From: Candidatus Thermoplasmatota archaeon
Lineage (GTDB): Archaea > Thermoplasmatota > E2 > DHVEG-1
Direction of reading: 5' to 3'
DNA: 37,289 nt
Assembly: GCA_038884455.1 (NCBI GenBank)
Contig: JAWABU010000016.1
Span: 1-37,289 of the forward strand
Shown here: positions 1 through 37,289 of the stretch, one piece after another
Layout: each line of letters opens with the position of its first letter
Position numbering within the stretch: the first letter of the stretch is position 1
Made by a program: the position numbers and the translations under genes
The notes under the pieces: generated by a model
The model's input: the letters and a program-made list of their open reading frames with translations, nothing else
What the model was told of the DNA's origin: nothing
Databases searched by the model: none

Positions 1-82
1 GCTGAAATCGGCGGTGAAATTGCGGTTCACATGGTTCGCAACTGTTGGATTAATCCTTTTCTTTGCGCGTCCCATCCAATGA
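1..82 (+). CDS. possible 3' end of a gene entering from the left edge
   Basis: Two forward frames are open from the left edge. One stops at 80-82 and gives a hydrophobic, membrane-like tail (FTWFATVGLILFFARPIQ). The other stops at 88-90 and gives a cysteine-containing tail (ending ASHPMKK). The first looks more like a protein C-terminus, but about 27 residues cannot identify a family. The stretch from 91 to 256 shows no convincing gene. Function unknown. Confidence 0.2.
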   Translation, partial: LKSAVKLRFTWFATVGLILFFARPIQ

Positions 83-256
83 AAAAATGAATGTTTCTTC
101 CTTAATTATCTATTTCGGGATGAAGCCTAAACTTGCAGATTCATATGATATCTTTCTCAAAAAAGGATTATTCCTATCAACACCACGTGCGCTTTTTGTT
201 CTAAAACACATGACTCCTTCTATTGAAAATATTTTACATCTAGAACAAAAACTCAG

Positions 257-330
257 TGGGCCCGTTGCGATTTGAACGCAAGTCACCACCACCCCAAGGT
301 GGAAGGATAGCCAAACTACCCCACGGGCCC
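257..330 (-). tRNA. tRNA-Pro (anticodon GGG)
   Basis: Read on the minus strand, a full cloverleaf can be drawn. The 7-bp acceptor stem pairs GGGCCCG with CGGGCCC. A D-arm contains GGGTAGTTTGGCTATCC. The anticodon stem CCACC/GGTGG closes a 7-base loop TTGGGGT, placing GGG at positions 34-36. The T-arm TTGCG/CGCAA closes loop TTCAAAT. The discriminator base is A. No CCA is encoded at the 3' end and no intron is seen. It reads CCC proline codons (and CCU by wobble). Confidence 0.95.
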
Positions 331-398
331 AAAGCGTGCTCACTGACATTCACAAGGTATTGAAATACTTATGTATACCAGAAAGACATGAGCAAAGA

Positions 399-409
399 TT
401 TAATATAAT
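399..409 (+). promoter_or_regulatory. TATA box for the SemiSWEET gene
   Basis: TTTAATATAAT lies with its centre about 26 bp upstream of the ATG at 431, the usual archaeal TATA-to-start-site distance. The transcript would begin at or next to the start codon (leaderless). This supports ATG 431 over the in-frame TTG at 413, which would lie upstream of the transcript. Confidence 0.5.
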
Positions 410-430
410 TTATTGAATCAAGGCTCCATA

Positions 431-718
431 ATGGATATAGATTTTGTCGCTTTGCTTGGTTTTAGTGCAGGAATTATTACTTCTGTTGGTTTCATACCTC
501 AGATTATACGTGGTTTTCGAACAAAAAAACTTGATGACGTCTCGTACTATATGCCGTTTGTTCTCTGTATTGGTATGACTCTTTGGCTGATTTATGGATT
601 TCTTCTTTTACAGCCCCCGATTATCTATGCCAATAGCTTTGGTATCGGGTGTAACTGTTTACTTTTACTTTTGAAAAAATATTATTCTGCGAAAAAAATC
701 TGTAAGAAAAATATATAA
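431..718 (+). CDS. SemiSWEET / PQ-loop (MtN3-family) sugar transporter
   Basis: A 95-residue membrane protein with three hydrophobic helices and the PQ-loop signature near its N-terminus (SVGFIPQIIRGFRTK). This is followed by the helix pattern of the second and third segments typical of SemiSWEETs. Members of this family are about 85-100 residues and form homodimers that move small sugars or related solutes passively across the membrane; the substrate here cannot be read from sequence. An in-frame TTG at 413 would add six residues, but the TATA box at 399-409 and the family N-terminus favour ATG 431. The gene stands alone; the next gene begins 76 bp downstream on the same strand. Confidence 0.85.
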   Translation: MDIDFVALLGFSAGIITSVGFIPQIIRGFRTKKLDDVSYYMPFVLCIGMTLWLIYGFLLLQPPIIYANSFGIGCNCLLLLLKKYYSAKKICKKNI

Positions 719-794
719 AGTACTGCCTTGTCTATTACCCTATCTACGAAAAATAAACAGGTATGAATAGAGGAACTGATATCAGGGAATTTCT

Positions 795-1445
795 ATGTCA
801 CCATCCTCAAGACATATTTCGTCTCAAACACAGTACATAAATTCTTTTGAACGTGGTGTTATTTTTTTCAACAGAATCACCGCGAATGTATTCTGGAAAA
901 TTATGGATACTCTTGCCTATCAGAACCGAAAAATCGATGAAATTTATGAACGCATCATCGGTGCCGAATATGCTCGTGAATGTACCGTATTTCATCTGTC
1001 AGATCATACAAAAATTCTTCATATTGGATGTGGTGCATATCCTCTCACTGAAATTATCCTTGCACAGACAACAGACTTAGATATCGTTGGTATTGACAAA
1101 GACACAAACGCTGTTCACCATGCAAGAAACCTTCTTAAGAAAAAAAATCTTGACCATCGAATTGTTATAACAAATGGAAACGGACTTGATTATGCACTTA
1201 CCGGATTCGATGTTATCATCGTATCCAGCTGTTCGTCGCCAAAAATAGATGTTCTCAACAACATTTTCTCCCGGGTATCCCCTGGAACAAGTATTATTGT
1301 ACGAGAACTTGGCTCTGCATTAGACAGCATACTTAATCTCATTAAAAAAAATCCAAATCTCGAACTGTGTGGCAGAATTCATCATTTTAAACTATCAGTA
1401 TTCGGGCCTATCGTCTGGAACTCATTACATCTGAAGAAAAAATAA
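795..1445 (+). CDS. nicotianamine-synthase-like SAM-dependent enzyme (paralogue 1)
   Basis: A 216-residue protein with a class I SAM-binding Rossmann fold. Motif I is ILHIGCGAYPLTEIILAQ at about residues 74-91, followed by the acidic motif II DIVGIDKD. The continuation after the glycine loop (G-x-Y/F-P-x-T, then a run of aliphatic residues) and the later FDVIIVSS strand resemble the nicotianamine synthase core (GSGPLPLTSIVL-type motif) more than ordinary methyltransferases. NAS enzymes join aminobutyrate groups from SAM. Whether this protein does that or simple methylation is unknown. A paralogue sits at 2829-3425, within a probable operon with a radical SAM protein and a PaaK-like ligase. 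The gene is convergent with the radical SAM gene at 1476-2783. Confidence 0.6.
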   Translation: MSPSSRHISSQTQYINSFERGVIFFNRITANVFWKIMDTLAYQNRKIDEIYERIIGAEYARECTVFHLSDHTKILHIGCGAYPLTEIILAQTTDLDIVGIDKDTNAVHHARNLLKKKNLDHRIVITNGNGLDYALTGFDVIIVSSCSSPKIDVLNNIFSRVSPGTSIIVRELGSALDSILNLIKKNPNLELCGRIHHFKLSVFGPIVWNSLHLKKK

Positions 1446-1475
1446 AAGATCATACTTTTTTCATTCTTTATATTT
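1446..1475. terminator. T-rich stretch between convergent genes
   Basis: The 30 bp between two convergent stop codons contain T-rich runs on the plus strand (CTTTTTTCATTCTTTATATTTTC). This would serve as an archaeal oligo-T terminator for the plus-strand gene. No strong hairpin is visible. Confidence 0.35.
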
Positions 1476-2783
1476 TCAAAATAAGGTAAATTCAAGATGG
1501 AAACGAGCCATAATAACATTCATTGCACTCACTACCAGGATATTAGGAAATTTTCGTGTTTTAAACGTCACATTTGCAATACGTGCAAGGGTTTTATCAG
1601 GGGCATAAAAACGGTTTGATACCGATGCAGCACCCTGATACAACTCATCAGCGGTCATCAGTTTTGGCTGAAACACAACATGATGGAGATCATACAAGGT
1701 CCAATCTCTGGTGAGAATACGACCTTCGCTGTCGAGTTTTTTAAATAATCGTGTTATAGGAAATGGTGTTAAAATATTAAATTCAGCGGCATCCAAACCA
1801 AAATCAAATGCTTTCTGCAACGTCGCATCAAAAATAGCAGGCGTATCATGATCAAAACCAAACACAAAAGAACCAAAAACACTCATATGATTCGCATGGA
1901 TCTTTTTCACCATTTTCTCATAGTTTTCCACACTGTATCCTTTATGAGCATCCTGCTTGAGCGAATCTTGACAAATTGATTCAAAACCAACACACCAAAT
2001 CACACAGCCCGCATCGTAGGAGAGTTTCAACAGCTCATCGTCCTGGGCAAGCACCGGTGCACTGCCATACGCGATAAATTTTCGTTTCAACGGAATCATT
2101 GCTTTCAACAATGCTTTTGCATACTCACGGTTAATGGTAAGTGATGCATCATGGAGAAAAACGAGAAATTTCCGAGGCGTATTCTTGATTTCATCAACAA
2201 TATGTTCAATGGGGCGGGCACGATACGTATTCCCATGAAGATGGGTAAGCGTACAGAATGAACAATAGTATGGGCACCCCCGAGATGGTGCAACCGCTGA
2301 AAACAATGGTTCCAATCTGAGTAGGTCACGTCGAGGTTGTGGAATTAGTTCAGGTGGCACTGGCTGCTCAGCACGATAAAACGGTTGTAACTTTCCTTTT
2401 TCAACATCAGCGATCACCTGTGGCCAGGTTGATTCAGCCTCCCCTATGACCACTGCATCGGCATGCTGCTTTGCCTCTTCAGGAAGTGCAGATGGATGGA
2501 TACCACCGAGAACTACAGGGATTCCTTTTTTTCGATAAAATTCTGCGATTTCGTATGCTCGGAATGAGCTTGGTGTTACCGTTGATATCCCAACGAGATC
2601 AACTGGATCATTGATCAGAGGATTATCATATCGATCGTCAATGAGTCGAACACGATGATTTTGAGGTGTTGCCGCAGCGAGTTGCTGCAAGACAAGAATC
2701 GGATTTGAATTGAGTTTATATAAAAGTTGACTAGTCCATGAATGTCGATGATACATGTTTGCGTTGATAAGAAGAATATTCAT
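1476..2783 (-). CDS. B12-binding-domain radical SAM protein (1)
   Basis: A 435-residue protein. The N-terminal ~150 residues have the cobalamin-binding-like Rossmann domain found in this class (MNILLINAN start, VVLGGIHPSALPEEA, VVIGEAE). The radical SAM core follows, with the iron-sulfur motif CPYYCSFC (C170, C174, C177). The C-terminal region has the usual HVVFQPKLMTADEL pattern. No DxHxxG lower-ligand motif is visible, as is common in this class. Family members methylate unactivated carbons or rearrange and join lipid and secondary-metabolite substrates; the substrate here is unknown. A TTG-initiated extension to 2801 is possible, but ATG 2783 fits the family N-terminus. It lies 45 bp downstream of the NAS-like gene in the same direction, probably in one operon. 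A similar protein is encoded at 5618-6937. Confidence 0.8.
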   Translation of the reverse strand: MNILLINANMYHRHSWTSQLLYKLNSNPILVLQQLAAATPQNHRVRLIDDRYDNPLINDPVDLVGISTVTPSSFRAYEIAEFYRKKGIPVVLGGIHPSALPEEAKQHADAVVIGEAESTWPQVIADVEKGKLQPFYRAEQPVPPELIPQPRRDLLRLEPLFSAVAPSRGCPYYCSFCTLTHLHGNTYRARPIEHIVDEIKNTPRKFLVFLHDASLTINREYAKALLKAMIPLKRKFIAYGSAPVLAQDDELLKLSYDAGCVIWCVGFESICQDSLKQDAHKGYSVENYEKMVKKIHANHMSVFGSFVFGFDHDTPAIFDATLQKAFDFGLDAAEFNILTPFPITRLFKKLDSEGRILTRDWTLYDLHHVVFQPKLMTADELYQGAASVSNRFYAPDKTLARIANVTFKTRKFPNILVVSAMNVIMARFHLEFTLF

Positions 2784-2828
2784 AGCACGTCGCCAAAACA
2801 AACAGTCAGTAATTACAGGATTTATTTA

Positions 2829-3425
2829 TTAGTTTCGCCGAATCAAAAGATAGGATTTAATCCCATCGATACGATCGTACGATGCTTTAATCTCAAGACT
2901 ATTTGGGATCTGCTCTGTACCATAGAGACCATGGAGACGATCCCAGGTTGTCCGAAAGAGGATACAAGCATCTTTTTTCATCTGGTTGCTGAGATGTTCC
3001 AACACCTCTTTTTTCGGCTCAATTCCATGCGAAACAATAATGAAATCAAACGAGGAGACATCAAAATCTTTTCCATCTCCAACAACAATACGTATTGTAT
3101 CTGAGAGCCGATGATCATTGATGATGTGTTGTGCATGTTCAACTGCATGCCTGTCTCGATCAATACCTGTGATGTTCCAACCACGTGTCTGTGCAAGCAA
3201 CATACTTGTATGCGGAAAAGAACCACACCCGATATGTACTACAGATGCACCTGCTGGTAGCTGGATCATAGCAAATTCATCCAGCGTCATTTTTTTAAAG
3301 AAAACAAAATACAGCTGGGCAAGAATGCGATGGCGGGAAAGAAATTTTTCTAGCCATCGGATCAGACGATCCATGAATCGTTTCAAGGTTTTACTGTCTG
3401 CTTGTTTCACCAACACACATCCCAT
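2829..3425 (-). CDS. nicotianamine-synthase-like SAM-dependent enzyme (paralogue 2)
   Basis: A 198-residue protein related to the one at 795-1445. The SAM-binding loop is VVHIGCGSFPHTSMLLAQ, then NITGIDRDRHAVEHA. Next comes FDFIIVSHGIEPKKEVLEHL, and finally a strand ending ILFRTTWDRLHGLYG. The order of a Y/F-D strand, a K-E-V-x-x-x-L helix and a late FRT/RS-x-x-G motif matches the nicotianamine synthase core, although overall identity is low. A TTG-started form reaching 3479 would overlap the upstream ligase gene; the ATG at 3425 leaves a 10-bp gap after that gene's stop and is preferred. Position and strand place it between the PaaK-like ligase and the radical SAM protein, all likely cotranscribed. 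Confidence 0.6.
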   Translation of the reverse strand: MGCVLVKQADSKTLKRFMDRLIRWLEKFLSRHRILAQLYFVFFKKMTLDEFAMIQLPAGASVVHIGCGSFPHTSMLLAQTRGWNITGIDRDRHAVEHAQHIINDHRLSDTIRIVVGDGKDFDVSSFDFIIVSHGIEPKKEVLEHLSNQMKKDACILFRTTWDRLHGLYGTEQIPNSLEIKASYDRIDGIKSYLLIRRN

Positions 3426-3435
3426 TTCTTTTTTT

Positions 3436-4833
3436 TCACATTGATACTTGTTGTGAACGATGTACCTTAGAAATAACAATCGGCGGCGGTGTTATTGTTC
3501 CCGGACGGACATTCAGTATAGCATCAACCTCGCGAATGGTTACTGAAACACCAGCTCCAAATTTCTGTTCAAATTGTTTTTTTAACTCAGCATAGATATC
3601 GTCAAGTTTTGGGCCAATACCTCGTTGCTGGTCATCAATTACCACAAGAATTTCAACATCATGAACGCTGTGTTGGACAATCTGGAATTGCTGGATTTTA
3701 TCGGTATTGAACTGATGCATCACTTTATGAGGAATGCCGGTTATGGAAAACGGGGGAATCATCTCTCCACTGGGCAGTATAATCGCTTCAACCTGTCGAC
3801 CACCAATCCCCTCTACAATCATGGTTTTAATCTCGCAGGTCGTAGATTGATTTGAGGGAATAATAAAATCACTTAGACCGGTGTATCTGATAATTGGCGT
3901 CCCCCGACCAAATAACCGCGTGACAACAATATTTCCACCGTCTCCTGAACGCGCTTCTTTTTCTTTCGGGTCGAGAAATTCGAGATATGCAAAATCAGTG
4001 TTGACATGGTAGTGGCCTTGTTTGCATTGAAAGGCAATCGGGCTGCATTCTGTTGCACCATACATGTCGAAGAGTTTTGCACCAAAGGTTTTTTCTAGGT
4101 ATTCACGGGTGTATTCATCGACGACAGCACCTGATGTTGCTAGAGCCCGCGGTCTGAGGTTTTCAGCCATTCCTTTCCGTTTTAAAATCGCAAGAATTTT
4201 AAGATTCCCTGGATACCCACCAATGAAGTCAGGTTGAAACGCCTCGAGTTGTTTGATCATCTGTTCGTGATTATCACTCACGTGAAATACTTTCATGTTT
4301 TCTAATGAAAAAAACAGTTTCAAATTCGGCATCGCCGTTCGCGAAAAATACGCATATTCTGCACTGTCTGGCGATAAATCAGCAATCAATGCAAGACGAT
4401 CTTTCCTCCAGCTGATATCATGTTCGCGGAGAATTCTGATAAAACCAATAAACGTATGAAAAACGGTATACGGATCACTATAAAGCGTAACCGGTTTACC
4501 CGTAGATCCTGAGGTACAAACCATTGAATAGTTTTTTGGATCAGCACCTTTTGGAAGTAACACTTCTGCAGTTTTTCCCCGGAAATCTTTTTTCGATACT
4601 AAGGGGAGTTTGTGGATGTCATTAACACCGCGGATATCCTGGGGATGGATACCTGCTTGTCGGTATTTTTCATGGTACAACGGAACCGTATAGGCAAAGC
4701 GGACAACCTGGCGGAGCATTTTATCCTGATAGCGTTGTAGTTCAGCAGGAGTGCAACGCCAGACTCGGTTAACATCAAACAGATAGCTTTTTGCAAGTCT
4801 ACCAAGAAACAAGGGATTAAGCAAAGGATTCAT
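3436..4833 (-). CDS. PaaK / coenzyme F390 synthetase-like adenylate-forming enzyme
   Basis: A 465-residue protein of the phenylacetate-CoA ligase branch of the ANL superfamily. Landmarks are an N-terminal PLYHEKYRQAGI element typical of PaaK/CapK proteins, the P-loop-like CTSGSTGKPVTLY at about 106-118, the GGYPGNLK helix, and MYGATECSPIAF at about 257-268, which holds the conserved YGxTE. A smaller C-terminal domain follows. The family activates carboxylic acids as acyl-AMP and transfers them to CoA, an amine or another acceptor; the substrate is not predictable here. An upstream in-frame start (to 4941) would add 36 residues with no family match, so ATG 4833 is preferred. It is probably the first gene of an operon running to 1476. 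A diverging membrane protein gene starts at 4968. Confidence 0.8.
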   Translation of the reverse strand: MNPLLNPLFLGRLAKSYLFDVNRVWRCTPAELQRYQDKMLRQVVRFAYTVPLYHEKYRQAGIHPQDIRGVNDIHKLPLVSKKDFRGKTAEVLLPKGADPKNYSMVCTSGSTGKPVTLYSDPYTVFHTFIGFIRILREHDISWRKDRLALIADLSPDSAEYAYFSRTAMPNLKLFFSLENMKVFHVSDNHEQMIKQLEAFQPDFIGGYPGNLKILAILKRKGMAENLRPRALATSGAVVDEYTREYLEKTFGAKLFDMYGATECSPIAFQCKQGHYHVNTDFAYLEFLDPKEKEARSGDGGNIVVTRLFGRGTPIIRYTGLSDFIIPSNQSTTCEIKTMIVEGIGGRQVEAIILPSGEMIPPFSITGIPHKVMHQFNTDKIQQFQIVQHSVHDVEILVVIDDQQRGIGPKLDDIYAELKKQFEQKFGAGVSVTIREVDAILNVRPGTITPPPIVISKVHRSQQVSM

Positions 4834-4967
4834 GCATGTTCGAAATACAGTAAGCTTCTTAAATGTATGGCACTTCAACGATACACATTTCAATACCTCT
4901 CGTGATTCGTTATAACATTCATCAGAAATATAATAGATCATGAGTTATGAAGAGGTGAAAACGTCAT

Positions 4968-5606
4968 ATGAAATTTGAAAACAAAGGAATGTTCGGGCCA
5001 TTTACAATCCTAACCTGTGTTATAACCGGCGCGCTCTTTCCTCTATTAGGTGCACTCATTGCAGTTAACATCGGAGCAGTACAAACACTCTATGTTGAAG
5101 GTGTAGTACTCTGTATGCTTGGCGGTTTTATCGCACATTGGTTATTATCTCATGCAGTTCATGATCTGATCCATATGAAAATCGAAGAACGGCAGACCGT
5201 TTCACGACGAAGTTTAAAAATCATTCTGGTTGTTTCAGCAGTTGTTCTCTTATTCATTGCCTTGTATCTTACCTGGCAGCGTGGTTGGCCGGTGATGGTT
5301 TTTGCAATTATCGGTTTTATCGTCAGTATGTATGCCGAAGGGCTTATCCATCATGAATCACAAATGGCGTTCGGCGCGATGTTTCTCGTCCTTGGTTCGT
5401 TTTATGTACAAACAGCCTCCTTAGAACTGCCGATAGTATCGTGGTTGAAAATCCTCATGATTGCATTGTTTTCATTTTTCTCACAGTACGGCTGGCTGCT
5501 TTTCTACCGACTTGATGATTACAACTGGAGCATCAAAGTAAAAAATAGAAGTATTCTCATCACCAAAACCGGTTTGATCTTTCTCATCATCTACTTTTTC
5601 ATTTAA
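4968..5606 (+). CDS. polytopic membrane protein, weakly UbiA-like
   Basis: A 212-residue protein made almost entirely of hydrophobic helices (about six or seven). The stretch SQMAFGAMFLVLGSFYVQTASLELP (residues about 131-155) resembles the segment of MenA/UbiA prenyltransferases that ends in LGTYYVQT. An H/D-rich loop, LLSHAVHDLIHMKIEER, sits where UbiA proteins have their first Asp-rich motif, but the canonical NxxxDxxxD is not intact and the protein is shorter than typical UbiA enzymes. It may be a divergent or degenerate UbiA-superfamily member or an unrelated membrane protein. A Shine-Dalgarno sequence GAGGTGA at 4952-4958 fixes the start. Divergent from the PaaK-like ligase and convergent with the second radical SAM gene. 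Confidence 0.5.
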   Translation: MKFENKGMFGPFTILTCVITGALFPLLGALIAVNIGAVQTLYVEGVVLCMLGGFIAHWLLSHAVHDLIHMKIEERQTVSRRSLKIILVVSAVVLLFIALYLTWQRGWPVMVFAIIGFIVSMYAEGLIHHESQMAFGAMFLVLGSFYVQTASLELPIVSWLKILMIALFSFFSQYGWLLFYRLDDYNWSIKVKNRSILITKTGLIFLIIYFFI

Positions 5607-5617
5607 ACTACTGTTGT

Positions 5618-6937
5618 TCACCATGCAAAATCTCGTTTGTAATATCGTCGAAATGACAGATTTGTCATCGCAGGCATCAACCCGGCAATCCTTTTTGTGA
5701 TTAACATACTGCGAACCATCCTTGGAAGAATCTTATCAACTGCATAAAACTGACGAGCAACATGTCGTGCACCACTATACAGTTCATCAACCGTCATCTG
5801 TTTCGGCTGAAACACAACATCAACCTGATTATACTGTGACCAATCCTTCGTCAAAATACGACCCTCCCGTTCGAGACGTTCAAACAACGGTGTCCCAGGA
5901 TAGGGTGTAAGAATATTGACTTCAACGACATCCAGCTCCCATTCATACATCTTTTCAAGCGTCGCATCAAAAATATCAGGGGTATCTTGATCGAAACCAA
6001 AGATAATGCCTCCCTGTACCGTCATGCCATGATCATGAACCCGTTTAATCATCTTTTTAAAATCCTCAACCGTATTCACTGTTTTTTTAATACCATTCAG
6101 TGCTGCTTGACTGACTGATTCAAACCCAACAAACCACTCAGCACAACCAGCTCGTCTTGCAAGATTTAAAAAATCCTCATCAATTTTACCAAGCACGTTA
6201 GCATTCCCATTAGCAACCCATGACTTGTTGATTTTCTGACGGATCATCTCCTGAAACAATTCACGAGCGTATTTCGGGTTCACGGTAAGACTAGGGTCAT
6301 GGATAATGAAGAATCGATTCGGCATAGCACGGATCTCATCAACCACATTTTGAACCGGACGTTGTTTTACGCCATGTTTGCAGAAACTTGCAATCGCGCA
6401 AAACTCACATTGATTTGGGCATCCTCGTGTTGTCTGAACAGCACCAAGAATCGGATTATGTTTTATAAGATCACGGCGAATCCCTGGAACAGCAGCCATA
6501 TCAAAATCAGGTTTTGGACCATACCGCGGTTTGAGTTTACCTTGTTCTGCATCAGCAAGAACATCAACCCATACTCCTTCTGCTTCACCTAGAACCACAC
6601 TATCTGCATGTACTGCTGCCTCATCAGGAAGCGCCGTTGGATGATATCCTCCGAGAACTACTTTTTTTCCATGACTGCGGAACTCATCTGCAAGCTGATA
6701 CGCCCGCGGTGCGGTCATCGTGTAGCTGGTGATACCAACAAGATCAGCATCAATGCTGAAATCAACTGGTTCATAATTTTCATCAACAATAGAAACCGTG
6801 TGGTTTTTTGGGGTTAATGCAGCAAGATGCGGCAGCGTAATAATCGGATATCCAAAAAGAATCGAACTCCATGAGCCACGATCTTTATAGGTTGCAACAC
6901 CGTGTTCAATCCGGGGAAAGACCAAGACAATCTTCAT
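5618..6937 (-). CDS. B12-binding-domain radical SAM protein (2)
   Basis: A 439-residue paralogue of the protein at 1476-2783, with the same architecture. The N-terminal Rossmann domain includes KKVVLGGYHPTALPDEAA and VVLGEAEGVW. The radical SAM cluster motif is CPNQCEFC (C173, C177, C180). The core includes WFVGFESVSQAALNGI and VNILTPYPGTPLFERL. The C-terminal segment includes DVVFQPKQMTVDEL. Proteins of this type include hopanoid C2-methylase-like and lipid-modifying enzymes; assignment to a particular reaction is not justified. Both copies flank the ligase and NAS-like genes, so they probably act on the same or successive intermediates. Its stop lies 11 bp from the stop of the convergent membrane protein gene. 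Confidence 0.8.
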   Translation of the reverse strand: MKIVLVFPRIEHGVATYKDRGSWSSILFGYPIITLPHLAALTPKNHTVSIVDENYEPVDFSIDADLVGITSYTMTAPRAYQLADEFRSHGKKVVLGGYHPTALPDEAAVHADSVVLGEAEGVWVDVLADAEQGKLKPRYGPKPDFDMAAVPGIRRDLIKHNPILGAVQTTRGCPNQCEFCAIASFCKHGVKQRPVQNVVDEIRAMPNRFFIIHDPSLTVNPKYARELFQEMIRQKINKSWVANGNANVLGKIDEDFLNLARRAGCAEWFVGFESVSQAALNGIKKTVNTVEDFKKMIKRVHDHGMTVQGGIIFGFDQDTPDIFDATLEKMYEWELDVVEVNILTPYPGTPLFERLEREGRILTKDWSQYNQVDVVFQPKQMTVDELYSGARHVARQFYAVDKILPRMVRSMLITKRIAGLMPAMTNLSFRRYYKRDFAW

Positions 6938-7006
6938 ATCCTACATTCTCGAACTAATAGTTTCATCTCATCTTTTTGAGTTGTATCATTCAATTCATCA
7001 GGTCAT

Positions 7007-7783
7007 CTATCGTGGGAGTTTTCGTTCAGACGGACCAACATAGTCATAGTCAATGGTAAACATCTCACGCATCGGTTTCTCCATAGTCTGCTCCTCATAC
7101 ACCTGCGCAACCAATCCTGCCACTCTACCGAGGACAAAAAATGCTTTTCCAAGACGCCAATCAAAGCCCATATCAGAAATAATTGCAGCTATTGCTCCAT
7201 CAACATTAATCGGTAGTTGTTTACCTGTGGTTTTTTCTAGTTCAGATTCAATTGCCTGTGCAAGATGGACGTGATCAGCTGCGATACCGTTCTGCTCTGC
7301 AAGTATGAATAGTTTTTTTGTTCGAGGATCAGCAGTATGAATCCGATGACCAAAACCAGGGATGCGTTTCTTCTCCTGAACTGATTTCTGAACAATACTG
7401 CATGCTATTTCAGGAATCGTTTTGTTTTCATTGTTCTTTTGAGCAACACCATTCTGGAGAAGCAATGCTGCTTTTTCAATTGCGCCACCGTGAGCATCAC
7501 CAATCGACAGAACCCCTGCAGCAACCGCGGTTGGCAACGGAACACCTCCTGAAGCAACTGTTCGTGCAGCAATCGACGATGGTGGTGTAACCCCATGATC
7601 AACACATGCAGTAAGGATCGCATCCATCATCATACCCTGTTCTGGTGTAGGAAGTGCATCTTTTAATAATAGATAGACAACATGCGCGAACGGAACTGTT
7701 CCAATAAGATCTTCTTGGCGATACCCTTTTGTCACAATATGATTCGGCTCAATCTTCGTAATGCTTGTTTTCCATTTCGTCAT
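7007..7783 (-). CDS. citryl-CoA lyase, citrate-synthase type
   Basis: A 258-residue protein carrying only the catalytic portion of the citrate synthase fold. It has the active-site segments GDAHGGAIEKA (His after the G-x-x-H-G-G pattern) and IPGFGHRIHTADPRTKKLF, the equivalent of the synthase GFGHRVYxxxDPR, which supplies a substrate-binding His and an Asp. Full citrate synthases are about 370-430 residues. A length near 260 is characteristic of the stand-alone citryl-CoA lyase related to the C-terminus of ATP-citrate lyase, which cleaves citryl-CoA to acetyl-CoA and oxaloacetate. Its start overlaps the stop of citF by 4 bp, so the two are translationally coupled. A homologous lyase acting on another 3-hydroxyacyl-CoA cannot be excluded. 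Confidence 0.8.
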   Translation of the reverse strand: MTKWKTSITKIEPNHIVTKGYRQEDLIGTVPFAHVVYLLLKDALPTPEQGMMMDAILTACVDHGVTPPSSIAARTVASGGVPLPTAVAAGVLSIGDAHGGAIEKAALLLQNGVAQKNNENKTIPEIACSIVQKSVQEKKRIPGFGHRIHTADPRTKKLFILAEQNGIAADHVHLAQAIESELEKTTGKQLPINVDGAIAAIISDMGFDWRLGKAFFVLGRVAGLVAQVYEEQTMEKPMREMFTIDYDYVGPSERKLPR

Positions 7784-9279
7784 TTTTTCATCTCTTCAAC
7801 CTTATAAATGACATCAAGAACTGTTCCGTCGAACCATTTCACAATTCCAACTAATTCTTTTCCGTATTTTAACTCAGATGGTTTTCCGGTTACAGCATAT
7901 GCCTTCTCTTTTAAATCTTCGATAGTCACAAGGTCAAGTGTTTTTTTCACTTGCGACAGTAAATCTCTCCGTTGAGGATTTAATGCAATACCATCGTTCG
8001 TCACCACCGCATCAACTACCATTCCGGGTGTTGAAACGGTTGTCACGCTTTCTCTGATGATCGGATTTGTTTTTCTATAAATCGGAGTTGTAATAATCGT
8101 GAGATGTGCTCCTGCAGCAGTATCCTGATGACCACCAATACCATGCAGTAATCGACCATCGCTATGGGTGTTCACATTCACATTAAAAGCAACATCAACT
8201 TCAGTTGCCCCAAGAATCACCGAATCAAGTCCATCAACGGTTCGTCCTTTTGACGTTGGATCAGCATAATGACCAATATCAGCAGGAAGACCAGGTTGTT
8301 CTTGAATGAATTTGATTGACTCGGTGTCAAAAACCTGTGAGTAATAAATATTCTTAACTAATCCTTTTTTATAAATATCAATAATATATTTTGTTAAACC
8401 ACCGGTTGCACAGGCAGCAACCACGTTTTTTTCCTCGAGTCGCTCACCGAGATATTTCAACGCGGCAAGTGAAGTACCACCAGCGCCTGCTTGAAAAATC
8501 ATACCATTTTTAATCAATCCTGCAGCATCCATCAAGTCAATGCAGTCACGAGCTGTTTTCAGCTTGTCAGGCTCATCAGTAATCTTCAGTGAACCAGAGA
8601 TAATTTTTTCAGGATCACCAATACGGTCAATCTGTACTACACAGTCAACATCTCGTTCTTGGATTTCTTGATATGGACAAGGATACTCAACAAGAGTATC
8701 GGTCACAACAATTACTTTTTTTGCATGCTGTGCATCAATTTGTGAATATGAAATCGGACCAAATGCACTTTTTCCAATCATTCCTGTGCAGTTCCCTTGT
8801 TCGTCAGCAGCTGATGCTGCAATCACTGCAATGTCAATAGTCAATTCACCGGTTTTTACTGCAGCCCATCGACCGCCGTGTGAACGGAGAATAACTGGTG
8901 ATGGTAATGGGTTTTTTGAAACATAATCTCCAACAGCACCATTCAAACTTCCTTCGATCCGAGTGACGATTCCTTCTTTGATATAGTCAATGACTGGATT
9001 GTGGACGTCAAACATCGCGGTTTGCGCAAGTCGAATGTTTTTAACATGTAACTCTCGAACAGCTTCAAGGGTCTGATTGACTACAAAGTCTCCATTGCGG
9101 AGTTGATGATGAAATGAAAGGGTACAACCATCCTTTACACCACATTTTTTCAACGCAGCCGATAGAGTTGATACAAGTTTTGATTCAAAGCGATATTTCT
9201 GTGCACCGGTAAATGGCTTGAGTTGTTGACCCTGGATAGTAACTGGGATGATCCGGCCAACGGCGTTTTTCTTGGTCAT
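7780..9279 (-). CDS. citF: citrate CoA-transferase / citrate lyase alpha subunit
   Basis: A 499-residue protein, matching the usual CitF length of about 500. Recognisable segments include KYRFESKLVSTLSAALKK near the N-terminus, the glycine-rich FQAGAGGTSLAALKYLGERL, the acceptor-region YYSQVFDTESIKFI, GHYADPTSKG, and the C-terminal GIALNPQRRDLL. In bacteria CitF exchanges acetate for citrate on the acyl carrier protein CitD. No citD, citE, citX or citG is visible here; instead the partner is a citrate-synthase-type lyase. The transferase may therefore use CoA directly (inference). It overlaps its neighbours by 4 bp on both sides: the HD-domain gene upstream and the lyase downstream. Confidence 0.88.
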   Translation of the reverse strand: MTKKNAVGRIIPVTIQGQQLKPFTGAQKYRFESKLVSTLSAALKKCGVKDGCTLSFHHQLRNGDFVVNQTLEAVRELHVKNIRLAQTAMFDVHNPVIDYIKEGIVTRIEGSLNGAVGDYVSKNPLPSPVILRSHGGRWAAVKTGELTIDIAVIAASAADEQGNCTGMIGKSAFGPISYSQIDAQHAKKVIVVTDTLVEYPCPYQEIQERDVDCVVQIDRIGDPEKIISGSLKITDEPDKLKTARDCIDLMDAAGLIKNGMIFQAGAGGTSLAALKYLGERLEEKNVVAACATGGLTKYIIDIYKKGLVKNIYYSQVFDTESIKFIQEQPGLPADIGHYADPTSKGRTVDGLDSVILGATEVDVAFNVNVNTHSDGRLLHGIGGHQDTAAGAHLTIITTPIYRKTNPIIRESVTTVSTPGMVVDAVVTNDGIALNPQRRDLLSQVKKTLDLVTIEDLKEKAYAVTGKPSELKYGKELVGIVKWFDGTVLDVIYKVEEMKK

Positions 9280-9800
9280 GCGGTCATCAACCTTTTTTTA
9301 ATATCAAAATCAATGAAATCACAATGGTGGACAATGATTGCCTCAGGCGTTCGATTCATGGTGTCTCCTTCATGGGAATGAGCAGCAATAATATGAACAA
9401 CGCTCTCAGGCAATCCGCATTCTTGAGCAAGTTGTGCCCCTGATGCTGGATGACGCATTTTTTCAGCGAGCGAACTTTTCACAATCTTCCCGTTTTTGAG
9501 TTCATATTCTAACAATTTTCCTACATCATGAAGTAATGCACCGGCGACGAGAACATCTTTGTTCAAAGGTTCACTTCTGGTCTGTGCTGCAGCCCATACC
9601 AGCTGGGTCATCCGTTTTGTATGATCAACAAGAAGTCCTGAGTTTTCAAAAAGAAGCGTAAACGGAATCTGATCTATGTGATGCCATCGGCCTTTTTCAG
9701 CAGCTTTTTGCCAGGTTTCGACAACTTTTTCCCGGAGTTTTTTATCATGAATCCATTGGAGTTCAGGAAAACATGCTTCGATATCTTTCTTCTGTATCAT
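9276..9800 (-). CDS. HD-domain protein (predicted metal-dependent phosphohydrolase)
   Basis: A 174-residue protein with an HD-superfamily core. The central LVAGALLHDVGKLLEYE supplies the HD pair, RHPASGAQLAQECG the following His, and VHIIAAHSHEGD further metal-ligand candidates. HD proteins hydrolyse phosphomonoesters or nucleotides using a bound metal; the substrate is unknown. ATG 9800 is preferred over 9830 because GGAGG at 9811-9815 sits 9-10 bases upstream of it. It is the first gene of an operon with citF and the citryl-CoA lyase and overlaps citF by 4 bp, suggesting a link with citrate or CoA-ester metabolism, or simply shared expression. Confidence 0.8.
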   Translation of the reverse strand: MIQKKDIEACFPELQWIHDKKLREKVVETWQKAAEKGRWHHIDQIPFTLLFENSGLLVDHTKRMTQLVWAAAQTRSEPLNKDVLVAGALLHDVGKLLEYELKNGKIVKSSLAEKMRHPASGAQLAQECGLPESVVHIIAAHSHEGDTMNRTPEAIIVHHCDFIDFDIKKRLMTA

Positions 9801-9909
9801 CTTTAATGTCCTCCGAAAGGTACTATTCATGTTTTTTTTCGTAATACTTCCGCTCGGTTATATGTGTTATGGTGGTACGTAAAATTCTCGATAAGAACTG
9901 TACGGAAAA

Positions 9910-9945
9910 CTATTTATACATAATAATAAGACACAGTATATAAAA
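9910..9945 (+). promoter_or_regulatory. two candidate TATA boxes upstream of the AttH-like gene
   Basis: CTATTTATAC at 9910-9919 matches the TATTTATAC core also seen before the genes at 14873 and 25138. A second candidate, AGTATATAAAA at 9935-9945, would place transcription at about 9964, the ATG itself. A GGTGGAG sequence at 9956-9962 is only one base from the ATG, too close for normal Shine-Dalgarno use, so either start is possible. Confidence 0.45.
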
Positions 9946-9963
9946 ATCAGTATCTGGTGGAGA

Positions 9964-11259
9964 ATGAACCTTCGATTACAAAAAATAGATGCCCTTATCG
10001 TGGCAACCCTGATTATCATATCAGGTCTTTTTTTCTATAAAGCAGGGTATATTGAACCGATTGTTCCTTCTCCTCCACACGAGGTTCCTTCTCTTCCAGA
10101 TACTCAAACAAATCTCTCTCAAGAAGAACTGCCGCTGCCACCAACATCGATTATCACAGCAACAAGGCGTGATGTATCGCCAACCGACGAAGGTGTTCAC
10201 TATGATGAAATTCGAATTGAACGAGAATGGTGGTACTATGGTGCTGTCTTCACCTCAGAAAGAAGTGAACTTAAGGACTGGGTACTCCACATCAGTTTCA
10301 ACCATCTCGCCTACGGTGACCTTCTCGGAACGAACAAACCAGACCTCCTTGTCGTTTCGCTCCACAGTCCAACAGGTGAGAACTATGGCGGAATGATCAA
10401 CAAAAAACGATATGCAGGAATCATCAATACAGGAACGCTGATTGCAACAGCACCAGGTGTCAATATCGAATTTGAAAAATCATGGGCAGAAGGGCAATAC
10501 CCCAGCTGGCACGTTCATGTGGAGGATCGAGATATCGATCAAGATCATGAGATTGTTATTGATCTCGATTACCATGCACCATCGTTACCTGTTTGGACAC
10601 TCGGAAGTCGGGCGTTTGATAAATCAGAAAGTAAAATCGCAAGCTACGTGTATCTTGGCTGTACGGTTTCTGGAACCGTCATCATAGATGAAAAGAAATA
10701 CTCGGTTGCAGGTATCGGTCATCATGAGCACGCCTGGACGCCGAACGCAGTCACACGAGGATTCATCAACGGTTGGGACTGGTTCACCATAGCCATGGAT
10801 AACGGATGGCAACTCTACCTTACCAACTATTATCCAGCACCTCAGGTCATTACCAGTAAAACCACTCGACTCAATCCCTTCGGTAGCCTGTTACTGACTA
10901 CCGACAATGGACAAACGATTACGGAACTGAAAAATATTGATTTCACGATTACTCGATATGAAGAAAAAATCTTCCCACTGGTTAAAATGCCTGCTGATTT
11001 CACAATCATTGGAAAACCAAGCATCAACCCACTCTATTTCGTCAGTCAATCGTTACTCTTTGGATCAAACATCCATCTTTCTATAGACATATCAACTACT
11101 ACATCAATTGACACGGTCTGGAAATTTCCAACGTATGTCGGTATGAAAACCGGATCGTGCCGTATACAAGGTATGTTATCCTGGTCTGATACAGCAGGTG
11201 ATCATCAGATACAACTGACAGGAATAGGAACATCTTGGAGTATGCGTGCCTTATTGTAA
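9964..11259 (+). CDS. secreted AttH/CrtC-like lipocalin-fold protein
   Basis: A 431-residue protein with an N-terminal membrane anchor or signal (about residues 8-28), a proline-rich linker, then a domain resembling the AttH / hydroxyneurosporene synthase (CrtC) family. Matching segments are EWWYYGAVF near the start of the domain, GIGHHEHAWTPNAVTRGFINGWDWF in the middle, and DNGWQLYLTNYYPAP. This family covers carotenoid hydratases, secreted attachment-related proteins and many uncharacterised lipocalin-like proteins; they bind or modify hydrophobic molecules. With an export signal and no carotenoid genes around it, an extracytoplasmic lipid-handling role is more likely than CrtC activity (inference). 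Flanked by metabolic genes on the opposite strand; its stop faces the aconitase X small-subunit gene 4 bp away. Confidence 0.65.
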   Translation: MNLRLQKIDALIVATLIIISGLFFYKAGYIEPIVPSPPHEVPSLPDTQTNLSQEELPLPPTSIITATRRDVSPTDEGVHYDEIRIEREWWYYGAVFTSERSELKDWVLHISFNHLAYGDLLGTNKPDLLVVSLHSPTGENYGGMINKKRYAGIINTGTLIATAPGVNIEFEKSWAEGQYPSWHVHVEDRDIDQDHEIVIDLDYHAPSLPVWTLGSRAFDKSESKIASYVYLGCTVSGTVIIDEKKYSVAGIGHHEHAWTPNAVTRGFINGWDWFTIAMDNGWQLYLTNYYPAPQVITSKTTRLNPFGSLLLTTDNGQTITELKNIDFTITRYEEKIFPLVKMPADFTIIGKPSINPLYFVSQSLLFGSNIHLSIDISTTTSIDTVWKFPTYVGMKTGSCRIQGMLSWSDTAGDHQIQLTGIGTSWSMRALL

Positions 11260-11263
11260 AACA

Positions 11264-11656
11264 TCAGTGTTTCTTTAGTATCTCGACAACTCCATGATCA
11301 GCATCAACCAAAACATGGTCACCATCATGAATCTGATCAATATCAATCTTATCAACACAGGGGATGCCCGCAAGAATCACCCCAGTTGCGACGATGGTTT
11401 CTGTTTCTTTATTGATAATCGCTTTTGGAGCAACACCGTTCTTCTGCAATCCATAAATCACATAGGAGCCAACGGTTGATCCTTTGCCGCAGGGAAACAC
11501 GAGAATTCTATCTTTTACGCATTTTCCTTCTAAAGGATGACCTTTTTCAATTACAACCCCGGTTTTGATGTTGATACACCCATAGAAACCAACTGGCTCT
11601 CGTGATACCAATGCAGTTCCTTTGACGTTTCCTGGTGAAATCATCCGTCCGTTCAT
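11264..11656 (-). CDS. aconitase X swivel domain / phosphomevalonate dehydratase small subunit
   Basis: A 130-residue protein of the DUF126 family. It shows GRMISPGNVKGTALVS at the N-terminus and the central FPCGKGSTVGSYVIYGL loop, in which the conserved Ser sits in GKGSTVGS. This matches the swivelling domain of aconitase X. Together with the large subunit just upstream it forms a Fe-S dehydratase. In archaea this two-subunit enzyme converts 5-phosphomevalonate to trans-anhydromevalonate 5-phosphate, a step of isoprenoid synthesis. Its ATG overlaps the large-subunit stop by 4 bp, so translation is coupled. Confidence 0.85.
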   Translation of the reverse strand: MNGRMISPGNVKGTALVSREPVGFYGCINIKTGVVIEKGHPLEGKCVKDRILVFPCGKGSTVGSYVIYGLQKNGVAPKAIINKETETIVATGVILAGIPCVDKIDIDQIHDGDHVLVDADHGVVEILKKH

Positions 11657-12837
11657 TGTATCACCTCAAGCAGTTTGTTTATACGAGCAAAGACGACTTG
11701 TTGTTTACAAAAACCAGGCAGATAATTTGCTGCTTTTCCTGAGTCAACACCGGTTGTGGTGAATCCCATCTCTTCAATTGGTGATACGACCATGCAGGTG
11801 TCGGCAACGATACGTCCACCTGCTGTTTCTATCATCTGGGTGTATCCCATGCGATCAGCAGCTTCCTTCATCATCCGAGATGTACAAATCCACACCGGTT
11901 TCTTTAAACGTTTCCCTTTTACCTTTTCGGCAAGCATCCCGATTTCTCGAAGTGATGCATGTGGACAGCCAAGAATCACGATATCTGGCTGTGTTCCCGT
12001 TGACAGTTTCGCATAAGTTTCATCGAGCTCTTTTTTTCCAACTGATACTGTTTCAAGACCTTTGGTTTCAACAAGATCTGCCTCAGGAGTCAAACCTTCA
12101 ACATGATACAGCGCAACAGCACCTGATGCAGCCATAGCAGCACCCAATGCTTTAAGCTGATCAGTATCAGCATCTTTTATTCCGGTAAAAAACGGTATCT
12201 TATTTTTCACAAGTTTACCGACGTGATACCCAAGCGCACCAAAATCTGAACAAAATTCAAGCGCCGTATCAACCTTGATTTTCATATGAGGTTGGCGTTC
12301 TTCCCAAAGATGAAAACCATAATTTGGAGTCCGGCCAACCAGCGCAGCAGCAAGAGCCGACGGTCCTCCCTCGCGGTTCGTCCGAGCACCAATCACTGAG
12401 TTAGAAAAAGAAACAGCTGATGATTCAGACCACGCAATATGCTCACGAAACCGTGGAAGATTACCAGCAAGATATGGTGTACAGGTTGACGTAATCACAA
12501 TCCCCATTTTTTTAAACGCATCAATAATTCTCAGTTGATTTTTTGCAAAATCTTTCGGAAAACCAATCTTTTCCCAATCCTCAAGATCCATACCTGCGGG
12601 ATTCAAAAACGTAAGAACCTTGACTTTAGCATTTTTCGAAGCGATATCTTCTAAAAACTCAGTTCCTGGTTCTTCAATTGATTTATACGATACACCAGCA
12701 ACCTGCACTGATCCAACTGGAATCATTTTATCAGCATTATAGATTTCTCCAAGACGAACTAAAAGACGAAGCATGCGTTCAGCAACTTCTCCATGTTCGC
12801 CATTCAGGATTTTTTCCTCTTCTTGTGTGAGATACAT
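11653..12837 (-). CDS. aconitase X catalytic subunit / phosphomevalonate dehydratase large subunit
   Basis: A 394-residue DUF521-family protein, the usual length for the separate large subunit. Recognisable parts are MYLTQEEEKILNGEHGEV at the N-terminus (very typical of the family), the cluster-region segment VITSTCTPYLAGNLP, SFSNSVIGARTNREGGPSA, VILGCPHASLREI, and ADTCMVVSPIEEMGF near the C-terminus; cysteines in three of these are candidate Fe-S ligands. The archaeal enzyme acts in the modified mevalonate pathway; bacterial relatives dehydrate hydroxyproline isomers. The neighbouring citrate cleavage genes make a citrate-related role conceivable but less likely. A GAGGGAG Shine-Dalgarno sequence lies just upstream of the ATG, and the promoter shares the 12838-12980 spacer with a divergent secreted-protein gene. 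Confidence 0.85.
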   Translation of the reverse strand: MYLTQEEEKILNGEHGEVAERMLRLLVRLGEIYNADKMIPVGSVQVAGVSYKSIEEPGTEFLEDIASKNAKVKVLTFLNPAGMDLEDWEKIGFPKDFAKNQLRIIDAFKKMGIVITSTCTPYLAGNLPRFREHIAWSESSAVSFSNSVIGARTNREGGPSALAAALVGRTPNYGFHLWEERQPHMKIKVDTALEFCSDFGALGYHVGKLVKNKIPFFTGIKDADTDQLKALGAAMAASGAVALYHVEGLTPEADLVETKGLETVSVGKKELDETYAKLSTGTQPDIVILGCPHASLREIGMLAEKVKGKRLKKPVWICTSRMMKEAADRMGYTQMIETAGGRIVADTCMVVSPIEEMGFTTTGVDSGKAANYLPGFCKQQVVFARINKLLEVIQ

Positions 12838-12910
12838 AACAACTCCCTCATTAAGTACGTACAGTTATGTGATAGGTTTATTTTAGTGTTTTTCTAATAC
12901 ATAGGTATTG

Positions 12911-12946
12911 TTCGAATTTTTTCCAAATGTTCGAAATTTTTTTCAT
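12911..12946 (+). promoter_or_regulatory. tandem 17-bp operator element, copy 1
   Basis: The first unit, TTCGAATTTTTTCCAAA, starts at 12911 and the second (TTCGAAATTTTTTTCATAA) at 12930, a 19-bp period. The second unit has one extra base compared with other copies. An AT-rich TATA region (ATTATTTATTAA, about 12949-12960) follows directly, putting the transcript start near 12981, exactly at the first ATG. This copy serves the HAF/dockerin gene. Same element at 14690, 19406, 21798 and 23838. Confidence 0.8.
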
Positions 12947-12980
12947 AAATTATTTATTAAATATTTTGCTAAACTATAGA

Positions 12981-14633
12981 ATGATACTAATGATACTAAT
13001 GAGACGAGGAAAAATTAAAATTTTAAGGAAAACACATATATCGTTAATAATATCACTACTACTTATTATTTTAAATGCATCTGTTTGGGGTCAAACAATT
13101 GAAATAAGAACACATCCTATATCTTATGATAATGATGAAGATTTAAAAAATTCAATTCTTTATGAAGAATCAATCACACAAACTTTTTCATATCCTTCTC
13201 ATTTGCCTATTTATGATTATACAATTGTTAACATTGCGTCGGCAGATTTTATTGCCGGATTAAATGATATCGGGCAGGTAGTTGGAAAGTATTCTAATCA
13301 TGCATGCCTTTGGAATTCTGTTCAAGATAATCCAACTCGCATTGATTTGGGAACACTTGGTGGTTCAACAAGTGAAGCATATCAGATCAACAATAAAGGA
13401 GTAATCATTGGACTATCACAAATACCTCCCTTTTATAAACGTGCTTTTGTTGTTAATCCAGAAGATACCAACAATGATGGAATGCCTGATGTTTGGTATC
13501 GAGATAGTAATGGTGATGGAAAAAATGATTTAATGCAGAATCTTGGTTTCATTAGATTTAATTATGATGGATCAATACCATGGGCAATTACTGCCTATGA
13601 TATTAATGATCATGGAGAAATAGTAGGAAAACAACACTATTGGAAAGGTAGTAGTACACAAGCGAGTCTCGCATTTAAGGTTTCTCCGATAGATTCTGAT
13701 TTGGATGGAAACCCAGATATCTGGTATCAAGATAGTAATGGTGATGGAAAAAATGATTTAATGCAGGAACTCCCTGCTTTAGGGCTTGATCCTTTTAATT
13801 CAAATATTTACCGAGATTGTGCAATGGCACGTTCAATCAACAATGCTGGAATTATTGTCGGTTCATCGTTTGTTGATTATGGATCTTGTTATGACCGGGC
13901 AGTATATTGGGATCAGAATGGTGTCCATGATCTTGGTTCATGGGTTCTTGATGGGGTATCGGTTGCATATGCAATCAATGATCAAAATCAGATTGTTGGT
14001 TATTCACAGGTTTACTATACTCAATCAGATACTAGAACATCAAGTGCTTTTCTCTGGGATCAAGAAAACGGCATGATTGATTTAGGAGTCCTCCAACGAG
14101 AAAGTGGAACAATAACAACCTGTGATAGTGTTGGTTTTGATATTAACAATAAAGGTCAAATTATTGGTCTCTGTACTGTTGGAGATGATGTACGAACTCT
14201 ATATTATTTTCTTTTGATTCCACTTGATACAAACCAAGACGGGCATCCAGATACTTGGTATTCCAATAGTAGCGGCCTCCCTCAAATGTTAGGCATCAAT
14301 GATTTAATGATTAAGATACAACATGTGCCAGGTCTTTCAATACTCTATTCTGTGTTTTACCTTAATAACAAGATGCAGATGACTGGCACCTATACATCTT
14401 ATGATGCAGTTTATTATTGTGTACTCATTCCGCATAAACTAGGGGATGTTAATCATGACGATGTAGTAAATTTTGATGATATTGATCCCTTTGTAGCAGC
14501 TATTGGAACAACAGAATATACTTTTCAAATGCTTTATCCATCGTGGAGATGGCATGCAGCTGATTGCAATAGGGATGGTTTTGTTGATTTTGCTGATATT
14601 GATCTATTTATTGGATTACTCTGTAATAATTAA
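12981..14633 (+). CDS. secreted HAF-repeat protein with C-terminal dockerin-type domain
   Basis: A protein of about 550 residues. After an N-terminal signal anchor (IILNASVWGQ end) it carries HAF-type repeats, seen as LGTLGGSTSEAYQINNKG, YAINDQNQIVGYS and DINNKGQIIGL. Interspersed are calcium-binding-like inserts of the form DTNNDGMPDVWYRDSNGDGKND. It ends in a two-copy dockerin type I pattern: GDVNHDDVVNFDDIDPF and ADCNRDGFVDFADIDLF. Dockerins bind cohesins in scaffolded complexes, but no cohesin is in view. An upstream ATG at 12927 lies inside the promoter element and is rejected; ATGs at 12981, 12990 and 12999 are all possible, with 12981 at the predicted transcript start. Base composition is visibly more AT-rich than the flanking metabolic genes. 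Confidence 0.8.
   Translation: MILMILMRRGKIKILRKTHISLIISLLLIILNASVWGQTIEIRTHPISYDNDEDLKNSILYEESITQTFSYPSHLPIYDYTIVNIASADFIAGLNDIGQVVGKYSNHACLWNSVQDNPTRIDLGTLGGSTSEAYQINNKGVIIGLSQIPPFYKRAFVVNPEDTNNDGMPDVWYRDSNGDGKNDLMQNLGFIRFNYDGSIPWAITAYDINDHGEIVGKQHYWKGSSTQASLAFKVSPIDSDLDGNPDIWYQDSNGDGKNDLMQELPALGLDPFNSNIYRDCAMARSINNAGIIVGSSFVDYGSCYDRAVYWDQNGVHDLGSWVLDGVSVAYAINDQNQIVGYSQVYYTQSDTRTSSAFLWDQENGMIDLGVLQRESGTITTCDSVGFDINNKGQIIGLCTVGDDVRTLYYFLLIPLDTNQDGHPDTWYSNSSGLPQMLGINDLMIKIQHVPGLSILYSVFYLNNKMQMTGTYTSYDAVYYCVLIPHKLGDVNHDDVVNFDDIDPFVAAIGTTEYTFQMLYPSWRWHAADCNRDGFVDFADIDLFIGLLCNN
13502..13766 (+). repeat. 37-bp perfect direct repeat inside the HAF/dockerin gene
   Basis: The 37 bases at 13502-13538 recur exactly at 13730-13766. 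Both encode the acidic segment DSNGDGKNDLMQ, preceded by related D-x-N/D-x-D-G-x-P-D loops. A third, degraded version of the protein motif (DTNQDGHPDTWYSN) occurs near 14227-14268. Identity at DNA level suggests recent duplication or gene conversion of a calcium-binding loop. Confidence 0.85.
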
Positions 14634-14689
14634 AAAAATACTTAGTACTTATTGTTTATGCTCAATGAAAATGAACATAGTATGATTTT

Positions 14690-14725
14690 TTCGAATTTTT
14701 TCCAAACGTTCGATTTTTTTTCAAG
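14690..14725 (+). promoter_or_regulatory. tandem 17-bp operator element, copy 2
   Basis: TTCGAATTTTTTCCAAA begins at 14690 and TTCGATTTTTTTTCAAG at 14709; the pair has a 19-bp period with CG between units. A TATA box (GATATTTATAC, about 14729-14738) follows, predicting transcription from about 14759. This copy serves the PQQ/PKD gene at 14873 and, by operon logic, the gene at 17013. Confidence 0.85.
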
Positions 14726-14765
14726 AAGATATTTATACAAAAAATAGGATGAAAATAATGGTAAA

Positions 14766-14840
14766 AAAAATTTTATCTGTTAGGGGGAAAATAATACAAG
14801 ATTCCAGCAAACCAGGTATGTACTGATAGATAAAATTTTT
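14766..14840 (+). promoter_or_regulatory. structured 5' leader (long hairpin) of the PQQ/PKD gene
   Basis: AAAAATTTTATCTGTTAG (14766-14783) pairs with CTGATAGATAAAATTTTT (14823-14840) to make an 18-bp stem with two G-U pairs, enclosing a 39-base loop. The predicted transcript start (about 14759) is just before the stem. Within the loop CCAGG (14812-14816) is complementary to CCTGG (14856-14860), which overlaps the Shine-Dalgarno region GGAGG (14859-14863), so an alternative pairing could mask the ribosome site. It does not match a riboswitch class I recognise. Confidence 0.5.
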
Positions 14841-14872
14841 AGAAACAATAAAAATCCTGGAGGAAAAATAAG

Positions 14873-16969
14873 ATGAAAACAAAAATAACAACACTACTTT
14901 TAGGGCTAGTACTAATCGCTACAACAATAGCAGTAGCAGGAACACAAAAATATAATCAATTGATTGAACCAGAAACCACACTTACTGATTGGTGGCCAAT
15001 GTATCATCATGATTTAGCAAATCTTGGAGTATCAGGCTCTGCAACAGCACCAACAAATCTAACACAATGGGCTGTACCAATAAACACCTCAGCAGATTTT
15101 GATTCATCACCAGCTGTGTATAATGGTAAGGTCTATTTCGGATCAAATGATGGAAATCTCTACTGTGTAAACAGTGCTGATGGTTCAATGGTGTGGAGCT
15201 CTAGAACCGATGGTTTTATTACGTCATCACCAGCAGTAGCTGATGGAAAAGTATACGTTGGTTCTTATGATGCCAAGGTTTACTGTTTTGATGCACTCAC
15301 TGGGACAAAGATATGGGAGTATACCACTGGTGCCTCTATTCAATACTCCTCACCTGCAGTATTCAATAATCGAGTCTACATAGGATCATTTGATAATAAA
15401 ATCTACTGCCTTAATGCTACTGGAAACGGTGATGGTACTACAACAAAAATCTGGGATTACACAACGGGTGGACAGATTTATTCATCACCTGCTGTTGTTG
15501 ATAATAAGGTTTATATTGGGTCCAATGATGGAAAAGTGTATTGTCTTGATGCAGTGACTGGAGTAAAGATTTGGCATTATACCACTGGAGGTGCTGTTCG
15601 ATCTTCACCAACGATTGCTAATGCTAAAGTCTATTTCTTTTCTAACGACAATTATGCATATTGTGTGGATGCCATTGGATCAGGTGGATCAACAGCATTA
15701 ATCTGGAAATATTTAGTTAGTGATTCTCGATGTCGACATGCACCAGCATTCTACAATGGTGATATGTTTTTTAGCACCAAAGGAAATCTGTATTGTCTTG
15801 ATGGAAATGGTAATGGTGATGGAACAACTACTGAACATTGGGTTCAACCAATATCAGTTATGGGGCTTCTCCATTACTCAGCACCAGCGATTGCAGCAGG
15901 AAAAATCTATGCAGCAGCACCTGATGGAACAATTTCTTGTTTTGATGCAGTGACCGGTGAGTTTTTCTGGAAGATAACACTTGCAACAAAAATCTGGTCC
16001 TCACCCGCGATTGTTGATGGTTTCCTCTATGTCACCACTCCTGGTGCAAAGAATATTGTATGTCTTGGAAGAATCAATTTTGCACCACCAAAACCAGTAA
16101 CACCAACCGGTGAACTCAATCCAGTTGTCCTCAAAGAATATACCTATACATCACAACCTGTTATTGACCCAGATGGTGATACTGTTCAGTATCAATTCGA
16201 CTGGCATGCAGGAGGGTACCATATCTACAGTGAATGGTTACCAACACCTCAAGCAGCTTTTGCTTGGTGGAACCTAGGACAATATCAAATAAAAATCCGT
16301 GCACGTGACCCGTATTTCACGACACCATGGTCAGATCCACTCACCATCACAGTTATTAATAATGCGCCACATGCACCAACAATAACTGCACCTGACAAAG
16401 GAGCGGTAACCAAAGAATATGATTTTACTTTTGCAAGCCAAGATCCTGACAATCATCAAGTAACCTATCAGGTTAACTGGGGAGATGGATCCGCAGTTGA
16501 TATCTTTGGCCCGTATAACTCAGGGCAAAGCATAACCGTGAAACATAAATGGAATATTGCCGGAACATATACAGTTATCATCAATGCAACTGATAGCTAT
16601 TATACCAGTCAAAACAGCAATCATGTGATTACTATAAAAAATGTCGAACTTGAAATCGGAGAAATAACCGGTGGTTTGTTCAAAGTCTCAGCTCCTATCA
16701 AAAATAGTATTGATGTACCAGCAGATGCAATAAATGTGAAATGGAATATCACCCTGAGTGGTGGAGCTTTCATCTTCAAAGGAAAGGAAGCATCAGGAAC
16801 CATAACATCACTTCCATCAGGAGACACGACACTTGCTCTTGACAAACCAATCTTTGGTTTTGGTGTTTGTACAATAACAGTTCGAGCAAAAGCAGACAAC
16901 ACTGAAGAAATACAAAAAGAAGCAGATGGATTTATTTTCCTCTTCTGGGTTTCAATCAAAAACCAGTAG
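14873..16969 (+). CDS. secreted eight-blade PQQ-like beta-propeller protein with PKD-type domains
   Basis: A 698-residue exported protein. A signal peptide covers about residues 1-23. The mature start LTDWWPMYHHDLANLGVS is shared with paralogues at 19505 and 25138. Eight PQQ/WD-like blades follow, marked by SSPAVYNGKVYFGS-type segments at intervals of about 40-45 residues up to about residue 400. Two Ig/PKD-like domains come next (VIDPDGDTVQYQFDW; QDPDNHQVTYQVNWGDGS). The C-terminus (about 590-698) is a domain also found at the ends of the next two large proteins (WNITLSGG, SGTITSLPSG, FGFGVCTITV). The blades have no obvious catalytic residues, so a binding or structural surface role is likelier than a quinoprotein dehydrogenase. 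Shine-Dalgarno GGAGG at 14859-14863. Confidence 0.85.
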   Translation: MKTKITTLLLGLVLIATTIAVAGTQKYNQLIEPETTLTDWWPMYHHDLANLGVSGSATAPTNLTQWAVPINTSADFDSSPAVYNGKVYFGSNDGNLYCVNSADGSMVWSSRTDGFITSSPAVADGKVYVGSYDAKVYCFDALTGTKIWEYTTGASIQYSSPAVFNNRVYIGSFDNKIYCLNATGNGDGTTTKIWDYTTGGQIYSSPAVVDNKVYIGSNDGKVYCLDAVTGVKIWHYTTGGAVRSSPTIANAKVYFFSNDNYAYCVDAIGSGGSTALIWKYLVSDSRCRHAPAFYNGDMFFSTKGNLYCLDGNGNGDGTTTEHWVQPISVMGLLHYSAPAIAAGKIYAAAPDGTISCFDAVTGEFFWKITLATKIWSSPAIVDGFLYVTTPGAKNIVCLGRINFAPPKPVTPTGELNPVVLKEYTYTSQPVIDPDGDTVQYQFDWHAGGYHIYSEWLPTPQAAFAWWNLGQYQIKIRARDPYFTTPWSDPLTITVINNAPHAPTITAPDKGAVTKEYDFTFASQDPDNHQVTYQVNWGDGSAVDIFGPYNSGQSITVKHKWNIAGTYTVIINATDSYYTSQNSNHVITIKNVELEIGEITGGLFKVSAPIKNSIDVPADAINVKWNITLSGGAFIFKGKEASGTITSLPSGDTTLALDKPIFGFGVCTITVRAKADNTEEIQKEADGFIFLFWVSIKNQ

Positions 16970-17012
16970 ACCTCCATCATCTTCTCTACTTTTTAAAAAG
17001 GATGTGAAAAAA

Positions 17013-19334
17013 ATGAACAAAAAAATAATTATCAGCAGTATAAGTCTTGCAATCATGATGTTTCTTCCACTAACAACGGAGGCATCATTAGACGTTAAAA
17101 CAACAGATAATTTTTCTTTTTTTTCAGATATACAACAACCTGATAATCAAATAAAAAAACCACTTACTGTTGATGTATCATCATTTACCACAACACTTGC
17201 ATCAACAACACAAACACGAGCTAATCAAGCACCTGACTTTGCCTATGTCAAACTGCCAGCATTATTACAGTTTTCATATTATGATTATATGCCTGGGGGA
17301 TATTTGACGCATCCAATACGCTATCAAACCCTCAACGGCCATGGTCAGTATCTCACTTTCCAAGCGCAAAACACAATTACCGGTAATCGACGACAATACT
17401 TCTCATATATACCGGAAAGCTATTCACCTCAGACTGGTCTTATCACTGGTCTTGATGAAAAACAAGGATTCGGCACAATCGATATTCACCCAGCAACAGG
17501 AAATGCCATCGCAAGTTGGCATAAAACCGACTATACTACTGCAATTACCTATGATGATTTTGATACCACTGATACACCGGGTCATTGGAAAAACCCTCTG
17601 AACATTCCCTTAACACCATCCATGCAGTACATCTGGCCAATCATACAAGTAGGGCCATCACCTCAAGGGACAGGCTATGTTCGTATCTATCAAGTTTCAA
17701 ATAACGCTCAGCAACTCTCATCAGGTCTTCCCTGTGAAGATGTTCGCATCATGTATCTTGATGTACCAAACACCAATGGTGTTGATCTTTCAAGCATGCT
17801 TTCACTTTCAAACTGGCAAACTGTTACCGTGTTTTCAGAGTGGCGAGCAAAATCATGTCGACCATTCCAAGCTTTTGCTATTGACTATGCACATCCAGGA
17901 CGCGTAGCATTCATTGGTGTTGCCACCTATCTTGAAGGAGATCTTGGTGACATGCCGGTAGAAGAAGGAGCATTTGTCTGGGAATCATATGATTATGGTA
18001 CAACCTGGGATCCACAACATCTGTACTCAGATGGACCAACTGATTATTTCTACCGTGTTCAAAACCCAGGTTTCCAAGGTGCACCCACAGAGCTTGATGT
18101 AACTGCAGCTGGATACCACAGCACCGCAGTCTATGATATCGACGGTAACCTTCATTGGAGCTATATGCAATCGTATGGTTACTCAGATTCACAAGGTAGT
18201 TACTATTTTCCCTATTTTCTCCCACAGGCAGAAATGATCTGGAATGGTGCAAGTTTTACCTTTAGAGAAGTACCAGCACTCCAAGGAATTGATCCTTTAT
18301 CAGGACATACTGTCCCCTGGTCAAACGGCGTTCTTTACCCAACTATTACCTGGAGCACTTATCCAACCTCCTCGGGGGCGGATATCTTTCATGAAAACAC
18401 CCAGAAACAAGCGATAAACCAAGAAAGAAATTGGATGGTACACGTCTGGGTTGATGGAACCAAAAGCAAACTAGCCTCCGATGGTAATATGTCATATATA
18501 GAGTATCTCCAACGTCCAATTATTTCATGTTCAGTTTCAGGTGATAATGGAAAAACATGGTCTGAACCAATACCACTCACCGATGTTTTCAACCAAGAAT
18601 ATCCCTTCTATTCACAAATCACGGTCTATCCCTATATCAGTGATAAAATAATAGACCTTGGTGATAACTGGGGGTTACTGTCCATGTATTATTTCTCTGA
18701 TTGGTCATTTGGATCAAAAGTCCAAGGATCTGGAGATAATCTCGGCGGAGAAATCATGTACTGTGCTGTCAAAATTAAGTTCCCAGAACCAAGTCCATTA
18801 ACTGTTGATGCTCGGGGTCCATACACTGGTGAAACTGGTACACCGATACGTTTTGGTGGCGATGTTTTCGGTGGTATAGCACCCTATACGTATTCATGGA
18901 ATTTTGGGAACGGCCAGACATCAAATGAGAAAAACCCACAGTATACTTATATCACTCCGGGAACCTATACTGCGACCTTAACGGTTACGGATTCCTCAAA
19001 CCCGCCACAAACACAAAGCGACACAGCAACAGTAACAGTAACACAAGCTGAATGTCCAATCACCATCACAGTAACTGGTGGCATTGGACTTAGTTTGAAT
19101 ATCAAGAACACTGGTGATGTAACACTTTCAGATGTTGCATGGGATATCAATTTCACCGGTGGGTTCATCTTTCCAAAACAAAAATCTGGGACAATCGCAA
19201 CACTTCCAGCACAAACAGAAGAGACAATAAAGATATTTGTTCTCGGATTCGGAAAGACAACGATTACACTTCATGTAGGATGCGCAACAAAAGAACAACC
19301 AGCGACTGTTTTCCTTATATTTGTTAAAATATAA
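17013..19334 (+). CDS. secreted protein with Asp-box (sialidase-like) region, PKD domain and shared C-terminal domain
   Basis: A 773-residue exported protein. ATG 17013 begins a clear signal peptide (MNKKIIISSISLAIMMFLPL) and follows AAAGGATGTG; the longer reading from 16926 would overlap the previous gene. The central region contains two Asp-box-like motifs (YDYGTTWD; SGDNGKTWSEP), the signature of BNR/sialidase-fold propellers, though glycosidase activity cannot be claimed. A PKD domain follows (ARGPYTGETGTPIRF, YSWNFGNGQTS, YITPGTYTATLTVTD). The last ~90 residues match the C-terminal domain of the neighbouring propeller proteins (AWDINFTGG, SGTIATLPAQ, VLGFGKTTITL). It begins 43 bp after the preceding gene without its own operator and is probably cotranscribed with it. 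A hairpin terminator lies at 19366-19407. Confidence 0.75.
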   Translation: MNKKIIISSISLAIMMFLPLTTEASLDVKTTDNFSFFSDIQQPDNQIKKPLTVDVSSFTTTLASTTQTRANQAPDFAYVKLPALLQFSYYDYMPGGYLTHPIRYQTLNGHGQYLTFQAQNTITGNRRQYFSYIPESYSPQTGLITGLDEKQGFGTIDIHPATGNAIASWHKTDYTTAITYDDFDTTDTPGHWKNPLNIPLTPSMQYIWPIIQVGPSPQGTGYVRIYQVSNNAQQLSSGLPCEDVRIMYLDVPNTNGVDLSSMLSLSNWQTVTVFSEWRAKSCRPFQAFAIDYAHPGRVAFIGVATYLEGDLGDMPVEEGAFVWESYDYGTTWDPQHLYSDGPTDYFYRVQNPGFQGAPTELDVTAAGYHSTAVYDIDGNLHWSYMQSYGYSDSQGSYYFPYFLPQAEMIWNGASFTFREVPALQGIDPLSGHTVPWSNGVLYPTITWSTYPTSSGADIFHENTQKQAINQERNWMVHVWVDGTKSKLASDGNMSYIEYLQRPIISCSVSGDNGKTWSEPIPLTDVFNQEYPFYSQITVYPYISDKIIDLGDNWGLLSMYYFSDWSFGSKVQGSGDNLGGEIMYCAVKIKFPEPSPLTVDARGPYTGETGTPIRFGGDVFGGIAPYTYSWNFGNGQTSNEKNPQYTYITPGTYTATLTVTDSSNPPQTQSDTATVTVTQAECPITITVTGGIGLSLNIKNTGDVTLSDVAWDINFTGGFIFPKQKSGTIATLPAQTEETIKIFVLGFGKTTITLHVGCATKEQPATVFLIFVKI

Positions 19335-19365
19335 AAACTGGGAAAAAACACTACCTCGACTCCCT

Positions 19366-19407
19366 GTGTAGATATTTGTGTCAAATCTACACCTCTTCTT
19401 TTTTTTT
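19366..19407 (+). terminator. hairpin plus T-run terminator
   Basis: GTGTAGAT (19366-19373) and ATCTACAC (19385-19392) form a perfect 8-bp stem with an 11-base loop, followed by CTCTTC and a long T-run ending at the next operator. It should end the 14873-19334 transcript and separate it from the promoter at 19406. Confidence 0.6.
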
Positions 19408-19441
19408 CGAATTTTTTCCAAACGTTCGATTTTTTTTCAAG
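19406..19441 (+). promoter_or_regulatory. tandem 17-bp operator element, copy 3
   Basis: TTCGAATTTTTTCCAAA at 19406 and TTCGATTTTTTTTCAAG at 19425, base-for-base identical to copies 2 and 4 including the CG spacer. A TATA-like TTAAAATATT follows at about 19449-19458. It serves the second PQQ/PKD gene. Confidence 0.85.
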
Positions 19442-19504
19442 AAACTAGTTAAAATATTAATTTCATAAAAATCTACAATTAAAAAGATTTTTGTGGGGGA
19501 AAAC

Positions 19505-21772
19505 ATGAGAAATAAAATAATCATCTTATTGGTAAGCATTTGTTGTATATCTTCAACAGTGCTTGGTGCCGGCCTATTACAACAAGAATCAAATGATAAA
19601 AGACAAACATCTCTTTCTGATTGGTGGCCAATGTTTGGGCATGATGCAGCAAACACGCGGCTTTCTCAAACATCTGATTTTACTGCAGAAAATGCACGAG
19701 TCATCTGGAATTATCCGATTGGCATCATGGTTGGATCTTCACCTGTAGTCACTGATGATAAAGTATATATTGGAGTACAGGGGACTGGCCAGACCCTGAT
19801 CTGTATTGATGCATTGACAGGAAATCTCTTATGGCAGAATACAACATATCAAACAGTATATATGACGCCAACCATTGCTGATAACAAGGTTTACGTCGGA
19901 TCATATGATAAAAAAATATATTGTTTTGATGCAACTACCGGACAGCGGCTATGGGTATCAAGCATGATGGGCGATGTTCCTTATGGTCATTCACCCAAAA
20001 TCTACAATAACAACCTCCTAGTGGGTTCAAAAGATAAGAAACTGTGGTGTTTCAACATAAACACAGGTGCAACTCTCTGGACATCCCCTCCATTAGATGG
20101 ATGGGTTGGAACCACTGGTCTTTACAACGGCTATGTATATTTTGGTACATATAGCAGTAGCGGTGCTGCTGGAGGAACAGTATACTGTTTCGATGCAGAT
20201 CCTTCTGATGGAATTGATGAAGGAATCGATGATCCTACGAGTGCTACCTATGATTTAGTATGGAGTTATCAGACAGAGAATATCAAAATTACCTCTTCAC
20301 CAGCGATAAGTAATGATCGAGTGTACATTGCATCGCAAGATTCAAAAATCTATTGTTTTGATGCAACACCAGATGATAACAATGACGGCATCATTGATGC
20401 TTTAGATATTGATGAAGGTATCAATGATCCTGATCCTATCCCATCAACAAAATATGATATGATCTGGTCATATACCACAGGTGGAGCGATTGTCTCATCC
20501 CCAGCGCTTTTTACAAATCAAGTTTTTATTCCAGCAAATGACAAAAAATTATACTGCTTAAATGCAGAAACCGGCATCCTTATTTGGGAGAAAACACTTC
20601 CAGTGACAGCACCCTTAGTACAAGGATGTCCATCAATTTTTCAAACAGGAAAAATCATATTACCACTTGGTGCTGAAAAAAAACTCATCTGCCTTGATGC
20701 AAATAATTACGGACAAGAACTCTGGAATTATTCTTTCAATTACACCTCGATGAGCCAATCACCAGCAATTGGAACAGATGGCACCATCTACCTAGGTTTT
20801 CATACTTTGCTGCTTGCCTTTGGACCGAATAAAAAACCACAAACCCCACAGCAACCAAGCGGTCCAACTACCGGAATAGTTGGCGCCTCATATCAATTTT
20901 CAACGGTAGCAACAGACCCTGATGGAGATATGATACGATATGCATGGGATTGGGGCGATGGAACTCCTCTGCAATGGACAGCATATTATGCTTCTGGGAC
21001 TCCTGTTGAACTTTCTCATACCTATGAAACCGTCGGAACCTATCAAATAAAGGTGAAAGCACAAGACATTAATACTGGTGAAAGTGACTTTTCTGATCCT
21101 CTCGAAATCATCATTAGTAATACACCTCCAACTCAACCTGTTGTTACAGGTCCTCAGGAAGGACTGCCACAGACGACGTATACATTTATCGTGAGTGCGA
21201 CTGATGAAGATACTCATCAAATTCGATTTATCTGCGACTGGGGTGATGGGAGTCCTTTTATTTTGACTGAGTATGTTGATCCAGGAACACTCGTAAAAAT
21301 AACGCATGCATGGCAGCAGAAAGGAACCTACAACATCCGGGTAAAAGCAAACGATTCCTACGGTGCAGAAAGCCCCTGGTCAGACATAAAACCAATCACG
21401 ATTAAAGCCCCTGCAGAACTCAGCATTACTAATATTCATGGAGGCGGTTTCTTTGGTCAAGGATTCCTGACCATGTTTGGATTGAAAAAAATATTTGCTG
21501 ATCTGAGTAATACTGGTGAAACAGCAGCGTATAATATAACTTGGAAAATTATTTTGAGTGGTTCTGCAACAATCCTCAAAGGTCAAACACAAACAGGGAC
21601 ACTTCCACTTCTTGGACCTGGAGAAGAAAGTACCCTATTAAATGATCCTATCGTTGGTTTTGGATCGATCAATATTACGATTACTGCACAAGCAGAAAAC
21701 ACCGATGAAACACGAATAAAAACAACAGGATATCTCTTAGGACCACTGATCTATGTCAAGGAACTCCCATAA
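19505..21772 (+). CDS. secreted PQQ-like beta-propeller protein with PKD domains (paralogue of 14873)
   Basis: A 755-residue exported protein. ATG 19505 follows a GTGGGGGA stretch acting as ribosome site; the in-frame GTG at 19493 is part of that stretch and is not preferred. After the signal peptide comes LSDWWPMFGHDAANTRLS, then eight blade repeats (SSPVVTDDKVYIGV, SSPAISNDRVYIAS and others), two of which hold acidic inserts such as DEGINDPDP. Two PKD domains follow (ATDPDGDMIRYAWDWGDG; ATDEDTHQIRFICDWGDG). The C-terminal domain (about 640-755) repeats the pattern of its neighbours: TWKIILSGS, TGTLPLLGPG, IVGFGSINITI. Likely a cell-surface or extracellular binding protein. Confidence 0.85.
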   Translation: MRNKIIILLVSICCISSTVLGAGLLQQESNDKRQTSLSDWWPMFGHDAANTRLSQTSDFTAENARVIWNYPIGIMVGSSPVVTDDKVYIGVQGTGQTLICIDALTGNLLWQNTTYQTVYMTPTIADNKVYVGSYDKKIYCFDATTGQRLWVSSMMGDVPYGHSPKIYNNNLLVGSKDKKLWCFNINTGATLWTSPPLDGWVGTTGLYNGYVYFGTYSSSGAAGGTVYCFDADPSDGIDEGIDDPTSATYDLVWSYQTENIKITSSPAISNDRVYIASQDSKIYCFDATPDDNNDGIIDALDIDEGINDPDPIPSTKYDMIWSYTTGGAIVSSPALFTNQVFIPANDKKLYCLNAETGILIWEKTLPVTAPLVQGCPSIFQTGKIILPLGAEKKLICLDANNYGQELWNYSFNYTSMSQSPAIGTDGTIYLGFHTLLLAFGPNKKPQTPQQPSGPTTGIVGASYQFSTVATDPDGDMIRYAWDWGDGTPLQWTAYYASGTPVELSHTYETVGTYQIKVKAQDINTGESDFSDPLEIIISNTPPTQPVVTGPQEGLPQTTYTFIVSATDEDTHQIRFICDWGDGSPFILTEYVDPGTLVKITHAWQQKGTYNIRVKANDSYGAESPWSDIKPITIKAPAELSITNIHGGGFFGQGFLTMFGLKKIFADLSNTGETAAYNITWKIILSGSATILKGQTQTGTLPLLGPGEESTLLNDPIVGFGSINITITAQAENTDETRIKTTGYLLGPLIYVKELP

Positions 21773-21797
21773 GAACATCTCTTCTTTCTCTAATCTT

Positions 21798-21833
21798 TTC
21801 GAATTTTTTCCAAACGTTCGATTTTTTTTCAAG
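21798..21833 (+). promoter_or_regulatory. tandem 17-bp operator element, copy 4
   Basis: TTCGAATTTTTTCCAAA at 21798 and TTCGATTTTTTTTCAAG at 21817, identical to copies 2 and 3. A TATA region AATATTAAATATA follows at about 21837-21849. It serves the PD40-like/dockerin gene at 21886. Confidence 0.85.
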
Positions 21834-21885
21834 AAGAATATTAAATATAAAATGTGTACTATTAATATAAAAAAGAGGTAAAAAA

Positions 21886-23649
21886 ATGATAACAAGAAAA
21901 ACACAGATAGGTTTTTGTTTTTTGTTAGCTGGGTTGTTCTTTTTGCAAATATCTTTGTCTGTTACAACTAGTCAAAGTACAATCAGCATTAATAGTGAAA
22001 AAGAACAACAAGAACAATTATTATTTTCTCCGATGGATTTTACTAGATACCCATATACTGATCGTATCAGTGTAAATGCAAATGGTTCACAAGGAATATA
22101 CAGTATGGGAGGATCTAAAGTATCAGTGATTTCAGCAAATGGACGTTATATCGCATTTTCAAGTAATGTACTTGCACCAAATCCCTCATCTAATTGGTAT
22201 GAACGGTGGCCGTATCATGTCTATGTTCGCGATAGAGATTACGATAACAATGGAATCTTTGATGAACCCGGTCCAAACAAGACAACAACAATCCTTATTA
22301 GTAAAACAGATGCAGGGGTTCCAGGAAATCTTGATAGCGGATATAGTGAATACGGTACAGAAGTTATTGGAAATATCAATGGTATTGATATCTCTAGTGA
22401 TGGTCGTTATGTTGCGTTTATTAGTGCGGCTACAAATTTTTATGGTTCGCAAGCAACCGGTGGCCCTTTCCATGTGTATGTTGTAGATCGTGATGTTGAT
22501 AACGATAGTTGTTTCGATGAAATTGGTTTTACCCATCTTCAACTTATCGACGAAGATTATTACCAAAATTGTCCAGGATATCAAGGTGCAACAGGAGTTT
22601 CAATTTCAGATAATGGACTGTATGTTCTTTTTGGTTCTACGTCAAGAGATATGATGCCTGATAATTATTCTCATTATCTTACATCAAAGCAACTTATTTT
22701 ACAAAATCGAAGCCGAATTAAAGGTCAATTTGGGTGGCGTATCCGATTGACTCTTCCAGATTATGAAAATGCTGATAGTTTTTCTATATCAAAAAATGGT
22801 AAGTATGTTGTTTATGAAAAGCACATTGTTTTTCCCCAATCAGATAAACTTTTGTTATACAACCGGCTTACTAACCAAATTCAAAGACTAGATATTAACC
22901 AAACTGGGCAGTTTGCCAATGCTCAATGTACCAATCCTACGATCTCTGAAAATGGCAGATTTATCTGTTTTTTAAGTTGTGCAAGTAATCTTGTTTCAGG
23001 TGATACCAATGGGCAGCCTACCCTTGACTATGGTAACGATGTTTTTGTTCTCGACCGAGATGCAAATAATAACGGAATATTTGATGAACAAAACGATAGA
23101 AAGATCGTAAGAGTCAGTGTTAACTCAAATGGTGAACAACAGCACGGTGTACCAAGCTCAACAACAATTGGGTATTCAGCTCAAATTTCAGCAGATGGGC
23201 GATATGTCTGTTTTACTAGCTCAGCTTCAAATCTTGTTCCTAATGATACCAATGATGTAACAGATGTATTTTTACATGATTGTATACTTGGAACGACACA
23301 TCTGATGAGTGTTAGCACAAGCGGCGTACAAAGTCTATTCTCTTCTGATTTACCGTCGGTTTCAAGATATGGAATGGATATCGTGTTTACCACAAAAGGG
23401 TCTTTTATTCCTGGTGATACCAATGAATTAAAGGATATTTACTTGCGATCAAATTATCGTTTAGGTGATGTTAACAACGATAAACGAGTAGATTTTTTTG
23501 ATATTGATCCTTTTGTAGCAGCATTAAACGGTCCAGATAGTTTTTATTCACAATATCCGATGGGTATGTTTCTTGCAGCTGATACAAATCAAGATGGAAC
23601 AATAGATTTTCTTGATATCGATCTATTTGTCAATCTTTTCCAAAATTAA
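21886..23649 (+). CDS. secreted PD40/TolB-like propeller protein with C-terminal dockerin-type domain
   Basis: A 587-residue exported protein with an N-terminal signal peptide (GFCFLLAGLFFLQISLSVTT). It has repeats of the type ISADGRYVCFTSSASNLVPN and ISSDGRYVAFISAATNF, the WD40-like PD40 pattern (S-x-D-G-R-Y-V-x-F). These are joined by calcium-loop-like inserts (DRDYDNNGIFDEPG; DRDANNNGIFDEQ). The last ~60 residues form a dockerin type I pair (GDVNNDKRVDFFDIDPF; ADTNQDGTIDFLDIDLF), closely similar to the end of the protein at 12981-14633. Shine-Dalgarno GAGGT at about 21872-21876. A nine-T run right after the stop is a likely terminator. The partner cohesin, if any, is not in this window. 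Confidence 0.8.
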   Translation: MITRKTQIGFCFLLAGLFFLQISLSVTTSQSTISINSEKEQQEQLLFSPMDFTRYPYTDRISVNANGSQGIYSMGGSKVSVISANGRYIAFSSNVLAPNPSSNWYERWPYHVYVRDRDYDNNGIFDEPGPNKTTTILISKTDAGVPGNLDSGYSEYGTEVIGNINGIDISSDGRYVAFISAATNFYGSQATGGPFHVYVVDRDVDNDSCFDEIGFTHLQLIDEDYYQNCPGYQGATGVSISDNGLYVLFGSTSRDMMPDNYSHYLTSKQLILQNRSRIKGQFGWRIRLTLPDYENADSFSISKNGKYVVYEKHIVFPQSDKLLLYNRLTNQIQRLDINQTGQFANAQCTNPTISENGRFICFLSCASNLVSGDTNGQPTLDYGNDVFVLDRDANNNGIFDEQNDRKIVRVSVNSNGEQQHGVPSSTTIGYSAQISADGRYVCFTSSASNLVPNDTNDVTDVFLHDCILGTTHLMSVSTSGVQSLFSSDLPSVSRYGMDIVFTTKGSFIPGDTNELKDIYLRSNYRLGDVNNDKRVDFFDIDPFVAALNGPDSFYSQYPMGMFLAADTNQDGTIDFLDIDLFVNLFQN

Positions 23650-23658
23650 TTTTTTTTT
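23650..23658 (+). terminator. oligo-T terminator
   Basis: An uninterrupted run of nine T residues overlaps and follows the stop codon of the dockerin protein gene. The region from here to 23837 is AT-rich and shows no gene or clear structure. Confidence 0.5.
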
Positions 23659-23837
23659 GCTCAGTTCTGTAAATTTTAAACAAAATAACCTATGTTACTC
23701 ATCGTTTTTTTAAATTATGATTTGAAAAATACTTAATGTTGTCAATATCTATTAATCCAATAATTCGTAAGGAATAGTATTTCTTTCAAAATAAATATCA
23801 CTCCTATGAATAATTTAATTTATATGTAATTTTTTCT

Positions 23838-23873
23838 TTCGAATTTTTTCCAAATATTCGAATTTTTTTCAAA
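23838..23873 (+). promoter_or_regulatory. tandem 17-bp operator element, copy 5
   Basis: TTCGAATTTTTTCCAAA at 23838 and TTCGAATTTTTTTCAAA at 23857, again a 19-bp period, with TA between units. It is followed by ATATATATATTAAG (about 23873-23886) as TATA region. It serves the small exported-protein genes beginning at 23920. Confidence 0.8.
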
Positions 23874-23919
23874 TATATATATTAAGTAGAATTAACTTAA
23901 TTTTGTATGAGGAAAACTC

Positions 23920-24168
23920 ATGAACACAAAACAAAATAAAAAATTATGTACGCTCGTATTTTTTGGTGTAATGTTTCAAACAATGATTCTATCATCATAT
24001 CTTATCCCTATAAATACAACTGTTGTTGGTTGTGACGGAGATCATAATCATATAGATCATAATCATATCGATTCTACAATTGCTGATGTAAGTAACCAAC
24101 ATTTTGATTATTTTTCTCTTGACACAATCCAAGGATTTTACCTTTTATTCGATTCAAAACTAAATTAA
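23920..24168 (+). CDS. small exported His/Asp-rich protein
   Basis: An 82-residue protein with a hydrophobic N-terminal signal (TLVFFGVMFQTMILSSYLIP). A short mature part contains the His/Asp cluster CDGDHNHIDHNHIDS, a plausible metal-binding patch, and the C-terminus is FDYFSLDTIQGFYLLFDSKLN. No family is recognised. It has a Shine-Dalgarno GAGGA just upstream of the ATG and carries copy 5 of the tandem operator, so it is very probably expressed and co-regulated with the large propeller and dockerin proteins. It could be a truncated remnant of a larger protein, but no continuing frame is seen. Confidence 0.6.
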   Translation: MNTKQNKKLCTLVFFGVMFQTMILSSYLIPINTTVVGCDGDHNHIDHNHIDSTIADVSNQHFDYFSLDTIQGFYLLFDSKLN

Positions 24169-24230
24169 CATTTTCTTTGATCAACTGAAAAAAAAGAAGA
24201 GAAGGATATATGAAAATAGGAGGAAAAAAT

Positions 24231-24536
24231 ATGAAATGGAATACTACAATAAAAACCATATTATGTATAGTAGGGGTTGTATTGAGCATGACACTGCTCA
24301 TAAGAGAAACAACGTTTATCACTGCAGCACAGCTGCCACCAGGCCCGATACAACCGTACGGAACAGGGCCAACTGGCGGTCTAGTATGGGTTCGAGTCTG
24401 GGATGTTAATACCACTGTAAAAGCACCTCATCATCCATGGGGGTATTATTGGGATCAGGGCAATTACATTCTCATGCCGAATGGCTATTGGTATACATAT
24501 CGTTGGGTTTTAATGGTTATCGAGGTTGACCATTAA
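24231..24536 (+). CDS. small exported aromatic-rich protein
   Basis: A 101-residue protein with a signal peptide (IKTILCIVGVVLSMTLLI) and a mature region rich in Trp, Tyr and Pro (PHHPWGYYWDQGNYILM, GYWYTYRW). No family recognised. The start is set by AGGAGG at 24218-24223, placed seven bases before ATG 24231; an earlier in-frame ATG at 24210 precedes that site and is rejected. It follows the His-rich gene by about 60 bp without its own operator and may be cotranscribed. Confidence 0.6.
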   Translation: MKWNTTIKTILCIVGVVLSMTLLIRETTFITAAQLPPGPIQPYGTGPTGGLVWVRVWDVNTTVKAPHHPWGYYWDQGNYILMPNGYWYTYRWVLMVIEVDH

Positions 24537-24706
24537 TTATTGTCCTGAATAAATTTAATGCAAACGAAACATCGAAATCTCATGCATCTTACACACCGAT
24601 GGCGCAGTGGGAAGTATTTACACACAATTGGTAAATCTTTTATTCATTTATCCTGGGTATAAGGGCGTGATCCCTTCTTCAGTTTCATTGATTAGGATAT
24701 GAGCAT

Positions 24707-24970
24707 ATGAAAAAAAACAAGAAAAATTTAAATCGAATATTGGGCAGTTGTATACTTATTTGTTTCATTGTACTCTTAATTCAACCAACTGGTTTTTCAG
24801 AGCAGTCAGGCTATGCAACTCTCATTATCTATAAAAATAATATTGATAATGTTGTTATCAAAGAAGGTATTGTACCATATGATAGTAATATGTCAGCATA
24901 CCAAGTTGGTTATGCAATCTATGACCGTTACACACATCAGTTCATTGGCATCAGACTAATATTAACATAA
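24707..24970 (+). CDS. small exported or membrane-anchored protein, unknown function
   Basis: An 87-residue protein with a basic N-terminus and one hydrophobic segment (RILGSCILICFIVLLIQPTG), followed by a short extracytoplasmic part (GYATLIIYKNNIDNVVIK). No family recognised. The upstream 24537-24706 spacer holds no gene; it includes a small hairpin (AAGGG, six-base loop, CCCTT, about 24660-24675), and an AGGAT ribosome-site candidate lies near the ATG. Probably part of the secreted-protein island. Confidence 0.5.
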   Translation: MKKNKKNLNRILGSCILICFIVLLIQPTGFSEQSGYATLIIYKNNIDNVVIKEGIVPYDSNMSAYQVGYAIYDRYTHQFIGIRLILT

Positions 24971-25003
24971 ACAATTAATTGATTTTCCAACAGCTAGAGA
25001 TAA

Positions 25004-25014
25004 ATTATTTATAC
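25004..25014 (+). promoter_or_regulatory. TATA box of the propeller/membrane/winged-helix operon
   Basis: ATTATTTATAC resembles the TATTTATAC boxes at 9910 and 14730. Transcription would start near 25035, leaving a leader of about 100 bases before ATG 25138. No copy of the tandem operator is found here, unlike the other propeller genes. Confidence 0.45.
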
Positions 25015-25137
25015 ACCAAAGAGAATCCTAAACAGTACTGGGATGTTAACAATCAAACCTTAATTACAAACTATTGTAAAAAATAATAAAAGAATTATTA
25101 GATGTATTCCAACTCTGTGAAAGAGGGGATGATGAGG

Positions 25138-27690
25138 ATGCAAAAAAAAAGAACAATACTGTTATTAGTACTAGTCTTAGCGCAAAGTATTTTTCTAAAT
25201 ACGATATCAGCTGATAACGAAACTGATGTACAATGGCCAATGTATCATCATGATGCAGCTCATCAGGGTTACACTACGTCTTCATCACCGAATAACATAC
25301 TTAAATGGAGCACCGAAATCAATGCAAGTCAAATTCTTTCATCACCAGCAGTAGTTGATGGTTATGTTTATTTTGGGGCATCTGATGGAAAACTCTACTG
25401 CCTCGCTGCACGCAATGGCCAGATCATTTGGACCTATACTACAGCTGGAGCAATAAAATCATCTCCTGCTGTTGTTTCAAATAAAGTCTATTTCGGCTCA
25501 ACCGACGGCGTAGTATATTGTCTTGACGCAGCAACTGGTTCTTTGATTTGGTCGTATAAAACACAGGATATGATCGATGTCTCGTCACCTGTCGTTGCCG
25601 GCAATCGAGTCTATATCGGTTCTTGTGATATGCAGATATATTGTTTAGATGCATTTGATGGGAGATGTATCTGGAGTTTTCAAACACAAGGAGTAATTTA
25701 TTCCTCTCCTGCTGTTGTCAATAACCGAGTATACATAGGTTCAAATGATAAAAATATGTATTGCCTAGATGCAATAGGAAACGGAGATGGAACAACCAAT
25801 ACTATTTGGATATATACCGCAGGACATTCCATTCGTACCACTCCAACTATTGCCAGTGGTAAAGTCTTTTTTGGGTGCTATGATAATCACATTTATTGTG
25901 TTGATGCACAGGGTGATGGAACCGGCGGAACAACACTCCTATGGAAATATCGATATGGTGATTTCAGGATGCGATCGTCTCCAGCTTTTTTTAATGACAA
26001 AGTGTTCGTCTATGGTTTTGACAGTGTGTATTGCTTAGATGCAAACGGGCTGAGCAACGGAACGGGAAAGCTTATCTGGAAAACATCGCTTGGAACCATG
26101 GGTGCTCCAGCGTATTCTTCACCTGCAATAACCAATGATTTTGTCTATGTTGGAGACAGTGTTGGGTTAAAATTTTACTGTCTTTACATCAACAACGGTT
26201 CAATTGCCTGGAGCGTAGAAAAAGGAACAGTGTATACATCTCCAGCAATTGTTGACGGTTCAGTTTTTTTCGCAGCAACACCACAATACAGCTCCCGTAC
26301 AATCTTCTACTGTTATGGCAGATTAAATAATGCACCATCAACACCAAATCAACCAAACGGACCAGCCACAGGTTCAGTAAATACCGATATCTCTTTTACT
26401 ATTTCTTCAGTTATGGATCCTGATGGTGATACGGTTGAATATCAATTCGACTGGGGTGATGGATCCTATAGTTTCTGGGGTACTGATACCTCAGCATCAC
26501 ATCGATGGGTACAACAGGGAACCTATGCTGTTCGAATCCGTGCACGCGATAAACCACCCCAACATGAAAGCAGCTGGTCAGATCCTATTTTGATTCATAT
26601 TCAAACTCAAAAACCAAAACTATCTATCTCATGTCCTTCATCGATTATTGCGGGAGGAGAATTCACCGTGATTGTCACGGCAGATGCGATACCAGTACAA
26701 GCAGCATCGGTTGAATTCAACAACCAGATACTTCCAACAGATACATTTGGAAAAGCAACATTTACTGCACCCCTGGTCTCAAAAGTAACAGATTTTCTGA
26801 TATCTGTATCTCATCCGGAATATACCGCAAGTTCGAAGATGGTAAAAGTTTTAAAAGAGAAACAACGACAAGGATGGATTTACGGTGTTGTTACCGATGG
26901 AACTATGGTAGTATCTAATGTTTCAATACAAATCACCAACGAATATCAAAGGTGGACGACCACAACGGATTCCGAAGGTGTATATTATCGAGCAGTTCCT
27001 CCTGGAATTTACACCGTTACCGCGATCAAATCACAGTATCTATCAACATCTTATCCACAGATTGAAATTGTTGAAAATGTTGCAATTGATCTTAATTTTA
27101 ATCTGCAACGGATAATAAGTCCAGAGCTACCGTCAACGAGTACAGATGATACTAAGGCCTTGGTAGAAAAAGTTGTACAAACTGCCATTAATGAAGGATA
27201 TGTTGCAGCAAAGATATTACTTTTTTCAACAGAGGAAAAAACATCCCCTTTCATTGAATACTATCTTGATGAATTTCAGGTCAAACCTCAGGAAACTGAT
27301 AAACTACTGTCTTTTACTGTAGCTGGGGATGAGAATTCATCGAAAACATTTTTCCTTGTTTTTATCGGAAAGAATATCACAACACATCCTCATGATTTAA
27401 TCGTTCATTTTGACGATCACATTCTTGAAAAAATGTCGATCGATGAGTTTTTACATCCTGAACAAACACAGGGAGTAAAATACCTCATTCTAACTACGGA
27501 TGAGGGAAACTATGTTGTTATTCATGTTGATACTTTTAGTGAACATACGATTACGATTGCTACAAATCTTCTGACAGGAATTACAATAGTCGTTTTATAC
27601 ATCCTGTTTTCGGTACTCATTGGATTCGTTCTTATCTGTCCTGCGGTTCTGAGTTCATTGTACACGACATATTTGAAGAAAAGGAGATAA
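25138..27690 (+). CDS. membrane-anchored PQQ-like propeller protein with PKD and carboxypeptidase-regulatory-like domains
   Basis: An 850-residue protein. After a signal sequence (TILLLVLVLAQSIFLNTISA) come VQWPMYHHDAAHQGYT and eight propeller blades (SSPAVVDGYVYFGA, SSPAVVSNKVYFGS, SSPAVVNNRVYIGS and others). Then a PKD domain (VMDPDGDTVEYQFDWGDGS), an Ig-like segment, a carboxypeptidase-regulatory-like fold (GWIYGVVTDGTMVVSNVSI, PPGIYTVTAIK), a conserved C-terminal region, and one transmembrane helix near the end (TIVVLYILFSVLIGFVLIC) with a basic tail. It lacks the C-terminal domain of its secreted paralogues. Start candidates 25102, 25129, 25132 and 25138 exist; GAGGGG at 25123-25128 fits 25138. 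It is followed at 2 bp by a membrane protein and then a DNA-binding protein, suggesting surface sensing (inference). Confidence 0.8.
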   Translation: MQKKRTILLLVLVLAQSIFLNTISADNETDVQWPMYHHDAAHQGYTTSSSPNNILKWSTEINASQILSSPAVVDGYVYFGASDGKLYCLAARNGQIIWTYTTAGAIKSSPAVVSNKVYFGSTDGVVYCLDAATGSLIWSYKTQDMIDVSSPVVAGNRVYIGSCDMQIYCLDAFDGRCIWSFQTQGVIYSSPAVVNNRVYIGSNDKNMYCLDAIGNGDGTTNTIWIYTAGHSIRTTPTIASGKVFFGCYDNHIYCVDAQGDGTGGTTLLWKYRYGDFRMRSSPAFFNDKVFVYGFDSVYCLDANGLSNGTGKLIWKTSLGTMGAPAYSSPAITNDFVYVGDSVGLKFYCLYINNGSIAWSVEKGTVYTSPAIVDGSVFFAATPQYSSRTIFYCYGRLNNAPSTPNQPNGPATGSVNTDISFTISSVMDPDGDTVEYQFDWGDGSYSFWGTDTSASHRWVQQGTYAVRIRARDKPPQHESSWSDPILIHIQTQKPKLSISCPSSIIAGGEFTVIVTADAIPVQAASVEFNNQILPTDTFGKATFTAPLVSKVTDFLISVSHPEYTASSKMVKVLKEKQRQGWIYGVVTDGTMVVSNVSIQITNEYQRWTTTTDSEGVYYRAVPPGIYTVTAIKSQYLSTSYPQIEIVENVAIDLNFNLQRIISPELPSTSTDDTKALVEKVVQTAINEGYVAAKILLFSTEEKTSPFIEYYLDEFQVKPQETDKLLSFTVAGDENSSKTFFLVFIGKNITTHPHDLIVHFDDHILEKMSIDEFLHPEQTQGVKYLILTTDEGNYVVIHVDTFSEHTITIATNLLTGITIVVLYILFSVLIGFVLICPAVLSSLYTTYLKKRR

Positions 27691-27692
27691 AT

Positions 27693-27980
27693 ATGCAACT
27701 GATCAGTATTTTTGTCAATGCTTGTATAACCATATTATCAGCCGGGCTTCTCATTATATCTTTACTCAGTTATAAAAAAAAGAACAACAGAAACCTCCTT
27801 TTTTTAACCATAGCATTCATATTCTTCTTTTTCAAAGGCATCATCTTAAGTTTATCCCTGATGTATCTCACGTTTCAAGAAATTATCTTAGACCCACTTT
27901 TTGGGTTTTTTGATGTCCTAATTCTTGCTTTTCTCTTCATATCAACCCTAAAGAGACAACGCTATGTCGAAACAGCTTGA
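27693..27980 (+). CDS. small three-helix membrane protein
   Basis: A 95-residue protein with about three transmembrane helices (residues roughly 4-26, 35-58 and 66-88) separated by short basic loops. Small proteins of this sort are often encoded just before winged-helix regulators in archaea, where they are suspected membrane partners; no specific family is claimed. It begins 2 bp after the propeller gene and overlaps the next gene by 17 bp, so all three are cotranscribed and probably translationally coupled. Confidence 0.7.
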   Translation: MQLISIFVNACITILSAGLLIISLLSYKKKNNRNLLFLTIAFIFFFFKGIILSLSLMYLTFQEIILDPLFGFFDVLILAFLFISTLKRQRYVETA

Positions 27981-28698
27981 ATACCATAAACAAAAAATCT
28001 ACGTATGTCTTCAAGAGCATCCAGGATTACATATCAGTAAAATAGCAGAGACGATCGGCATCAATATCTCATTGTTAAAAATCATTATTGAAGAAATGAT
28101 AAACGATGGGTTGTTGCTGGCTTTTGAGGATGCAGGGTTTAAACGATATTATGTCAATGGCCAACATGAGAAACCTCATGCTCAAAAAATGAATGATATC
28201 CGGAAAAAAATCTACATGCTCGTTGCCGAACAGCCGGGTTTAAACCTTACAACGATTGCAGAAATGCTCAACATGCGGATATCATTAGCAGAATATCATC
28301 TTTTTCTCTTAGAAAAAAATGGTTTGATCCAAGGTCAGAAAGATACAGGGTTTAAACGATATTATGTCAAAGATGCGACGATTCGATCAGAAGATCGAAT
28401 ATTATTAGGATTACTTCGACAAGAAATCCCGCTAAAGATCATCCTCCTTCTTTTGAAGCATAAAACCTTGCAACACAAAGATATTTTGCAACATTTTGAT
28501 TTAGCACCGTCAACATTAACCTATCATATTAATAAGCTGTTAAAAGAAGGCATTATTGATGTGCAAACCTTTGGCACTGAAAAAGGATATTTTTTAAAAA
28601 ATAAGACCGCTATTGTTGCCTTTCTTACCAAATATAATCTTAATAAAATGATTGAAACTTTTTCAGATACATGGGATGATCTATCGTATGATATTTAA
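27964..28698 (+). CDS. triple winged-helix transcriptional regulator
   Basis: A 244-residue protein with three winged-helix units in a row. Unit 1 (about 8-66) and unit 2 (about 78-136) are clear internal duplicates: KIYVCLQEHPGLHISKIAE and KIYMLVAEQPGLNLTTIAE, each ending in GFKRYYV. Unit 3 (about 155-212) is ArsR/MarR-like: HKDILQHFDLAPSTLTYHIN as recognition helix region and GTEKGYFLK as wing. There is no ligand-binding or kinase domain. The gene overlaps a small membrane protein gene in an operon led by the membrane-anchored propeller. It is the only DNA-binding protein inside or beside the secreted-protein island, and so a natural candidate for reading the tandem operator there. That link is untested. 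Confidence 0.75.
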   Translation: MSKQLEYHKQKIYVCLQEHPGLHISKIAETIGINISLLKIIIEEMINDGLLLAFEDAGFKRYYVNGQHEKPHAQKMNDIRKKIYMLVAEQPGLNLTTIAEMLNMRISLAEYHLFLLEKNGLIQGQKDTGFKRYYVKDATIRSEDRILLGLLRQEIPLKIILLLLKHKTLQHKDILQHFDLAPSTLTYHINKLLKEGIIDVQTFGTEKGYFLKNKTAIVAFLTKYNLNKMIETFSDTWDDLSYDI

Positions 28699-28721
28699 CT
28701 CTGAGGTTGATGTAGTGGTTT

Positions 28722-29888
28722 ATGAAACTCAAACAGCAACCTACTGATTTCATCGTCCAAGAATTATCCAATATCCAGATATCAGATACTGAAAAAAAAT
28801 ATTCGATTTACCTCTTAGAAAAACAAGAACTTGATACTTTTTCAGCACTCAAATATCTTTCAAACCAACTCAACATCCCGCTGTTTGACATTGGTTATGC
28901 AGGACTGAAAGATAAACATGCACTCACCAGACAATATATCTCGATTCCTACGCAGGATACAGTTGATTTTTCAAAAATTCCACAGATACATCTAACGTTT
29001 CTCGGGTATTCTGATACAAAAATCAAAATCGGAGATTTAACCGGAAATCATTTTACGATAACGGTTCGAGATATCCGTTCAAAAGAAATACACAAAATCC
29101 TGCAACGCGCACAATCCATTTCTGTTGATGGTATACCTAACTATTTTGATTCACAGCGATTCGGGAGTGTTCTTCATCAGGATTTCATCATACGGCAGGT
29201 CATCAACAATAACTTTGAGCATGCAGTCAAAATGTATCTCACAGAATATCTTAAATCAGAGTCAAAAAGAATCAAAAACATCAAACGAACCATCCTTGAT
29301 CATTGGAAGACGCTTGAGAATCTTACTATCCGAGAGAAACAATTCGCGGTTGTGATTCATGAGTATCAACAGACACGATCCTGGGAGAAAGCATATAAGA
29401 AAATACCAGCACACCTCCGAGAACTTTACGTCAATGCGTATCAAAGCTATCTCTGGAATGAATGTATTAAAGAACTGTTAAAAAAACACGTCAACAAGCA
29501 ACAACTATTCTCAGTTGAATACCCACTGGGATCTTTGCTTTTTTATACTATGCTTACCAAACAAGAAAAAGAAAATCTACCAGAAACCTTTCAAACAATC
29601 AGTAACACGGCATCGTTTTTAGACCATGAACAGCCGATTGTTCAAACGATTCTCGCTCGCCAAAGCCTTACATTACAACATTTCGACATCTATCAAAAAA
29701 CAGGGAATTTTTTTAAACCACGAGCACGACCAGTTATTGTGTATCCTGCTGATTTTTTCCTCTCAGAACCAAGTATCGATGAGCTCAACACATCATCACA
29801 GCAACCACGATATAAGATACAACTTTCCTTTTCACTTCCCAAAGGAAGCTATGCAACAATTGTTACAAAGAAAATCTTTGGGCACTAG
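28722..29888 (+). CDS. truD: tRNA pseudouridine synthase D
   Basis: A 388-residue protein of the TruD family, which converts a uridine of tRNA (U13) to pseudouridine. The N-terminus has DFIVQEL, the catalytic motif is GYAGLKDKHALTRQYIS with the catalytic Asp at residue 64, followed later by NYFDSQRFGS and an RNA-binding insertion domain (NAYQSYLWNECI). Length agrees with archaeal members. It follows the winged-helix gene by 23 bp on the same strand but is probably an independent housekeeping gene. Its stop directly abuts the stop of the convergent RNase H-fold gene, with no intergenic base. Confidence 0.9.
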   Translation: MKLKQQPTDFIVQELSNIQISDTEKKYSIYLLEKQELDTFSALKYLSNQLNIPLFDIGYAGLKDKHALTRQYISIPTQDTVDFSKIPQIHLTFLGYSDTKIKIGDLTGNHFTITVRDIRSKEIHKILQRAQSISVDGIPNYFDSQRFGSVLHQDFIIRQVINNNFEHAVKMYLTEYLKSESKRIKNIKRTILDHWKTLENLTIREKQFAVVIHEYQQTRSWEKAYKKIPAHLRELYVNAYQSYLWNECIKELLKKHVNKQQLFSVEYPLGSLLFYTMLTKQEKENLPETFQTISNTASFLDHEQPIVQTILARQSLTLQHFDIYQKTGNFFKPRARPVIVYPADFFLSEPSIDELNTSSQQPRYKIQLSFSLPKGSYATIVTKKIFGH

Positions 29889-30668
29889 TCAACAACGGCG
29901 TTTTCGCCGATGTTTTTTTTCTTCCTGTTCAACTGCTTCAGCAAGGCTTATTTCTCCTTTTAAAACCTGTACTGCTCGTTTCTCAGAGATCGTGAAACGA
30001 CCATCGGAAAGCTGCCTGCTTTTTCGCTGTACATTTTTAACAGAACCTTTTGATAATTCCAAGGGAAGCTTTTGTTGCACCCGGCCCCCTGATAAAAGAG
30101 CGATCGCTGCAGCTGCTTCACCATCACGTTCACACCGTGCTTTTTGTACAGACGATGTTGTTTTTGTCTCATCAACAATTTCGATCGGTATTTCAAAATG
30201 TATTAACGAATTGATAATTCGATTTCGAATAAGAATTGACCCATGGCCAATCCGAATACAGGTTTCTTTCGAAGGATAGATCTTCAAAAGCCAACGCATC
30301 ACCTCTGATACCTTTTCAGGATACTCCACTTGTAACTTCTGCAGTAGAATCCCATCGCCAACAACAGCAACACCAGGTCGTTCTCCAGGATCAATACCAA
30401 TAAAGAGATGCGTATACAACTCCTTGCCAGTTAGCATCTGTAATGCAACATCGATTGCATGGTCAACTGAATCAAAACTATCAACAGCAACAACCTTCTC
30501 AGCAGAGATTCCTTTTCGTTCACGTTCAGAGGTTAAAATCACCTTAATCCGATCAGGAACATCAACGGGTATCGAAAGAACAACATACGCAAGTTTTCTT
30601 CTTTTTAACAAAGAGATAATATCGTGATACAATGAAAAATCCTTTGTATATACTCCGAGTGTTTTCAT
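29889..30668 (-). CDS. RNase H-fold (RuvC/YqgF-like) conserved archaeal protein
   Basis: A 259-residue protein. The central LFIGIDPGERPGVAVVGDG (about 87-105) is the first strand of an RNase H-like fold with the acidic residue in GIDPG. Later segments IRIGHGSILIRNRIINSL and EIVDETKTTSS resemble the distal part of RuvC/YqgF-type domains. An E-R-D-G-E-A-A-A-A-I-A-L segment then provides further acids in the position of the last catalytic residue. The C-terminus is strongly basic (EEKKHRRKRRC), fitting nucleic-acid binding. Nuclease activity is plausible but not proven. Convergent with truD. Confidence 0.65.
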   Translation of the reverse strand: MKTLGVYTKDFSLYHDIISLLKRRKLAYVVLSIPVDVPDRIKVILTSERERKGISAEKVVAVDSFDSVDHAIDVALQMLTGKELYTHLFIGIDPGERPGVAVVGDGILLQKLQVEYPEKVSEVMRWLLKIYPSKETCIRIGHGSILIRNRIINSLIHFEIPIEIVDETKTTSSVQKARCERDGEAAAAIALLSGGRVQQKLPLELSKGSVKNVQRKSRQLSDGRFTISEKRAVQVLKGEISLAEAVEQEEKKHRRKRRC

Positions 30669-30722
30669 TCAAAAAACAATCTTCAAAGAAGATTAAATAG
30701 ATTTCGAACGTATTCCTTTTTG

Positions 30723-31397
30723 TTATTGTCCGATCAATGGGACTCCTCTGATATAGTTGCCGGTAAATAACAGAATCGCGCTGATGAGTAATATTGACCA
30801 TACTACTCCATTCCATCGGATCACTTTTTCCCCATCAAGAGGGCCAAAAGGCAACAGGTTAAATACAGCAAGAACCGCATTGATCATCGAAATGAAAATC
30901 ATAACAAACCCCAGATTAATTGAATCAATGGTCACTTCAAACAGCTGATATGATAAAATGAAGGTGATCGCTGCTGTCAAAATATTTGCAAGGGGACCAA
31001 ATGCAGCAATTCTCCCTGTTTCAAATGATCGAGTACCACCACGAAACATCACAGCACCAGGTGCAGCAAATGTAAAACCAGTACATACTGCAGTTACCAC
31101 TGACAATAGCAGACCTAAGGGATACATACGAAACTCAGACCACATGCCATATTTCTGCGCCATAAATTTATGCGCCAATTCATGGAAAAAAAATGCGCTT
31201 AAGATACTGAAAAATGCTACGAGCAGTGCAACCGGCATATTCTCAAGATGTTGAAACCCAAACAGCAGACTGTTTCCTGAAAAAACAAATGAAAACGCAC
31301 AGGTTAAAACAACAATTGCAATCGCCAGATGGAGAAGTTCTGTTCTGCTAAACGATCCTGGTTTTCCTGTATCAAGCTCTCCAGTTGGAATATACAT
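30723..31397 (-). CDS. site-2 protease-like (peptidase family M50) membrane metalloprotease
   Basis: A 224-residue membrane protein with the zinc-binding motif FFHELAHKFMAQKYG (HExxH) in a helix. Further in are the family segments FGPLANILTAAITF and FNLLPFGPLDGEKV, the latter supplying the third metal ligand Asp. Five or six hydrophobic helices are visible. M50 proteases cleave transmembrane segments of regulatory proteins; the substrate is unknown. This is the compact archaeal form without PDZ or CBS domains. It lies 54 bp downstream of the RNase H-fold gene's start in the same orientation. Confidence 0.88.
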   Translation of the reverse strand: MYIPTGELDTGKPGSFSRTELLHLAIAIVVLTCAFSFVFSGNSLLFGFQHLENMPVALLVAFFSILSAFFFHELAHKFMAQKYGMWSEFRMYPLGLLLSVVTAVCTGFTFAAPGAVMFRGGTRSFETGRIAAFGPLANILTAAITFILSYQLFEVTIDSINLGFVMIFISMINAVLAVFNLLPFGPLDGEKVIRWNGVVWSILLISAILLFTGNYIRGVPLIGQ

Positions 31398-31492
31398 ATA
31401 CTCACGAGGCGATAAAGCAGAGAACCCGGTGTATTTCTTTTGTTCTATGATACGTCATCCCTCTCAGCATCAACCAAATCTTTACATTTTTT

Positions 31493-32659
31493 TTATTGAA
31501 GTCCAAGACTCAGAATCCATGGCAAAGCAACAATCGTTCCAATCATACTTCCGAGATTTGAAAGAGCAACAACCATCAGCAATCGAATTACTTTATTGTT
31601 AAAAAAATCTTTCATCGATTCAATTTTGCTTAGATTCTGAAAATCTTTAATTACCGGTGGTCTGAGTTTTGCTTCAACCAAACCCGCAAACCAACCAGGG
31701 GCAAAAAAAGGTTCAAGCGAAGTAAATGGTGCCGCAAGAAAAGCAACACCTGCAGATAAAGGATGCCCGCGAGCAAGGAGGACGCCACCTGCTGATAATA
31801 CTCCATGAATCAAAAACCACCACAGAAAAATCTTCCCGATGTCAGCCCAAGCAGCTTCACCACGGGACATAAGAAGCCAGATAATCACAGAGGCAAAAAG
31901 CACTGGGATGGCAACAGCAAAAGCTTTGCCAAGATTTATTTTTTTTTTCGGAATCTGTTCAAGTTCTTTCACATCCACAGTACTTGCTTGTTCAAGATAC
32001 TGTTTAATACCTTGTAGGTGACCAGCACCAACTACTGCGACAACACGTCCTTTTTTACTTGCTTCGTGGATTTTCTGCGCAATATATTGATCTCGTTCGT
32101 CAATAAGAACTTTTGAAACACTTGGTGCAAGTTCACCAAATTCTTTCAGCATCGTTGAAATGACATCTTCATGCATGAGTTGTTGCAGATCAACATCGTT
32201 AAGATCTTCTTCAGTATAGCCAACGACTGCTTTTAGCAGCTCCCATGCTAATCGACATTTTTCAAAAAACCCCATTTTCCGCCAAGATCGTTTCAGAGTT
32301 ATTGTAATATCTCGGTCAACCAATGCTATTTCAATACCCTGTTTTTTTGCTTCGTCAATAGCTGCAATCATTTCAGAACCAGGTTCAACACCAGTTTCTC
32401 TTCCGAGACGGCGCTGAATTGAAGCAAGAAACGTCTGCGCCAACACAACATATGCTTTATTTCCTTTAAGTAGATGTGTTACCGGCGTGTTTTCCCATGT
32501 GTCCTTCTCAGTTAATGCTTTAAAACGACTTTGGCAGAGTTCAACGGCAACCACCGAGGGTTTATACTTTTCAATCGCTGCTTGAACTTCTGCAACGCTT
32601 TCTTTTGAGATATGCGCAGTTCCAATAAGAATAATTGCATCACGAACGATTATTTCCAC
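31493..32659 (-). CDS. TraB/PrgY-family membrane protein
   Basis: A protein of about 388 residues. The N-terminal TraB domain has IILIGTAHISKESVAEV, VVAVELCQSRFKAL and GRVVAVVGAGHLQGI, the conserved GTAH, E and GxxH positions of the family. The C-terminal ~150 residues form several membrane helices (FAVAIPVLFASVIIWLLM; WWFLIHGVLSAGGVLL; LLMVVALSNLGSMIGTIVAL). Family members block pheromone signalling in enterococci or act in mitochondria; the archaeal role is unknown. No ATG is available: GTG 32659 lies downstream of a TATA-like TTTAAATAAG (about 32703-32712), while TTG 32689 would precede the likely transcript start, so GTG is chosen. Confidence 0.82.
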   Translation of the reverse strand: MEIIVRDAIILIGTAHISKESVAEVQAAIEKYKPSVVAVELCQSRFKALTEKDTWENTPVTHLLKGNKAYVVLAQTFLASIQRRLGRETGVEPGSEMIAAIDEAKKQGIEIALVDRDITITLKRSWRKMGFFEKCRLAWELLKAVVGYTEEDLNDVDLQQLMHEDVISTMLKEFGELAPSVSKVLIDERDQYIAQKIHEASKKGRVVAVVGAGHLQGIKQYLEQASTVDVKELEQIPKKKINLGKAFAVAIPVLFASVIIWLLMSRGEAAWADIGKIFLWWFLIHGVLSAGGVLLARGHPLSAGVAFLAAPFTSLEPFFAPGWFAGLVEAKLRPPVIKDFQNLSKIESMKDFFNNKVIRLLMVVALSNLGSMIGTIVALPWILSLGLQ

Positions 32660-32709
32660 GGCAAACCACTTTGTAAAAAGAGACAACAAAAACAGGTTGA
32701 AAAACTTAT

Positions 32710-33336
32710 TTAAATTTCTGCTTCGAAATCTTCAACTGTTGCAGTGAATTCTTCATCAGATTTGATTTTTCCCTGATTTTTCAGGATTTCACGGGTAAGC
32801 AACCAGTAAATTAATGCAAGCGCCCGACGGCCTTTATTATTGGTTGGAATCACGACGTCGATATACTTAGTTTCATTATTTGTATCGCAGAGAGCAAGAA
32901 CTGGGATTCCAATATTTTTCGCCTCGTGCAGAGCTTGTATATCGGTTAACGGGTCGGTAAGAAGGATAATTTCTGGCTCAAAAAACTCTTTTGAATTTGG
33001 ATTGGTTAACGTCCCAGGATTAAATCGACCATCAACCACACGAATCCCGGTCAACTCACCAAGCTTTCGAACCGGTTTATGACCATATTGTCGGACTGAC
33101 ACTGCTAAAATACGTGCAGGATCATATTTTGCTAAAAGCTTCGCCGCACTGCGAATCCGTTCATCGGTTTTTTTCACATCGATAATGTACAAACCATCAT
33201 TTCGTACTTTATAGATAAACTCAAGAATATCAGCTGTTTTTTGTCGTGTACCAATATGGACACCGGACGTCATATACGTCTCTTCAGATACAAGCATAGC
33301 TCCGTTGTTATCCTGATGAGGTTGTTGTTCATCCAT
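32710..33336 (-). CDS. rpsB: 30S ribosomal protein uS2
   Basis: A 208-residue protein of archaeal/eukaryotic S2 (SA) type. After a short acidic extension it has MTSGVHIGTRQKT, GLYIIDVKKTDERI, DGRFNPGTLTNP, FFEPEIILLTDP, PVLALCDTNNETKYIDVVIP and NNKGRRALALIYWLL, all classic S2 positions. It is a structural component of the small ribosomal subunit. It lies 24 bp downstream of rpoK in the same orientation, matching the archaeal rpoN-rpoK-(eno)-rps2 gene order, here without eno. Confidence 0.97.
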   Translation of the reverse strand: MDEQQPHQDNNGAMLVSEETYMTSGVHIGTRQKTADILEFIYKVRNDGLYIIDVKKTDERIRSAAKLLAKYDPARILAVSVRQYGHKPVRKLGELTGIRVVDGRFNPGTLTNPNSKEFFEPEIILLTDPLTDIQALHEAKNIGIPVLALCDTNNETKYIDVVIPTNNKGRRALALIYWLLTREILKNQGKIKSDEEFTATVEDFEAEI

Positions 33337-33360
33337 AGGTAATCAAATCCTTTTGTTTTA

Positions 33361-33537
33361 TTATTTCTTACGTCGAACTGTAATTGGGATCGCTCCTTCT
33401 TCAAATTCAAGCATTGCAATACGAACGGGGTCAATCATGTCCTTAGGAAGTTTTGTCAGTGTTGATGGAGCACCCATGGAAATTTGTAATGCTCGAGCAC
33501 CAATGATCCGTGCTTTTTCATAGCGGGTGTACTCCAT
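33361..33537 (-). CDS. rpoK: DNA-directed RNA polymerase subunit K (Rpb6/omega)
   Basis: A 58-residue protein beginning [20 protein letters not shown], the hallmark of archaeal RpoK, and ending [18 protein letters not shown]. It stabilises assembly of RNA polymerase. The start at 33537 is set by a strong GGAGG about seven bases upstream; a longer reading to 33585 is not supported. The short length is normal for RpoK. Upstream is its promoter and then an insertion sequence, not the rpl13-rps9-rpoN genes common in other archaea. Confidence 0.96.
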
Positions 33538-33596
33538 GGTATTCCTCCGATACTTTTTTAGATATTGAAATCGTAGAAGCACCAAATATACGAAAC

Positions 33597-33607
33597 ATTT
33601 AAAAAGG
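33597..33607 (-). promoter_or_regulatory. TATA box of the rpoK-rpsB operon
   Basis: On the minus strand CTTTTTAAATG is centred about 65 bp upstream of the rpoK ATG, predicting a leader of about 40 bases that contains GGAGG. Upstream sequence (ACTTAGGGGTAAC) would hold the BRE and lies at or inside the possible end of the insertion sequence. The rest of 33608-33814 contains no gene; an inverted pair TTCTAGT/ACTAGAA occurs at 33685-33691 and 33710-33716. Confidence 0.5.
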
Positions 33608-33814
33608 TTACCCCTAAGTCAGTACCTCCGAAAGTAAAGTATAGCAGGCATCCAAACACGTTAAAACAACATGAAAGACCACATTTCTAGTTGATTTATA
33701 TGGCATTATACTAGAACTACAGGTTTAAAATATGGATGTGATACCAAAAAATACCAGATAGAAAACTATTCTAAACTAATAAAAACGTAAAAATAAGTCA
33801 GGAAATAAGTTATA

Positions 33815-35386
33815 TCATCCCCCTGGATCAATAGTATACAACACAGTACCAAAGTATTTTGATGTAAGTAGATGATACTCTTTTACTACACCAAATAAGG
33901 CAAGCCAGATAAGGATATCTGCCAGAATCCACAAATTGTAGAGTAACACAGAGAACATGAAGTAAAATAATCGTATCAAATAGTTCTTTGATGTTGTTTT
34001 TGGGAGATAGGAGTGTTTCTTTACTCTGTAGCTTGTTTCTATTCCCCATCTTTTTCCATAGAGAGCAGACAGTCTTTCAGATAAGTTGACATCGTTCTCA
34101 TTGTATTCTTCATTGGTGGCAAACCCTCGCTTCTCCTTAACACCATTCTCTAGTTCCTCTTCTACAATAACCAAGTTAAAAGTAACATCTTTCATTTCAA
34201 AACCCGTTATTATCGAAGGTGCAGTAGTGACTCTCAATGTATCCTTGACCGTTGAATATTGGGTACAAGGCATCAGATATTTTAGATTGAAACTATCGAG
34301 TACTTTGATTGCGTTAGAATCGCAGAATCCACGGTCAACATATACTCTTCGTATCTTGATGCGTTCCAATGCATAATTCAATAGTTTTCTAAGAGTGGCA
34401 TCTTTGGTATCAAATGGTCCTATAGGTAACGCAAGAAGGGTGAAGCGTCTTCCTGCTTCTACGATATTTATAGTGGCGAACTTGTAGCATTTTGATGTTC
34501 CACGATCAGGTTCTTTACCGACAACCATCGGTGTACCACGGTCGCCGTAGAAGTACCATTCCGTGAAATCAATAGCAACATCATCGTGTTTTCTGATGTC
34601 GAAGAGGTTTATTTTTCGTGCCATCTCCCAGACAATTTCGAATAATGTAATGAACATTTGATGAATTTTATCCTTGTCAGAGTATTGCTTTAGATGATAT
34701 AATAATGTGTCTGCATCAGGGTTATCCTCTCCTCGTAGTTCCTTGTATGTTTTACTTCCGTTCTCAGCGAAATCACGAGTCATCCCCATATGAATAAGGA
34801 GATCCAAGAATTGATTCTTCTTGTATAAAGTGTTGTTTTTCAAATTCAGATTGATGAATGGTGCAAACCGTTTCTTGAACAACCTACAGATTTCTTTGGT
34901 TTTGTCGTTCTTTTTGAGTCTTTGATTTCGTTCTTTTGTCTCCTTTATTTGTTTCTCTGGTGTGAAGGTTTTAACATCAAGGAGAATACCAAATTTTTCC
35001 GAAATCTCTTCTATCTTTTTTGCTGTGAAATCAATGAGTTCTTTTGTTTCATCATCTAAGATGTGGTTAACAAAATAGCCTATCTGTGTTCGGTCTGGTG
35101 TCTTACTAAAGCCCAGTTTGAATTTTTCAGAAGGATTTCTGTTGAGATATTTTGTTAGTTTGGTATGGAATTTTATGCCTTTGAGTTTCTGGAATAAAAC
35201 AAGTTTCAAGATTGATTCGTAGGAGAATTTGATCTTTCGATATTTGCGAACTTGGAACAAAGTTACATTGAATGCTTTTATGAAGTCAGCTATCTTGATA
35301 TTCTTTTTGTCTTTGAACTTCTCGAAGGTTTTATAAATCTCCAGCTCTATGTTTTCTCTGGAGATAGTTCGATTGCCTGGCCGCAT
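33815..35386 (-). CDS. DDE transposase, IS4-superfamily (ISH3-like)
   Basis: A 523-residue transposase that appears full length. A likely DDE triad is D273 (VAIDFTEWYFYGD), D351 (RRVYVDRGFCDSNAI) and E450 (YGKRWGIETSYRVKK), followed by TTSKNYLIRLFYFMFSVLLYN. The R-W-x-I-E-x-x-Y-R/K segment is the Y-(2)-R-(3)-E-(6)-K-like signature region of IS4-type enzymes. The N-terminal half is lysine-rich and probably binds DNA ends. ATG 35386 is the natural start. No internal stop or frameshift is seen, so it may be active. Lysine-rich, AT-rich coding and its location upstream of conserved ribosomal genes indicate acquisition. Confidence 0.88.
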   Translation of the reverse strand: MRPGNRTISRENIELEIYKTFEKFKDKKNIKIADFIKAFNVTLFQVRKYRKIKFSYESILKLVLFQKLKGIKFHTKLTKYLNRNPSEKFKLGFSKTPDRTQIGYFVNHILDDETKELIDFTAKKIEEISEKFGILLDVKTFTPEKQIKETKERNQRLKKNDKTKEICRLFKKRFAPFINLNLKNNTLYKKNQFLDLLIHMGMTRDFAENGSKTYKELRGEDNPDADTLLYHLKQYSDKDKIHQMFITLFEIVWEMARKINLFDIRKHDDVAIDFTEWYFYGDRGTPMVVGKEPDRGTSKCYKFATINIVEAGRRFTLLALPIGPFDTKDATLRKLLNYALERIKIRRVYVDRGFCDSNAIKVLDSFNLKYLMPCTQYSTVKDTLRVTTAPSIITGFEMKDVTFNLVIVEEELENGVKEKRGFATNEEYNENDVNLSERLSALYGKRWGIETSYRVKKHSYLPKTTSKNYLIRLFYFMFSVLLYNLWILADILIWLALFGVVKEYHLLTSKYFGTVLYTIDPGG

Positions 35387-35403
35387 TCGATTGTCTCCAG
35401 CCT

Positions 35404-35426
35404 AAAGGGAGATACAAGCTCCCTTT
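35404..35426. repeat. perfect 8-bp inverted repeat near the transposase start
   Basis: AAAGGGAG (35404-35411) and CTCCCTTT (35419-35426) form a hairpin with a seven-base loop, 17 bp upstream of the transposase ATG. It could sit in the transposase leader and limit its translation, or mark an end of the element. Confidence 0.6.
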
Positions 35427-35472
35427 CGGCACTTATACCCTTATACACCTATATATCTTATGGATATATAAA

Positions 35473-35501
35473 TTTTACCCTTAAGGGTAAAAGTATATAA
35501 A
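35473..35501 (+). promoter_or_regulatory. 20-bp palindromic operator abutting a TATA box
   Basis: TTTTACCCTTAAGGGTAAAA at 35473-35492 is a perfect palindrome and is followed immediately by GTATATAAA (35493-35501), a TATA box about 35 bp before ATG 35530. Its position at the BRE/TATA edge suits a repressor, most simply the ribbon-helix-helix-like protein encoded next (inference). It also lies in the region where the IS right end should be. Confidence 0.6.
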
Positions 35502-35529
35502 CCTCTATTTCGATTAATTGTTGATAACC

Positions 35530-35727
35530 ATGGGAGCGATCAAAATAATTCTTCCAGATGACCTTGAAGAGGAATTTCGTAGTGAGGTCTTTAAAAGCAA
35601 AGGGATGAAAAAAGGTAATATTACACTGGCTATAGAAGAGGCTGTAAAGATGTGGATTGAATCAGAACGACAAAAGCGGAGTGATGCAGCGAAAAAAGCT
35701 TGGGAAACAAGAAGTAAAAAACAATAG
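35530..35727 (+). CDS. small ribbon-helix-helix-like DNA-binding protein
   Basis: A 65-residue protein. The start MGAIKIILPDDLEEEFRSEV looks like the ribbon strand and first helix of RHH (CopG/Arc-type) proteins, followed by KGNITLAIEEAVKMWIES as second helix and a basic tail (KRSDAAKKAWETRSKKQ). RHH dimers bind palindromic operators; the 20-bp palindrome right upstream is a suitable target. ATG 35530 is preferred over an in-frame TTG at 35518. The next gene, TcmP-like, begins 17 bp after the stop and is probably cotranscribed. Confidence 0.65.
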   Translation: MGAIKIILPDDLEEEFRSEVFKSKGMKKGNITLAIEEAVKMWIESERQKRSDAAKKAWETRSKKQ

Positions 35728-35744
35728 AAATAACAAAGATAGAT

Positions 35745-36644
35745 ATGGGTGAAGTTGAAAAACACACTCAAATGAAGCATCGTTTACTTGGTAATTATCT
35801 TAAAATTTGTACAAGCAGGGTGAAAAGCCAGAGAAGCCATGATTTTGTAGTTGTTGATTTATACGCAAATGATGGAGTTGCATATTGGCCCGATGGAGAC
35901 GAAATGTGGGAAGGATCTGCACAAATAATAGCAAAATGGGTATCAACAGCTGGAGAAAGAGCTTATTGCATTTTAAATGAAAGAGATAAAACGCTTATTG
36001 AAAAACTAAAAGAAAATACTAAACAATATCAAAGCGTCATAAAAGAGATATTAACAGAGGATGCTAACGTAATTCACAAATATATCTTAAAAAAATATAT
36101 ACCACTCGATGCACATTCAATCTTTTTATTAGATCCATATAATCATAGTGAGTTAAAATTCTCAACTATCAAAACTATTGCTGAACATTGTAAAGAAGAT
36201 ATTTATCGTGGGGAATCTTTTATTAGACGACCTGAACTGATAATTAACCTACCTACTTTTACAATCATAAAAAGTAAAACTCAAAATCCCCAACTCATTA
36301 CTGATTTTCTAGGTACAGATGAATTGATACAAGAGTTGGAAAAAGCAGAGAAAGAGAATGCATCGCAACCAGAAACCATATTGAATGTATTTAAAAAACA
36401 GTTAAAACGATATTATCCTGAAGATGGAATAATCCCTATTGAAATAAGAACATTAGAAGCAAATGCCCCCATTTATTATCTTATTTTTACTGCTACACAT
36501 CCTTTAGCAAAAACAATTCAAAGAACATTTGAGGATTGGGTAAAAAAGACGCTAAAAGAGTTTCGTAGAGAAGGATTTGCATTGAAGCTTATCGCAGAAG
36601 CAAAGAGAAAACATTTAACCTCTCTTGACAAATGGAATAACTGA
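35745..36644 (+). CDS. TcmP-like three-Cys-motif partner protein
   Basis: A 299-residue protein resembling the TcmP family. An N-terminal KHRLLGNYLKICTSR helix comes first, then a Rossmann-like start VVVDLYANDGVAYW in place of the usual YIDLFAGPG, a GSAQIIAKW segment, the acidic NERDKTLIEKL, and SIFLLDPYNHSELKFSTIKTI corresponding to the fLDPfG region. It then has PELIINLPTF and a basic C-terminus. TcmP proteins are named for being encoded beside radical SAM-type proteins with a cysteine motif; their biochemical function is unknown, though the fold is methyltransferase-like. Here a radical SAM gene lies convergently 7 bp away, and an RHH-like regulator is directly upstream. The glycine loop is divergent (DLYANDG). 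Confidence 0.65.
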   Translation: MGEVEKHTQMKHRLLGNYLKICTSRVKSQRSHDFVVVDLYANDGVAYWPDGDEMWEGSAQIIAKWVSTAGERAYCILNERDKTLIEKLKENTKQYQSVIKEILTEDANVIHKYILKKYIPLDAHSIFLLDPYNHSELKFSTIKTIAEHCKEDIYRGESFIRRPELIINLPTFTIIKSKTQNPQLITDFLGTDELIQELEKAEKENASQPETILNVFKKQLKRYYPEDGIIPIEIRTLEANAPIYYLIFTATHPLAKTIQRTFEDWVKKTLKEFRREGFALKLIAEAKRKHLTSLDKWNN

Positions 36645-36651
36645 TTACTGA

Positions 36652-37289
36652 TTAGAGAATACAGTTGCATTTTATTTTTCTATAGTCTAACCATAGTTGA
36701 TTCCATATATCTATTGTCTCTTTACAAAGTGCTATATTTTTGTAATTAAACCTGTTTTGTAGATAATCGATGATATTTGAGTACATTGCTATACGATGTT
36801 CAGTGCTGATTTTCTTGCCCCAGTTACTTGTTTCAGTAAGATATTTTGTCCATGAAGTATCAAGAGAGTTGTTGATAGTGGATTGTAAACCTCGAAGTGA
36901 TCCTAACGTGATCCTTTCTGGTTCAAAGTTATTAAAAATAGTTTCAACTAAAGAAATGTAACTTTTTTGCCAATTATGTATCGGAACCATTGGGTCTATT
37001 CTAACTCTAACCTGATAACCTGCATTATAGAGTTTTTTAGCTGCTTTGATTCTATCTAATACTTTCGGTGCTTTCTCCCATCTATCCGCTACCTCAAAAG
37101 AATTTAGACTAAAACTAGTAATTACATGCTGTTGAGCATTCAATCTAAGAAGATTATCTATATCTGTTGATTTAGTAAGAATGAGAAGCTTATGTCTATC
37201 TTGTTTCATAATCCTTGGAATAATTAATTTTGTTAAAGGTGCTCCATCATTTTCAAAGAGTAATGAATCTGAAAGCTCACCGCTATTCA
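36652..37289 (-). CDS. SPL-type radical SAM protein, C-terminal part (cut by the window edge)
   Basis: The reading frame is open from the right edge to the stop at 36652 (about 211 residues visible). An internal ATG at 37207-37209 is not the true start, because upstream in-frame sequence already matches the family (SGELSDSLLFENDGAPLTK). Family landmarks are LLILTKSTDIDNLL, SFSLNSFEVADRWE, GYQVRVRIDPMVP and PERITLGSLRG, as in spore-photoproduct-lyase-like radical SAM proteins. The CxxxCxxC cluster motif should lie to the right of the window. The C-terminus holds three more cysteines (ALCKET and KCNCIL), an unusual ending that may bind a second cluster or metal. Convergent with the TcmP-like gene, its likely functional partner. 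Confidence 0.75.
   Translation of the reverse strand, partial: NSGELSDSLLFENDGAPLTKLIIPRIMKQDRHKLLILTKSTDIDNLLRLNAQQHVITSFSLNSFEVADRWEKAPKVLDRIKAAKKLYNAGYQVRVRIDPMVPIHNWQKSYISLVETIFNNFEPERITLGSLRGLQSTINNSLDTSWTKYLTETSNWGKKISTEHRIAMYSNIIDYLQNRFNYKNIALCKETIDIWNQLWLDYRKIKCNCIL

Follow-up and report, generated by a model that had tools for sequence, protein, structure and literature searches.

A three-gene locus of a Thermoplasmatota archaeon as a candidate surface-coupled regulatory module with its own operator family

Organization of the operon

The window analyzed here is a stretch of 37,289 bp from a Candidatus Thermoplasmatota archaeon (GCA_038884455.1, contig JAWABU010000016.1, positions 1 to 37,289, forward strand). 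Three genes on its plus strand encode an anchored surface protein (25138..27690), a 95-residue protein with three transmembrane (TM) helices (3-TM protein, 27693..27980), and a regulator with three winged helices (wHTH protein, 27964..28698), which is related to HTH_HVO_0163_N and to ArsR/MarR-like wings. The first two genes are separated by a 2-bp gap and the last two overlap by 17 bp, in keeping with the earlier sequence-only reading of one tightly coupled operon; this coupling is the tightest among the copies in the window's family. Translation plausibly starts at 25138, which is preceded by GAGGGG and shared with homologues; the open reading frame (ORF) could also start at 25102.

The anchored protein and its juxtamembrane domain

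The anchored protein (850 residues) is composed of a signal helix, eight PQQ-type repeats, PKD and CarboxypepD_reg domains, a juxtamembrane FSxH domain, and a C-terminal TM helix followed by a short basic tail. The eight repeats, together with a single signal helix and a single TM helix at the C terminus, agree with its earlier description as a membrane-anchored, eight-bladed PQQ/PKD protein. The propeller is of the BamB-like/PQQ type, and Foldseek places it with BamB; its score of 67 bits, against an NCBIfam cut-off of 480, does not identify a PQQ-dependent dehydrogenase. The outer part had been called paralogous to the secreted proteins that stand under the tandem operator described below, and it is indeed 44% identical over 520 residues to the product of 14873-16969, a gene behind such an operator, the similarity covering the propeller/PKD part. 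The secreted paralogues have no TM anchor.

Judged by sequence comparison, the defining feature of the anchored protein is not the propeller but a conserved juxtamembrane domain, which the sequence-only reading had missed. The ectodomains are variable; the approximately 150 residues preceding the TM helix are conserved and end in PHFSxH (DTFSEH in the window). We refer to this juxtamembrane domain with its terminal FSxH motif (PHFSxH in most cases) as the HFS domain. In the window it occupies 27148..27564 of the plus strand (approximately residues 671 to 809 of 850), and the motif TFSEH (PHFSxH in most relatives) lies at 27532..27546 (+). Among 28 sequences, the Ser of the motif is invariant and the F/Y and H/Y positions are nearly so, while 5 of the 28 have lost the His before the Phe, among them the window's protein, in which Thr takes its place. 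AlphaFold models of six sequences (pLDDT of about 60 to 77 in this region) predict that the FS motif falls on the turn joining the final two strands ahead of the TM helix. The domain is found phylum-wide, in 124 of 390 genomes, and HFS domains coincide with modules in the window's genome (3 of 3) and in the Lake Pavin sediment genome G011 (7 of 7). Sequence searches returned no Pfam family and no credible PDB match for the HFS domain, and its assignment to a Pfam or PDB family was rejected, since none matched.

The 3-TM protein and the winged-helix regulator

Three TM helices were found in the 95-residue protein, as had been read from its sequence. It scored 15.2 bits against DUF7471 (PF24283; cut-off, 27), which leaves it outside that family, and 10 of 20 relatives matched DUF7471 at an E value of ≤0.05 (best, 2e-5); by these profile matches, the 3-TM protein is a distant, sub-threshold relative of DUF7471.

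The wHTH protein belongs to HTH_HVO_0163_N (PF24266; 49.2 bits; cut-off, 31), and the three winged-helix units proposed earlier were recovered by AlphaFold at residues 3 to 64, 71 to 135, and 142 to 211 (pLDDT, 83). It has three winged helices and no TM helix, the TM parts being encoded in separate genes, and it is accordingly not a one-component transmembrane regulator, in which HTH and TM share one chain. The third winged helix (28387..28596, +) carries the recognition helix APSTLTYH; its Thr and the operator's G4 covary. Between wings 1 and 2 (28101-28157 versus 28314-28370), the DNA is 75% identical over 57 nt, which suggests that the extra wing arose by duplication of wing 2. The extra wing, which is N-terminal, is restricted to one clade (tree support, 99/96).

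Conservation of the module

Searches covered 80 genomes class-wide and 390 phylum-wide. Within the class, wHTH relatives were found in 37 and 3-TM relatives in 35 of the 80 genomes, mostly adjacent to each other, and pairs of the two genes turn up repeatedly throughout the phylum. The suggestion that the three-gene order might be conserved in related archaea held: anchored, 3-TM, and wHTH genes follow one another in every family copy with enough contig, with gaps of about 18 to 70 bp (anchored/3-TM) and 3 to 11 bp (3-TM/wHTH), and each 3-TM/wHTH pair of the window's family comes with one anchored protein. Three modules are present in the window's genome (contigs C16, which is the window, C18, and C51), seven in G011, and four in G032. 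Phylum-wide, the HFS domain and the 3-TM gene occur together in 75 of 390 genomes (124 and 103 in all; Fisher P = 2e-24, related genomes not being independent).

Two variants of the layout were seen. In families f8 and f9, the HFS domain is encoded by a separate, convergent neighbor of the wHTH gene; in six family genomes (type ii modules), a different TM-anchored protein of 346 to 452 residues occupies the HFS slot. This other protein, with SYPRG..I.HDPK.G before the TM helix, is encoded at L077, L079, L080, L081, L082, and L088, together with the same operator family.

The tandem operator and its geometry

The exact 36-bp tandem operator has five copies in the 1.70-Mb genome, all in the window and on the plus strand. 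They lie at 12911..12946, before a secreted dockerin-like gene (true start downstream of 12927); at 14690..14725, before the secreted propeller/PKD gene 14873-16969 (and the overlapping 16926-19334); at 19406..19441, before the secreted propeller/PKD gene 19493-21772; at 21798..21833, before the secreted dockerin-like gene 21886-23649; and at 23838..23873, before the small secreted genes 23920-24168, 24210-24536, and perhaps 24707-24970. Dockerin-like Ca-binding repeats (GDVNxD...FxDIDxF; window positions 14440-14617 and 23462-23650) end the secreted proteins 12927-14633 and 21886-23649 and gave one weak Dockerin_1 match.

The unit of the operator family is TTYGA-N7-YMAA, with TTCGA 21 bp before the TATA box and copies 19 bp apart. 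Uniqueness of the operator to the window's genome was rejected: it is true only of the 36-bp pattern in exact form, and units of the family are widespread. As the sequence-only reading stated, the exact element is absent from the promoter of the operon itself. This promoter contains a degenerate single unit (TTCCA; 24985..25011, +) exactly 21 bp before TATTTA, with 3 mismatches in the 11 specified letters, a fit equaled by 4 of 178 background TATTTA sites.

Promoters around each module were compared all-against-all. At most modules, a TATA-adjacent element is common to the anchored gene and/or neighboring secreted genes, and its spelling is locus specific: TTGTTCGAATCTCTTGTGAAAATTCGAAACTCCTGAAATAAAGTATTTA at G011 C133, TTGTTCGATAGTTTCCAAATAAAGTATTTA at G011 C13, and, in the window's genome, forms with TTTGA at C51 and with CTCAA at C18. 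Two modules, G011 C102 and G032 C97, have no clear common operator. In the module loci, TTCGA precedes a TATA-like hexamer by 21 bp (23 cases) or 40 bp (18 cases), TATA not being required, and successive TTCGA sequences are 19 bp apart in 29 cases (next commonest spacing, 4 cases); neither the 21/40-bp nor the 19-bp peaks were found in background DNA of the window's genome. The window's tandem operator follows the same 21-bp/19-bp geometry. An N-terminal TM or signal segment is encoded by 31 of 33 genes behind sites, versus 26 of 59 background genes.

Genome-wide occurrence was counted by pattern searches. Among the matches listed, zero-mismatch sites occur only in module-holding genomes, most of them on module contigs; the looser pattern (at most 1 mismatch) gave 8 sites in the window's genome, 4 of them at modules, and its reversed control gave 2. 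Sites distant from any module are present on C17 and C52 of the window's genome and on C65 and C134 of G011. Those of the window's genome (G000) are canonical TTCGA units at C17:22829 (L200:7830; tandem) and C52:470 (L199:496), possibly controlled at a distance by the window's regulator; downstream of the one on C17 is a 616-residue ORF without a signal segment. On G011 C134 (L202), secreted genes of 330, 2107, and 1772 residues share the tandem TTCGAAAATCGTTAAAATATTCTAATTTCATCAAATAAAGTATTTA; the 20 kb read there contain no module. Separately, the promoter comparison detected, from both sides, a perfect 20-bp palindrome, TTTTACCCTTAAGGGTAAAA, in 35387-35744, between the divergent genes 33815-35386 (−) and 35745-36644 (+).

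Linkage of regulator and operator

That the regulator and the operator belong together, as the sequence-only reading proposed, was upheld on four grounds: a common geometry, a locus spelling shared by module and neighbors, joint loss, and covariation of recognition helix and operator. Families f8 and f9 and genomes G006 and G007, in which the HFS gene is transcribed separately, have TT[CA]GA exactly 21 bp before TATA in 14 of 14 HFS promoters, and the unit is found at none of 119 other genes of these loci. A matrix trained on this set scored out-of-class HFS promoters above controls (P = 4e-6), with 12 of 21 exceeding the 95th percentile. When the out-of-class HFS promoters were counted by hand, the unit and the 3-TM gene were both present in 11 cases, both absent in 8, and discordant in 2.

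The spelling of the operator also follows the protein. Where the last wing has the recognition-helix Thr ([SAG]T[LVI]), position 4 of the operator unit is G in 34 of 34 modules; the 7 modules without Thr all have CTCAA, GTCCA, CTAAA, or TTTAA, their operators being picked by eye from the common elements. On the tree this covariation amounts to 3 to 4 independent changes, all concordant, a number with which a sign test cannot reach 0.05; it is suggestive of the wHTH protein as the reader of the operator. Taken with the operator geometry and the family test, it makes the regulator-operator link well supported by comparison, and the wHTH protein is likely the operator reader.

One part of the earlier proposal, that duplicated wings read the duplicated operator, was not sustained. 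Matching extra wings to tandem operators failed at the two-wing regulators of L073 (first copy), L077, L079, L080, L081, L084, L155, and L174, which have tandem operators too. Because two-wing regulators have tandem operators and the third wing occurs in one clade only, the wings do not count operator repeats.

Proposed mechanism and alternatives

Comparison across genomes shows the co-inheritance of a receptor-like protein, a 3-TM protein, and a wHTH protein with apparently cognate operators before secreted genes. The reading that we favor, and consider probable, is a surface-coupled regulatory module whose wHTH protein binds tandem units and controls the genes for anchored and secreted proteins. 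The wHTH protein would bind TTYGA-N7-YMAA units, mostly in tandem, at a constant distance of 21 bp ahead of the TATA box, and would most likely activate transcription, activation rather than repression being suggested by the position of the sites only. Its targets would include the module's own anchored-protein gene (weakly in the window, via the degenerate unit) and neighboring genes for secreted propeller, PKD, and dockerin-like proteins. We infer that the anchored protein is a receptor signaling through the 3-TM protein: its changeable ectodomain would meet a ligand or surface, the conserved FSxH juxtamembrane domain and TM helix would relay the receptor state, and the 3-TM protein would tether or free the regulator at the membrane. 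As each paralogous module has its own operator spelling, the circuits in one cell would stay separate. Several observations weigh against this reading: the sites distant from any module, the missing good site at the window's own operon, the two modules with no clear common operator, the six genomes with another anchored protein in the slot, and the small number of independent Thr/G changes.

The main rival dispenses with the receptor. The 3-TM/wHTH pair alone could be a switch that senses the state of the membrane itself (tension, lipid, or redox), and the anchored protein merely its target, as the main product, co-transcribed and autoregulated. Consistent with this, 28 genomes have the 3-TM gene without HFS proteins, in f8 and f9 the HFS gene stands apart as a convergent gene that is mainly a target, and haloarchaeal plasmids carry an HVO_0163-type wHTH gene beside small membrane-protein genes with no such anchored protein. 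However, each module has one anchored protein in which the juxtamembrane domain is conserved under a variable ectodomain, whereas the secreted paralogues are unanchored, and type ii modules swap in another TM-anchored protein rather than losing the slot; we regard a switch made of the pair alone as rather unlikely.

Still less probable is that some other protein, be it a TFB paralogue or an unlinked regulator, reads the operator and that the module is merely one target. Sites on module-free contigs (C17, C52, G011 C134, and G028 C30) would fit such a reader, but the operator spelling tracks the recognition helix of the linked wHTH protein, paralogous modules in one cell differ in spelling, and the presence or absence of the unit in out-of-class HFS promoters matches that of the 3-TM gene (11 and 8 cases, respectively; 2 exceptions). 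The idea that the repeats are remnants of recent duplication among secreted-protein genes, with no regulatory meaning, draws on neighboring promoters that are near-identical over 100 to 180 bp (e.g., at G011 C133), but it is very improbable and is largely refuted by the fixed 21-bp and 19-bp spacing, by the occurrence of the unit in unrelated genes of other orders, and by conservation that is limited to the operator in most loci.

Beyond the favored surface-coupled module, we tentatively raise a broader possibility: a signaling system new to archaea and ancient in the phylum, with an FSxH (perhaps self-cleaving) receptor, a 3-TM transducer, a wHTH activator, and a TATA-phased operator code. 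In sediment archaea this system would have multiplied, so that a single cell runs several insulated circuits, each with its own ligand and secreted cluster. Apart from two-component systems and a few regulators bound to the membrane, little is known of how archaea signal from surface to promoter, and a module conserved across the phylum with its own DNA switch looks like an undescribed archaeal way to tune the cell surface. The module supplies regulator, operator, and candidate specificity residue together and is thus directly testable in vitro. It also offers a function-level handle on the unannotated secretomes of uncultured sediment archaea, because secreted genes can be allotted to their module by the spelling of the operator.

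Comparison with known systems

No description of the module was found in the literature searched, which covered papers open without subscription, so that its absence there is not proof. The CsmR regulator of Haloferax was considered as a relative and rejected, no link to the module's family being found. The HFS motif recalls the self-cleaving ZU5-type domains, since the autoproteolytic ZU5/FIIND domains of CARD8 and NLRP1 (PMC3210808) likewise have a short F-S motif in a beta-rich domain; in our models, the HFS motif marks the turn from the penultimate to the last strand ahead of the TM helix. By contrast, 5 of 28 copies here, the window's included, have lost the preceding His; there is no sequence match, and the search for similarity to solved members gave no credible PDB hit that would place the HFS domain in ZU5/GAIN.

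Haloarchaeal HVO_0163-type loci share the wHTH family and have a small membrane-protein gene adjacent or one gene away; in one plasmid case, DUF7471 lies one gene away from the wHTH gene. In contrast to the module, no HFS-anchored protein was seen at these loci, and the neighbors are of the PepSY, NosL, and ApbE types. No published function was found for this pair in the literature searched. Four haloarchaeal plasmid loci (L226-L229), with an HVO_0163-type wHTH, a small membrane protein, and PepSY, NosL/NosD, or ApbE-type neighbors, are possibly a redox-linked branch of the pair. The membrane-bound one-component regulators ArnR/ArnR1 of Sulfolobus and the transmembrane transcription regulators combine HTH and TM in one chain (PMC6396743, PMC10269533); as proposed for our module, transcription control of archaeal surface structures is coupled to the membrane, but here the HTH and TM functions are split over three proteins.

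The nearest functional analogue, without homology, would be RsgI/SigI of Clostridium thermocellum, in which several paralogous membrane-anchored surface sensors are each tied to a regulator of secreted proteins (PMC12203970). RsgI/SigI is a bacterial sigma/anti-sigma system made of two components, whereas the archaeal module consists of a wHTH protein, a 3-TM protein of its own, and an anchored protein with an unrelated juxtamembrane domain; none of the three module proteins contains a sigma factor or anti-sigma domain, and no homology to RsgI/SigI was found. What the two appear to share is the layout: paralogous anchored surface proteins in one cell, each with a regulator of secreted proteins.
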